A stretch of 64,000 nt of DNA from Lunularia cruciata. Taxonomy: Eukaryota > Streptophyta > Marchantiopsida > Lunulariales > Lunulariaceae. The stretch is taken from positions 4,717,001-4,781,000 of the forward strand of contig OX419758.1 of the NCBI GenBank assembly GCA_948567375.1, written 5' to 3'. This document shows positions 1 through 64,000 of this stretch, in pieces. How positions within the stretch are numbered: position 1 is the first letter of the stretch; every line of letters starts with the position of its first letter. Made by a program: the position numbers and the translations under genes. Under the pieces are notes generated by a model. It was given only the letters and a program-made list of their open reading frames with translations. It was not told where the DNA came from and made no database searches.

Positions 1-311
1 CAAGAGAATAGCTTCCCAACTCCACCTTCAATTTTACTTTCTGAGCCAACTCGTAACAAATTGGTCATGCCTTCACCTCTTGAGCTCAAAATCATAACCA
101 TTACTCAAAATTTCCTCCTTTTGTGCTAAAAAATTGGCCAATGCTTCCACACACCGTTTGCCTTACTGCCAAATCTCCATCAAGCAACGAGCTTCTGTAC
201 ACCAGGGAAAAACTAAACTTCAATTGAGCTACCAATGATCCACCGAGCTTGGAGATACCACCAACACTCAAAGATTTTGGACCCAATTTCCACTTGATTT
301 CATTTCTTTGA
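1..311 (-). mobile_element. E0: leader of an inverted family-E element (partial)
   Basis: The reverse complement of this stretch matches the leader of element E1 that follows its LTR-like repeat (about 41067-41380). Both contain the same phrases, such as GTGTTGGTGGTATCTCC and TTTTGAGCTCAAGAGGTGAA. It is the start of the internal region of a second family-E copy that runs off the left edge. No coding frame is visible here. The primer site cannot be placed with confidence. Confidence 0.75.
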
Positions 312-803
312 TGTAATCAGATTGGTTATCACTCTCAACTCAACTCAGATTAGTATTCAATTTGTAACTCTATGAACTGCCAATAACTGCCAATAACTGC
401 CAATAACACAACTTACAATCAAACCACATCCACTCTCTCTAATAGAATCCAAGTGATACTCGCCGGACTATGTCCACCATAGCCAAGAACCTGAAGGCTC
501 AACATCATAGAAGTGAGCTCTTTGGAGCTGCACTTGGAATGTATATCCCCTAGACTCAAGCTAGATCTAAAACGGTCCTGTTGATAGCACAATCCCGTTG
601 ATGACACACTTGACGGAGCAAACGGTCCATTTGATAGCACACTCGATGGTATAAAGTGAACCCCACCATGAAGTCAATACCCCGAACACAAAATCTAACC
701 ATTAGAAAATAATCTCTGAAACACTATTGAAATAACTCTAATTACTATTATTGCAATTCCAATATCCAAGCAATCTAGATGCAACACTACAAATGACGTG
801 ACA
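312..803 (-). repeat. LTR-like terminal repeat of E0
   Basis: On the plus strand the repeat starts TGTAATCAGATT and ends ATGACGTGACA, so in element sense it reads TGTCACGTC to CTGATTACA. It aligns along its length with the left end of E1 (32790-32916 plus 40748-41066) and with the first 450 bases of the solo copy at 49751-50305. The other end of E0 lies outside the window, so no target duplication can be tested. Confidence 0.8.
375..407. repeat. 10-bp minisatellite inside the E0 LTR
   Basis: The unit AACTGCCAAT occurs three times in tandem with a partial fourth. The related E copies (around 41000 and 50120) have only one equivalent unit, so this is a local expansion by slippage. Confidence 0.85.
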
Positions 804-2600
804 ACATCTACTTCATATGTATCAAAAAGCAAAAACAATATACGTCCATAGAGCAGAAACCTTTAATAAAAATTCATATGCTAAAATACATGAGTATCCT
901 AACAAATTTTCTTTCTTGAATTGATATTTCAATAGACTTTCCGCTACGAGCACTGTTGGGATGAATGTTGATTACAGGGGAGGTTTATCTTGAATTGAAC
1001 TTGATAATAGAGATGTTCACACTAGATGACGTTCCACCTAACACCCAAAAAGCACGGGCATGCTGTGGTACTACAAGTGCTCAGGAAGGATTTACTAACG
1101 CACAAGTACACCAGTTTGACCATACCATACAGGGGGATTCAAACGACGGGTTTTGGGGTTGCGTAAAAGATCCGCAACTTAACCTACAGTCGATGGTGAA
1201 AAAGTTTATGGCGGATGTGGTAGGGGTACGCTTGAAGTTTTACAGTATCCGGAACACACGCACTAGGAAATCTTGCGGGCCAGGAAAAAGATGACCCGTT
1301 ATAGTACAGTGGTTGTAGGAAATCTCGCGGGTAAGGGAAAAGATGACGCGTTCTGGTTCCGTGGTCGTAGAAAATCTTAGAAAATATTACCGACCACCGG
1401 CCGTTGGAAACCATGCGGGTCAGGGAAAAGATGACCCGTTATAGTTCTGTGGTTGTAGGAATCTTGCAGGTTATGAAAAAGATGACCCGTTGTTATAGTG
1501 TTTATAAGTTGAAGTTTACAGGTGGGTCTATAGTATTAATTAGATAACGAGGAAAGCGTAGCAAGATATTGCTCGTCCATCCTTCAGATAATTAAATATC
1601 TGATATTTGTTTCAACCTATAATATCTATTATATCAACCCGATATTGAAATTGAAACGTTCTCTAAAAACTGCAGCCCGAGTACCATGTGCCATAAATCT
1701 GTAAAAGGATTGATGCACTGTTCATTTTTGTGAAATTCTTTTTTATGCCGTACATCGACTAAATGTTTACAAGGTGTAATCCGAGTTCCATGAATTCCAT
1801 AGTCAATGAACTCATTTGGACCCCCCGTTTCTGACAATAGACTGGTATCTCAGAGCTTGCCCTGAAGTACCGTAGCTTTCTTCCTCCTCCCACAACGAAC
1901 CCCCTGGTTATATATAATGTGGAGTGAATCACGTGCTCGATAAAACACCATAAAGAGGAAAACCTCACTTTGAACTTACGTCTAAAAACTGGTATTGTCT
2001 TCTCTAAAGCACAAATATTGTGCTTAGCTAGCGTACTTAAGTGCGCGATTTCAACAGTCCACCGGGTAAAGTAGTATTATTAGAAATTTAGAAATGTGAA
2101 TTCGTTCATATGAAATTAGTCAACTTACAAAGGATATTGGCAAATTGGATGGAATACCAAATAGCTCCTACTTTTTGTTGATAGTTGATAGAGTATCAAA
2201 AGCTAATATACCTTGAGGCTAGTATAAACAGGAAGTTTTAATCTTTAGTGATCATTTTAAATTTATGGTGGCATGAGACCCGACACACTTGTATACTTTT
2301 CTCTTCCTATTGGAGCAGGTCTTGTGTCTTGCAGACCATTCTTTGGTGAACTTCGGTATCTCCATTCTCATTTTACCCTTTGTAATATGTATCAGGGCAG
2401 AAGAGAGCCTTTGGATACAAATTGGCCAGAGAGTCTAGATTACCATGAAATTTTTTTTTTATTTGTACCATGAGTACTAAATCGATACGTATGGTTGAGG
2501 CTTTGTCAAAGAACAATACCCAATATGTAAATACAGAATATATGTTTTAAAGGCTTGAAAGGCTAAGAATTGTTTTAATTTGGTTTAAGGTTGAAATTCA
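804..2600. other. Low-copy DNA without a recognisable gene
   Basis: This stretch does not match any repeat family seen elsewhere in the window. Open frames here (for example 965-1294 plus, 1759-1968 minus) are short, have no recognisable domain and show no conserved partner. It holds the hairpin minisatellite described separately. It may be unique host DNA or an old insertion; the sequence gives no basis for a function. Confidence 0.5.
1266..1505. repeat. 52-bp tandem repeat whose units fold into a hairpin
   Basis: Units start at 1266, 1318, 1370, 1406 and 1458. Three of the four spacings are exactly 52 bp; the 1370 unit is degenerate and short. The best unit contains CGGGTCA at 1416-1422 and its exact complement TGACCCG at 1432-1438, separated by a 9-nt purine-rich loop, which gives a perfect 7-bp stem. 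The units are clearly more GC-rich than the surroundings. No ORF explains the conservation. Confidence 0.85.
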
Positions 2601-2616
2601 CCTGGCCGGTGTTCTT

Positions 2617-3243
2617 CAGATCCTGATGCAAGTGCTTGGAGGAAACGTGTTAATCAAGCATTGCACTATCTTCCTTTGTGTGTTTGGTTACATATAAGGT
2701 GTTCATACTACCAAGGAGGTTTGGGATGCATTTGCAAATTTTTTTGAGAGATCTACAAAAGCAAGAAAACTTCAACTAAAGAAGCAATCAATGGAGGTTA
2801 AGAAAGACAATCTAAATATCACCAATTATATTTATCACATCAATGTTTTGGTTGAACAGCTGAGTAGCAGTGGAGTTAAAATTGAAAATGATGATCAAAA
2901 TTTTCATATTATTCAAGATTTACCCTAGCAGTATAAACCTTTTGAAACATCCATAGCCATCAAAGATACTTATCCTCTACTTGACTAGGTAGTCTTCATC
3001 TTAGTCTCTGAAGTGCCGAGATTGCAAGGTGGTGACAATGGTATTGTTGCTCAAGATCAAGTGCTTTTTGCCAGGAGAAATATAGCAAGAGGTAAAGCAC
3101 TTGGAAGTTAATTTTGTGGATGTACGATTGTTAGAGGTCAATTCTCACAAAGATTACATATCACAATTAAGTCCTTAATGGATAGGTTTTGCAATTATTG
3201 TAAATCAAAATCTCATAAGAAGAAGATTTTTAAAAATCAATCT
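2617..3243 (+). pseudogene. Ty1/copia gag relic
   Basis: The plus strand encodes a decayed Copia-type Gag (UBN2/gag-polypeptide family). Visible blocks are a TKEVWDAF segment near 2712, an LNITNYIYHI segment near 2812, and a zinc-knuckle remnant CNYCKSKSHKKK near 3190 in which the last metal ligand is lost. There is a one-base frameshift before TKEVWDAF and at least three in-frame stops. No protease, integrase or RT follows, so only the gag part survives. It is the only Copia material found in the window. Confidence 0.7.
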
Positions 3244-3261
3244 TGTATTAGAATATTCAAT

Positions 3262-3660
3262 CTTTATATATACTGCTATACAATATATATTATTGTCAAT
3301 ATTATATACAATAGAAATGCAATTCATACATATGTTGCATGTGAACTCTAAAGTGCCACAATAATTAGTTCAATCTTCCATTCAACTCACTTGAACTGAT
3401 CCTCCCCTCAATAATTTGCAAACCATCTTGTACTGATTATAATCAAACCACACACTCTAGCTAAAACATACCCGTTGATGCTTGCAAATTTTTATCCACC
3501 ATAGTCAAGAACTCAAAGACTCAACATCATAGAAATGAACTCTTTAGAATTTCACTTCAAAAGTATACATTTCTATTCCACTTAGATCTCTAACTCTAAC
3601 TAGGTCACTAATGCCACATCAGATAATACAAATGGTACAAGTGACCATGTGTCCTGCCAT
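3262..3660 (-). repeat. E-type LTR, variant with the 105-bp tail
   Basis: The reverse complement aligns with 49860-50305. The block at 3262-3360 matches the 105-bp TGTGGCACTTTAGAG tail and the rest matches the body of the E LTR, including CTATGGTGGA and GATGTTGAG phrases. The junction between body and tail (ATTATTGTGGCAC) is the same as at 50200. The far end is too diverged to place exactly. Confidence 0.6.
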
Positions 3661-3843
3661 GTGATCAATAACATTAACATGAAAAATATTATAATCAAAT
3701 AGCTTATGAGCAACTACCCAAAGAACTATGATTACCAATCTACTATTAACCTTTTTCTCCTTGCTCCTCTAGAATGTCCTTTTTATCTTTTTCATTTTCC
3801 ATCTTCTTGACCTCTTATGAAATACTGCTCTCTCGAGCTCAAT

Positions 3844-6348
3844 TCACCATTCTACTTCTCGGTGGTCCATACAAAGGCCTTTGGCTCCTGTTTCATTATC
3901 AAAGTTCTCATTCGCAATGCAAGCCGGTTGCTGAAGGGCTTCCAAATGCTTCCTTCCTACACTTCTGCCTTCCACCTTAACCTGATTATTGTCAAAGGAT
4001 ACAACGCTCCACGCTATAGACATACCAAAATTATGGAAGTTTGTACTCTCCGAGATCTTTACTTTGGGTATAGATTTGTATAAGAGAACTATCACGTCCG
4101 TGTGATCCATGTGGAGTATTCCATTGTTTTCTTGAGCAAGAATTGCGTACACTTCATTTCAACGCAAAGGAAGGAAAGCGTTATTGTATTAAAGAATGGA
4201 ACAAAAGAAGAATTTAGTTATCAGTAAAAAGTTTGCCAAACTTCAAGAGATCCCAAATCTTCTTGTTCAATATGATAAATTGTGGGCAAGTCTTTCTTGG
4301 TCATTGCCCTTACTTTCTTGAGGGCCAAACTTAGCTATTTCTTGTACAACTTGTTGTCCTCCCACAATTGCTTAAATGTGACATTAGCACTCATAGACGT
4401 GAAATCAGCCACAATATCGTACTCCGAGACTCCTCCCAACTTCACCTTCACCTTTGTCTTTGGGTCCAAAGTTTGTCCTTGTTCAAATCTGACTTTGGGG
4501 TGCTTCAAGATGGTAATTGGAGTACAGATGGCCTTGACCCGATGTTCTTTAGGTTGACCAACTTTAGCTTGGATCAAGTCCTTTACTTTGGACCAAATAT
4601 CCGCCAGAAAAACTGGAGGCTTCATCTTCATGTTCTCCTCCAAACTCATCTCCTGCGTTCAGAGTATTGCTTCCTTGATTTCTTTCTACAAGGCTTTTGC
4701 TTTAGCTGTTGCTAGAATGTTTTCCTCCTTGGCAAAAAGGATAGCTTTCAAGCAGAACCTCTTTGCCTTTCATGAAGATAGAAGTAGTACTCACTTCTTT
4801 GGATCACGCTTCTTCTTACCCGCGCATGTCTCAACCTTCATAATTTTGAGGTCTGGCCATTCTCCTTCTGAAGTGGGACTCCCTTCTTGAGGCCTCTCCT
4901 CCTCAAGTGTTATACAATTTTCATTTGTATCCCCTTTTGCTTGGAGTGCAACATGCTCAGTGGGGGTCTGTACATATTTTCCACGCAGCTTTGAGTTTGG
5001 TGGTTGCGGGCATTGGTTTTCTGATGCCCCGATCCCTTACAATTTGCACAAAGTGGAATGTACCCAATTTATGTCTTGGCTCCGGACAATTTGGAGACCA
5101 ATGCCCCATCGAGCCACAATTATAGCAAGCACTTGATGCAACATTTTGAGGCCTATTTTGGCCACCCATCGGTGGCCTTCATGGAGGAGCATTATTTTTA
5201 TACTCCCTTGGTCCATACCTTGGACCTTGATACAATGTGCTTGCTTGAGGCTGCACCTCTTGGGTTTGGTACACAACCTCATCTTCCTCACTTTGGTCCC
5301 AACCAGGAATCCAATCAATTTGTTGTATTGGAAATGCATTGTGTGTCAAACACTCCATATTAGGATGGCCGGATTTACCACATGCAATGCACCATACATT
5401 TGGTTGGCCAAATGACAAAAGCTCTCTTTGGTCCTTAGCCCTAATCATTTGGATCTTGAAAGCCGCAAACTCTTAAATAAGAGTCTCTAGCTTTTGATCC
5501 GCCTTAGGTACATTCTTTGTTGGCGGTGTTATTGGTTTCTTTCCTCTGCATCTTTGTATTCTTCTTGGCTTTGATTCTTCTTTGGATTCCAAAGAAGAAC
5601 TCAAAGATGGGGAGGATTCCTTTGAAGAAGGGGATGTGGTGCAAGAAGCTTTCCTTCTAGGCTTCTTGCCTTTCTTTTCCCGATTTCTTTAGTTGTTGGT
5701 GAGTGAGAGTGAGCCGCCTCATATCGGGCGACATGTTTGAGGACTTCGTCCAAGGAAGTTACATTCCTTGCAAAGATACGAATCTCTAGTGAAAATCTGC
5801 CAAGGAACCAGGTAATGGCTTGGGCATTGGAGTAACCCACCACACCGGATCTTTTTGGAACTCGGTTCAATAGGGCCATGAACTGCTCGGAGTAATCTCT
5901 CAAGTTTTCCTTCTTCCCTCGGTCCAAAACATTGAGTGCCGCAAAGACACCCGTATCATAATCAACTTCCCAGAATCATTCTAGGAAGCCATTTTGCAAG
6001 TCTGCCCAAATTGGTTGGTGTGAACCCCTTTTGGGTTACATGGGTGTACTAGCTTCGAGCTTTCTTTTGGAGCAGACTTGGAAAAATTCACAGACAATCC
6101 GTAGAGTCATGTTCCTTTTTGGCAAAGGAGATGACTTTGAAATCTTTGATAAATTCATCGGGATCTTTGTCTTGTTCAGTCCCCTTATACTTTTGATAGG
6201 CATATCAGGTGACAAGCAACAAAGTCATTATTTGATTTGGTGGGATCAATTGTGGTAAGTTTGAACTTGATGGGCCCAAGGAGCTACTTGGTATGAACGC
6301 TATGTTGAAAGCCCAAGGATTCTAATTAGTCAAGTTCAAAGTGGGGTC
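3844..6348 (-). pseudogene. B1: decayed gypsy Gag and protease-proximal region
   Basis: The minus-strand frames make up a Ty3/gypsy Gag read from right to left. A retrotransposon gag block at 5601-5927 (ENLRDYSEQFMALL, then a YSNAQAITWFLGRF block) is followed by two CCHC knuckles: CIACGKSGHPNMEC near 5350-5390 and CYNCGSMGHWSPNC near 5075-5115. Then comes an EYDIVADFTSMSANVTF segment at 4370-4430, typical of the region just before a retropepsin. The part below 4290 (SFDNNQVKVEG and similar) looks like protease remains but is weak. Frameshifts and stops break the frame repeatedly. No RT or integrase is found, so the element is truncated on its 3' side. Confidence 0.65.
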
Positions 6349-7040
6349 TGTAACACCCATTTGTGCATGTGTGTGGTATTGTGATATTTAGCTTGGTATT
6401 ACAAGTACTTAAGAGATACTATTTATATAGAGTTAAAGGATGGTTCTATATTAGTCATGGTTAGCTAAATTTAGTCATAGCTAAGATAGAGGGGACCTTA
6501 CTTTAGAGGAAGTAGAAAAGATGAGCACCACTATTTTGGATTTTAGTGTGTTGACTTGGTATTATTCCTAGGTGTTTGGCTTTGAGGAAAGAGTTGAGAA
6601 CTCTTGGGCCTGCAAGCCTTTTTGTTTTGGATTCTTCTTTAGTCCAAGGATAGCCAATGTGAAGGAATCCTTGACTTAGTGGTTGGGTCAAGATAAGACC
6701 ACATGCTTAGGGGAATATGCCCATGTGAATGGATATTCCTTTCTACTTTTTGACTTTACTTGACTTTTAGTCTAGTAACTTTAGTTACTACGGTAATTAG
6801 TAACTTTGGTACATAACTATTTCACAAGTATATAAACAAGGGGTGAGGAGGTACTCATCATCCTTTCATTTGCAACTATCTCTCTCTCATTGAGTTCTCT
6901 AGTGAGCAATGTCTTGAGTCTTGGAGTGTTAGCCTTGGAGGAGTATGATGGATTTGGGGTTCCTTGCCTTCTTAGTCCATAGTGCGCTACCATAATAGCC
7001 ATCAAAGGTTCATCCTGAGTGAGAGACCGGCTGGCTCACA
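6349..7040 (+). mobile_element. Solo LTR of family A in B1
   Basis: This 692-bp copy reads TGTAACACCC to GGCTCACA, the opposite orientation to the LTRs of A1 and A2. It is flanked by a perfect 4-bp duplication, GGTC (6345-6348 and 7041-7044). No internal element sequence is present, so it is a solo LTR left by LTR-LTR recombination. It interrupts the Gag/leader of B1. It differs from the A1 and A2 LTRs at a number of positions and so is an older insertion. Confidence 0.93.
6829..6836 (+). promoter_or_regulatory. TATA box of the family-A LTR
   Basis: TATATAAA lies 480 bases into the sense strand of the LTR and is kept in the other A copies (minus strand at 40256-40263 in the 5' LTR of A2). 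It is the best candidate core promoter of family A. Transcription would start about 30 bases downstream, near the GGGGTGAGGAGG segment. This is an inference from position and sequence only. Confidence 0.6.
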
Positions 7041-7599
7041 GGTCTTCTTTGACAAATTCTTCTTCTCTATTTGTGTTGACTTCAACCCAAATAGAAGCAA
7101 AGGTTCAACACCAACAACTTCCAAGTGTTCTTCAAAATTCTTTCGAGACAACCAAGGAATCGTGCATAGACAATGTTGACACTCTTCTTCCAAAAGTTTT
7201 TGTGCTGTCTTTTTATGAACAAACTTCTTGATAAATTTGACTTCCTTAATAGCTTTAGGGGAAGTCAATGTACTGGGTTGTAATGAATATGTATGCCCGT
7301 TCAAGTCTTTCTTCTACTTGGAAGAGGGGGATGAGAAGTAGCCTTGTCACCCGCCTTTGCATTTCTTTTGTTTGAGTTCTTGCAAAGCTTCTTGAACTTT
7401 GTGAAGAAGTTGGAAGTCCAATGCCTCCCATTTGGCTTCATCAAAAGTGGATTGGATCGGCAGGCGTTCTTCTTCTTCACTATGCAATGTTTGTCTTTGA
7501 CCTCTCTCTTCCCATTGTTATCTCAATGCAAACATTCATATTGCTTTGACACCTAATTTTGAGATTGGCTTCATATCCTTCCACTTCTAAAATTTGTAT
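7041..7599 (-). pseudogene. B1: leader and N-terminal Gag remains
   Basis: This is the stretch between the solo A LTR and the primer site of B1. A minus-strand frame of about 85 codons (7050-7304) is followed upstream by scattered short frames. It lies between the primer site and the Gag block and so should be leader plus the start of Gag, but I recognise no specific motif in it. Confidence 0.45.
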
Positions 7600-7616
7600 C
7601 CTCGGCAGTAGTGCCA
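7600..7616 (-). promoter_or_regulatory. Primer-binding site of B1
   Basis: On the minus strand the sequence TGGCACTACTGCCGAGG follows the LTR end (TTGTCACA at 7624) after a 7-base spacer. It begins with TGG as tRNA-primed sites do, and resembles the site of family A (TGGTTCCGTTGCCGGGA). The tRNA cannot be named with confidence. It shows that the LTR to its right is a 5' LTR of a minus-strand element. Confidence 0.6.
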
Positions 7617-7623
7617 AAAATCA

Positions 7624-8720
7624 TGTGACAACCCGGCAAATATCACTTTTGTGGTAATCAAGTAAGTAAAGTTCATTTCCGCAAAGATCCGATCCAAAAT
7701 TGATCAAATACAAAGTCAAATAGTAACATGTAATTCTTCTTGAGTTCCTCTTTAATCCCTCAGGTAGAAACTACACCCAAAAGAGAGTAACAAGCTCACA
7801 ATCTTGACAACTTGTCATGAATACACCCATAATCACAACAGAACAAATTCTATCCAAACAAATCTTGATTGTGATGATTCAGATTCTCTTAAAGATGGCA
7901 CTTCATTGCAAAAACGACTTCGCCTCAGAATTGTATTCCACCCCTCCACTGACGGCACAACTTCCTTGATCAAAATTGCTTCACATCAACTCAACGTTGC
8001 ACTCACTAATGCAAAATACTACCAACACTACATTTTTTCTCAGATCTGTCAAGGCATTGCTTTGATTGCACTTCACTCAAGATCAAACACACAAAACGAA
8101 GATCAAGGCTGCAAAATTCAACATCCAACAAGCACATTGACTTGCACTTTGAGTTTTTCCACTGGGTTTGCACTCACAAACCCACACATAGAGTTGATAC
8201 TCAAAATTAAGCTCAAGCGATGAGCACTAAAATCAGCACTTTGCTTTATCTATCTTCAGAAATATGAATATTGAACAACATTTTACTATGAATGCCTCCT
8301 TTAAATAGTAGAGCAATTGACAGTTGCTAAAAATTGTATTGTTCTATAACAACTCTTCCTACCTGTAGATCCAAAATGACAATGCACATATTCATATCTA
8401 CCTCTTCAAATCTCAATTTATTTCTACTCCAATTTGATGTCAATCTCCTCATCGGCTTTCAAACCCGATGATCTTCTTATTACTTCTCCTTCTTTGGATA
8501 TATCTGATTCTACTAATTCATTCACTATTTCTACTACTTCTTTACTAGGAACGACAATTGAGGTCATGGGTAATCCATCTACTTCTTTATCTTGCAACCC
8601 ACTCTTCTCTAATGTCTCAAAGAACAAGTCCAAAGACACCTGAATTCCTACTTCTACAACATCGGACTTTCTCTCCTCTATCACACTACTCCTAATTCTC
8701 TCTAACTCTAAATTTGTTAA
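7624..8720 (-). repeat. LTR of B1 (truncated or recombinant)
   Basis: It starts TGTGACAACCCGGCAAAT and aligns with two complete solo LTRs of the same family (reverse of 23185-24873, and 55459-57350). The match continues for about 1.1 kb, through the conserved LTR-embedded frame, and then fades near 8700. The normal LTR end (…TATCACA in plus orientation) is not found. The LTR therefore lost its upstream part or belongs to a diverged subfamily. Confidence 0.75.
8424..8684 (-). CDS. LTR-embedded frame of family B, copy 1
   Basis: An 86-codon open frame lies in the sense orientation of the LTR. It shares the core LEKSG.xDKEVDGLPMTSI and a C-terminal EEIDI with the solo LTR at 56257-56511, and more loosely with 23857-24078. 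It contains an acidic, helix-prone tract and no known domain. The first codon used here may be internal to a longer frame, because the LTR boundary upstream is unclear. It could be the C-terminal end of a protein that runs into the 3' LTR. Confidence 0.4.
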   Translation of the reverse strand: MIEERKSDVVEVGIQVSLDLFFETLEKSGLQDKEVDGLPMTSIVVPSKEVVEIVNELVESDISKEGEVIRRSSGLKADEEIDIKLE

Positions 8721-8722
8721 AT

Positions 8723-10267
8723 CTAATCCAAGACTGATATTGTCCCTACTTCTAACATCTTTCTATCTACTTGCTCCCTCAATCGGATTAGTAGAGTGTT
8801 CATAACAACATCTTTGGCTCTCCTCTTCCGAGTTTCTTGCACAAGCAACTTTAACTCGTGTAGTCTTGCTTCTTCCAATCTTCCTTCAGCCCCAATGCAC
8901 AGAATAGCTCTCAATTTTCCCACAACTTCTCCTACTGATTCCGATGCATACCCTCAAGATTGCTCTACCTTTAGCACCTCCCAATACATCTTCAACTCAT
9001 CTTTGTACTCAATAGAGAGCATCTTCTTCTCCTCCGCATACTAAGAACTCTATAACTCAGCACTTCATACCAACTCTCTCAATCTTTCTTGTTCTTGATG
9101 TCTGACCGCCAACTCTCTCTGCCATGCCTGATCCTTCCCGACTGCACTCTTCCTTAAGCTTTCTAACTCCTGCTCCATCACTCCTACCATCACTTTTACA
9201 TGAATACTCTCAATATGCACTTTACTGACCTCCTCTTTCATCTTGGTCAGCAACATAGTCTGCTCCTTCAACTCTTCGGCTTGTTGCTGCATTTCTCTCC
9301 CTCTTGACTCAAAACTCTCTTGCAACTTCTTGAAAGTCTTCTTCCTCAAGACTGTATCCACCCAAAGCTCTTCAACTTCCTCGTCTCTTTGGGTTACAAG
9401 CTCTTGCAATCCCTTCACTTCAGCCAGCAGATACTTCACCACCTACAACTCATTCGTCACCTTCATATGATCTTGTGGGATTACCTTCTGGTGCTCTTTC
9501 AACAACTCCAACAATGGAGTAACAACATGCAATAAATACTATATTCCTCCAAAATTCTCTTTGTCTTTGGCCCCATCTTTGTACTTTGCTTCTTCCCCCG
9601 GCTCCTTCTTCTAAAGTCTTGATCTTTATACCTTCAGCGATACTTCTTCTGAGCTTCCTTCTTCCTTACCTGCTGAACTTGGCCCCGCAGGGTACTCCTT
9701 CTTTTGCTCAGTCACCTTCTCTTCCATGACCAGGGCTACAAAGTGATTAGCATTTCCCTTTATAATATCAATCATTGCATGAAAAGCTTCATCTTCTTCT
9801 GCTTCAACCGATTGCTAAACTCCGTCTTTACCCTCACTCTCACTTCCAAATTCCCCTCTTTGTAATGTGAGTTCCGCTCCTTCTAAGCCTTCTCCTCTAG
9901 ATTTTGTCTCCCTTTCAGACTTGGTTTCCAAAGGTTCTTCTTTCACTGCCTTCTTACACCACAGAACAAGTCTCCGGGTCTTTCTTTGTGTTGGAGGCAA
10001 CTCTGCTTCTTTGGGTTTATTTTGCTTCTTTGTCTTTGGGCTTATGACTTCTTCCATCTCTTGTTGTCCCATCCTCAAGAAATGATCATCATTGGCTTGC
10101 AGGTGTGCCATGTATTGTTGTTCTTCTTCATCTGCTTCCCGTCTCAAATCAAGATAAAAGTGTGATGCCATACGACACCTCTCTTCCGTGGTCAGCAAAT
10201 TCAACCCAAAGTAGAAATGTGTTGCAAATGGTGCAAAATAATATGGAGAATGGTAGAGTTGTTGCAT
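8723..10267 (-). pseudogene. Coiled-coil protein frame with about nine stops, unknown
   Basis: Three open minus-strand blocks (10267-9815, 9442-9065, 8923-8723) lie in one and the same reading frame, and the sequence between them stays protein-like apart from stop codons. Together they form about 515 codons. The first block has an aromatic start (YHSPYYFAPFATHFYFG), then an acidic/polar helix and a Lys/Glu-rich linker. The second is a strong coiled coil rich in Glu, Gln, Lys and Leu (REMQQQAEELKEQ). The first part overlaps the leader of D1 by about 20 bases. I recognise no family. It may be the extra ORF of a retroelement, possibly family B, or a captured host gene. Confidence 0.5.
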
Positions 10268-10316
10268 CTACATGTCAAAATTAAAATTTTTTAGATAGTT
10301 TGATAGAGTAGTAGCC

Positions 10317-11215
10317 ATGGTGGCGATATCCAAGGTTATCATTGCTATCCATCAACAAATCAAGTACCTTATTCAATTGTTTGAAGAACAAGATCATCAA
10401 CAACAAAAGCAACAAAACCATTTTGAGAAGAAGAAGACAAAATTTGATTTCCAAAGCCCAAAGTATTTGAAGGCAAGAATCTCTTGGCATAGTTCAGAAT
10501 TTTGTCTTTGATTGTAAATGTTATTTCAAAGCTTTAAATCTTCAAGGTGAATAAAAATAGATTCTTTTGGTTTCAAGTCATTTGGATCAAAACTATGGTG
10601 GTGATTTTTAGTGGAGCAAGCCAAATGGCAAATTTTTGCACCAATCTTGACATGAGGCAAATTCAAGAGTGCAATAATTAATCAATTCCAAGCTATAAAT
10701 TGTACACAAGCTGCACAATATAGGTTGGCAAAGTTGAAACAGATTAGTTCTGTAAGAAGCTATATCACATAAATTCTAGAACATCATTATGCAAATTCCA
10801 AATATAATAAAGGTGAAACTTTGGATCAATTAGTGAGGGACTTGAAATCACATACGGAATTGGAAGTGACCATATGAGAACCCAAAGATTTGGAGAAAGC
10901 TATGCAGTTGGTTGAGCACTTTGATTCCTTGGTTGCAACAACTTGGTCTTGACCTCAGCTTTCACCAAACCTTCCCACACACTACACATGGGTAGAGGAA
11001 CCAACACCAATGGAGATTGATGCCATCCAACCAAAACCACTTGGCTTTATAGATAAGGAAAGATTGTGACAAAATGGAAGTTGTTTTTATTGTCACCAAA
11101 TTTGACATTGCATTGTTGAATGTCTGCTCAAGAATGGACAACCCTGACAAAAAGTCCAAACTGAGTTCATGGAGCACAATGGTCAAGGAAACAAGGAATC
11201 CCAATAGGAGAACTC
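10317..11215 (+). pseudogene. D1 Gag
   Basis: An ATG at 10318 opens the same N-terminus as D3 (short coiled segment with QQQIK-type repeats, Gln-rich tail). The central gag block and a CFYC…VEC zinc knuckle near 11080-11120 can be traced at similar spacing to D3. Several stops and frame changes interrupt it, including one between the second and third zinc ligands. The Gag would package element RNA in the cytoplasm; this copy cannot. Confidence 0.7.
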
Positions 11216-11231
11216 AAACCACCTACTGGGA

Positions 11232-11640
11232 ACTTGATTAGTTCAAATGGGATTGAAGGCTCCTATGCAAGTTTGCTTTACTTGCAAGATATGATATCTA
11301 ATTGTGAGAGTATGATTTTGGTTAATTTTGGACATTCAAAAAATTGCATATCCATACAATTAGCAAAGGAATTAAGTACTCCTATCAAGCTAATAATTGG
11401 AAATAGATTGATGATAGTGGATGGTAGAAATATTTTGCATTCTATATCTCACATCTTGTTATATTTAAGATTAGGAAGGAGTATTTGGAGTGTATGAGGT
11501 TTGTAGTGGCACCTTTACACTAGGATTTCATTCTTGGTTTGCCTTGGCTTTAATATCATAAGGTTTAATTTGATTAGAATCAATGACAAATTCACATACA
11601 ACATCAAGGTACAAAATATTGATTAGGGGTTTGGCACCTT
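11232..11640 (+). pseudogene. D1 aspartic protease
   Basis: The frame at 11234-11497 matches the D3 protease from ISSNGIEGS through KELSTPIKLIIG. The active-site triad is degraded: the position of D3 VDSGSS reads VNFGHS here, so the catalytic Asp is lost. The downstream homologue of ILGLPWLERH is shifted and damaged. Confidence 0.7.
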
Positions 11641-11666
11641 TGAGTAAGCCAATTAAGAATAGTCAA

Positions 11667-11726
11667 TCCAAGATAGGAAGTTTCTCAATAAAGTAGCCAT
11701 AGAGTAAGCTTTAGAGGAAGATAAGC
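11667..11726 (+). repeat. Single 60-bp linker unit in D1 (PR-RT)
   Basis: Between protease and RT, D1 has one copy of the 60-bp, 20-codon unit (GKFVxKxAIEQALxEDK type). D3 has three copies and D2 four at the same place. The D1 unit contains TAG and TAA stops at its Ala-Ile-Glu-Gln part. Confidence 0.75.
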
Positions 11727-11929
11727 TTATTTTTGTGGTGTAGATCAAGCCTATTGCGCATGGAGAATTTGATGAGGGCCAAAAGCCTCATCAAGCAATG
11801 GTTGATCAAATAGTTCAAGAGTTTGCATATGTGCTTTTGGATGATCATCCAAAGGAATAACCTTTTGATTGTGGAGTGCCCTTCAAGATTGAGTTATTAC
11901 CACCAAGTAATCCAGTGAGTGGACCAATC

Positions 11930-13130
11930 TATCATCTCTCACCAAAGGAGTTGGATGAACTTCAAATAACATTGATAGAGTTGTTGGAAAAGGATTTCAT
12001 ATGACATAGTACATCTCCTTGGGGAGCACCATTACTATTTTTTCCAAAGAAGGATGGAGGATTTCATTTTTTTATTGATAACCATGGCCTCAATAAACAA
12101 ATAGTGAAGAATATATATCCCTTGTCTTGTAGTGATGACTTGCTTGATCAATTAAGCGGAGCACAATTCTTCTCTAAGTTAGATCTCTGAAGTTGATATT
12201 GGCAGATTCCTATTAATAAGGAGGATGTGCAAAAGACTACCTTTCACACAAGGTATGGGCATTTTGAATGGGAAGTTCTACCTTTTTGGCTCATTAATGC
12301 TCCAAAAATTGTCATGGATCAAATGCATTGGATGTTGGATGGGCTATTGGATTGGTACATGGTGGTGTTCTTGGATGATGTTTTAATCTATAGCAAGAAG
12401 GAGGTAGAACATGCAAATCATATACAAGAAGTCCCGAGACAACTACGTCAATGGAAGTTCTACTATAAGAAGTCAAAGAATACCTTTTGGTAGAAAGAAG
12501 TTACCTTCTTGGGTCATAAGATCTCATAGAGAGAATCAAGATGGAAGAGGAGAAAATCAAGGTCATTATTGATTGATCTACTCCAAAGGATGCCACAAAA
12601 TTATGAGCATTTAATGGATTGGCAAGTTTTTACTCATGATTTATCCACTATTTTGCTCATGTAACCACACCATTGACCAACCTCGTGGTGAAAACCTCAA
12701 GCTTTCAGTGGACCACCAAGCATGAAGAAGCATTCTAGAAGATAAAACATATGGTGTTTTCAAGAGCACTTCTTCAACCATATGATTCTAACTTTGCCAT
12801 TGAAGTTGTGTTGCATCAAGAATTTCCAAATGGGTAACATTCAATTGTATCACTGTCTCTTTGACTAAACATTACAAAAACAAATTACTCTACTTGATAT
12901 CAAGAACAAATAGCAATAGTATATGCCACCAAGGTATGGAGGCATTATCCTTTGGGGAAGCAAGTGATCATGCAAATTGATCACAAACTCTTGTTGTAGA
13001 GTTAACATTAGGAGCACATGAAAAGTCAACATCACCAATAGGAGGAATTAGTATAATTTTTTGATATAAAACTTGAGTACAAACCCAATAGGTTCCATGT
13101 CATCCTTGATGCCTTATCACGATGACCTGA
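11930..13130 (+). pseudogene. D1 reverse transcriptase and RNase H
   Basis: RT motifs are readable in order: LSPKEL and a KDGG block near 12050, the KLDL homologue followed by a stop at about 12188, YGHFEWEVLPF, and the catalytic FLDDVLIYS near 12370. RNase H follows, with YATKVWRHY and the QIDHK segment near 12970. Stops at the KLDL block, after TFW (12492), in KIS and elsewhere break the frame. An in-frame TGA at 13123-13125 occurs at the same codon in D2 and D3. Confidence 0.8.
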
Positions 13131-13199
13131 TTTGAAGTCTCTTCCTCTTATCAAAATGGCAATCATGATAGTATTAGTTGACTCAAAAGTCCAAATTGA

Positions 13200-14271
13200 G
13201 TTTTGGACAACTTAACAACAAGACACCTTCTTTTAGATGGTACAAGGTCATCTTGGAACACATGACAAGAAATTAAACATCTTCTCTTTCAAGGAAGGCT
13301 TTCTATGCTATGAGAATCAGATTTATGTTCCGACCAAGGGCGATCTACAACTTATGCACCTTCAAGAAGCCCATGACTTACCAATCATTGGTCACATGGG
13401 TATGGACAAGACCTTGGGTACCCTACAATACCAATGGTGACGGCCTAACATGGCATGAGATGTTTGAGATTTTGTTTGATCTTGAGAGCTACTAATGCAA
13501 CAAGACCAACAACCAAAAACCAAGTGGCCACCTTCAACCACTTCCCAACCTATCTACTTGATAGGAATACATGAGATTAGATCTCATTACCACCTTGCCC
13601 AAGACAAAGCAAGGTCACACAACACTCATGGTGTTTGTAGATAGGCTTAGTAAGCAAATCCACTTGGCTCCAACCTTTGATATAATGAATGCTCCAACAT
13701 TGGCCGAGATATATTTTGACAATGTCCTTAAGCATCAAGAGATGCCTCATGTAATCATCTCTTATATTGATGCTCAATTGATGGGAAAATTTTGGAAAGC
13801 ACTCTTCCAAATACTTGGTACCAAGTTTGCTTTGTCTACTATTTGTCATCCTCAAATTGATGGACAAACCAAATGTGAAAATCATACCTTGGAAGATATG
13901 CTTTGTAGCTTTGCCAATGTTCACCATACCAATTGGGATGAATATCTTACAGTTGTTGCATTTTCTTACAATAATTCCAAACATGTAAGCATGGGATTTT
14001 CTCTCTTCTTCCTTTATTTTAGCCAAGATCTATTTGTTCTAGATTCCCTTCTTGCTCCTCCTCCATCTCATGTTCCTCATACTTTGACCTTCTTGACCAT
14101 AATATCCCAATCCTAACAACAAGCAAAATCTCATCTTCTTGTTGCTAAGAATCATCAAATTCAATAATGGACCAACATCATCATGATCTACCTTTCAACT
14201 TGACTACAAGGTCATGCTTTCTTCTCATAACCTACCCTTTTTCTTTGATACCCAAGTTTATAAACTTGCTC
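13200..14271 (+). pseudogene. D1 integrase, first part
   Basis: The zinc-binding region (GHMGMDKTLGTLQYQW) lies near 13390. The DDE core is at 13571-14116: the first Asp is in the MRLDLITTLPK segment, the second in SYIDAQLMGKFW, and the expected Glu in GQTKCENHTLEDM is Lys. That exchange alone would abolish strand transfer. The frame is cut at 14271 by insertion of A1. Confidence 0.8.
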
Positions 14272-14963
14272 TGTGAGCCGGCCTGTCTCTCACTCAGGAT
14301 GAACCCCTGATGGCTATTATGGTAGCGCACCATGGACTAAGAAGGCAAGGAACCCCAACTCCATCATACTCCTCCAAGGCTAACACTCCAAGACTCAAGA
14401 CATTGCTCACTAGAGAACTCAATGAGAGAGAGATAGTTGCAAATGAAAGGATGATGAGTACCTCCTCACTCCTTGTTTATATACTTGTGAAATAATTACG
14501 TACCAAAGTTACTAATTACCGTAGTAACTCAAGTTACTAGACTAAAAGTCAAGTAAAGTCAAAAAGTAGAAAGGAATATCCATTCACATGGGCATATTCC
14601 CCTAAGCATGTGGTCTTATCTTGACCCAACCACTAAAGCAAGGATTCCTTCACATGGGCTATCCTTGGACTAAAGAAGAATCCAAAACAAAAAGGCTTGC
14701 GGGCCCAAGAGTTCTCAACTCTTTCCCCAAAGCCAAACACCTAGGAATAATACCAAGTCAACACACTAAAATCCAAAATAGTGGTGCTCATCTTTTCTAC
14801 TTCCTCTAAAGTAAGGTCCCATCTATCTTAGCTATGACTAACTTTAGCTAACCATGACTAATATAGAACCATCCTTTATCTCTATATAAATAATATCTCT
14901 TAAGTACTTGTAATACCAAGCTAAATATCACAATACCACACACATGCACAAATGGGTGTTACA
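14272..14963 (-). repeat. 3' LTR of A1
   Basis: 692 bp, plus-strand TGTGAGCCGG to GGTGTTACA. It lies next to the polypurine tract (14964-14974) and so is the 3' LTR of a minus-strand element. Confidence 0.95.
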
Positions 14964-14974
14964 TTTACCCCCGG
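14964..14974 (-). promoter_or_regulatory. Polypurine tract of A1
   Basis: On the minus strand CCGGGGGTAAA abuts the 3' LTR (TGTAACACC). The same tract is at 33609-33619 in A2. It would prime plus-strand DNA synthesis. Confidence 0.75.
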
Positions 14975-15167
14975 ACTAAGTTTTCACTTTGTCCTCAAAG
15001 TGAAGGTCTCTCTACCTTCTATGGTACATCTTCAACTTATCATGGTTAATCCTATCAAAGTGTCTTCCTCCCAACTCCTTGAGATCATAAGTGTAATTTC
15101 CCCACACCTTCTCTACTATGAAAGGTCCAAAGTACTTAGGCAAAAACTTCTTTTGTACTCTCTTGAA

Positions 15168-16628
15168 TCAAATGGAATCAAACAACATTACCCAATCACC
15201 TTCTTTGAAAGGCTCCACCTTCTTCTTGCCTTGCCTCTTGTCATAGCTCTCCTTTTGTTTCCTTTGGGCTTGCTCCACTCGAACCATAGCAACTGCTCTT
15301 GCCTCTTCCAACTCCATGAGTTGATCCTTCCTTGACTTCTCTGCATCACTTCCTTGTGCTTTCTTCAATCTCATATGAATGCTTTGGAAGGTAGGAAGAT
15401 CAAAGTGAATAGGTAAGGTAGACTCAATACCATACACCAATTGGAATGGAGAATATCCAGTGGAAGTCTTCATGGTTGTCCTATACTCCCACAAAACTGC
15501 ATGAATCCTCTTGTCCCAATGATGTTTAGCCCCCTCCATTTCTGCATCTTTGGCCAACATCATGCACAAGGTCTGATTGGTTCTCTCTGCCAAGCCATTG
15601 GAATTTGGCTTATAGGATGTAGTTACTCTATGTGTGATAGAGAAATGTCGTAGCATGGCTGTAGTAATGCTTCCTGTAAACTCTCCTCCTCTATCAGAAA
15701 CCAACTCCAAAGGGCATCCAAACCTAGTGATAATGCGTTCATAAAGAAATCTACCCACTTCATCTTCATTCTTGTCCCTCAATGGTCTAGCCTCAACCCA
15801 CTTGGTAAGGTAATCAGTAACTACCACAATGTACCGATTGTTCCTTGGGGTTCTATTGAGAGGTCCTACAAAATCAATTCCCCACTTCTCAAAGGGTCCT
15901 AGCAATGGAATTGATCTAAGTGGTGGAGTGGATGTAGACTTTCTAGCAAAAGCTTGACAAACATGACAAGTTTTGCAATAATCAAGACAATCCTTGAAAA
16001 TCCCTCTCCAATGGTAACCTGCATCTAGAATCTTGAAAGCAGTCACCTTTCCTGCAAAGTGTCCTCCACATACTAAACCTTCATGAAACTCCTTTATGAG
16101 TAGGATAGACTCTTCCTTACCCACTGCTCTTCGAAGTAGACCATCTGCTCCTTGGTGAAAAAGAATATCATCCACCATTGTGTAAGGTCTAGATCTTGCT
16201 GCAAGGGCCTTCCTCTCCCTAGCATGCATCCCTTCTGGATAGTTACCTCTTGTCACAAAATCCACAATCTCCTTGTACTCCATTGGAACCTCTTGAGTGA
16301 CTGAGATTGTCATGAGCTCCTCATTCGGGAAGGAATCATCTACTGGCTCATCTCCATCATGATCATAGGCTCTAGATAACAAATCAGCATTTGCATGTTT
16401 CTTTCCTGGCCTATCCTCAATTGTGTAGTCATACTCAGACAAGAGAATCATCCACCTTGCTAGTCTCCCTTCAACATTAGGCTTGTTGAAGATGTACTTC
16501 AAAGCCTTGTGATCCGTGACAATTGTGGCTTTCCCTCCAATCAAGTAGTGTCTAAACTTCTTGAGACCAAAGATCATTGCCAACCCTTCTCTCTCTGTGA
16601 CAGAGTAGTTCTTCTCTGCTGAAACCAT
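15168..16628 (-). pseudogene. A1 RNase H and integrase part of pol
   Basis: The 486-codon frame matches residues about 1071 to 1556 of the A2 polyprotein. It contains the RNase H TDHKALKYIF block, the HHCC zinc module, and the integrase core with SDRGGEF and NGLAERTNQT. It ends early at 15168-15170, where an Arg CGA codon of A2 is TGA, removing the last ~50 residues. It is separated from the RT part by the TAG at 16629-16631. Confidence 0.9.
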
Positions 16629-17355
16629 CTACCTACTAGCATAAGCTATTGGATGATCATGCCCATCTTGGTCTAATTGACTAAGAGTGCATCCTATAGC
16701 TACATTAGAAGCATCAGTGTAGAGGATGAAAGGCTTACTCCAATCAGGTTTAGCGAGAATTGGAGCTACAACAAGGGATTGCTTGAGCTCCTCAAAAGCT
16801 TTGAGAGCCTCCTTGTCTTCCAAAATCACCATGTAATCTACACCCTTCTTCATGTAGATGGTCAATGCATAAGCCTTGTTGGAAAATGAGAAGATGAACC
16901 TCCTATAGTACCCAACCATTCCCAAGAATTGGCGTAACTTTGTCAAGCTTGAAGGGAATGGAAGGTCTGAGATTTTCCTCACCTTCTCAGGATCAACTGC
17001 TATTCCATCCTTGGAGATGATGTGCCCCAAAAGTAGACCTTCTTCACATCCAAAAATGCACTTCTCTGGGTTGAGTGATGCATTTGCCTCATCCAAGCGT
17101 TGCAAGACTTTGATTAGGTGCTCAAAGTGCTCCTCCTTGCTCCCATAGACACAAAAGTCATCAATGAAATCTCTCACAAATTTCCCAATGAAAGGTTCAA
17201 ATACCTTGTTCATGAACCGTTGGAATGTGGCTGGAGCATTGCAAAGCCCAAAAGGCATGACCTTGAAAGCGTAAGTTCCCCAAGGTGTGGTGAATGTGGT
17301 GAGTTGTTGATGCTCTGGTGCAATCTTGATTTGGTTATATCCACTATAACCATCT
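16629..17355 (-). pseudogene. A1 remaining RT part
   Basis: It retains MPFGLCNAPATFQRF, the catalytic FIDDFCVYG and the thumb region, but the N-terminal fingers and first catalytic Asp are deleted. It ends in an in-frame TAG (16629-16631), where A2 has CAG (Gln). The RT cannot function. Confidence 0.9.
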
Positions 17356-18727
17356 TCTTGCTCCTTGTAGAACTCAAACCACCTCTAAGCTCCTTTCTCA
17401 AGGTAGGGTTCAAAGCAATTAATTGGCCCACTGTGATGTTAGCCTTGTGACTACCAACATCCTCCAACACATTGTAGTTCCATTGTTGCTTGGAGATCAA
17501 GAAGTCCTCCATCCCCAACTTCTTCCTTGGAGTCTTTGTTGTTGATGGTGTTGAGGTGCGAGTGCACCTAGTAGACATAGGAGTATCCTTGCTTGAAGTA
17601 AATCCTTGAGAAGAGTGAACATCCTCTGCAAAACGAGCTCTCTTCTTCTCTTGTGCCAAAAGCTCCAAATTAGGACCCTTGGAGTTTGAGCACTCTCCCT
17701 TCTCATACTTGCTCTCAACCACATCTATGGATGCTATCCCCTTACCTTTGTTGGGATTAGGAGCCACTTGGGTTTCACTACCTCCCTCTTTCCCTCTATT
17801 GGCTCCCTCATAACCCCTTCCTCCATGGTAAGTGGAATTTGGGCAATTCCTTTGGATATGGCCTCTTCCCCCACAACCAAAACAATTTCTATCATTGAAA
17901 TTGTTGGCTGGTTGGCCTCCTCTATATGGATGGTTTCCATAACTCCTAGGCCCTCTCCCTACATTCTGATCCACCTCTCTCTTCTCCCATAATTGCACCA
18001 CATTGATCTTGAGATCCGCAAGTTGTTCTGTGATGGTTTGGAGTGGATCTTTTGGTGGAGGTGCAAGAACTGGAGCAACTACTACTTGTGGTGCAACCCT
18101 TGTCACCAAAGTATCAGAAGTTCCACCATACTTGTAGCCTTGAGGAGGATGCACAACCTCCTTCACCACCAAATCACTTTCATCCCCTTCCAAACTCTCC
18201 TCCATACGAATTGCGATCTTGATAGCTTCAACCTTGGAAGAAGGTTTCTCATATCTCACCTTGCTTCTAATTTGTGGTCTCAATCCTCCCACAAAATTCT
18301 TGGTGAGCATGGCCCCTATGCCAATCATTGTAGTCTCCACATCATCCCCACCCTTCCTCAACACTATGCGAAATCTGGACTCCAATTTTTCCACTCTTTC
18401 CACATAGACTCTCACTTTCTCTCCATCTCCTTGCTTGAGAAATGTAACCTCACTCATCAATCTCTCATAACTCTCATCAGGAAGAAAGTTCTCAATGAGT
18501 GCTGAAGTCAAAGTCTCCCAAGACTCCTCTTCCCCCTCTCTCCTCTCTCTCTTTTGGTATTCTGACTCATACCATGTAAGTGCTGCATCCTCAAAGAAAT
18601 CTGGTAATAATGAGGCCCACTCATTCTTCCTCCTCTCATTGTTTCCTATGCAAGCTCTCTTGAAGTCTCTCACAAAGGCCTCCACATCTTCTCCATCCTT
18701 GCCAAAGAAAACCGGAAGTTTCCCCAT
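17356..18727 (-). pseudogene. A1 Gag
   Basis: The frame starts at the ATG at 18727 (MGKLPVFFGK) and is intact through the gag domain, a Pro-rich linker and the CCHC knuckle CFGCGGRGHIQRNC. It follows A2 to about residue 458 and then crosses the deletion into a wrong frame that stops at 17210. A Gag-like protein could still be made, so A1 could in principle supply or compete for Gag. This is inference. Confidence 0.85.
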
Positions 18728-18965
18728 CTTAACCCCTCACTATCTTTCTTTTCTCTCAAATTTTTTTTTTTCCTCTTTTCTTTTCTCTCACTCTATTACT
18801 AATAGAGTATATACATGACTAACACCATCTGAGAATAATCCACTCTAGGGAACACAAAAGGTTCAGGTTGCTCCAAGATTTCTATAGCAACATCAAATCC
18901 TAGAGTGCATATTAATCTAACTCTCATGGATAGTTTATCCATAAGTTGAAAGATTATCTCCATCA

Positions 18966-19439
18966 CTAATCTTGAGAACTAGCTGATGAAGGTGGTAGTA
19001 TTTCTGTAGCTGTACTAAGACTCTCTCCAAGATCCTTCACCAAAGTTTCCAAAAGTGCTTTTACTCCACTACACTCATGTCCTTTTGGAAGTCCTTCAAC
19101 TCCACAAACCTCACACAACTCTTTGGTCTTAGATCTTCTCCCTCCCAATCTTGGTGAAGAAGGTCCAACATGCAAACCCAAGTCAAGTAAGCCTCTCCTT
19201 TCCCTCAATCTCTTGCTCTCAAAGGTCAATGGACATGAACTTGCCTTATGTCCCTTCTCTCCACATAGAAAGCACTTAGACTCACTCTTTCCTCCAAGTG
19301 GTGTAGGTTTTTGGATCCTCTCAACACTCTCTTCAAATTCTATTGTAAACTCTCTTTTCCTCAAATCCACCCCTACAATCACCTCAAACCCTTGGGGAAC
19401 CTTGCATAATCTCAATTTCCACTCTTGATGACTCTCCAT
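18966..19439 (-). CDS. A1 upstream ORF with two zinc modules
   Basis: A 157-codon ORF (ATG at 19439) lies between the primer site and gag, in the same orientation. It has a CCHC knuckle (CFLCGEKGHKASSC) and about 50 residues later a second Cys/His cluster (CEVCGVEGLPKGHEC). It is intact and nearly identical to the A2 copy (38718-39191). Upstream extra ORFs are known in TAT/Ogre-type gypsy elements, but I do not recognise this protein. An RNA-binding role is suggested by the knuckle only. Confidence 0.75.
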   Translation of the reverse strand: MESHQEWKLRLCKVPQGFEVIVGVDLRKREFTIEFEESVERIQKPTPLGGKSESKCFLCGEKGHKASSCPLTFESKRLRERRGLLDLGLHVGPSSPRLGGRRSKTKELCEVCGVEGLPKGHECSGVKALLETLVKDLGESLSTATEILPPSSASSQD

Positions 19440-20278
19440 GTTCCCCAAGATGAATCTAAACACTCAAACATGCTTTTTGTTGATCTCAAACTTCTCATGC
19501 ATGAGATCTCCACTCTGCAGAATTGACCCTTCCTCACAATGTCATTCAAATCTCCCAACCAATACGTCACAGTCCTCTGAAATTTTGCACACTTGATCAC
19601 AACTCCAGGGCGTCCCTCCCTGCAAAATTTCAGATCTTTTCATTGAGCCATTTGGCCTAGACATCTTTCTATTCAGCACCCATATTTCAGATTTGGTCTG
19701 AAAACCACCCCCCTCACTTCAAAAACTCATCACGCCCTGCGCAAAAACGATATCTCTCTAATTTTTGTGGCAGCAGGTAGGATACAATGCATTGAATTTT
19801 CTTGGAAAATTTCAGGACAATTCACTGAAAATTGAAGAAATGGCAGACTCTGTACAATTTTCCAGAGAGCATGCAGTTGCGGGAGCACTTTACCCTATCA
19901 ACTTTCAAAAATTCTAGCCCAGTGCGCATAGAAGCTCTCTCAATAATTTCAAGTGTGCTAACTGAAAGATAACCCAAACTATCATGTGTAGAAATCTCAA
20001 GTCCAGATCTCAAACTTGAGATTTTGCCCAAAATCACCTTAATCCCCAAAATCTGCAATCCACCTCACACAATCTCTCCAATTCCTCTCATATGTACAAG
20101 ATGTACAAAATCACCTCAAAGACATCATAATGAACTACAGGGTATACAAATGGATCTTGGTTCTCTAACATAAGTTCAGCCCTCTCCTCTCCTAATGTTC
20201 TCTCCAAGTGAGCTCTCATAGCCTCCTTCTGCCTAATGTAGAATTGGACGCGGAACATTATCTTGCCTTCTAGAGAGG

Positions 20279-20295
20279 TCCCGGCAACGGAACCA
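20279..20295 (-). promoter_or_regulatory. Primer-binding site of A1
   Basis: Minus-strand TGGTTCCGTTGCCGGGA, four bases from the 5' LTR end. It is the same as in A2 (40031-40047). It is not an iMet site; it resembles the sites of Athila/TAT-type elements. The exact tRNA needs a search. Confidence 0.8.
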
Positions 20296-20299
20296 AAAA

Positions 20300-20991
20300 T
20301 GTGAGCCGGCCTGTCTCTCACTCAGGATGAACCTCTGATGGCTATTATGGTAGCGCACCATGGACTAAGAAGGCAAGGAACCCCAACTCCATCATACTCC
20401 TCCAAGGCTAACACTCCAAGACTCAAGACATTACTCACTAGAGAACTCAATGAGAAAGAGATAGTTGCAAATGAAAGGATGATGAGTACCTCCTCACTCC
20501 TTGTTTATATACTTGTGAAATAATTACGTACCAAAGTTACTAATTACTGTAGTAACTCAAGTTACTAGACTAAAAGTCAAGTAAAGTCAAAAAGTAGAAA
20601 GGAATATCCATTCACATGGGCATATTCCCCTAAGCATGTGGTCTTATCTTGACCCAACCACTAAAGCAAGGATTCCTTCACATGGGCTATCCTTGGACTA
20701 AAGAAGAATCCAAAACAAAAAGGCTTGCGGGCCCAAGAGTTCTCAACTCTTTCCCCAAAGCCAAACACCTAGGAATAATACCAAGTCAACACACTAAAAT
20801 CCAAAATAGTGGTGCTCATCTTTTCTACTTCCTCTAAAGTAAGGTCCCATCTATCTTAGCTATGACTAACTTTAGCTAACCATGACTAATATAGAACCAT
20901 CCTTTATCTCTATATAAATAATATCTCTTAAGTACTTGTAATACCAAGCTAAATATCACAATACCACACACATGCACAAATGGGTGTTACA
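20300..20991 (-). repeat. 5' LTR of A1
   Basis: 692 bp, same ends as the 3' LTR, next to the primer-binding site. Relative to the 3' LTR I see transitions at the GAACC(C/T)CTGATGG, CATT(G/A)CTC, GAGA(G/A)AGA and ACC/ACT GTAG positions. Confidence 0.95.
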
Positions 20992-20995
20992 GCTC

Positions 20996-21064
20996 CTAAT
21001 TGGATATGTTTATTTTTATCACCCAAATAATTTCTCTTGTTGCTTATCAAATTGCCTTACCTTG
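20996..21064 (+). pseudogene. D1 integrase, middle fragment
   Basis: The 69 bases between A1 and C1 continue the D1 integrase C-terminal region. The reverse complement of D2 near 51095-51165 reads continuously across both insertion points (GCCCCTAATTAGATAGGACC). Confidence 0.8.
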
Positions 21065-21662
21065 TGTAATACTCCAAGGACAAGAGAACCTTCAAAGAGA
21101 GATACAAGAGAGAAAATACTAGCTTCACACTAAATAATCGGATGCCCCAAAGGAGGACTTTATTTTAATTATGTAGCAAAGGAGATCCCCTCAAAGGAAG
21201 CTCTACCCTTGGATCAGATACATGGATTGGTGACATGTCAATGAGCTCCACCCTAAGATTAGGTACCTAGATGGGTGACATGTTGGTCATTTCCTACCTA
21301 GTTTGTTGAACAGGTTTGACAAGAAGGAATCTATAGGGAATCTTCCTGTAGGAAGCTCAAAATTGTTTAGGTGAGGTACCATTGGAAAGCTCTTGATAAA
21401 ACAAACCATAAGCAAAGAAGGCAAGCTCTTTTATCCATAAGGAGGGTTAAATTTTTCCATTTTTCAAGCATAATTCATCTGTTTAGGCTTCCAAAATTAG
21501 CTTTAAAGTTTTTAAGCTCTTTTGGCTTTTGCCCTATTAGTAGAACTGCTCTTTTGGTGACACCTATATCTGATCTATCTAGCCCATCATGCACAAGACC
21601 TTTCTAGATGTTACCAAGAAAATCTTCACCTCTAAATAATATGTCTAGCTATTGGTGTTATA
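21065..21662 (-). repeat. 3' LTR of C1
   Basis: 598 bp starting TGTAATACTCCAAGG. A pyrimidine run (CCTCCTCCCTTTT) follows at 21664, the complement of a polypurine tract, so this is the 3' LTR. Confidence 0.9.
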
Positions 21663-22920
21663 GACCTCCTCCCTTTTAAGACGCAATCTCCTCATTGCAA
21701 AGTTGTTGCTTAAAAGATGGAACTAACACCAATGTGTTGGTCAAGTTGGTTGTTTGCTCCCATGTTGCCTCATACAATGTTACACTTTCTAATGTACAAG
21801 ATATTCCACATGTGGATGGCAAAAACCACGGATGCATTCTTGGAGAATACGTTCAACTTCATATTTGTTTGTGTCATCAAGGAAGGTTGGGCAAGGTCAA
21901 CTTTCTTGGATGGAAGAAAAGTGGAATTGTTGAGGTGCATATCTATGCAATAAGGAAACATGGAATATTGGATGGATCTTCTTGTGTGGTGGTAGCTTGA
22001 GGTGGTAGGACATTGAGACGATCCAATGAAGAATGAAGAAAGGACCAATAAAACAAGGTCTTAGCTTTTGAGGGCCAACTAATGTGAGGTTGGAGGTTGA
22101 TAGCCAAACTTGAATTCCATGTATTGCCCATGTGCATCTATTTACATACTATTTTTGTCAATTTTGGGGAATCTACAACTTGTGCTTGGCATTCAGCATA
22201 CCTTGTTAGATTTTAGAAAAAAATTGTTGATAGTGTCAACCTTGGTAACCACCAGACAGCCCTTCATCAAACTTGAAGGTGTGAAAGGATGCTGCATACA
22301 TGAGGAAGAAAAATGTGACATGTGTGGAGGGATTCACTAAATTGTTGTTAGCAAATTCCACCAATGGGATCTATGCTTACCCACTCCCAACATTGTGTAG
22401 GAGTGGGAAGGGGTTGAAGGAATCATGTGGGAGCTTGATTAGAAGCTTTATTTTCTTGATAGAGTAGGCAAATCCTAACCTATTCCATCACATTGTTGCT
22501 TATCTTGGGCCACTAGTAATGGCATTTGACTATGTCCAAGGTCTTGTCCACTCCAATGTGACTTGAAATGGCAAAATCATGATATGATGCTGGTTCTTAG
22601 ATTCTTGGTATCCAAAATCCAGAACCTTCTATCACAAAAGGTGAGTCCTTGGGTGTTGGTGACGCCTTTGGATGATTCAGCTCCTACAATATGTCGATCA
22701 GTTTTCATAGAATCAGTTTTTGTAGTTCAGTTTTCCACCTACAATCCTTGGCCAAAATTCAAGGTTCATATGACTTCCACTACCAGATTGCTTGCAATCA
22801 GCATCCAAGTGAATGCATCTACAAGTTACTTTTTGCATTCCACATATTTGATCATGATGATGAATTTTTGTCTCTACTTTGCCTACCAAATTTGTTGATG
22901 AAAAAGATCTTTTTGTGTCT
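21663..22920 (-). pseudogene. C1 integrase
   Basis: The minus strand carries scattered integrase pieces: the zinc-binding region (HIGVDKTLDIVKC type) near 22500-22600, and the C-terminal part near 21770-22137. It aligns with the better kept C2 copy at 30146-31690. Many stops are present. The core catalytic residues cannot be read reliably. Confidence 0.65.
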
Positions 22921-23184
22921 TCAGGTAGACTAGAGATTTGTGGTCTATCTTTACCACAAATGCCTTCCCACCAAGATAATGTTTCCAATGCTTTGTTGCA
23001 AGGACAATGTCCAACTCTTCCAACTGTCCAACTTTGATGGTGTGATAGTTGCATTTTACTTATAACAATTTATGAGAGAAATATGCAATTGGGTACCATT
23101 TTTCCTGCTATTCTTGTTGTATGATTTCTCTTATTGCTATGCCTAATGCATCTATAGCCATCTTGATTGGATGTTTTGGGTCAT
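22921..23184 (-). pseudogene. C1 RNase H, part distal to the solo LTR
   Basis: Frames equivalent to the RNaseH DHKSLVYLKTQKD segment lie near 22900-22960 on the minus strand. Comparison with C2 (31700-32010) shows the same order, and the GGGTCAT at 23178-23184 continues at 24874 beyond the solo LTR. Confidence 0.65.
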
Positions 23185-24873
23185 TGTGATACTCACATTT
23201 TCATTTTGGACAAGTTTTGAAGAAAAAGTGCCTTGCTAAAACCGAATTGGAACCAAATGGAGAAGAAATGAGTGGAAACTTGTGTTTTGATCAAGCTCAA
23301 GGAAGTCGACTTTGTGTTAAAGGAAGAAGGACTCGGGGCCGAAGGAGGGCAGAGCCAAAGGAGGAAGAGAAGTTGTAGGTCAGGATTCTTGCATGGCCCA
23401 TATCTTAGTGACGATAAGTCCAAATCATGCGTGCTATATTTTGTTAGAAGCATCTTGTTCAAGGCTTTCTATTGCTACCAAAATCGGAAAGTTTTGAGCT
23501 ATTTAGAAGAAGTTACAAGTATTTGAAGTTTCTGGAGTAGATGTACTTTGAGTTGAGGGTCTTCGGATTTCAGACTTCAAACTTTGGACTTCGGACTTCA
23601 GATTTTGGACTTCAGGTTTACATGACTTTAGGTCTAAAGACTTCACCTCAAGACAAATATGATTCAACCCAAGGTAGTCAAAATGTAGTGAAGGTGACTT
23701 CGGGAATCTTGCAAAAGGCGTTAGAGGAAATTAGAGTAAGGAAAGAAGATATTTAGGATACCCATGACTTCCATTTCAATTCTGATTGAAGATATGATAG
23801 AATTAAAAGAGAAATAGGAGTAGTGAATAAACATGAAGTGCAAGATCAGACTGTAAGTGTCTTCGGATTTGACATTTGACACTTTAGAGAAGAGTGGGTT
23901 TGGAGATGAATGTTTAGAAGAGTTACACACCAATGTAAATAGAGATCAAAGTGAAGAAGTGTTAAAACTGGTAGAGGAGTTAGGAGTTATGAAACCCAAG
24001 GAAAGAGTAGTAGGGAGTGAAGTTACTTTGAGATTGGGTTTGAAAGCCGAGGAAGAAGTAGACATTGGATCAAATTAGTAATAGATTTGAGACTTAAGAG
24101 GCAGATATAAAGAGGTGCATTGTCATTTTGGATCTATAGGTTTGTAGAGTTGTTAGGAAACGGTATAGTTGTTAGAACTATCATTTGCTTCACTATTTAA
24201 GAGTGGCATTTGCAAGAAATTGTTGTTCAGTGCTCATAATTTATGAGAAAAGATAAAGCGAAGTGTTATGAAGTAGTGCTCATTGCTTGAGCTTGATTCC
24301 GAGTATCAACTTTGTGTTTGTGTTTGTGAGTATGTAGAGAAATTCAAAGTGCAAGTCAGTGTGCTTGTTGGATGTTGGATTCCGCAGCCTTGATCTTCAT
24401 TCTATGTGTTTGATCCTGAGTGAAGTGCAATTGGAGCAATACCTTGACAAATCTGAGAGGAATTGTAGTGTTGGTAGTATTCTGCATTTGTGAATGTAGT
24501 GTGAAGTTGATGTGAAGCAATTTTGATCAAGGAAGTTGTGCCTTCAGTGGAGGAGTAGAACATAATTTTGAGGCAAAGTCATTTTGCAATGAAGTGCCAT
24601 TTTTTGGAGAGCCTGAATCATCACAATCAAGATTGTTTGGAAAGAATTGAAGATGTTGTGATTAAGAAGTATTAATTTGTAATGAAACTGCAAATCAATG
24701 CTTATTACTCTCTTCTCGATGTGGTTTCTACCTGAGAGATTAAAAGACGCAACCAAGAAGAACTACATTGTTACTGTTTGAGTTTGTATTTGACCAATTC
24801 TGAATTCTATCTCTACGGGAACAAACTTTACTTACCCGATTACCGCAAAAGTGATATTTGCCGGGTTGTCACA
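23185..24873 (+). mobile_element. Solo LTR of family B in C1
   Basis: 1689 bp from TGTGATAC to GTTGTCACA with a perfect 5-bp duplication GTCAT (23180-23184 and 24874-24878). C2 gives the matching empty site (TTTTGGGTCATACC near 32005). No internal element sequence remains. It carries the LTR-embedded family-B frame at 23857-24078. Confidence 0.95.
23857..24078 (+). CDS. LTR-embedded frame of family B, copy 2
   Basis: A 73-codon frame in the sense strand of the LTR. It has SSDLTFDTLEKSGFGDE at its start and LGLKAEEEVDIGS at its end, both shared with the frame at 56257-56511. The middle has diverged by small indels. No domain is recognised. Whether it is translated is unknown. Confidence 0.35.
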   Translation: MSSDLTFDTLEKSGFGDECLEELHTNVNRDQSEEVLKLVEELGVMKPKERVVGSEVTLRLGLKAEEEVDIGSN

Positions 24874-24878
24874 GTCAT

Positions 24879-25760
24879 ACTATTCCAAGATTGGTGCATT
24901 AAAGAATGCATCTTTCAATTCCTAAAAGGTCAATTCTTGTGTGGTTCTCCATATCCACTTCTTCCCCTTGCCCAATATTGTTGTAAGTGCCTATGCAATC
25001 TTGGAGAAGTTCTTAACAAATTGACTATAAAACCCCATCAATCCCAAGAAACTCTTGAGGTGAGTTTGATCTCCTAGAGCACCCCATTTTTTAATGACTT
25101 CAATTTTATCTATTAGCACTTGGATACCTTCTACACCTTACTCTATGCCCTAAGTAGTCTACTTTAAATTTGCCAAACTCAAACTTTGAGATTTTGGCAT
25201 AGAATCTAGACAATTTCTTGTAGATTTTGCTTGTGCTTTATCATCATCCTACTGTAGACTAAGATATCATTGAGGAAAATGATAACAAATTTATCCAAGT
25301 ACGGATGAAATATATCATTCATTAAACTCATGAAAGTGGCTAGAGTGCCAAAGTGCATCACCAAAACTCAAAGTGACCATACTTTGTTCAAAGGCCATTT
25401 TGTGTTTGTCTTCTCCACAATCTTGATTTGGCTGTAGTTGCTCCGTAGATCAAGTTTGGTGAAGTGCTTTGCCCCGTTGAGTTGATCAAACAAGTCATCC
25501 ATGCAAGGTAATGGGTATTTGTTCTTCATCATTTGTTGATTTAGTCCTCGGTAGTCAATTCACATGTGCATTGTTCTGTCCTTCTTTGTCCCAAACAATA
25601 CAAGAGCCCCATATGGTGGTACGCTAGGTTGGATAAACCCTTTTTGCAACATATCATTGATTTGAGCCTTACAATCCTCCAACTCATGAGGTGATAGTCA
25701 ATATGTGGCCTTACAAGAAGGTGTCTTTTTAGACAGTATCTCAATTTATGATCTCCTGTC
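24879..25760 (-). pseudogene. C1 reverse transcriptase and start of RNase H
   Basis: The minus strand shows RT motifs: the CIDYRGLN homologue near 25540, KLDLRS near 25450, and the catalytic loop near 25260-25290, which reads FLNDILVYS instead of the usual FLDDILVYS. The Asp to Asn change fits a G-to-A transition. Frames are broken in several places. Confidence 0.75.
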
Positions 25761-26400
25761 CTTTTTGGTGGTAAAGCTTAGGGTATTTTATTCAAAAAGA
25801 CATCTTGAAACTTATTGATCACATCTTTCAATTTCTCAGGAATTTGTCCATTATGTTTTGCACTTTGAAATTCTCTTATTAGACCCATGAAACATCTATC
25901 TATCTCACTAATAGATGTGGTCCCTATGACATAAAGAGGCAACTCTTGTCTTCTTGATCTTTCTTTAACCCCAAAGATCTTCCATTGACTAGTTCTCACT
26001 ACTTTCTTTCTCCAATCCACCATGGGGTTTGGTTGTAGTGCTCCATCCATGGCATGCCTAAGATTGCATCATAACAAGCTAATTGTATCACTCTCCACTC
26101 AATTTCTTCTTGATACTCTCCTATAGAGAGTACTACTTTTCTAGATTATGACTCAATTCTCTTTGTCTCACCATTAAGTAACTCTACTTTGTCATTCACA
26201 TCCTTCTTTAGTTCCATCTCCAACCTTATTGCAACAAAGTGAGACAAGAAATTCTCTATTGCTTTAGGGTCTATCAACACTCTCACTTGATTGCCTTCTA
26301 GGACTCCATTTGTAACAATAAATTGTATGTTTTCTTCCTCCACCTTTGCACACTCATCCTCATCATAATCCCCCCACCTTTACTCTTCTCCATTGAGCCA
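25761..26400 (-). pseudogene. C1 protease and PR-RT linker
   Basis: The frame at 26146-26343 is the protease; its active-site triad reads VLIDPKAIENF, with the usual Ser/Thr-Gly after Asp lost. The linker frame at 25778-26050 (NPMVDWRKKVV, then EFQSAKHNGQ and QDVFLNKIP) matches C2 at 57949-58401. Frameshifts separate the blocks. Confidence 0.75.
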
Positions 26401-27200
26401 ATAAGGCCATGAGGTAAATTTATTGGCAATTTTTATTTTTTGATGAGATTCTAGCATCCTCCTCTTTGATTTGTCTCTCCATGTGATTCAAAGGCTACTT
26501 GTATGAAGGCCAAGGGCTTCTAGAATGACAAGCACAAAAAATGATGGCTATGTGCCCAATTTGGCCACAATTGTAACAACATCATTGTTTTGCTCAAGCC
26601 CCTTCTCCTCATGGAACTCCTCTCCTCCTTTCTTCAATGCCTTCCCGTTCTCCTTGGAGGAATCTTGCTCCTTGGTCTTGGAACTGAATGTTGCCCAATT
26701 TCATAGGCACTAGTCCACCAAAATGGTGTGTTTCAGCCTGATAGTTTTACACTGGTGTTACCACTTCACTTCCTCCAAGCATCCTAAACATCACTTTGGG
26801 TCTAACCACACAATGGATTTCTACTTGTGTGTTGAAAGGATGAAGTTTTAATACATTCAGATCCATAATAGAATATAGATTGTCAAATTCCACTCTTTGT
26901 TTTATACCACCATAGGTAGGATCACTGATTTTGGTGAATTCATCACTTTGTCTATGAATTTTTCATGGACAAAGTGATGATAAATGAGAGATACTCTCAT
27001 TTGATTGTGTTGGATGTACATAATTTTGATATGGAATGGATTCAAGAATAAAACACTAGGTGTAATAAATTATCCTCTAGGCAACTCCATCCCATCCTCT
27101 CTCTAAAACACCACCCAAGTCTAACAATTGCATTATGTTTTCTCCCCTTACAATTACTTAGTTTTAGTAGTTTTTACCTTTCCAAGAAACTTGATCCACT
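26401..27200 (-). pseudogene. C1 Gag remains and leader
   Basis: Short minus-strand blocks near 26400-26720 match the Gag C-terminus of C2 (58700-59050), including the damaged zinc-knuckle area near 26560. Further upstream the sequence is leader. It contains the strong hairpin at 26941-26979. Confidence 0.55.
26941..26979. repeat. 39-nt near-perfect hairpin in the C1 leader
   Basis: CATCACTTTGTC (26941-26952) pairs exactly with GACAAAGTGATG (26968-26979). The pairing continues inward through six more base pairs, one of them T-G, to a 3-nt loop. The whole is an 18-bp stem. It lies between gag and the 5' LTR of C1, where packaging or dimerisation hairpins occur. Confidence 0.8.
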
Positions 27201-27213
27201 CCCCTGGATTAAA

Positions 27214-27232
27214 ACACCTACTCTGATATTTT
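27214..27232 (-). promoter_or_regulatory. Decayed iMet-type primer site of C1
   Basis: Directly beside the 5' LTR the minus strand reads AAATATCAGAGTAGG. TATCAGAG matches the core of the iMet primer site TGGTATCAGAGC, while the leading TGG has been lost. Confidence 0.5.
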
Positions 27233-27830
27233 TGTAATACTCCAATGACAAGAGAAGTCTCCAAGAGAGATACAAGAGAGAAAACACTAGCTTCACATTC
27301 AATACTCCAATGCCCCAAAGGAGCACCTTCTCTTGATTATATGCAAAGAGGATCCCCTCAAAGGAAGCTCCACCCTTGGAGCAGATACATGGATTGGTGA
27401 CATGTCATTGAGTTCCACCCTTAGATTAGATGCCTAGATGGGTGACATGCTGGGCATTGTCCTATCTAGTTGGTCAAATAGGTTTGACTAGATAGAATCT
27501 TTAAAGAATCTTCTTATAATTCTTATCATAGAATCATGTGGATGAGGTACCAATGGAAATCTCTCAATGAGACAAACCATGGGGGGAGAAGGCAAGACTT
27601 TTTCTTTAAAGGAGAGGAATCTATCTATTTTAAAGGCCTAGTTTATTTGTTTAGGCCTCCAAAATTAGCTCTAAAGTTTTCAAGCTATTTTGACTTCTGC
27701 CATATTAGTAGAATTACTCTTTTGGTGAAACCTCTATCTAATCTACCTATCCTATCATACACAATATCCTTTTAGATATTAGTAAGCCAATTTTCACCTC
27801 TAGATAATATGTCTAGCTATTGAGATTACA
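27233..27830 (-). repeat. 5' LTR of C1
   Basis: 598 bp, TGTAATACTCC to GAGATTACA, the same length as the 3' LTR. It carries the family's CTTCAAGAG/GAAGCTCCACC region. Confidence 0.9.
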
Positions 27831-28167
27831 CTTTATCATATGTGGATCCATCTTGTCTTTCATGTTTTCAAGCTGAAACCCTTTGTTTCTAATCTACCTT
27901 CCTTTTCCTCTTGAGTCCAACCCTCTCCTCCTCCCATCCCTAGCAACAATCATGAGGAGTATGAAGTTGATCATATCCTTGGACATCATAGCCATATTCA
28001 ATGTGGTTGCCAATAACATATGGAGTATAAAGTCCTTTGGAAAGGGTATTGTTGTTATGGTGCCACTTGGGAGCCTCTTTCTCATCTCAAGAATGCAAAA
28101 ACAGCTATCTCAAGAGTTTGAAGCTTCCACAATGAAGAGGACGTCATCAACTAGCAGTAGGGGAATA
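27831..28167 (+). pseudogene. D1 integrase C-terminus and chromodomain
   Basis: The plus strand resumes the D1 polyprotein after C1. A chromodomain lies at 27951-28106: EEYEVDHILGHHSH, then after one TAA stop EYKVLWKGY and ATWEPLSHLKNA. This is the canonical fold order (EYxVExIL, WKGY, TWEP). It shows that family D is a chromovirus. The chromodomain would steer integration by binding methylated histone tails. The copy has one stop within the domain. Confidence 0.85.
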
Positions 28168-28700
28168 TGTAACAATATGGAGTTTATTGATGAGTCAGTC
28201 AAGACTAACAAAGTAGCAATTAGGCCAAATTAGCCAAGAATTATAAGAATATTCTAGAAGCATCTAAGAAACTACTTGATACCTTCCAAGGATTGGATAA
28301 TGTGCATGCCAAGTGGTGACTTCTAGGAAGAAGCTTCTTGGGAAGCTTCCTGGCTAGCTTAGCTTGCATGCCAAGTAGGCGGCTTCTAAAAGAAAGCTTC
28401 TTGGGAAACTTCCAAAATAGCTTAGCTTACATGCCAAGTAGTTAGCTTCTTAAAGGAGGCTTCTCAAGAAGCTTAGCTTACATGCCAAGTAGTTAGCTTC
28501 TTAAAGGAGGCTTCTCAAGAAGCTTAGCTTGCACTCTAAGAAAGTAGGTTTTATGAAGTTTCTCAAGAGTCTTGTATGTTCCCTGTAAATACCAAAGCCC
28601 AAGCTCATGCTAGGCATTTGTAGTTTCCTTCATTCAAGTGTCCCAAGGTGATCTTCCACTACGGTCTTCCATTTTACTTTTCTCTCCTTGATCTTTTACA
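28168..28700 (+). repeat. 3' LTR of D1
   Basis: 533 bp from TGTAACAATATGG to CTTTTACA. It is longer than the D3 LTR (413 bp) because of an expanded AAGCTT-rich part, including a perfect 51-bp tandem duplication. The TATA box seen in D3 is mutated here (CTGTAAATACC near 28583). Confidence 0.9.
28421..28522 (+). repeat. Perfect 51-bp tandem duplication in the D1 LTR
   Basis: Two identical 51-bp units (28421-28471 and 28472-28522), each starting CTTAGCTTACATGCC. They include GGCTTCTCAAGAAGC, part of the GAA/TTC cluster of the LTR. The identity points to a recent event. Confidence 0.9.
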
Positions 28701-28794
28701 CAAGGCCTTGTCATACAAGAGTTGAAACTCTCTCATCAACGCTATTCCTTGATTGCTCAAGACCTTAATTGGTGCATCAAAATAATTAAGAATC

Positions 28795-29400
28795 TTTTTA
28801 AGTTGTCCTTTCATTGGACTTGTCAAGAAGTATCAACTCAATCTGCTTGGAAAAATACTCACCATAGCCAAAACATACCAATGATATCTCACTATTAATG
28901 GTAAAAGTACAAAAAAATCTAAACTCTAGTGGTAACCCAACCTCATGATATGTATGGGTGTAATTGTGGCATAAGAGCATTAAATGATGTTTTAACTTGG
29001 TCATAAACTTTAAATTCAAAAATAAATTATTTTATATCAATCTACATATTACACTACCAATAATGACTCTAGAATAAGCTATATGTCCAACTTACTCCAA
29101 AATATCCTAGCTCTTCATGAGCATGTCATACCAATTGTGGTCTCTGAGATGGAAGGAGCACTACTCACATTTTACTATCCTTCCATATAAAGAAGATGTA
29201 TGGACTCTTATCTACACTACTTAGCTTGTTGAAGGACATGGTGTCTTTTCTTGGCATGAATTTTGCCACTCATAACACCAATGTGAAGATAATCCATCAT
29301 TAAGATATCATCATGAATGTCTTGTTGACCTATACCAATATCTCTACCCTTTTGATCCAAGACCTCAAAAACTCCTTTTATTTGTATTGAGAGATACTCT
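28795..29400 (-). pseudogene. Integrase fragment of family E
   Basis: Minus-strand frames match the integrase N-terminal region of E1: DIHDDILMMDYLHIGVMSGK against DIHGDVLLMDYLCTGL (48815-48860), followed by the part equivalent to 49000-49280. There is no other family-E sequence next to it. It is a scrap of a third E element, into which C2 inserted. The 94 bases before it (28701-28794) show nothing recognisable. Confidence 0.75.
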
Positions 29401-30145
29401 TGTCTTCCAAGGATAATAGACCTTAAAAGAACACACAAGACGAAACACCAGTTTCACACTCAATCCTCTTATGCCCCAAAGGAGCACCTTTACTTTATTA
29501 TATAGCAAAGAGTATTCCTTCAAGAGAAACTTCACCCTTGGATCAAATACATGGACATGATAGGGAGCTCTACCCTTAGATAAGTTGCATGCATGGATGA
29601 CATGTGGGTTATATGTTGGTTCTGGTCCTATCTGGTTGGTCAAGCAAGCTTTGACCAAAAGGAATCTTTAGGGAAGCTTCTTGTAGGAATTTCAGAATTG
29701 CATGGGTGAGGTACCGTTGGGAAGCTCACAATGAGACAAGCAAGGGAGGAAGGAAGGTCAACCTTTTGTCCATTGGGAGTAGAATCTGCAGATTTTTAGG
29801 CCTAATTCATCCTTTAGGCCTTTGAAATTAGCTTTAAAGTTGACTATTTTTGGCTCTTTACCTATTAGTAAAAGTACTCTCTTGGCAATACTTCTATCTG
29901 ATCTACTCATTCCATAATCTATAACATCCTTCTAGATGTTACCAAGCCAATTTTCACCTCTAGATAATTTGTCTAGCTATTGGTATTACATTTTCAAGTT
30001 AATTTTTACTCTTGCACTACTATTAAAAGTGCTCTTTCTATGACACTTCTATCTAGTCTATGTAGCCCATCATACCTACCATCCTCCCAAATATTATCAA
30101 GATAATTTTCACCTCTAGATAATAGATCTAGCTTTTGATATTACA
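29401..30145 (-). repeat. 3' LTR region of C2, with duplicated end
   Basis: 29401-29990 is almost a full family-C LTR ending TGGTATTACA; the first few bases are altered. It is followed by 29991-30145, a second copy of only the last ~155 bases ending GATATTACA. Then comes the pyrimidine-rich complement of the polypurine tract (CCTTTCTCCTTTT). Either a partial duplication or an LTR-into-LTR insertion with loss explains it. Confidence 0.75.
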
Positions 30146-31750
30146 AACCTTTCTCCTTTTAAGATGCAACGTCCTCATTGCAAAGTTGTTGCTCAAAAGA
30201 CTTCACTAACATTGATACATTGCTCAAGTTGGATGTTGGCTCCCATGTTGCCCCATATAGTGGGTACACTTTCCATTGTATAAGATATTCCACATGCGGA
30301 TGGTGAGTACCATAGATGCATTTCTAGAGAATACATTTGACTTCATATTCCTCCGTGTCATCAATGAGTTGAACAAGGTAAAATTTCTTGTATGAAAGAA
30401 AAGTGGATGGTCAAGGTGCATATCTATATAGTAAGGAAACATAGAATACATAATAGATCTTCATGTATTGTGGTAGCTCAAGGTGATAAGCCACTACTTT
30501 GATTCAATGAAGGATGAGGAAAGGCCCAACAAAACAAGGTTTGAGCTTGTGAGTGCCAACTAATGTGAGATTGGTTGTTGATAGCTAGCATTGATCCCCA
30601 ACATTGAATTCTATGTGCCAGTTATGTACATTTGCATATGTTTCTATTGATTTTGGGTGATCTACAACTTGTGTTTAGCATTCTCCACTCCTTGTTGGAT
30701 TTTGGAAACAAAAGTGTTGACAACATCCACCTTGGTATCCATCAGGCGGATCTTCATCAAGCTCAAAGGTGTGAAATGATGCTCTTCATACATGAGGAAG
30801 AACGGTGTGAATGTATTCACTAAATTGTTGTACATAAATTCCACCAATGGGATCAAAGTGTCCCACCTTTCTTGCTCTTTTAGAGTGAAGTCCTTGAGCA
30901 TGTCTTCAATATTGCAATTAGCTCACTCTATTTTTCCATTGGTTTGTGGATGGTAAGCCATGGACATTGCCACTTCTATTTTGAAGAAACCAAAGAGTGA
31001 TCTCTAAAACAAACTAGTGAATTAAGTGCATTTATCAATGATGAGCACTCAAGACAGCCCATGGTAAGAAAAGACTACATCTAAGTAAAATTGAGCTAAT
31101 TGTGGAACAATCACATCCTTGGTGGTAGGACGTAAATGAATCATCTAGCTGAGTTGGTCAACAAAGACTACAATGGAGTCAAACCCTGAAATGGTCTTGG
31201 GCAATTAGCAACCTAGATTCATGCTTATTTGCTCCCAACATTGTGTAGGAGTAGGAAGAAATTGAAGGAGTACAATGAGAGCTTGATTAGAAGCTTCATT
31301 CTATTAACAAAGTAGGCAGCTTTGAATGTACTCCATCATATCATTGCTCATCTTGGGCGAATAGTAATTGCATTTGGCTGCATCCAAAGTTTTGTCCATG
31401 CCAATGTGACCTACAATGGCGGTCTCATAACATTTTGCTAGAATAATGGTTCTAATTTCCATATTATCTGGGATCCATAAACTACGATCAAAAAAAGCAA
31501 ATCCTTGGATACTAATGATGCCATTGGATGATTGCACTCCTAAAATATGTGGGTCAATTTTTGTAGCAACAAGAATCTTTGGCCAAAATTTAGGGTTCAT
31601 TTTGACCTCTACCACTAGATTGTTTGCCATAGGCATTTGGGTAAATGTATCTACTAGTTGCTTCTTACCTTCCACATACATGATTGTCATATTGAACCTT
31701 TGTCTCCACTCTGTCCATCGAGTCTATCAAAAAGAAAGATCTTTTTGTGT
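30146..31750 (-). pseudogene. C2 integrase
   Basis: The zinc-binding region is well kept at 31304-31500 (GHIGMDKTLDAAKC, then EYIQSCLLC, giving an HHCC set). The C-terminal part of the core is at 30662-30901 (YNNLVNTFTPFFLMYEEHH). The centre with the first two catalytic Asp is broken by stops. In an active element it would insert the cDNA. Confidence 0.75.
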
Positions 31751-32263
31751 CTTGAGATAGACTAAAGGTTTATGGTCTATCTCCACTACAAATGCCTACT
31801 TGCCAACACAAAGCTTCCAATGCTTGGTTCCAAGGACAATGGCCAACTCTTCTTGTTTGGTGGTGTGATAGTTGCATTCTTTTGGTAATAGCTTTTGAGA
31901 GAAATATGCAATTAGGTGCCATCCATCATGTTACTCTTGTTGTAGGACTACTCCTATTGTCATGCTTGATGCATCTATAGCCAACTTGATTGGCCATTTT
32001 GGGTCATACCATTTCAAGGTTTGTGCATATAGTAATGCATCTTTCAATTCTTGAAAGGCTAATTCTTGTGCGGTTCCCCACACCTACTTATTCCTCTTGC
32101 CAAGCAATGCCATTAGAGGTTATCTTCCTCCATAATCCGGATTTGATAGTAACTACTCCATAGATCAAGTTTGGTGAAGTGTCTTGCTCTATTGAGCTGA
32201 TTGAACAGGTTATCCATGCAGGTAAGGAGTATTTATTCTTTACCGTTTGTTGATTTAGACCTC
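31751..32263 (-). pseudogene. C2 RNase H and C-terminal RT part
   Basis: It aligns with C1 22900-23184 plus 24879-25540. Readable parts include the FVVKIDHK-type RNaseH block near 31770 and an RT frame that ends at GLNQQTVKNKYSLP near 32250. Much of the RT palm found in C1 is missing: a deletion joins the 32100 area to the KLDL region. D2 interrupts at 32264-32268. Confidence 0.7.
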
Positions 32264-32268
32264 GATAG

Positions 32269-32669
32269 TGTGAAAGATCAAGACCGAGGAGAGAAATATG
32301 AGAATAGAAACTTACATTGGGATATTTGAATGAGTGAAACTTTGAGTGCCTAGCATGAGCTTCGGCTTTGGTATTTATAGGGAGCATATGAGGCTTTGGT
32401 CAAGAAGCTTTCTTGAGCCACTTTCTTGGAGTGCAAGCCAAGTTAACCAAGAAGCATCTCAAAGAAGCTTCCTTCTAGAAGCCGCCTACATGGCTTGCAA
32501 GCTAAGCTAGTCAAAAGCTTTTAGAAGCTTTCTTCTAGAAACTACTTACTTGGGATGTAAGCTTAGCTAATCAAGAAGCTTCCTAAATACATTTAGAATA
32601 GGCTAATTTGTCTTATTTGTTACTTCATTAGCCCTAACAAACTTTGTTGCTAAACTCCATATTGTTATA
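32269..32669 (-). repeat. 3' LTR of D2
   Basis: 401 bp, plus-strand TGTGAAAGATCAAGACC to CATATTGTTATA; in sense it begins TATAACAATATGG like D3. It contains several TTCTAGAAGC and AGCTTTC blocks of the family's GAA/TTC cluster. Confidence 0.9.
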
Positions 32670-32789
32670 TATTCCTCCACTGCTATTTAATGACGTCTTC
32701 ATCGTCATTGAAGCTTCAAACTCCTAGATGGTTGATTGTGTATTCTAGAGATGAGAAAGAGGTTGCCATGTGGCATCATGAAGGGGATA
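32670..32789 (-). pseudogene. D2 chromodomain, C-terminal half
   Basis: The minus strand reads ATWQPLSHL and then a stop; it is the end of the chromodomain and the short 3' tail of the element. The N-terminal half, ending WKGY, is 18 kb away at 50889-51000. E1 is inserted between WKGY and TW. Confidence 0.85.
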
Positions 32790-32916
32790 TGTCACGCCAT
32801 TTGTAGTGTCACATCTAGATTGCTCAAACACAGGAGTTGCAATGATAGAAGTTAGAGCTATTTTAGTAGTTTCCCATAGATGATTTTATGATAGTCAAAT
32901 TTTCTATTTGGGGTAC
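32790..32916 (+). repeat. E1 left LTR, part before A2
   Basis: TGTCACGCCATTTGTAGTG matches 49751 onward and the end of E0 at 803. It continues after A2 at 40748. Confidence 0.85.
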
Positions 32917-33608
32917 TGTGAGCCGGCCTGTCTCTCACTCAGGATGAACCTCTGATGGCTATTATGGTAGCGCACCATGGACTAAGAAGGCAAGGAACCC
33001 CAACTCCATCATACTCCTCCAAGGCTAACACTCCAAGACTCAAGACATTGCTCACTAGAGAACTCAATGAGAGAGAGATAGTTGCAAATGAAAGGATGAT
33101 GAGTACCTCCTCACCCCTTGTTTATATACTTGTGAAATAGTTACGTACCAAAGTTACTAATTACCGTTGTAACTCAAGTTACTAGACTAAAAGTCAAGTA
33201 AAGTCAAAAAGTAGAAAGGAATATCCATTCACATGGGCATATTCCCCTAAGCATGTGGTCTTATCTTGACCCAACCACTAAAGCAAGGATTCCTTCACAT
33301 GGGCTATCCTTGGACTAAAGAAGAATCCAAAACAAAAAGGCTTGCGGGCCCAAGAGTTCTCAACTCTTTCCCCAAAGCCAAACACCTAGGAATAATACCA
33401 AGTCAACACACTAAGATCCAAAATAGTGGTGCTCATCTTTTCTTCTTCCTCTAAAGTAAGGTCCCATCTATCTTAGCTATGACTAACTTTAGCTAACCAT
33501 GACTAATATAGAACCATCCTTTATCTCTATATAAATAATATCTCTTAAGTACTTGTAATACCAAGCTAAATATCACAATACCACACACATGCACAAATGG
33601 GTGTTACA
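32917..33608 (-). repeat. 3' LTR of A2
   Basis: 692 bp, next to the polypurine tract at 33609. Confidence 0.96.
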
Positions 33609-33619
33609 TTTACCCCCGG
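33609..33619 (-). promoter_or_regulatory. Polypurine tract of A2
   Basis: Minus-strand CCGGGGGTAAA directly before the 3' LTR. Confidence 0.75.
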
Positions 33620-33656
33620 ACTAAGTTTTCACTTTGTCCTCAAAGTGAAGGTCTCT

Positions 33657-36600
33657 CTACCTTCTATGGTACATCTTCAACTTATCATGGTTCATCCTAT
33701 CAAAGTGTCTTCCTCCCAACTCCTTGAGATCATAAGTGTAATTTCCCCACACCTTCTCTACTATGAAAGGTCCAAAGTACTTAGGCAAAAACTTCTTTTG
33801 CACTCTCTTGAATCGAATGGAATCAAACAACATTACCCAATCACCTTCTTTGAAAGGCTCCACCTTCTTCTTGCCTTGCCTCTTGTCATAGCTCTCCTTC
33901 TGTTTCCTTTGGGCTTGCTCCACTCGAACCATAGCAACTGCTCTTGCCTCTTCCAACTCCATGAGTTGATCCTTCCTTGACTTCTTTGCATCACCTCCTT
34001 GTGCTTTCTTCAATCTCCTATGAATGCTTTGGAAAGTAGGAAGATCAAAGTGAATAGGTAAGGTAGACTCAATACCATACACCAATTGAAATGGAGAATA
34101 TCCAGTGGAAGTTTTCATGGTTGTCCTATACTCCCACAAAACTGCATGAATCCTCTTGTCCCAATGATGTTTAGCCCCCTCCATTTCTGCATCTTTGGCC
34201 AACATCATGCACAAGGTCTGATTGGTTCTCTCTGCCAAGCCATTGGAATTTGGCTTATAGGATGTAGTTACTCTATGTGTGATAGAGAAATGTCGTAGCA
34301 TGGCTGTAGTAATGCTTCTTGTAAACTCTCCTCCTCTATCAAAAACCAACTCCAAAGGGCATCCAAACCTAGTGATAATGCGTTCATAAAGAAATCTACC
34401 CACTTCATCTTCATTCTTGTCCCTCAATGGTCTAGCCTCAACCCACTTGGTAAGGTAATCAGTAACTACCACAATGTACCAATTGTTCCTTGGGGTTCTA
34501 TTGAGAGGACCTACAAAATCAATTCCCCACTTCTCAAAAGGTCCTAGCAATGGAATTGATCTAAGTGGTGGAGTGGATGTAGACTTTCTAGCAAAAGCTT
34601 GACAAACATGACAAGTTTTGCAATAATCAAGACAATCCTTGAAAATCCCTCTCCAATGGTAACCTGCATCTAGAATCTTGAAAGCAGTCACCTTTCCTGC
34701 AAAATGTCCTCCACATACTAAACCTTCATGAAACTCCTTTATGAGTAGGATAGACTCTTCCTTACCCACTGCTCTTTGAAGTAGACCATCTGCTCCTTGG
34801 TGAAAAAGAATATCCTCCACCATTGTGTAAGGTCTAGATCTTGCTGCAAGGGCCTTCCTCTCCCTAGCATGCATCCCTTTTGGATAGTTACCTTTTGTCA
34901 CAAAATCCACAATCTCCTTGTACTCCATTGGAACCTCTTGAGTGACTGAGATTGTCATGAGCTCCTCATCCGGGAAGGAATCATCCACTGGCTCATCTCC
35001 ATCATGATCATAGGCTCTAGATAATAAATCAGCATTTGCATGTTTCTTTCCTGGCCTATCTTCAATGGTGTAGTCATACTCAGACAAGAGTATCATCCAC
35101 CTTGCTAGTCTCCCTTCAACATTAGGCTTGTTGAAGATGTACTTCAAAGCCTTGTGATCCGTGACAATGGTGGCTTTCCTTCCAATCAAGTAGTGTCTAA
35201 ACTTCTTGAGACCAAAGATCACTGCCAACCCTTCTCTCTCCGTGACAGAGTAGTTCTTCTCTGCTGAAACCATCTGCCTACTAGCATAAGCTATTGGATG
35301 ATCATGCCCATCTTGGTCTAATTGACTAAGAGTGCATCCTATAGCTACATTAGAAGCATCAATGTAGAGGATGAAAGGTTTACTCCAATCAGGTTTAGCA
35401 AGAATTGGAGCTACAACAAGGGATTGCTTGAGCTCCTCAAAAGCTTTGAGAGCCTCCTTGTCTTCCAAAATCACCATGTAATCTACACCCTTCTTCATGT
35501 AGATGGTCAATGCATAAGCCTTGTTGGAAAATGAGAAGATGAACCTCCTATAGTACCCAACCATCCCCAAGAATTGGCGTAACTTTGTCAAGCTTGAAGG
35601 GAATGGAAGGTCTGAGATTTTCCTCACCTTCTCAGGATCAACTGCTATTCCATCCTTGGAGATGATATGCCCCAAAAGTAGACCTTCTTCACATCCAAAA
35701 ATGCACTTCTCTGGGTTGAGTGATGCATTTGCCTCATCCAAGCGTTGCAAGACTTTGATTAGGTGCTCAAAGTGCTCCTCCTTGCTCCCATAGACACAAA
35801 AGTCATCAATGAAATCTCTCACAAGTTTCCCAATGAAAGGTTCAAATACCTTGTTCATGAACCGTTGGAATGTGGCTGGAGCATTGCAAAGCCCAAAAGG
35901 CATGGCCTTGAAAGCGTAAGTTCCCCAAGGTGTGGTGAATGTGGTGAGTTGTTGATGCTCTGGTGCAATCTTGATTTGGTTATATCCACTATAACCATCT
36001 CCAAAACTGTACCTCTCATGACCTGCAACCTCCTCCAAGATCTCATCAATGAATGGCAATGGGTAGTAGTCCTTCTTGGTAACAGCATTGAGCTTCTTGT
36101 AATCCACACATACCCAAAGCTTGCCATTCTTTTTCTTCACAATGACAATTGGAGACACCCATTCTGAATTCTCCACCTCAAAGATAAATCCAGCCTCCTT
36201 GAGCTTATCAATCTCCTCCTTCACAACCAAAGATATCGGTGGGCTAATGCGACGTTGCTTTTGGCGGATTGGTCTTGCATGTGACTCCACCTCTATCTTG
36301 TGCTCCTCCAAGGTGACTTCCTTCAAATCCTTGTAACTAAAAGCAAACACATGGATGAACTTGCGAAAAATCTCCTCAAATCTCACCTTCTTCTCCTTGG
36401 TAACATTTGGGCCATACTTGAGGGTAGATAACCTTCTCTCTACCTCCTCAAGTGTCAATGGTGATTTATCTGGGTCCTTCAAAACCTCTGGCTTAGGTGC
36501 AAAATCCATAGCACACAAAGGATACACATCTGAATCAGATTCAGATTCATCCTCCTCCGTGGAAGTCTCCTCTTCCATGCTTGTGTCCACACCTGAAGCT

Positions 36601-38483
36601 CCTTCTTCAGAATCTGATTCCCAATAATCAGAAGATGGTGTATCTGAATGTGAAGTGTTGGTGGTGTTAGTCACAGGAACAGTGACTCTATGGTTTGATG
36701 GCCCAATCCTCAAGTACCCTTTGTGCCATCGATCAGTTGTGCGTGCTGCTCTCAACCATGGCCTCCCAAGAAGTAAGTCATAGCTTGAATCCTTCAAGAC
36801 TTGGAAAGTCATGAGATTTTGAACTCCCATAACTGAAACTACCACCTTATCCATCACCCCTACTGGTTGAACTTGTTGCTTGTTTGCCATGCTCACCACA
36901 AATGTTGAAGGTCTTGAGGGTATCATACCCAACTTCTTCATCAACCTTTCTGACATGGCATTCACTGCTGATCCTCCATCAACCAATGCATCCTTGATGT
37001 TGTGACCATTCACTCTCACATCAATCTTGGAGGCATATTCACAAGCTTCCCATGGTGTTGGCTTGGCATCCACCACCCCCATTGATACTGGAACTTTTGC
37101 CTTCTTCTTCTTCTTGCTCCTTGTAGAACTCAAACCACCTCTAAGCTCCTTTCTCAAGGTAGGGTTCAAAGCAATTAATTGGCCCACTGTGATGTTAGCC
37201 TTGTGACTACCAACATCCTCCAACACATTGTAGTTCCATTGTTGCTTTGAGATCAAGAAGTCCTCCAACCCCAACTTCTTCCTTGGAGTCTTTGTTGTTG
37301 ATGGTGTTGAGGTGCGAGTGCTCCTAGTAGACATAGGAGTATCCTTGCTTGAAGTAAATCCTTGAGAAGAGTGAACATCCTCTGCAAAACGAGCTCTCTT
37401 CTTCTCTTGTGCCAAAAGCTCCAAATTAAGACCCTTGGAGTTTGAGCACTCTCCCTTCTCATACTTGCTCTCAACCACATCTATGGATGCTATCCCCTTA
37501 CCTTTGTTGGGATTAGGAGCCACTTGGGTTTCACTACTTCCCTCTTTCCCTCTATTGGCTCCCTCATAACCCCTTCCTCCATGGTAAGTGGAATTTGGGC
37601 AATTCCTTTGGATATGGCCTCTTCCTCCACAACCAAAACAATTTCTATCATTGAAATTGTTAGCTGGTTGGCCTCCTCTATATGGATAGTTTCCATAACT
37701 CCTAGGCCCTCTCCCTACATTCTGATCCACCTCTCTCTTCTCCCATAGTTGCACCACATTGATCTTGAGATCCGCAAGTTGTTCTGTGATGGTTTGGAGT
37801 GGATCTTTTGGTGGAGGTGCAAGAATTGGAGCAACTACTACTTGTGGTGCAACCCTTGTCACCAAAGTATCAGAAGTTCCACCATACTTGTAGCCTTGAG
37901 GAGGATGCACAACCTCCTTCACCACCAAATCACTCTCATCCCCTTCCAAACTCTCCTCCATACGAATTGCGATCTTGATAGCTCCAACCTTGGAAGAAGG
38001 TTTCTCATATCTCACCTTGCTTCTAATTTGTGGTCTCAATCCTCCCACAAAATTCTTGGTGAGCATGGCCCCTATGCCAATCATTGTAGTCTCCACATCA
38101 TCCCCACCCTTCCTCAACACTATGCGAAATCTGGACTCCAACTTTTCCACTCTTTCCACATAGACCCTCACTTTCTCTCCATCTCCTTGCTTGAGAAATG
38201 TAACCTCACTCATCAATCTCTCATAACTCTCATCAGGAAGAAAGTACTCAATGAGTGCTGAAGTCAAAGTCTCCCAAGACTCCTCTTCCCCTTCTCTCCT
38301 CTCTCTCTTTTGGTATTCTGACTCATACCATGTAAGTGCTGCATCCTCAAAGAAATCTGATAATAATGAGGCCCACTCATTCTTCATCCTCTCATTGTTT
38401 CCTATGCAAGCTCTCTTGAAGTCTCTTACAAAGGCCTCCACATCTTCTCCATCCTTGCCAAAGAAAACCGGAAGTTTCCCCAT
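33657..38483 (-). CDS. A2 Gag-Pol polyprotein
   Basis: One 1608-codon frame from the ATG at 38483. In order: gag domain (about 10-125); CCHC knuckle C282-C285-H290-C295; basic linker; retropepsin with an unusual D502-G-G-S active site and LLGRPWL at 571-577; acidic linker (615-655); RT with the first Asp in FGDG (829) and FIDD at 891-894; RNase H with D1042 and TDHK at 1108; integrase zinc module (H1252, H1260, C1291, C1294); catalytic D1322, D1382 and E1418 with the standard D-35-E spacing; C-terminal GPF/Y-type region (KYFGPF). Gag and Pol share one frame, so the Gag excess needed for particles must come from processing or translational control. No stop or frameshift is present; it is the only intact pol in the window. 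Confidence 0.96.
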   Translation of the reverse strand: MGKLPVFFGKDGEDVEAFVRDFKRACIGNNERMKNEWASLLSDFFEDAALTWYESEYQKRERREGEEESWETLTSALIEYFLPDESYERLMSEVTFLKQGDGEKVRVYVERVEKLESRFRIVLRKGGDDVETTMIGIGAMLTKNFVGGLRPQIRSKVRYEKPSSKVGAIKIAIRMEESLEGDESDLVVKEVVHPPQGYKYGGTSDTLVTRVAPQVVVAPILAPPPKDPLQTITEQLADLKINVVQLWEKREVDQNVGRGPRSYGNYPYRGGQPANNFNDRNCFGCGGRGHIQRNCPNSTYHGGRGYEGANRGKEGSSETQVAPNPNKGKGIASIDVVESKYEKGECSNSKGLNLELLAQEKKRARFAEDVHSSQGFTSSKDTPMSTRSTRTSTPSTTKTPRKKLGLEDFLISKQQWNYNVLEDVGSHKANITVGQLIALNPTLRKELRGGLSSTRSKKKKKAKVPVSMGVVDAKPTPWEACEYASKIDVRVNGHNIKDALVDGGSAVNAMSERLMKKLGMIPSRPSTFVVSMANKQQVQPVGVMDKVVVSVMGVQNLMTFQVLKDSSYDLLLGRPWLRAARTTDRWHKGYLRIGPSNHRVTVPVTNTTNTSHSDTPSSDYWESDSEEGASGVDTSMEEETSTEEDESESDSDVYPLCAMDFAPKPEVLKDPDKSPLTLEEVERRLSTLKYGPNVTKEKKVRFEEIFRKFIHVFAFSYKDLKEVTLEEHKIEVESHARPIRQKQRRISPPISLVVKEEIDKLKEAGFIFEVENSEWVSPIVIVKKKNGKLWVCVDYKKLNAVTKKDYYPLPFIDEILEEVAGHERYSFGDGYSGYNQIKIAPEHQQLTTFTTPWGTYAFKAMPFGLCNAPATFQRFMNKVFEPFIGKLVRDFIDDFCVYGSKEEHFEHLIKVLQRLDEANASLNPEKCIFGCEEGLLLGHIISKDGIAVDPEKVRKISDLPFPSSLTKLRQFLGMVGYYRRFIFSFSNKAYALTIYMKKGVDYMVILEDKEALKAFEELKQSLVVAPILAKPDWSKPFILYIDASNVAIGCTLSQLDQDGHDHPIAYASRQMVSAEKNYSVTEREGLAVIFGLKKFRHYLIGRKATIVTDHKALKYIFNKPNVEGRLARWMILLSEYDYTIEDRPGKKHANADLLSRAYDHDGDEPVDDSFPDEELMTISVTQEVPMEYKEIVDFVTKGNYPKGMHARERKALAARSRPYTMVEDILFHQGADGLLQRAVGKEESILLIKEFHEGLVCGGHFAGKVTAFKILDAGYHWRGIFKDCLDYCKTCHVCQAFARKSTSTPPLRSIPLLGPFEKWGIDFVGPLNRTPRNNWYIVVVTDYLTKWVEARPLRDKNEDEVGRFLYERIITRFGCPLELVFDRGGEFTRSITTAMLRHFSITHRVTTSYKPNSNGLAERTNQTLCMMLAKDAEMEGAKHHWDKRIHAVLWEYRTTMKTSTGYSPFQLVYGIESTLPIHFDLPTFQSIHRRLKKAQGGDAKKSRKDQLMELEEARAVAMVRVEQAQRKQKESYDKRQGKKKVEPFKEGDWVMLFDSIRFKRVQKKFLPKYFGPFIVEKVWGNYTYDLKELGGRHFDRMNHDKLKMYHRR

Positions 38484-38717
38484 CTTAACCCCTCACTATC
38501 TTTCTTTTCTCTCAATTTTTTTTTCTCTTTTTTTTTCTCTCACTCTATTACTAATAGAGTATATACATGACTAACACCATCTGAGAATAATCCACTCTAG
38601 GGAACACAAAAGGTTCAGGTTGCTCCAAGATTTCTATAGCAACATCAAATCCTAGAGTGCATATTAATCTAACTCTCATGGATAGTTTATCCATAAGTTT
38701 AAAGATTATCTCCATCA

Positions 38718-39191
38718 CTAATCTTGAGAACTAGCTGATGAAGGTGGTAGTATTTCTGTAGCTGTACTAAGACTCTCTCCAAGATCCTTCACCAAAGTTT
38801 CCAAAAGTGCTTTTACTCCACTACACTCATGTCCTTTTGGAAGTCCTTCAACTCCACAAACCTCACACAACTCCTTGGTCTTAGATCTTCTCCCTCCAAA
38901 TCTTGGTGAAGAAGGTCCAACATGCAAACCCAAGTCAAGTAAGCCTCTCCTTTCCCTCAATCTCTTGCTCTCAAAGGTCAATGGACATGAACTTGCCTTA
39001 TGTCCCTTCTCTCCACATAGAAAGCACTTAGACTCACTCTTTCCTCCAAGTGGTGTAGGTTTTTGGATCCTCTCAACACTCTCTTCAAATTCTATTGTAA
39101 ACTCTCTTTTCCTCAAATCCACCCCTACAATCACCTCAAACCCTTGGGGAACCTTGCATAATCTCAATTTCCACTCTTGATGACCCTCCAT
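38718..39191 (-). CDS. A2 upstream ORF with two zinc modules
   Basis: 157 codons from the ATG at 39191 (MEGHQEWKLRL), between primer site and gag-pol, separated from the gag ATG by about 230 bases that include a T-rich run. It has the CCHC knuckle CFLCGEKGHKASSC, a basic Arg-rich stretch, a second cluster CEVCGVEGLPKGHEC and a helix-prone tail. It differs from the A1 copy by only a few residues. Its role is unknown. Expression would need an upstream start, re-initiation or splicing, because it lies 5' of gag. Confidence 0.78.
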   Translation of the reverse strand: MEGHQEWKLRLCKVPQGFEVIVGVDLRKREFTIEFEESVERIQKPTPLGGKSESKCFLCGEKGHKASSCPLTFESKRLRERRGLLDLGLHVGPSSPRFGGRRSKTKELCEVCGVEGLPKGHECSGVKALLETLVKDLGESLSTATEILPPSSASSQD

Positions 39192-40030
39192 GTTCCCCAA
39201 GATGAATCTAAACACTCAAACATGCTTTTTGTTGATCTCAAACTTCTCATGCATGAGATCTCCACTCTGCAGAATTAACCCTTCCTCACAATGTCACTCA
39301 AATCTCCCAACCAATATGTCACAGTCCTCTGAAATTTTCCACACTTGATCACAACTCCAGGGCGTCCCTCCCTGCAAAACTTCAGATCTTTTCATCGAGC
39401 CATTTGGCCTAGACACCTTTCTATTCAGCACCCATATTTCAGATTTGGTCTGAAAACCACCCCCTTGACTTCAAAAACTCATAACGCCCTGCGCAAAAAC
39501 GATCTCTCTCTAATTTGTGTGGCAGCAGGTAGGATACAATGCACTGAATTTTCTTGCAAATTTTCAGGACAATTCACTGAAAATGGAAGAAATGGCAGAC
39601 TCTGTACAATTTTCCAGAGAGCATGCAGTTGCGGGAGCACTTTACCCTATCAACTTTCAAAAATTCTAGCCCAGTGCGCATAGAAGCTCTCTCAATAATT
39701 TCAAGTTTGCTAACTGAAAGATAACCCAAGCTATCATGTGTAGAAATCTCAAGTCCAGATCTCAAACTTGAGATTTTGCCCAAAATCACCTTAATCCCCA
39801 AAATCTGCAATCCACCTCACACAATCTCTCCAATTCCTCTCATGTGTACAAGATGTACAAAATCACCTCAAAGACATCATAATGAACTACAGGGTATACA
39901 AATGGATCTTGGTTCTCTATCATAAGTTCAACCCTCTCCTCTCCTAATGTTCTCTCCAAGTGAGCTCTCATAGCCTCCTTCTGCCTAATGTACAATTGGA
40001 CGCAGAACATTATCTTGCCTTCTAGAGAGG

Positions 40031-40047
40031 TCCCGGCAACGGAACCA
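40031..40047 (-). promoter_or_regulatory. Primer-binding site of A2
   Basis: Minus-strand TGGTTCCGTTGCCGGGA, four bases from the 5' LTR, identical to A1. Confidence 0.8.
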
Positions 40048-40051
40048 AAAA

Positions 40052-40743
40052 TGTGAGCCGGCCTGTCTCTCACTCAGGATGAACCTCTGATGGCTATTAT
40101 GGTAGCGCACCATGGACTAAGAAGGCAAGGAACCCCAACTCCATCATACTCCTCCAAGGCTAACACTCCAAGACTCAAGACATTGCTCACTAGAGAACTC
40201 AATGAGAGAGAGATAGTTGCAAATGAAAGGATGATGAGTACCTCCTCACCCCTTGTTTATATACTTGTGAAATAGTTACGTACCAAAGTTACTAATTACC
40301 GTTGTAACTCAAGTTACTAGACTAAAAGTCAAGTAAAGTCAAAAAGTAGAAAGGAATATCCATTCACATGGGCATATTCCCCTAAGCATGTGGTCTTATC
40401 TTGACCCAACCACTAAAGCAAGGATTCCTTCACATGGGCTATCCTTGGACTAAAGAAGAATCCAAAACAAAAAGGCTTGCGGGCCCAAGAGTTCTCAACT
40501 CTTTCCCCAAAGCCAAACACCTAGGAATAATACCAAGTCAACACACTAAAATCCAAAATAGTGGTGCTCATCTTTTCTTCTTCCTCTAAAGTAAGGTCCC
40601 ATCTATCTTAGCTATGACTAACTTTAGCTAACCATGACTAATATAGAACCATCCTTTATCTCTATATAAATAATATCTCTTAAGTACTTGTAATACCAAG
40701 CTAAATATCACAATACCACACACATGCACAAATGGGTGTTACA
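40052..40743 (-). repeat. 5' LTR of A2
   Basis: 692 bp with the TATA box on the minus strand at 40256-40263. Confidence 0.96.
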
Positions 40744-40747
40744 GTAC

Positions 40748-41066
40748 CGACTTCATTGTGGGGCCCACCATCACTTTGCATTGTTTGCACCATTGAGTGT
40801 GATATCAACAAGATTGTTAAGGTTCTAGACCTAGCTCAAGTCCAGGGATATACTTTCAAAGTGCAGCTCTAGAGAACTCACTTCTCTAACGTTGAGCCTT
40901 CTAGTTCATGGTGGACAGAGGCTGGTGAGCGTCACCTAGATTCTCTTAGCTAGAGTGGGTATGGCTTGACTATAATAAATGCCTAGTTGTTGGTAGTTTA
41001 TAGAGTGACAAATCAAGTACTGATTTGAGTTGAATTGATTCAAATGTTGTAAACAATCTGATTACA
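40748..41066 (+). repeat. E1 left LTR, part after A2
   Basis: It continues the E LTR from the GTAC target through GGGGCCCACCATCAC to AATCTGATTACA. It aligns with 49875-50200 and, inverted, with 312-690. Confidence 0.85.
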
Positions 41067-42248
41067 TCATAGAAGTGAAGTGAGGGGAAATAGAGTGTAT
41101 GCATTGAGAGTGTTGGTGGTATCTCCAAGACTTGCTGATTGTTGGTAGCTTGATTGGAGCTCAAGTTTTCTCTAATGTGCAAAAGCTCATTCAATTGATA
41201 CAGATTTGGCATTGAGATAGACGGTTTGCAAAAATGTTGGCCAATTTTTAAGCAAAGAAGAAGCAAATTTCAAGTAGTGGTTGTGATTTTGAGCTCAAGA
41301 GGTGAAAAGAAGACCAATTTGTTGCGAGTTGGGCCCAAAAAGTGAAATTGAAGGTGGAGTTGAGAACCTACCCCTATGAATTTGTGATTTGGAGAAACTT
41401 GCATTTTCAATTTGACTCAAGTGAAGAGTTAGCAAAGGATTTGGCGGTCAGCCAACTTTAAGGTTTATGTCAGATTTTGGCCAAATTTAGAGTAGTTTTG
41501 CAATTTTGGAGGAGTTTCATAGATTTAAAGGAGTTTTGCCAGATTTGGAGAGGGTTTGTAGTGGCAAGAAGAAAGGACTCATTTGGCTGAATTTCAAGGC
41601 TTCAAGGCATAGGGCTATGGGCTATGAAGGCCTAGAAGGGCAAGCAAGCTAGCTTGCTGGCGTGAGGCTAGCTAGTTTAGAGTAGATCTTGGTCATTGTT
41701 TGAAAAAAATTGCCCATCCTACTAAATTGTGCACAACAAGGTTTGATCCCTAGATCTCTTGTTTCGAGGCTGGTGCCCTAGCCAACCAATCCATGTTCAC
41801 TTGTTGGCCTAGTGATTGTGCTACTATTATCTACACACTTGTAGCTTTGGCTAGGAGAGGCAGTTTGATCCGATTCTTGGTGATCCTGGTAGCTTAGGAT
41901 GTAGATACAAACTTCTCTTATGTCAAATGCCGAATGGTGGCAGAGTCAGACCCGTGTTGCTTTGTGAGATGGAGAGTTTTTGTTTAGATCTTTTGTGATT
42001 GGATCCCCTCCATTCTATGCTTCTTATTTGTGCAGCATGTTTGTGTGAGGTGCCCTAAATTTAGAACGTTGGTGCTCTGGTGTGCTCTCAGTAGTGAGGC
42101 TGGAGTGATGACCAATAAGACTAGCTTTGTTTCTCTTTGGTGAGGTAGGAAGTGATGACCTGCAAGCCGTGAGAGTGTGTGTTGTGATGGCAGGTTATAG
42201 GTTGCCTTTTCCTTTAGTGTAGTTATCTCAATTAGAGTACATTAGTGG
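41067..42248 (+). other. E1 leader
   Basis: Non-coding leader between the left LTR block and Gag; its first 300 bases are shared with E0. A primer-site-like sequence TGGTGGCAGAGTC lies at 41935-41947 and resembles the iMet site TGGTATCAGAGC at 10 of the first 12 positions. If it is real, the LTR runs much further than GATTACA. A tRNA-promoter-like sequence is at 41740-41790 on the minus strand. Confidence 0.55.
41740..41792 (-). other. tRNA-promoter-like sequence, possible SINE relic
   Basis: The minus strand has TTGGCTAGGGCACC (A-box-like) and about 30 bases later GGATCAAACC, which fits the B-box pattern GWTCRANNC. No full cloverleaf or acceptor stem can be drawn. It may be a decayed tRNA-derived SINE head or coincidence. 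Confidence 0.25.
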
Positions 42249-43870
42249 GTGGTATTTCATGGGTATTGGCACTTAGTGGTGTTCAGTTGGTGTTGGCACT
42301 TGGTGGTGGAGTACTTGCAGTTGCAATTGCAGTTGGTGGTTCCAGTTTGTGGTTATTTTGTCACGATAGAGTTCTTTGGGGATTCCAAAGGAGTTAGCCA
42401 TGTAGTACATAGTAGGTTTACTCGGAGTGGTGCTCGGTATCATTCTATATCTCAGGTTTTGATGAGGGAGGAGAATGACTCTGAGTTGGAGTTTGATACA
42501 AGAGTTGATTCAATTGAGAGTGCACTTGGCATGTTTGCACCGTTGTTGTAGGACATAGACAAGATTTATGGGGCCTCCAAAGGCCCTAGGCATTTCTTTG
42601 GTACAATGGGTACCTTTGATTTGGATGACTTTATCTAGTAGTTTGGTAGTTGGTGTGATCTGCATTAGATGCGGAACCAAACTTTGTTTACACCCTTCAT
42701 GGCATGGAAGAGGTTGTTTCAACATTTGGAGGGTCCATCAATGGATAACTACCATGAGTTCAAGAGAGCTCATTTAGAGATGATTGAGTTATGGAGATAG
42801 TATTGGTCTCCAAACTATGCCTCTATGACTTCAAGCTTGGTTTCCAAGAGTAGATCGGCTGTACCCGCAAGTTCTAGCTCAAGTAGTGTTGGTGGAGCCA
42901 GTGGAAGTGCACTAGCTAAAAATAGTGTTACCACGAGTGGAGGTACTGTTGTAGGAAGTGCTGTGGTATCGGGGTTGAACCCCATGGTGGAGTTCTTCCA
43001 ATGTTTGAGGTAGAAGTACTAGGGAGTGCAAACTAACAAGCTGAGGAGCTAACAAGAGTTCCAACGGAAGGCTAGAGAGAGCTAACGCAAGGCATATACT
43101 TGCATGAGGCGGCTGATCAGTTTCACTCAAGGAGTTACAAAGGCCCAAGCAGTCCAATTTTGGTATGGGATACTGGACAAGGAGTTGCAATGTAGAGTTC
43201 GTGATGCTACGTTGTTACAAGCTACTTTGCCTACTTTGGCAGTGGTCTTTGGTTTGGTTGAGTGTATTGAATTCAACATAGTGGAAGAGAGGGTGGTGAT
43301 ATCTGGACTTGGTAGGGAGACCTCATCTATAGTTGTTACTTCTTCTAGACAGCAGTAGAGTGCACCATGCCCAATTGGTTTTTGAGTACAAGGTGGACAG
43401 CCCAGATCCTATGGAGCGAGTCGAGGGCCGAGTGAAGCTAGACCCTTACCTTCCTTTTCAGGTCAACAATAGCCAATGAGTGGTAGTGTTGCTTGTTGGA
43501 CTTGTGGTGGACCTCACCATTGGAGAGAGTGTACTCAAGGCAGCAGACCCCATACTTCTGGTGCATCATAGCTAGCACCAAGGCAATGTGAGCATTGCCA
43601 CAGATTTGGTCACACTAGTGATTGATGCTTTGACCTACACCCGGAGTTCATGGAGGACAAGGTGGTAGAGGTGGCGGTAGAGGATCTACACCTAGTAAGG
43701 GTGCAGTATCTACCCTTACTTTTGATACAGCTATGGCTACTTGGATTGAGCAGTTGGAATAGAGATTGGCTAGTATGGCCATTACTCAAAGGAGATCAGA
43801 TTTGGGTGCTGGAGGCTTCCACCTCATATGTTGGTGATAAAGATGTTTTGGACTTCATGTGAAGAATGGC
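42249..43870 (+). pseudogene. E1 Gag
   Basis: Frames at 42249-42551, 42825-43013 and 43104-43358 share one reading frame. The block 43104-43358 (MRRLISFTQGVTKAQAVQFWYG…) is the gag core. Two CCHC-type knuckles follow: CWTCGGPHHWREC near 43497-43540 and CEHCHRFGHTSD-stop-C near 43588-43630. A Gly/Arg-rich tail (GGQGGRGGGRG) comes after a frameshift near 43640. About ten stops are present. Gag would form particles and bind RNA. Confidence 0.75.
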
Positions 43871-44096
43871 ATAGGTGGATGCATCTGCAACAATGACTAG
43901 GAGTGCAATATGTGCTCTAGATACTACATGAGCATCAGTGGAGTTGGACCCACAGAGAGGAGAGGTTGGGAGATATATCAGACTTCCTAGTCTTTTACAC
44001 TTGACGTCCCAGTGCATGTGTGGTAGGTGGTGATGGGGTGCATGATGGACTACCTACTAGCCAGCCACTTGCTACTACACAGATTGAGTCAGCACA

Positions 44097-44760
44097 ATGT
44101 TGAAAGCAGCTCAGCTGATTATACCGTGCCCTTTGTTTTCAACTAGTGACATGTTTACATTGGGAGTTGACCTAGCCCCAATGTTCCAATTGGCTACCAT
44201 GCTTTGTGAGGGTAGGGATGATGCAGTTCTTACTACTAGAGTAGAGGTGGTTGATAGTAGAGTTGACTTGGTTGCGGAGCATGGGATCCGTTCAGCAACT
44301 AGTGGTTTATGGCAAGTAGCCATGACTAGATTGGAAGAGTTACCAACTAGACCAGCCTTTGAGAGAGCACAGTTCACACTTGGTGTTGTCCTATTGGATA
44401 ACCAGAGGGGGATTTTCCATTTGGTGGGACCTTTAGGGAAGGTCTATACACCACAGAGAGTCTTGTTAGACTCTGGTATGCAACCCCTTATGTTGGGCAA
44501 GGCTATAGTAGTCGGTCTGGAGTTATGGAAGACCAATGTGGAGAGGTGTCCATTTTAGATCCAGACATCTCTAGGTGGTGGTTTGACACACTATACATCA
44601 CACATTGGGAGCTTGTTGTCCAGGTTCAGCCTGGTCATCTTATTGATAGCTCAGTGGTGAGAGCTCTGGCTATTGCAACAATAGTTGAGTCATATAATGT
44701 GCTAGTTGGAGGAGTAGTGCTATATCCCATGGGTTTCAGTATTGACTATTGGGACCTCCT
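44097..44760 (+). pseudogene. E1 aspartic protease
   Basis: The 153-codon frame at 44097-44558 ends in the retropepsin core: RVLLDSGMQPLMLGK, with the D-S-G triad at 44469-44477. The later part, in another frame (GGVVLYPMGFSIDYW, about 44700-44755), would complete the domain. It stays close enough to a working protease to identify the fold but has frameshifts. Confidence 0.75.
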
Positions 44761-45128
44761 ATAGACTAAGTTGGCAGTCTGGTGAGGGAAGGGTATATTG
44801 CGTACCGATATGCTTCAGTAGTGGCAGTCTTGGCTCACTACAATTTGGGACCAAGGCAACATCAGTTTCAGCTTTCAATAGTGTAGCTACTTGGCTAAGT
44901 GACTTGTTGGAGGGGAACGCCCATACAAAGGATACTCTAGTACTAGAGGAGATCACTTGGATTTGGAGTACGAGTGGGATTGTTCCATCCACCTTGGATG
45001 TTCCATTGTGGAGTTCAGAGGAGGCATTGTAGCAGCATGCAGATCAATTGGTGCAACAGGCTTGAAGTGGAGTTTTTGTACCATTGGGAGATGAGTGTGA
45101 GGATGAGCCTCAAGAGTCAATTACTTTG
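44761..45128 (+). pseudogene. E1 linker between protease and methyltransferase
   Basis: An open block (44742-45032) is in the same frame as the methyltransferase that follows. It has a WQSGEGRV motif, then DLLEGNAHTKDTLVLEEITWIW and a VPLWSSEEAL segment, followed by an acidic stretch (DECEDEPQESI). Only two stops lie between this block and the methyltransferase linker. It shows that the methyltransferase was part of the polyprotein. I know no domain for this linker. Confidence 0.6.
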
Positions 45129-46160
45129 ACACCTCTGAATACCACACTCATTGCTTGGTAGTATCTTGTAGAGGAGATATGTCTTTTAGAATTATTTGAT
45201 TGGATTAGCATCAGACTAGCTGCAATATTATAGGTGTGTATACGAATACAAAGGTACTTGTATGTAGAGAGAGATGAGACTGCTAGGAGAGTCTCTCTAC
45301 ATCATATGGCACACTTGGTCTACCGGTAATTTAAGTTATTACTAATATCAATAGTCAGAGGTTACCAGAAGGCCCTACCAATAGACATTTCCTTATTGGG
45401 GGCGCATGATCTGGAGAGATATGGGCCTATTCATTTGGTGATTTCTAGATGGCCATGTCAAGGATATACACATGTTGGCCAAGGTTTGGGTCTTCTAGAT
45501 CCTCATTCAAGTATGTTTTGGGAGATGTTATGGATACTACAACATCTCTAGGTTCATCAGTCTATTTCTCCAACTTACTTTTTGGAGAACATTCCTTTCA
45601 TGGGTGATTCTTGCACCACAGTGGTGGCGAGTACACATCAAGTCCAATCTTGGATGGGACGTGTTGTATTGTTGGATGCAGCCAGAGTGGGATCACAAGC
45701 TCATCATCTTTGTCTTTGGTGGACAAACTTATTACCCATAGAGGTTTTACAACGTGCATATGATAGGATTCAACAACTAGACCACATCCTTGTTGATGAC
45801 ATCTTGGATGTGGGATGTGAGTCTCAAACGGTGGTAGTGGCTGATAGGTCACTTATAGTAGTGGTGAACCTAGTTGGACAGCCTAGAGCCGCTTTTCTCA
45901 CACTTATGAGTTTCCCAAGCTCTTATGCTTTTTGAGAGGGAGGACCTTGACTTGTTTGGGACTCACAGTTATAGAAATTGGTGGAGCCCAATGCCAATGA
46001 GAGAGAGCGGGCGATGGGTTTTTTCATCGGTATTACTGTTGTTCCAATAGTGTTAGAGGCGTCCAGGTGTTAGGTACTAGGTCAGGCTATGGACCTAAAC
46101 TGTTTGACCTAGATTGCAAACCTTGGTTTGGCAGAGCAACGTAGGATGTGTTTGATAGGC
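45129..46160 (+). pseudogene. C5-cytosine DNA methyltransferase domain, DNMT3/DRM type
   Basis: One frame holds the conserved motifs in order: motif I CLLELFDWIS (45180-45209), motif II YLYVERDE (45258-45281), motif IV WPCQGYTHVG with the catalytic Cys codon at 45456-45458, motif VI FLENIPFMGD with the Glu codon at 45585-45587, the VVLLDAARVG segment (45663-45692), motif VIII AHHLCLWWTN (45699-45728), and a C-terminal ERERAMGF and VLGQAMDLN block (about 45996-46100) like DNMT3 motifs IX-X. Order without permutation and the LDAARVG.AH.....W.N pattern point to DNMT3 and not to DNMT1/CMT or rearranged DRM. Stops at 45159, 45231, 45327, 45549 and 45933 kill it. It would have methylated DNA cytosines. 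Confidence 0.85.
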
Positions 46161-47460
46161 ATCACCACTCAAACCCTTGTGGGCCTTGTGCCTATCGAGA
46201 TGATTCAGGCACATGTTGTGGGCAACAAACCGAGTAGACATGGTATTCTTGGGACACAACCAGTAGCTTCTAGGGAGAGTCGTCTACTTGGAGTCTATCC
46301 AAGTGAGCATGTGCTACTTGGATTACACCCTTGGTCTACTTGGGATGCAACTAGAGGACGTGTGGAGCTTGCAGCCAGAGTGGAGGGAGTTTTTCACACA
46401 AAGGTTGGAACTCTAGTGGTCGGGGACATGACACTACTGCTCCCAAGGGCCCAGTGTAGCAGCCAGTAAGTAAATCTTCCACTCTTGAGATAGTTACAAA
46501 GGATACTTGGGAGCCAGATCTTGGACCCAAGCTTACAAGAGAGGAAAGACGGAGAGTTTGGAGGTTTTTGAGGAGCTACACAAGTTGTTTTACCTTTAGT
46601 ATGAAGGATTTGGGTGCCCTGAAGGGACCTGGTATATAGATTGAGCTGACTAGCAATACACTAGTTTTCCAACATCCTTATCACTATAGTGACATGGAGA
46701 GGACATTGATTTAGAGTTGGAGTAGAGACCTTTCTGAGGTTGGTTTGGTGGAGATCTCACATGGAGAGTTTGCATCTAGCCATAGATGCCAGCCAAGAAG
46801 GATATGCATGGCAACTACACAGATAGGCGGATATGTGGAGATTACCGTCCTATCAACCAATAGATTAGGGCTGATCGGTATGCCATGCCTACACCTAAGG
46901 AGATTTTTGATGTGATTGGGCATGCAAAGGTCTTCAGTACTTTGGATCTTCAAGTAGGATATCATAAGTTGCCAATAAAGAAGGAGGATAAGTCCAAGAC
47001 AACATTTGGGGTTATTGATCCTCACTGTAAGGATGTGTTATATTAGTGGAGGTTCTTACCATTTGGGTTAAAGAATGCTCTTTTTGAGTTCTAGAGGGTC
47101 CTGAATAGGATCCTAGCTGGATTGGATTTTGCTTGGTGTTATATTGATGACATTTTAGTCTATAGACCTATTGTGGAAGAGCATGAGAGACAATTGTTAG
47201 AGGTGTTTGAGAGGTTGAGATCTCATGGATTCAAATTACATCCTAGGAAGTGTAGGTTCTTCCACAAGTAGGTTGAGTATTTGGGTCACACTATCTACCC
47301 TGGAGGACTTGGTGTTCAGTAGACCAAGGTGAAGGCTATTGCACATAATTCTTGGCCTACGGATGTGAGCAGAATGCAATCATTCCTTGGGTTGGCAAAC
47401 TTCTATCGCTGCTATGTTAGAGGATTTAGTGCCATTGCCAAGGCCTTGACAAAGCTGACC
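46161..47460 (+). pseudogene. E1 reverse transcriptase
   Basis: A further open block in the methyltransferase frame (46128-46469) leads into the pre-RT region (LTREERRRVWRFLRS near 46530). The RT proper runs from 46786: RRICGDYRPINQ, FSTLDLQVGYHKLPI, WRFLPFGLKNA, then YIDDILVY with the catalytic codons at 47140-47151, and VEYLGHTIYPGG. It carries five or more stops, mostly at Gln and Trp codons. The solo A LTR cuts it after FSAIAKALTKL. Confidence 0.85.
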
Positions 47461-48155
47461 TATGAGCCGGCATGTCTCTCACTCAGGATGAACCTATGAT
47501 GGCTATTATAGTAGCGCACCATGGACTAAGAAGGCAAGGAACCCCAACTCTATCATACTCCTCCAAGGCTAACACTCCAAGACTCAAGACATTGCTCACT
47601 AGAGAACTCAATGAGAGAGAGAGAGATAGTTGCAAATGAAAGGATGATGAGTACCTCCTCACCCCTTGTTTATATACTTGTGAAATAGTTACGTACCAAA
47701 GTTACTAATTACCGTAGTAACTTAAGTTACTACACTAAAAGTCAAGTAAAGTCAAAAAGTAGAAAGGAATATCCATTCACATAGGCATATTCCCCTAAGC
47801 ATGTGGTCTTATCTTGACCCAACCACCAAGTCAAGGATTCCTTCACATGGGCTATCCATGGACTAAAGAAGAATCCAAAAAAAAAGGTTTGCAGGCCCAA
47901 GTGTTCTAAACTCTTTCCTCAAAGCCAAACACCTAGGAATAATACCAAGTCAACACACTAAAATCCAAAATAGTGGTGCTCATCTTTTCTACTTCCTCTA
48001 AAGTAAGTTCCCTTCTATCTTAGCTACTACTAACATTAGCTAACCATGACTGATATACAACCATCCTTTATCTCTATATAAATAATACCTCTTAAGTACT
48101 TGTAATACCAAGCTAAATTACACAATACCACACACATGCACAAATGGGTGTTACA
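47461..48155 (-). mobile_element. Solo LTR of family A in the E1 RT/RNase H
   Basis: 695 bp, plus-strand TATGAGCCGG (first G mutated to A) to GGTGTTACA. A perfect duplication GACC lies at 47457-47460 and 48156-48159. The E1 protein continues directly across it (ALTKLT then QEWCWGDEQ). It is more diverged than the LTRs of A1 and A2 and so is older. Confidence 0.95.
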
Positions 48156-48660
48156 GACCAAGCTTACACAGGAGTGGTGTTGGGGAGATGAGCAGGAGAG
48201 AGCTTTTGTAGAGCTCAAGGAGAGGTTGACATCTTCTCTTATTTTGAGGAGACCAATCAGAGGACGACCATCTCATGTTCATACTGATTGGAGTATGTTG
48301 GGGCTTGGAGTGGTTCTCACCCAACATGATGATGAGGGGAAGGAGTTTGTGGTGGCTTATGCTAGTCACTCCAAATAGCAGATGCAAAGTATAGTTCATA
48401 TAAAGGAGAGTGCTTGGTAGCAATTTGGGCAATAGCACATTGCTGATGTTACCTATTTGGTAACCCCTTCACTCTCATCATCAATCATCAACCGCTAAAG
48501 TGGTTGATGGAGTCCGACAAGCTTTCAGGGAAGCTTGCATGATGGGCTCTTATTTTACAGGAGTATGATTTCATGGTTGTTTACAACCTTAGAGTGATGA
48601 ACCATGATGCAGATGGGTTGAGTAGAAACCCATGTCCCGGCCAACAAGATTAGACCGGAG
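48156..48660 (+). pseudogene. E1 RNase H
   Basis: It opens with QEWCWGDEQERAFVELKERL and the RNaseH core VHTDWSMLGLGVVLTQHDDEGKEF (first catalytic Asp in HTDWS). The WKWLM-type and YDFMVVYNL segments follow near 48500-48590. Several stops are present (after SHSK, at ESAW, and FGQ). It would degrade the RNA of the RNA/DNA hybrid. Confidence 0.8.
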
Positions 48661-49746
48661 CACGTTGGCATGGTGAGACAGATGAGGAGATGGTGCTAGG
48701 TTGGCATGCATCGGCCTTTCAGTGTATATTTTTTGAGACGTTGGTGGCATACAAGAGGAGTTATTGAGGTCACATATCCAAAGAGTGAAGATATTGATAC
48801 AATTTAGCAAGACATCCATGGTGATGTCTTACTGATGGACTATCTTTGCACTGGTCTTGTGAGTAGCAAAGTTGGGGCCAAGGGGAGAGACCGTGTTCTT
48901 CAGCAAGCCAAATGGTTCAGATTGGAGGGCAGACATCTTTTGCATGTATGGGAGGATGGTAGAGTGAGAGTAGTACCACTTCTATCTCAAAGACTACAAT
49001 TGGTCTGTCATGCTCATGAAGAGCTAAGACATTTTGGAGTTAAGCGTACATATAGCTTACTCCAGAGTCATTATTGTTGGCACGGGATGCAGACCAAGGT
49101 ACAATAGTTTGTTGCTAGATGTGTGGTTTGTGACCAAGTTAGAGCATCATTCAATGCTCCTATGCCACAATTACACCCATTACCTATCATGGGATTGGGT
49201 TATCATTGGAGTTTGGACTTTGCTGGACCTTTACCGTTGACAATGAGACATCATTGATATGTTTGGGTGATGGTAGAGATCACCTTAAGGCAGATGGCTT
49301 AGTAGAGAGAGTGGTTTAGCCAGTGAGAAGAGGACTGCAAAAGCATGGTTTGCAGAGAGGCCACTTAGGAGATTGGGATCTCCAATTACCTTGGTTGGCC
49401 ATGGGCTATCGGTTCAATCGGCAAGCCTCCTTAGCATCCTTCTCTCCTTACTTTCTACTCTATGGACGAGGTCCAGATTTACCTACAACCATTCATTGAG
49501 ATGCTACTATAGTCTTGGACTTGGATGATCTAGATGTGTGGGTGAGCACATGTTCTCAATGGGCAGAGATCTTTCAGAGAGTGATGCCAATGGCCTTTGA
49601 GAACTTGGCAATTGCTCAACATAGGGATACCTTATGTTATGCTACTATTCAAGGAGGAGGTTATAGAACCTCAATCCGTCAATTTCATCCAGGTGACTAT
49701 GTATATCTACTACAGACAACACCAATGACATTTATGTTTTGATAGG
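48661..49746 (+). pseudogene. E1 integrase, first part
   Basis: DIHGDVLLMDYLCTGL near 48815 leads to the zinc module HAHEELRHFGVKRTY…CVVCDQV (49009-49135). The core begins GYHWSLDFAGPL (first Asp near 49215). After YVWVMVEI the sequence jumps to ADGLVERVV: about 70 residues containing the second catalytic Asp are deleted near 49280. The rest (HLGDWDLQLPWLAMGYRF, PYFLLYGRGPDLP) is readable to FHPGDYVYLL at 49700. Confidence 0.82.
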
Positions 49747-49750
49747 CCAC

Positions 49751-50305
49751 TGTCATGCCATTTGTAGTTCCGCATCTAGATGCTCGGACACTGGAGTTCC
49801 ACTGATGGTAGTTAGAGTTATTCTAGCTGTTTCTCAGGGACTACTTTCCGACGGTTAGATTTTGTGTTCGGGGTACTGACTTCACGGTGGGGCCCACCGT
49901 CACTTTGCACCGTTTGCACCGTCGAGTGTGCCGTCAGCGGGACCGTTAGGGTTTCAGGGCTAGCTCGAGTCCAGGGGGTATAGTTTCGAAGTGAGCTCCA
50001 GAGAGCTCACTTCTCTGATGTTGAGCCTTCGAGTTCCTGGCTATGGTGGACAGAGGCCGGCGAGCGTCACCTGGATTCTCTATGCTTGAGTGGGTGTGGC
50101 TTGACTGTAATCAGTGCCCAGTTGTTGGCAGTTTATAGAGTGACAGATCAAGTACTGATCTGAGTTGAGTTGAGTTGAAAGTGTTAAGCAATCTGATTAT
50201 TGTGGCACTTTAGAGTCTATGTATGACTTATGTGTGAGTTGTGCTTTTATAGTGTATGATGTTGACAGCGATGTATGTTGTGTAGCAATGTATATACGCA
50301 CGACA
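49751..50305 (+). mobile_element. Solo LTR of family E in the E1 integrase
   Basis: 555 bp from TGTCATGCC to CACGACA, with inverted ends (TGTC/GACA) and a 4-bp duplication CCAC (49747-49750 and 50306-50309). The integrase C-terminus reads on across it: GGCCAC then ACTATCTTGAGGAGAGTG gives a TILRRVREVLPS segment. It therefore inserted into E1 and is not E1's own 3' LTR. The last 105 bases (50201-50305) form the TGTGGCAC tail repeat. Confidence 0.85.
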
Positions 50306-50389
50306 CCACACTATCTTGAGGAGAGTGCGTGAGGTTTTGCCATCTAGAGTCCTTGTGAAGAACGTGATGGTGTTGTTTGGAAGGATCAT
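50306..50389 (+). pseudogene. E1 integrase C-terminal segment
   Basis: TILRRVREVLPSRVLV and, after a one-base shift, EERDGVVWKDHVHNCAPCHLPN, which leads without a stop into the PHD finger. It is the small C-terminal domain of the integrase. The CAPCHLPN motif may be a further metal-binding element. Confidence 0.7.
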
Positions 50390-50614
50390 GTGCATAATTG
50401 TGCACCATGTCACCTTCCAAACATTGATGGTTCTATGGACCCAAGCTTGGCACTTATAAGTGTAGGCTTGAGGTGTATGTTATGTGGCTCTTCCGGTGGA
50501 GCTGCTACTATGTTAATCTATGATAGGTGTTTGAGAGGATGGCATATGGCATGTATGACTACTCCCTTCACGGTGGTTCCTCAAGGACAATGGTTATGTC
50601 CTAGATATACTTGA
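50390..50614 (+). pseudogene. PHD finger at the C-terminus of E1 Pol
   Basis: The frame holds a C4HC3-type pattern: RCMLC (ligands 1-2), MLIYDRC (ligand 3 replaced by Tyr, ligand 4 kept), GWHMAC (His and ligand 6), VPQGQWLCP (ligand 7), then RYT, where ligand 8 is also Tyr. The spacing, the hydrophobic ML before the third ligand, and WHMxC and VPxGxWxCP are classical PHD features. Both lost Cys can be explained by single G-to-A changes. PHD fingers read histone H3 tails; here it occupies the place of a chromodomain and could have guided integration. That role is inference. Confidence 0.85.
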
Positions 50615-50888
50615 CCTATAGCTAGTTCATTCTTTATATGGTATAGATTGCAAATAGATGACTAACAATGAGGACTCCATAGCACTTGACCTTCTGATCT
50701 TTGTCCATCATAGTGCATACCATATACTTGGAGTAGATGGCTATCTGGAGTTAGGGGGACCTAACCGCTAGCTAGGGTGGCAATTGTGGCACTTTAGAGT
50801 CTGTATATGACTTATGTGTGAGTTGTGCTTCTGTAGTGTATGATGTTGACAGCGATGTATGTGTGTAGCGATGTATATACATATGACA
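50615..50888 (+). repeat. E1 3' end: tail and 104-bp terminal repeat
   Basis: After the PHD stop there are 170 bases of non-coding sequence with a GTTAGGGGGACC purine run, then 104 bases (50785-50888) that match the tail of the solo E LTR at 50201-50305. The body of the 3' LTR (TGTCATGCC to GATTA) is missing, so the LTR appears to be internally deleted. E1 ends here, because D2 chromodomain sequence starts at 50889. Confidence 0.65.
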
Positions 50889-52312
50889 AATACCCTTTCC
50901 AAAGGACCTTGTATTCTATTTGTTGATGGCGGCCTTGTTCAATATGGCAATGCGTAAGGATACAATCAACTTCATACTCCTCATGATCATTGATAGAGAT
51001 GGGAGGAGGAGGAGGTTAGACCCAAGAGGAAAAAGAAAATGGGTTAGGAACAAAGGTTTTCAACTTGGAAATGTGAAAGATAAGGTGGATATACATCTGA
51101 AAAGGCAAGACAAGTCAAGTCAATAAGCAATAGGAGAGATAATTTGGGTGACATCAAAGGGTCCTATCTAATTAGGGGCAAGTTTACAAACTTGGGTATC
51201 AAGTGGGAGAGGTAGGTTACTAGGGGAGAGCATGACTTTATCACTAACTTGAAATGTGAGATCACGGTGAATGGTGGTTTGCATATTGTTTCTACTGATT
51301 TTGAGCAACAAGTAGATGAGATTTGGCTTGTTGGAAGGATTGGGATTTGGTGGTCAAGAAGGTTGAAGTATGAGGGACATGGGATAGATGAAGAGCAAGA
51401 AAGGAATTTGGAACAAGTGGATCTTGGCCAAAATTGAGGAAGAAAGCAAAGAATTTGGTGCTTGCATGTTTGGAATTATTGTATGCAAGGTGGAAGCAAG
51501 ACATTCATCCGAATTGGCATGGTGGATGTTGACGAAAGCATGAAGCATATCTTCCAAGGTGCAATTTGCATGTTCAATTTGTCCATCAATTTGAGGATGA
51601 TAGGCCATGGACAAAGCAAGCTTGGTGCCGAGTATCTAAAAGAGTGCTTGCCAAAATTTCCCAATGAATTAAGGATCATGATCAAAGATGAGAACATGCG
51701 GTATCCGATGATGTTTGAATATATTGTCATAGTAGATCTATGCCAAGGTTGGAGCATCCACAATATCAATTATTGTTGCCAAATGGATTTTCTTACTAAG
51801 CTTATCCACAAACACTACAATTGCTATGTGACTTAGCTTTGTCTTGGGCAAGGAGGTGATGAGATCTAAGCTCACATGTTCCAAATGAGTAGATGGAATG
51901 GGGAGTGGTTGAAGGAGTCCACTTGGTTTTTGGTAATTGGTTTTATTGCATTGATAGCTCTCACATGATTGTACAAACTACTGAACATCTTGTGCCATGT
52001 TGGGCCACCATCATTGGCGTTGGAGGGCACCTAAGGTCCATGGGACCAACAACTTGCAAACCATGGGATTCTTGTAGGCGTACAAGTCAAAGATCACCTT
52101 TGGCTAGAACAAAGATATGTTCCTCATGGAATAGAAGTCCTCTTTTGAAGGAGAAGGTGTTGTACTCCTTGTTGCTTGCTGCAAGATGACCTTCTACCAT
52201 CTAAAAGAATGGATCTTGTTGTAGAGCTATCCTAAATTTGGTTTGGGCTTTAGAATCAACTAACACTGTTTGTAATTGATACCATGATGAGAGGAGGAGA
52301 CTTCAAATCAGG
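50889..52312 (-). pseudogene. D2 chromodomain N-terminal half and integrase
   Basis: The minus strand gives EEYEVDCIL and IEYKVLWKGY at 50889-50975, cut by E1. Upstream in the frame are the C-terminal integrase parts and the core: YHPQIDGQIEHANCTLEDML near 51560-51605, with the catalytic Glu kept in GQIE, and AEYLKECLPKF near 51640 on the opposite frame marks the second Asp region. The zinc part lies near 52050-52150. Many stops are present. Confidence 0.75.
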
Positions 52313-53740
52313 TCATCATGATAGGGCATCAAGGATGACATAGAACTGACTGGGTTTGTACTCAATTTTGATATCAAACAATTGTATTTGTTCCTCCTAT
52401 CGATGATGTCAAATCTTCATGTGTTCCAAATGTAACATCTGCAACAAAGGCTTATGATCAGTTTGCATGACCACTTGTTTCCCCAAGAGATAATGCTTCC
52501 ATACCTTGGTGGCATATACCATTACTAGTTTTTCTTGATCTTGATCACAATAATTCATTTCCATTGTATTGAGTCTATGAGACACAAAGGCAATAAGATG
52601 CAATCCATTTGTGAATTCTTGTTGCAACACGGCTCCAATTGCAAAGTTAGAAATATCAAAATCAACCACACATGGTAGTTGAGGATTGTATGGTTGGAGA
52701 ATTGGTCTTGAAGACACCATATATTTCAGATTCTAAAATGCTTCTTTATGCTTGTTGGTCCATTAAAAGCTTAAGTTCTTCCCCAAAAGATCGATCAATG
52801 GTGCCACCACATGAGCATAATGGTAGATGAACTTTCAATAAAAAACTAGCCAATCCATTAAATGCCCATACTTCAATAGCATACTTTGGAGTAGGCCAAT
52901 AAATGGTGGCCTTGATTTTCTCCTCTTCCATCTTGATCCCCTCCGATGAGATCTTTTGACCCAAGAAGGTAACTTCTTTCTACCAAAAAGCACACCTTGA
53001 CTTCTTGCAATAAAACTTTCAATGTTGTAGTTATCTTAGCAGTTCTCGCACATGATTTTGATGTTCTTCCTTTGTCTTGCTAGAGATTAAGATATCATCC
53101 AAGAACACCACCATATGCCAATCCAATAGTCCATCTAACACCCAATGCATCTGATCCATGAAGATTGTTGGAGCATTAGTGAGCCCAAAAGGCAAAACTC
53201 TCCACTCAAAATGTCCATACCTTGTGAAAAAGGTAATATTTTGCACATCTTCACTATCAATAAGGATTTGCCAATAGCCACTATGAAGATCCAACTTGGA
53301 GAAGTATCATGCTCCACTCAGTTGATCAAGCAAGTTATCAATTTGAGGCAATGGGTATGCATTCCTCATTGTCTGTTTATTGAGCGCACATTGTTTGTTT
53401 ATCAATACAAAAACAAAGTCCTCCATCCTTCTTTGGAATGAATAGTACCAGTGCTCTCCAATGAGATGTACTCTATAATATAAAATCCTTCTCCAACAAC
53501 TCTGTAAGTGTTATTTGCAACTCCTCCAACTCCTTTGGTGAGAGTTGATAGATTGGTATACTCATTGAAGTACTCCTTAGCAAAAACTAAATTTTTAAGT
53601 GCATACCACAATCAAAAGGTAATTATTTTAACAGATCATCTAAAAACTTGTCCACAAACTCTTGAACTATTTGATCAACCATTGCTCAATGAGGCTCTTG
53701 ACTCTCCTCAAATTTTCCTTGTGCAATTGGCTTGATCCAC
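52313..53740 (-). pseudogene. D2 reverse transcriptase and RNase H
   Basis: RNase H at 52409-52720 has VVDFDISNFAIGAVLQQEF, KVWKHYLLGKQ and QTDHKPLLQ. RT at 53031-53294 has LHSGYWQI, RYGHFEWRVLPFGLTNAP and the intact catalytic FLDDILI. The TGA at 52313-52315 is the codon shared with D1 and D3. Frameshifts occur between 52746 and 52964, and at 53320. Confidence 0.8.
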
Positions 53741-53754
53741 ATTGCAAAAATAGA

Positions 53755-53994
53755 CTTATCTTCCTCCAAAGCTTGCTATATAGTTGCTTCACCAACAAAC
53801 TTCCCATCTAGGGGCTTATCTTCCTTCAAGGCTTGCTCTATGGTTGCTTTCCTAACAAACTTCCCATCTTGGGACTTCACTTCCTTCAAAACTTACTCTA
53901 TGGCTGCTTTCCTTACAAACTTCTCATCTTGGGACTTCTCTTCCTTCAAAGCTTGCTCTATGGCTGCTTTCCTTACAAACTTCTCATCTTGGGA
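53755..53994 (-). repeat. Four 60-bp coding units in the D2 PR-RT linker
   Basis: Four head-to-tail units of exactly 60 bp encode 20-residue repeats of the type SQDEKFVRKAAIEQALKEEK. The first two are almost identical at the DNA level. D3 has three units and D1 one at the same place. Two units contain a TAG in place of the CAG (Gln) codon. Confidence 0.9.
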
Positions 53995-54078
53995 CTAATT
54001 ATTCTTAGGTGTCTTACTCAAAGGTGTCAAACAACCTAATAAAAAATTCCTACCTTGGTGTTGTACTTGAATTTATCA

Positions 54079-54440
54079 TCAGGTCCAATCAAATTGAATC
54101 TTATAACGTTCAAGCCAAGGTAGTCCTAGAATGACATCATAGTATAGAGGTGTCACTACAAAGCTCATACACTCTGAATACTCATTCCCAATCTTGAAGG
54201 TATTAGGATGTGAGGTACAAAATATAGAACCTTTTCTACCATCTATCATCATCAATCTACTTCCAATTATTGGTTTGATAGGAATACATAATTCCTTTGC
54301 TAATTGCATGGACAAATAACTTTTTGAATTTCTCAAATCAACCAAAATCTCACAACCATGATCATATATCATAACTTGCAAGTAGAGCAAACTTGCATAG
54401 GTCAAGCCTTTGATCCTATTGGAACTAATCAAGTTCTCAA
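54079..54440 (-). pseudogene. D2 aspartic protease
   Basis: The frame matches the D3 protease (ASLLYLQVMI, KELCIPIKPIIGSRLM, ILGLPWLERYKIQFDW). The catalytic triad reads VDLRNSK, with Ser-Gly lost after Asp, so it is inactive. Confidence 0.8.
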
Positions 54441-54479
54441 CAGACGGCTCAAAATCTCTTATTGGGATTCCTCATTTCA

Positions 54480-55453
54480 CTAATCATTCTACTCCACAAA
54501 CGCCATCTAGGCAACTTGTTGAGGCTATCCATTCTTGAGTAGAATTCAATGATAAGATGTCCAATTTGGCAATAATAAAAACAACTACTATTTTGTCATA
54601 GTTTTTCTCTATTTGTAGTGCAAAGTAGTCTTTGTAGATGGCATCAATCTCCATTGGTGTCGGCTCCTCCACCCATGTTTAGTGTATTGGTAGGTTTTGT
54701 GGAGGTCAAGGTCAAGACCAAGTTGTTACAACCAGAGATCAAAGTGTTTGGCTAACTGCATGGCTCCTTCCAAGTGTTGTGGCTCTTGCATAATTACCTC
54801 TAATTTGGTTTGTGACTTCAAGCCCCTCACAAATTGATCTAAAGCTTTGCATTTTTAGTATATTTAGAATTTGCATGATGATGTTCTTGAATTATGTGAT
54901 TTAACTTCTTATAGAGCCAACTTCTTTTAACTCTGCCAACTTTTCCCATGCAGCTTGTGTGGCATTTATAGATTAGAATCAACTCATCATTGTACTCTTG
55001 AATTCTGCACATGTCAAGATTGGTGCAACAATTTTCCGTTCAACTTGCTCCACTCAAAACCACCATAGCTTTGCTACTCCATCCATTTGGCTAAAAGGCA
55101 AGAGAATCTATTTCCCCTCATCTTGAAGATTGGTAGCTTCAAAATAACATTCTCAATCAAACATAACATTCTCCATTGCACTCAAGAGATTCTTACCTTT
55201 GAATACCTTGGGTTTAGGGAATAGGATTTGGTCTTCTCCTTCTTGAACTAGTACACTCTCTACATGATCCTATCATTGATGATCTTGTTCATCCAACAAT
55301 CAAGTAAGGTGCTTGATTCATTGCTATGTAGCAATGATAACCTTGGGCATTGCCGCCACGGTTACGACTCTATCATGTCATCCCCAATCAATCTAATTTA
55401 TTAACACATAGATGTAACACTTCCATCATTCTCCATTAACACATAGATGCAAC
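54480..55453 (-). pseudogene. D2 Gag
   Basis: The segment EEPTPMEIDAI (54640-54672), the zinc-knuckle region near 54560 and the gag core near 54700-55100 correspond to D3 61321 and 60846-61307. Stops and frameshifts are frequent. The part near 55380-55453 is leader, with a small local duplication of CACTTCCATCATTCTCCAT. Confidence 0.65.
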
Positions 55454-55458
55454 ACTTC

Positions 55459-57350
55459 TGTGACAACTTGGCAAATATCACTTTTGCGGTAATCATGTAA
55501 GTAAAGTTTGTTTCCGCAAAGATATGATTAAGAATTTGTCAAATACAAAGTCAAACAGTAACATGTAGTTCTTCTTGAGTTCTTCTTTAGTCTCTCAGGT
55601 AAAAATCACCTCAGAAGAGAGTAACAAGCTCACAATCTTGACAACTTGTCACAAATACACACTCCTTAATCACAATACCTTCAATTCTTTCCAAACAATC
55701 TTGATTGTGATGATTCAGGCTCTCCTAAAAATGGCACTTCATTGCAAAATGACTTTGCCTCAGAATTGTGTTCTACCACTCTATTGAAGGTACAACTTTG
55801 TCGATCAAAAATGCTTCACATCAACTGTGCACTACACTCACAAATGCAGAATACTATGAACACTACAATTCCTCTCAGATCTGTCAAGGCATTGCTTTGA
55901 TTGCACTTCACTCAAGATCAAACACATAGAGTAAATATCAAGGTTGCGGAATCCAACATCCAACAAGCACACTAACTTGCACTTCAAATTTCTCCACACA
56001 CTCAAAACCACAAACACAAAGTTGATACTTTGAATCAAGCTCAAGCAACAAGCACTGCTTCACAACACTTTGTTGTATCTATTCTTAGAAATAATAAGCA
56101 CTAAACAACATAAGACTGTGAATGGCACCTTTAAATAGTGAAGCAAACGACATTTCTAACAATTATAATGCTTCCTAACAACTCTTCTAACCTACAGATC
56201 CAAATTGACAATGCAACTCTTCATATCTGCCTCTTCAAATATCAAAATTGCTTCTACTACGATCCGATGTCAATCTCTTCCTCGGCTTCCAAACCCGATA
56301 ACCTCTCTATAATTTCCACATCCTCGGGTCTATCCAATTTTACTCCTAACTCTTCTATTTCTACAATTTCTTCACTACAATCTACAATTGAGGTCATGGG
56401 TAATCCATCTACTTCCTTATCTCCCGACCCACTCTTCTCTAAAATGTTAAATGTCAAATCTGAAGACACTTGCACTCTTACTTCAGCAAGTTCGGGTCTA
56501 ACTACTATCAATTCCTTTGCTAATTCTATTATTTCCTCATCAAAAATTGTAATCGAAAGAATGGGTACACTATCTACACCTTCAATTTGTAGCCCACTTT
56601 CCCCTAATCACTCATGTTATTGACCCGAACACACTAACAGTCTGATTTTGCACTTTGGGTTCATTCACTACTATTATTTCTCTTCTAATTCTCTCCTATC
56701 TTCAATCAGAACTGAAATTGAAATCATGAGTATCCTATCTTCTTTCCTTACTCTAACTTCCTCTAATACCTCTAGCAAGATTCTTGAAGTCAACTTCATT
56801 GCACTCCAAGGTCCAACTACCTTGGATTTAGTCACCTTCGTCTTGAGTCGAAGAAGCTTCTAACCGAAGTCATGTAAACCCGAGGTCCAAAATCCAAAGA
56901 CACCAAACTACTTTGTACATCTACTGTAGAAACTTCAAATGCTTGTAACTTTTGCTACAGATCTCCAAACTCTGCGATTTTAGTGGCAATAGAAAGCTCT
57001 AAACGAGATGCTTCCAAAAAGATATTGTACACATGATTTGAACTTGTGGTCAATGAGATATGGCCCCCGCAAGAATCTTGACCTGTAACTTCTATTTCTC
57101 CTTTGGGTTTACCCTCCGTCAACGTCTGATCCGAGTTTTTTTCTTCCTCTGACGCGAAGTAAGCTTCTTTGGGTGAAGCTTCTTTGGGTGTGATCCAGTC
57201 CGAGTCCGTCTTCCTCTTACATGAAGTTGCTTCCTTGCTTCTAATCAAAACATGGGTTTCCACTCATTTTTTCTCTATTTGGTTCAATTTGGTTTCAGCA
57301 AGGCACTTCTTCTTCAAAACTCATCCAAAATAAAATATGATGGTACCACA
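55459..57350 (-). mobile_element. Solo LTR of family B in the D2 leader
   Basis: 1892 bp, plus-strand TGTGACAACTTGG to GGTACCACA, with a perfect 5-bp duplication ACTTC (55454-55458 and 57351-57355). It is the longest of the three B LTRs. No internal element sequence remains. Confidence 0.94.
56257..56511 (-). CDS. LTR-embedded frame of family B, copy 3
   Basis: An 84-codon frame in LTR sense with VQVSSDLTFNILEKSG, DKEVDGLPMTSI and EAEEEIDIGS. It is the best match to the frame at 8424-8684. It is acidic and shows no known domain. A second sense frame at 56955-57263 (METHVLIRSKE start) has a weaker partner in the copy at 23272. Confidence 0.4.
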   Translation of the reverse strand: MIVVRPELAEVRVQVSSDLTFNILEKSGSGDKEVDGLPMTSIVDCSEEIVEIEELGVKLDRPEDVEIIERLSGLEAEEEIDIGS

Positions 57351-57550
57351 ACTTCCATCATTCTCCATAAGTTACAACTTGAAGTACTAAGGGATCCTCA
57401 AACAAGGTGATGGTATTCAAAAAGTTCTTACCCAAAGCATGAGATGATGAATTGTGTGAAATGATGATTGGATAGTATCTAAACACAAAAGTCCAAATAG
57501 TTTGGCAAAAATGGATTAAGTGGTCCATAAATTCCATCCAGCCCATTTTT
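57351..57550 (-). other. D2 leader
   Basis: It matches the D3 leader 60392-60600 in reverse (CATAAGTTACAAC, CATTTTTGCTC ends). It contains no conserved ORF. Confidence 0.75.
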
Positions 57551-57562
57551 GCTCTAATACCA
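57551..57562 (-). promoter_or_regulatory. Primer-binding site of D2
   Basis: Minus-strand TGGTATTAGAGC: the iMet site TGGTATCAGAGC with one C-to-T change, one base from the LTR. Confidence 0.85.
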
Positions 57563-57563
57563 A

Positions 57564-57864
57564 TGTAAAACATTGAGACTAAGGAGAGAAATATGAGAAT
57601 GGAAACTCACATTGGAACACTTGAATGAGGGAAATTCCAAATGCCTAGCAAGAGTTTTAGCTTTGGTATTTCTAAAGAGCATACAAGGCTCTTGAGAAGC
57701 TTCTCAAGAAGCTTCCTTCTAGAAGCCGCCTATTTTGCTTGCAAGCTAAGCTAGTCGGAATTTTCCCAAAAAACTTCCTAGATACTTATAGAATAAGCTA
57801 ATTTGTCTTATTTGCTACTTCATTAGCGCTAACTAACTTTGTTTCTAAACTCCATATTGTAATA
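57564..57864 (-). repeat. 5' LTR of D2
   Basis: 301 bp, plus-strand TGTAAAACATTGAGAC to CATATTGTAATA. It has lost part of the GAA/TTC-rich centre compared with D3. Confidence 0.85.
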
Positions 57865-57869
57865 GATAG

Positions 57870-58660
57870 TCAATGCACATGCGCATTATATTACCTTTTT
57901 TCTTCACAGACAAGATTGGAGCTCCATATGGTGATATTTTGGGTTGCATTAACCCTTTTGTAGCATATCCTCAATTTGAACCTTACAATCCTTTAACTCA
58001 TGAGGTGATAGACAATATGAGACCTTACAAGGAGATGTCTTCCCAAGGATTATCTCAATTTTATGATCTACTCTCTTTTTTGCTGGTAATCCTAAGGGTA
58101 GGTCATTTAGGAAGACATCTTGAAACTCATTGACCACATCTTTCAATTTCTCAAGAACTTGTCCATTGAGTTGTACACTTTGGATTTCTCTTATTAGGCC
58201 CATGAAAAATCTCTCTATCTTATAGTTAGTTGTTGTCCTTATGACAAAGAGAGGTAATTCTTGCATGTGTGCTCTCTCTTTAACCCCAACGATCTTCCAT
58301 TGGCATTTTCTCACTACTTTCTTCCTCCAATCAACCATGGGGTTGTAGTGCTCCATCCACGGCATACCAAAGATTGCATCACAATGAGCTAACCATATCA
58401 CTTATCACTCAAGTGCTTCTTGATACTCTCTTACAAAGAATGCTACCTTTCTAGGTAATGATTCACTCCTCTTTGTCTATCCATTTGGTAATTGTAATTC
58501 TTCATTCTCAGCCTTCTCTAGATCTATCCCCAACCTTATTGCAACAAAGCAAGACAAGAATTTTTTTGTTGCTCTAGGGTTTATTGACACTCTCACTTGA
58601 TATCCCTCCAAGACTTCATTTATGACAATCAATTGTGATTTTGTCTTCCTCACTCTCTAC
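57870..58660 (-). pseudogene. C2 RT N-terminus, PR-RT linker and protease
   Basis: The frame at 57949-58401 is well kept: AIFGMPWMEHYNPMVDW ends the protease, followed by ELPLFVIRTT, QDVFLNDLPLGLPAKK and the RT start YCLSPHELKDCKVQIEDML. Below it the RT continues to the D2 insertion point at 57869. Protease remains above 58440 are broken. Confidence 0.8.
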
Positions 58661-59820
58661 GCACTTGTCCTCTTCCTTTCTAGGCTTTTGGGCTTCTCCA
58701 TGGAGCCAATGAGGCTGTAAGGTATATTTATTGGCAATCTTTGTTTTTTGATGTGATTTCTATCTCCTCCTCTTCAATTTGTCTCTCCATGTTATTCAAA
58801 GATTGCCTATATGGAGGCCAAGGTCCTCTAGGAAATTGAGTACAACAATTGATGGCTGGGTGCCAACTTGGCCATAATTGTAACAATGATGTTATCTTGC
58901 TCAATTTCCTCCCCTTTGTGGGATCCCATCTCTTCTTTCTTTAAGCTATCCCTATTCTCCTTGGAGCAGTTGTGCTCCTTGTTCTTGGAACCAATTGTTG
59001 CCTAATTCCATAGGAGCTGATCCACCAAAGTGTTATGTTTTGGCTCAATAATGTTGAGTTGGGACTACCCCTTCACCTCTTCCAAGCACTCCTACTATTC
59101 TTTGAGCACAAGCAATGGCTTCAAAAACCATGCAAGGATTTTGTACCATTACTTCTTGTTGAAGTTGCTCTTTTAATGCTCATTTGAAATTGTCCAAACC
59201 TTCTTTTGGACTCATGTCAATTATTGTGACCTATAGGTCAAGGAATGCCCCCATGTACTCTTGTAAATTATTCTTTTGCTTCAAACCCCATAGTCGGGTG
59301 TGGGCCATCTGCATGGATTGGAAGTTCTTCAATAGGCCTTCTATCATGACCTTTCTTCCTTTTGCCAACATTGATCATTCCCAACCATCATATTGTGTGA
59401 AGGATTTATTAGTCAAGTACCCATATGAAAACACAACTATAGAATGATTTGTGATTTCAATAGTGAACAATCAAAAGTATCAATTCATTTTTGAAATTCA
59501 ATTCTCCACTACTCACATGGACCATTGTCTCTTGTAAGGCTCAATATTGTATGTCCTTTCATTCGTAGTAACAATGTGGTCTCATTGTTGATAAGGGTTA
59601 GTGTCACTAGCATGAGTGACTCTACATGTACTTTGGCCATTGGTATTGGGTTTTGGGATGACTCCCCTTTGTGCATTGCTTGATCATGCTTGAAAGTATG
59701 TACTTGACTTTGCAATGCTTCCATGATCATCTTGATCTCCTTAAACTAATTCAACATTCCTTGCATTCCTTGCATCAACTCTTGCAACTGCGGATCCATG
59801 ATTCTTACACAACAACTACT
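58661..59820 (-). pseudogene. C2 Gag
   Basis: Minus-strand blocks match C1 Gag, with a damaged zinc knuckle near 58860-58890 and a Gln/Met-rich N-terminal piece at 59509-59730 (EALQSQVHTFKHDQAM). No intact frame is left. Confidence 0.6.
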
Positions 59821-59965
59821 CAATTTCTACTTCCTACTTCAATATGATCACTCAAGAGAGTGCACAAACTATTAGGACCACCATTGGATCTTCATACGCT
59901 ATTACTTGTTGATAATATTCCTCACCAAAATTACAGACTACAAAATCCCTAAATATTACTTTCAA
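59821..59965. other. Short stretch between C2 Gag and D3
   Basis: AT-rich sequence with no clear match. It should be the leader of C2. The C2 5' LTR is not seen before D3 starts. Confidence 0.4.
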
Positions 59966-60049
59966 TATAACAATATGGAGTTTAGCGACGAAGTCAGTCA
60001 GGCTCACGAAGTAGCACATAAGACAAATTAGCCTAGAATATTCCGGAAG

Positions 60050-60240
60050 TATCTAGGAAGCTTCTTGGGAAGCTTCCCCATTAGCTTAGCTTGCAGCTTA
60101 AGTAAGTAGCTTCTAGAAGGAAGCTTCTAGAAGCTTCTAACTAGCTTAGCTTGCACGCCAAGTAGGTGGCTTCTAGAAGGAAGCTCCTTGAGAAGCTTCC
60201 TAGTTAACTTGGCTTGCACTCTATGAAAGCGGCTCGAGAA
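60050..60240 (+). promoter_or_regulatory. Heat-shock-element-like cluster in the D3 LTR
   Basis: Several GAAnnTTC modules occur here. At 60120-60137 GAAGCTTCTAGAAGCTTC is a perfect run of four alternating GAA/TTC units at the standard 5-base spacing, preceded by TTCTAGAAG (60111-60119). A further pair of GAAGCTTC palindromes lies at about 60057-60076. This is the consensus bound by plant heat shock factors. The cluster lies about 130 bases upstream of the TATA box. Binding is inferred from the consensus. Confidence 0.6.
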
Positions 60241-60266
60241 GCTTCTCAAGGGCCTTGTATGCTACT

Positions 60267-60274
60267 TATAAATA
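60267..60274 (+). promoter_or_regulatory. TATA box of the D3 LTR
   Basis: TATAAATA within CTACTTATAAATACC. RNA would start near 60300, leaving about 80 bases of LTR before the primer site, a normal R-U5 length. Confidence 0.65.
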
Positions 60275-60379
60275 CCAAAGCCAAAGCTCATGCTAGGCAT
60301 TCGGAGTTTTCCCTCATTCAAGTGTCCCAATGTGAGTTTCCATTCTCCTATTTCTCTCCTCGGTTTTGGTCTTTTACAT

Positions 60380-60391
60380 TGGTATCAGAGC
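60380..60391 (+). promoter_or_regulatory. Primer-binding site of D3 (tRNA-iMet)
   Basis: TGGTATCAGAGC, the exact complement of the plant initiator tRNA-Met 3' end, one base after the LTR. Confidence 0.95.
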
Positions 60392-60649
60392 AAGAATGGG
60401 ATGGATGGAATTTATGGACCACCAAATCCACTTCCACCAAACCATTGGGACTTTCATGTCCAGATATTATCAAAGCATCGTTTCACACAATTCATCACCT
60501 CATGCTTTGGGCAGGATTTTCTACATATGATCACTGTGTCAGAGGAACCCTTGATACTTCCAGTTGTAACTTATGGAGAACGGTGGACGTGTTGTATCTA
60601 TGTGTTAATCAACTAGATAAATTGAGGGTAGCGGAATAGAGTAGTAGCG

Positions 60650-61493
60650 ATGGCGGAAATACTGGATGTTATCCTTGCAATGCAACAACAAATTGAGCAT
60701 CTTACTCGATTGTTGGATGAACGAGACCAGCAACGACAAGAACAGATAGATAGAGCGCCAGTTCGAGATGGAGAAGATCGCATTTGATTTCTGAAACGCA
60801 AGGTGTTTGAAGGTAAGAATCTTCCAGGCATAGTGGAGAAATTTTTTGTTTGACTGCAAACGTTACTTTGAAGCCACCTATCTTCAAGATGAGCGGAAAC
60901 AAATTCTCTTGGCTTCTAGCCAATTGGATGGCGTGGCAAAACTTTGGTGGCAATTCCGAGTAGAAAGAGCTAAAGAACAAATTGTTACACCAATTTTGAC
61001 ATGGGCAAAATTCAAAGATGCAATACTTAGTCGATTTCAGACTATAAATGCCACCCGAGCTGCACGAGATAAATTGGCAGAGTTGAGGCAGATTTGCTCA
61101 ATGAGAAGCTACATCACACAATTTCAGAATATCATCATGCAAATTCCAGATATCCAAGAAGGTGAAGTTTTGGATCGATTTGTGAAAGGATTGAAGTCAC
61201 AAACCAGATTAGAGGTGACCATGCAAGAGCCACAAAATGTAGAAGAAGCCATGCAATTGGCTGAGCGTTTTGATTCCTTAGTTGCAACAACTTGGTCTCG
61301 ACCTTGACCTACACAAAACCTACCAGTACCACGAGTGGAAGAACCGGTACCAATGGAGATTGATGCTATCCAACAAAGACCACTTGGCACAAGAGATAGA
61401 GAAAGATTACAACAAATTGGAGGTTGCTTTTATTGTTGCCAAGTTGGACATCGCATTGTTGAATGTCCACTTAGGAATGGGCGACCTTGATAA
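60650..61493 (+). pseudogene. D3 Gag
   Basis: ATG at 60650 opens MAEILDVILAMQQQIEHL; the frame reaches a stop after GEDRI near 60786 and resumes in another frame. The gag core at 60846-61307 (LWWQFRVERAKEQ, WAKFKDAILSRFQ, MRSYITQFQNII) is intact. The spacer with PMEIDAI follows a TGA at 61305. The CCHC knuckle C-FY-C-CQVG-H-RIVE-C is at 61425-61466. One frameshift and two stops separate it from a working Gag. Confidence 0.85.
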
Positions 61494-61576
61494 GTTGCCC
61501 AGATGGAGTTTGTGGAACAGAATGATCAAGGAAACAAAGAATCCCAGTAGGAGATTTTGAACCACCTACTGGGAGC

Positions 61577-63625
61577 TTGATTAGTTCCAATGGGATTGAA
61601 GGCTCGACCTATGCAAGTTTGCTTCACTTGCAAGGTACGATATCTAATTGGGGTTGTAGGATTTTGGTTGATTCTGGAAGTTCAAAGAATTGCATATTTA
61701 TGCAAGTAGCAAAGGAATTGGGTATTCCTATCAAGCCAATGATTGGAAGTAGTTTGATGATGGCGGATGTTAGAAACAGTTCTGCATTCCGCACCTTGCA
61801 TCCTGTTACCTTCAAAATTGGGAAGGATTATTTGGAGTGCATGAGGTTTGTAGTGGCACCTCTACACTATGATATCATTCTGGGTCTACCTTGGCTTGAA
61901 CGTCATAAGGTTCAATTCGATTGGACCCGACGTCAAATTCAAGTACAACACCAAGGTAGGAATTTCCGATTAGGTTGTCTGGCACCTCTGAGTAAGACAC
62001 CTAAGAATAGTCAGTCCCAAGATGGGAAGTTTGTTGAGAAGGTAGCCATAGAGCAAATCTGGAAGGGAGATGAGTACCAAGATGGGAAGTTTGCCAAGAA
62101 AGCAACCATGGAGCAAGCTTGGAAGAGAGATGAGTCCCTAGAAGGGAAGTTTGTTAATGAAGCAGCCATAGAGCAAGCTTTGGAGGAAGATAAGTCTGTA
62201 TTTGCGGTGTGGATCAAGCCGATTGCACAAGAACAATTTGAGGAGGGCCAGGTGCCGCATCAAGCAACGGTTGATCAAATAGTTCAGGAGTTTGTAGATG
62301 TGTTTCCGGATGATCTGCCAAAGGGATTACCCTCTGATCAAGGTATGCCCTTCAAGATCAAGTTATTGCTAGGGAGTACTCCAATGAGTAGACCAATCTA
62401 TTGGCTCTCACCAAAGGAGTTGGAGGAGTTGCGAACAACACTTATAGAATTGTTGGAGAAGGATTTCATACAACATAGTACTTCTCCATGGGAAGCACCG
62501 GTACTATTTGTTCCAAAGAAGGATGGAGGACTTTGTTTATGTATTGATTATTGTGGGCTCAATAAGCAAACCGTGAAGAATGCATATCCCTTGCCTTGGA
62601 TCAATGACCTACTTGATCAATTAAGTAGAGCACGCTACTTTTCCAAGCTAGATCTTTGTAGCGGCTATTGGCAAATTCCTATTGAAGGAGAGGACGTGCA
62701 AAAGACTGCCTTTTGCACAAGGTATGGACATTTTGAATGGAGAGTTCTACCTTTCGGACCCACTAATGCTCCAGCAATCTTCATGGATCAGATGCATCGG
62801 GTGTTGGAAGGACTATTGGATCAGTCCGTGGTAGTGTTCTTAGATGATATCTTAATCTATAGTACGACAGAGGCAAAACACAAGAATCATGTGCGAGAAG
62901 TCCTAAGACGACTACGACAGTGGAAATTTTACTGCAAGAAGTCAAAGTGTGCTTTTTGGCAGGAGGTTACCTTCTTGGGTCATAAGATCTCATCAGAGGA
63001 GATCAAGATGGAAGAAGAGAAGATCAAGGCCATTACTGATTGGCCTACCCCAAAGGATGCTACCGAAGTACAAGCATTCAATGGATTGGCCAATTTTTAC
63101 CGACGGTTCATCCACTATTATGCTCATGTAGCTGCACCATTGACTGACCTCTTGGGAAAGAACTCGAGCTTCCAATGGACCACCAAGCATGAAGAAGCAT
63201 TCCAGAAGTTAAAGCATATGGTGTCTTCAAGACCCATTCTTCAACCATATGATCCTCAACTACCTTGTGTGGTTGATTTTGATGCTTCTAACTTTGCAAT
63301 TGGAGTTGTGTTGCAACAAGAATTTCCAGATGGACTACATCCTATTGCCTTTGTGTCTTGCCAACTAAATACAGCTGAAAGAAATTACTTTGCTTGATAT
63401 CAGGAACAACTTGCAATGGTATATGCCACCAAGGTATGGAGGCATTATTTCTTGGAGAAACAAGTGATCATGCAAACTGATCACAAGCCATTGTTGCAGA
63501 CCTTACACCTAGAGCACATGAGGAGTCGACATCATCAATGGGAAGAGCAACTCTAATTTTTTGACATCAAACTCAAGTACAAACCAGGTTGGTTCCATGT
63601 CATCCCTGATTCTCTATCACAATGA
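61577..63625 (+). pseudogene. D3 protease, RT and RNase H
   Basis: One frame open from 61577 to the TGA at 63395. Protease: RILVDSGSSKN, LLHLQ and ILGLPWLERHKVQFDW. Three 20-residue repeats at 62016-62195. RT: FIQHSTSPWEAPV, KLDLCSGYWQIPI, FEWRVLPFGPTNAP, catalytic FLDDILIYS (LDD codons 62840-62848), FLGHKIS. RNase H: VVDFDASNFAIGVVLQQ, KVWRHYFLEKQ, QTDHKPLLQ. Stops: TGA 63395-63397, TAA 63554-63556 and TGA 63623-63625. The frame is otherwise undamaged, so this copy is recent or decays slowly. Confidence 0.9.
62016..62195 (+). repeat. Three 60-bp coding units in the D3 PR-RT linker
   Basis: Units at 62016-62075, 62076-62135 and 62136-62195 encode SQDGKFVEKVAIEQIWKGDE and two variants. They lie between the protease end and the RT start, in frame, and are predicted helical. 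Confidence 0.92.
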
Positions 63626-64000
63626 CCTGATTTGAAGTCTCTTCCTCTCATCACGGCAGCAATTACGACGGTGTCAATTGATCCCAAGATTCATAACAAG
63701 TTTCGGTTAGCTCTACAACAATATCTCTTCTTCCAAATGGTACATGGTCGGCTAACAACATGTGACAAGGAGTACAACACCTTCTCCTTCAAGGAAGGCC
63801 TTCTATTCCATGTGGACCGGATCTATGTTCCAGCCAAAGGTGATCTTCGACTTGTGCGCCTTCAAGAAGCCCATGATTTACCCATCGCTGGTCATATGGG
63901 TGTGGACAAGACCTTGGGTACCCTTCAACGTCAATGGTGGTGGCCCAACATGACACGGGATGTTTGAGAATTTTTCCAATCGTGTGAGAGCTGCCAACGT
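63626..64000 (+). pseudogene. D3 integrase N-terminal part (cut by window end)
   Basis: In the same frame as RT: FRLALQQYLFFQMVHGR, then LQEAHDLPIAGHMGVDKTLGTLQRQWWWPNM and the end of the zinc module, ESCQR, at the edge. A TGA at 63965-63967 follows TRD-Val; D1 has a TGA at the same codon (13470 region). The catalytic core lies outside the window. Confidence 0.85.

What the first reader, a model, noticed from the sequence alone, without database searches (positions are those of the whole stretch)
45129..46160. A gypsy retrotransposon with its own DNMT3-type DNA methyltransferase
Seen: a single plus-strand frame has, in canonical order, SAM-binding motif I (LLELF), an acidic motif II (YVERDE), the WPCQG catalytic loop with its Cys, the LENIPF motif with its Glu, the LDAARVG…W.TN block and an ERERAMGF…VLGQAM C-terminal block. 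It is flanked by retropepsin on one side and RT on the other, and the linker before it uses the same frame. Known: C5-methyltransferases have the PC-ENV pair, and DNMT3 enzymes share the later pattern. As far as I recall, retrotransposon-borne cytosine methyltransferases were reported from dinoflagellates and charophyte algae; I know of none described from a land-plant LTR element with this position. Inference: the element could set or maintain methylation of its own or of host DNA.
Basis: partly seen in the sequence, partly recalled or inferred. Interest (0 to 1): 0.95.

Follow-up and report, generated by a model that had tools for sequence, protein, structure and literature searches.

The report
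Plant jumping gene with DNA methylase
The window holds a dead copy of a virus-like jumping gene of mosses and liverworts that carries its own DNA-methylating enzyme; such elements were known from a green alga and from dinoflagellates, and thousands of sister copies sit in this plant's genome.

Summary
Confirmed. 45105-46148 encodes a DNMT3-type cytosine methyltransferase between retropepsin and RT of a Gypsy element. This copy is dead (9 in-frame stops, frameshifts, insertions). The family is large: a DNMT 26-mer occurs 3,868 times in the source genome, an RT 26-mer 4,415 times. Named relatives are liverworts and mosses; two Marchantia gene models join DNMT and RT. The predicted fold is DNMT3A's. 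Variants shared between copies show purifying selection on the DNMT; singletons do not. Beyond the finding: a UAG with the plant-virus readthrough context CAR-YYA separates DNMT from RT (TAG-CAG in 25 of 25 copies), so the DNMT should be made in Gag-like amounts; ORF2 ends in a PHD finger (20 of 20); terminal repeats are split, A-ORFs-B-A-B (6 of 6), as described for KnitGypsy-Dnmt3 of the alga Klebsormidium, which argues for common descent. Most likely role: methylating the element's own cDNA; not shown. Nine literature searches found no report from land plants; one paper calls such elements absent there.

The parts
32790..32916 (+). left part of the element's 5' repeat A1 (its last 4 bases are one copy of the nested element's target duplication)
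   Evidence: 76-77% to repeat A of young copies; alignment
32917..40743 (-). unrelated Gypsy element (long open frame 33657-38483) nested in A1; not part of the DNMT element
   Evidence: 692-base LTRs with 1 mismatch; flanks join to an uninterrupted A1; 1608-aa frame
40744..41064 (+). right part of 5' repeat A1
42555..43649 (+). gag with CCHC zinc knuckles (ORF1)
   Evidence: 51% to Marchantia P0134 residues 1-354
44091..44795 (+). retropepsin-like protease region (LLDSG), frameshifted at its end
   Evidence: tblastn with P0152, P0028; motif read by eye
45105..46148 (+). DNMT3-type C5-methyltransferase domain, 9 stops
46457..46465 (+). UAG followed by CAGCCA (CAR-YYA), the ORF1/ORF2 boundary; in this decayed copy an indel puts it out of the DNMT frame
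46460..47457 (+). reverse transcriptase (ORF2), frameshifted
   Evidence: 57-65% to Marchantia P0141 and P0152
47460..48155 (.). solo LTR of the nested element's family, inserted between RT and RNase H
   Evidence: 95% to the LTR at 32916
48160..48725 (+). RNase H
48778..49733 (+). DDE integrase
49751..50305 (+). young solo A-B repeat of the DNMT family itself, inserted in the integrase end; target duplication CCAC
   Evidence: 98% to repeats A and B of young copies
50310..50611 (+). end of integrase and PHD finger (50426-50611) of the old copy
   Evidence: about 90% nucleotide identity to young copies; PHD 81%
50783..50888 (+). repeat B1 of the old copy; its A2 and B2 were not found after it

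Best explanation
An old, dead copy of a large Gypsy-type family of bryophytes, laid out A1 - ORF1 (gag, zinc knuckles, retropepsin, DNMT3-type methyltransferase) - UAG - ORF2 (RT, RNase H, DDE integrase, PHD finger) - B1-A2-B2. In replicating copies the DNMT is made as the last part of the Gag-side polyprotein, and RT-integrase by occasional readthrough of the UAG. The enzyme is therefore plentiful and probably packaged in the particle, where it most likely methylates the element's own cDNA before integration, so that new copies look like host DNA or escape checks on unmethylated DNA. Shown: domain identity, predicted fold, catalytic residues, position, copy number, selection, conserved UAG context, split repeats. 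Inferred: readthrough, protein amounts, packaging, enzymatic activity, substrate.
Against: No activity, expression or readthrough data here. The KnitGypsy-Dnmt3 and SymbioLINE enzymes showed no activity in yeast, called inconclusive by the authors. Young copies have a median CpG ratio of 0.45 against 0.13-0.14 in two copies of another Gypsy family of the window, so there is no sign of extra CG loss from self-methylation. The target-recognition part of the model is poor (pLDDT under 50 at 265-303). RT, RNase H and integrase do not differ significantly between shared and single variants, so the selection test has little power there. Many Gypsy elements do without a DNMT.
Confidence: 0.55

Rival explanations
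1. The enzyme acts on chromatin, not on cDNA: the integrase-PHD part reads a histone state, and DNMT from the element methylates the landing site or sister copies, so the element restrains itself and limits damage to the host.
For: A PHD finger, a common histone-tail reader (recalled), ends ORF2 in 20 of 20 copies; de Mendoza et al. raise slower transposition as a possible benefit.
Against: The DNMT lies on the Gag side of the stop, apart from integrase-PHD; the family has reached thousands of copies, which fits weak restraint at best.
Confidence: 0.22
2. The enzyme methylates RNA, for instance the element's genomic RNA in the particle, as considered for SymbioLINE-Dnmt.
For: A Gag-side enzyme would sit next to genomic RNA; the idea is in print for another family; a tRNA-methylating C5-methyltransferase is among the weak PDB matches (6fdf, E 0.0069).
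Against: Sequence and fold rank DNMT3 first, far above it.
Confidence: 0.1
3. The domain has lost or never had a catalytic role and is kept as a structural or nucleic-acid-binding part of Gag.
For: Gag-side position; no activity shown for the nearest described enzyme.
Against: The catalytic PC and ENV residues are among the most conserved positions.
Confidence: 0.1
4. A host DNMT3 retrocopy that fell into this one element by chance.
For: The host has a DNMT3-type gene (L002).
Against: Same position in 19 of 20 copies and in other bryophytes; only 29% identity over about 120 residues to the host gene.
Confidence: 0.01

Closest known systems
KnitGypsy-Dnmt3 of Klebsormidium nitens (de Mendoza et al. 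2018, PMC5890265)
   Same: Gypsy domain set, unrearranged DNMT3-type domain in the coding region, DIRS-like arrangement of the terminal repeats, DNMT under purifying selection
   Different: host is a land plant; DNMT lies before a UAG and so apart from RT (theirs is described as in the Pol ORF); PHD finger at the integrase end (not mentioned in what I read); thousands of copies.
SymbioDIRS-Dnmt3 and SymbioLINE-Dnmt of dinoflagellates (PMC5890265)
   Same: retrotransposon-borne cytosine methyltransferase; DNMT3 type in the DIRS case
   Different: DIRS with tyrosine recombinase or LINE, not Gypsy with DDE integrase
Plant DNMT3 (PpDNMT3a/b type; PMC6453930) and DRM
   Same: DNMT3 fold and linear order as in DNMT3
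   Different: host genes with introns, plant DNMT3 with a C-terminal DUF3444 domain; the element's domain is intronless, shares only about 29% with the host DNMT3 exon and is not rearranged as DRM is
Stop-codon readthrough in tobacco mosaic virus, MuLV and the plant retroelement SIRE1 (PMC4132726, PMC2194720)
   Same: an in-frame stop between two parts of the coding region; CAR-YYA context as in TMV
   Different: here the stop separates DNMT from RT; readthrough was not measured

Membership tests
DNMT3-type C5-methyltransferase | motifs I, IV (PC), VI (ENV), VIII, IX, X in linear order | tested here: met
   relatives aligned; the window copy has decayed motif I and 9 stops
DNMT3-type C5-methyltransferase | nearer to DNMT3 than to DNMT1, DRM or bacterial enzymes | tested here: met
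DNMT3-type C5-methyltransferase | methylates cytosine in DNA | not testable with these tools
   needs an assay
Ty3/Gypsy retrotransposon | order PR-RT-RNase H-integrase | tested here: met
   19 of 20 copies; Pfam RVT_1, RNase H, rve in ORF2
Ty3/Gypsy retrotransposon | plain LTRs, the same repeat at both ends | tested here: not met
   split repeats A1...B1-A2-B2 in 6 of 6 copies
KnitGypsy-Dnmt3 type | Gypsy domains with DNMT3 in the coding region | tested here: met
KnitGypsy-Dnmt3 type | DIRS-like repeats A-coding-B-A-B | tested here: met
   against the legends quoted
KnitGypsy-Dnmt3 type | sequence kinship of DNMT and RT with the Klebsormidium element | not tested
   no Klebsormidium sequence was among the rows returned
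KnitGypsy-Dnmt3 type | DNMT within the Pol ORF together with RT | tested here: not met
   a UAG separates them in 25 of 25 copies; some Marchantia gene models do join them
DIRS retrotransposon | tyrosine recombinase, no DDE integrase | tested here: not met
   ORF2 of a copy has rve and no phage-integrase match at E <= 0.01; 4-base target duplications in 4 of 6 copies
DRM | rearranged motif order | tested here: not met
   the element's DNMT is linear; the host's own DRM (L003) is rearranged
CAR-YYA stop-codon readthrough | UAG followed by CAR-YYA with an open, conserved frame after it | tested here: met
   23 of 25
CAR-YYA stop-codon readthrough | measured readthrough product | not testable with these tools
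   needs a reporter or proteomics

The most novel reading that the evidence does not exclude
A single ancient retroelement lineage of streptophytes, shared by charophyte algae and bryophytes, carries DNMT3 as a Gag-side particle enzyme, expresses RT-integrase-PHD by UAG readthrough, and moves through an unusual cycle that combines DIRS-like split repeats with a DDE integrase; it methylates its own cDNA before integration.
Probability: 0.3. Interest if true: 0.88.

Novelty: new variant of a known kind. Interest (0 to 1): 0.76.

Why it matters
DNA methylation is the plant's weapon against such elements, so an element that keeps its own methyltransferase under selection is a paradox. It was known from one alga and from dinoflagellates, and one paper states that it is absent from land plants (PMC6338049). 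Here it is a family with thousands of matches in a plant genome, and relatives are in Marchantia and Sphagnum, where methylomes or genetics exist, so the open question of what a retrotransposon DNMT does becomes directly testable. The Gag-side position, if readthrough is confirmed, turns attention from host chromatin to the particle. Annotation is affected too: some Marchantia and Sphagnum proteins named DNA (cytosine-5-)-methyltransferase are transposon genes.

Tried and rejected
Rejected: (1) chance similarity. (2) One-off insertion of a host gene. (3) My own first reading that 49751-50199 is the element's 3' LTR, and that A1 against it (81.4% identity, K2P 0.22) dates the element: one search shows it is a young solo A-B repeat, so that number is not an age. 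(4) An RNA structure stimulating readthrough: the one copy folded has z +1.21. (5) Heavier CpG loss from self-methylation: not seen (the comparison is two elements of one other family in this window). (6) A first tree put the window copy with Riccia (97/85); with other copies from the same genome it joins those and Riccia stays unresolved. (7) A primer site next to A1: a TGGTATC stands about 53 bases after A1, not adjacent; left open. Led nowhere: the viral-contig scan gave one unrelated phage methylase locus (L001); tRNA and Rfam scans gave 0. Conservation of Marchantia P0134 by domain is mixed: DNMT above PR against P0138 and P0139 (73-74% against 53-58%), below it against P0009 and P0028 (gene models with gaps; 61-62% against 69-73%), about equal against P0103 and P0056.

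Full report
What is there. The frame 45129-46160 shows the listed motifs but holds nine stops. With X at stops it gives PF00145 E 0.0061 (under cut-off), DNMT3A E 0.0028 in the PDB and 47 proteins at E <= 0.01 among 2,185 candidates, best 1.6e-127. In that list 15 of 47 rows name an organism, each a bryophyte: Calypogeia fissa, Sphagnum troendelagicum, S. jensenii, Marchantia polymorpha, M. paleacea, Riccia sorocarpa. An alignment query found 578 proteins at E <= 0.001 among the 8,000 candidates scored (120 listed). Besides the bryophyte-like rows, this list has rows at about 45-55% identity from unnamed metagenomes, three of them with the end of a protease in the same frame (P0103, P0056, P0107). 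One listed row is named as a bacterial MAG (P0095). A query with the PR-DNMT piece found 58 proteins at E <= 1e-5 among the 8,000 scored, with long Marchantia frames. Of eight proteins of that list scanned with Pfam, two Marchantia gene models carry PF00145 with RVT_1 and RNase H (P0141, P0152), one carries PF00145 with RNase H (P0144), and a Sphagnum fallax model carries integrase (P0150); in P0150 the DNMT aligns at 50-55% although PF00145 is not reported.

The element in the window. tblastn places gag at 42555-43649, protease within 44091-44795, DNMT at 45105-46148, RT at 46460-47457, RNase H at 48160-48725 and integrase from 48778; with these queries no second DNMT appears in the window at E <= 1e-4. 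An unrelated Gypsy element (32917-40743; 692 LTR bases, one mismatch) sits in the 5' repeat A1. A solo LTR of that family sits at 47460-48155 between RT and RNase H. A young solo A-B repeat of the DNMT family itself sits at 49751-50305 in the integrase end. Of 20 window stops in gag, DNMT and RT that could be compared, 15 stand one C>T or G>A step from the codon commonest in the other copies (5 of 8, 6 of 8, 4 of 4), as expected of methylated, decaying DNA.

The family in its genome. The window is part of a 565.8 Mb assembly of 74 contigs. PF00145 gave 123 scored matches of 2,161 candidates; among them are the host's own DNMT3-type gene (L002, two pieces in linear order) and DRM (L003, rearranged). 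Protein P0001 gave 111 scored matches of 13,362 candidates, near full length at 72-74% identity; by hand count 66 of 111 have no stop in the match. A 26-base DNMT word occurs 3,868 times and an RT word 4,415 times at up to two mismatches, reversed controls 0: much of the family carries the DNMT. I fetched 20 copies chosen from the list, leaning to long open frames. Of these, 19 of 20 show gag, knuckles, PR, DNMT, RT, RNase H and integrase in order; L013 lacks gag, knuckles and PR. The first 206-235 bases of A1 and A2 are 84.7-99.6% identical in the 18 of 20 where a pair was found, above 95% in 15 of 18, so some copies are recent. In a tree of 29 rows, six copies and the window form a 100/99 clade inside the bryophyte-like clade (100/98), unresolved against Riccia and M. 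paleacea. That the host is a bryophyte, perhaps a liverwort, is inference; no call names it.

Selection. Among 23 copies, DNMT variants found in one copy only have N 74, S 30 (observed over neutral N/S 1.00); variants shared by two or more have N 40, S 38 (0.44); Fisher p 0.0083. Gag 0.86 to 0.18 (p 0.0002), PR 1.47 to 0.33 (p 0.003), RT 0.69 to 0.48 (p 0.33), RNase H 0.95 to 0.77 (p 0.75), integrase 1.06 to 0.77 (p 1) (17-23 copies each). Mean pairwise dN/dS: DNMT 0.42, gag 0.25, PR 0.39, RT 0.24, RNase H 0.40, integrase 0.57. Selection on the DNMT in replicating lineages is thus supported, weaker than on gag and like that on PR; the three ORF2 domains give no significant contrast. Shared variants can also come from repeated mutation at hot spots, which would pull both classes towards neutrality.

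A stop with a readthrough context. In 25 of 25 copies with both domains (24 fetched and the window) a TAG followed by CAG stands at the same aligned place between DNMT and RT. It is in the DNMT frame in 22 of 25; L006, L028 and the window have an indel. The DNMT-RT distance is 648 bases in 21 of 25; the six bases after the stop fit CAR-YYA in 23 of 25. With exact flanks the junction occurs 641 times in the genome, control 0; of the roughly 100 places listed (on one contig) all are TAG but two TAA. Likeness to the Sphagnum model resumes about 15 codons after the stop, before the first Met of ORF2, which fits readthrough better than a new start. [quoted passage not shown]). Readthrough itself is inferred. 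Whether other bryophyte families have the same stop could not be tested, as only their proteins were available; their frames end at about the same place (P0003, P0007, P0014, P0044).

PHD and split repeats. ORF2 of a copy carries PF00628 at its very end (E 2.2e-10); the stretch is in 20 of 20 copies and in the window. The termini are A1 (about 449 bases) at the 5' end and B1 (about 107) - A2 - B2 at the 3' end in 6 of 6 copies whose 3' ends were fetched. Reading the unit as TG...GACA, 4-base duplications match in 4 of 6 and at the window's solo repeat (by eye). De Mendoza et al. [quoted passage not shown]). Sharing this odd layout makes common descent likely and puts in doubt that the Klebsormidium case was an acquisition private to that lineage; the sequences themselves were not compared.

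Literature. Seen: PMC5890265 sections 9, 11, 15 and passages; passages of PMC6453930, PMC5784723, PMC6338049, PMC12344493, PMC9516144, PMC8566409, PMC10952607, PMC8594673, PMC7412668, PMC8616336, PMC9033089, PMC4132726 and PMC2194720; the other papers as search listings only. [quoted passage not shown] its supplement was not seen. No report from bryophytes turned up in searches, which cover open-licence papers only; subscription papers and supplements may hold one.

Verdict. Real, large and selected: a land-plant variant of the DNMT3-Gypsy kind with a Gag-side enzyme. What the enzyme does is open.

Noticed in passing
32917-40743 (frame 33657-38483, minus) and 14271-20991: Two elements of another Gypsy family without DNMT; the first has 1 LTR mismatch in 692 bases and a 1608-aa frame. 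Solo LTRs of it at 6349-7041 and 47460-48155.
   Followed up: partly
1-803 (minus strand): Repeat A and leader of another DNMT-family copy whose body lies left of the window.
   Followed up: no
L023:9306-9491: PHD finger at the end of ORF2, in 20 of 20 copies and in the window at 50426-50611.
   Followed up: partly
L030-L035 with L018, L020, L023, L024, L025, L029: Split repeats A1...B1-A2-B2 together with a DDE integrase and 4-base target duplications; how such an element replicates its ends is unexplained.
   Followed up: partly
L010-L029: Copies have a median CpG ratio of 0.45 against 0.13-0.14 in the window's other Gypsy family, although both include recent insertions.
   Followed up: no
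P0095: A protein of this family filed under a Candidatus Obscuribacterales MAG, probably eukaryotic contamination of the bin.
   Followed up: no
61577-63397: 606-aa plus-strand frame of a further Gypsy element, no DNMT match.
   Followed up: no
L002, L003: The host's own DNMT3-type gene and DRM gene: a plant with both enzymes.
   Followed up: partly
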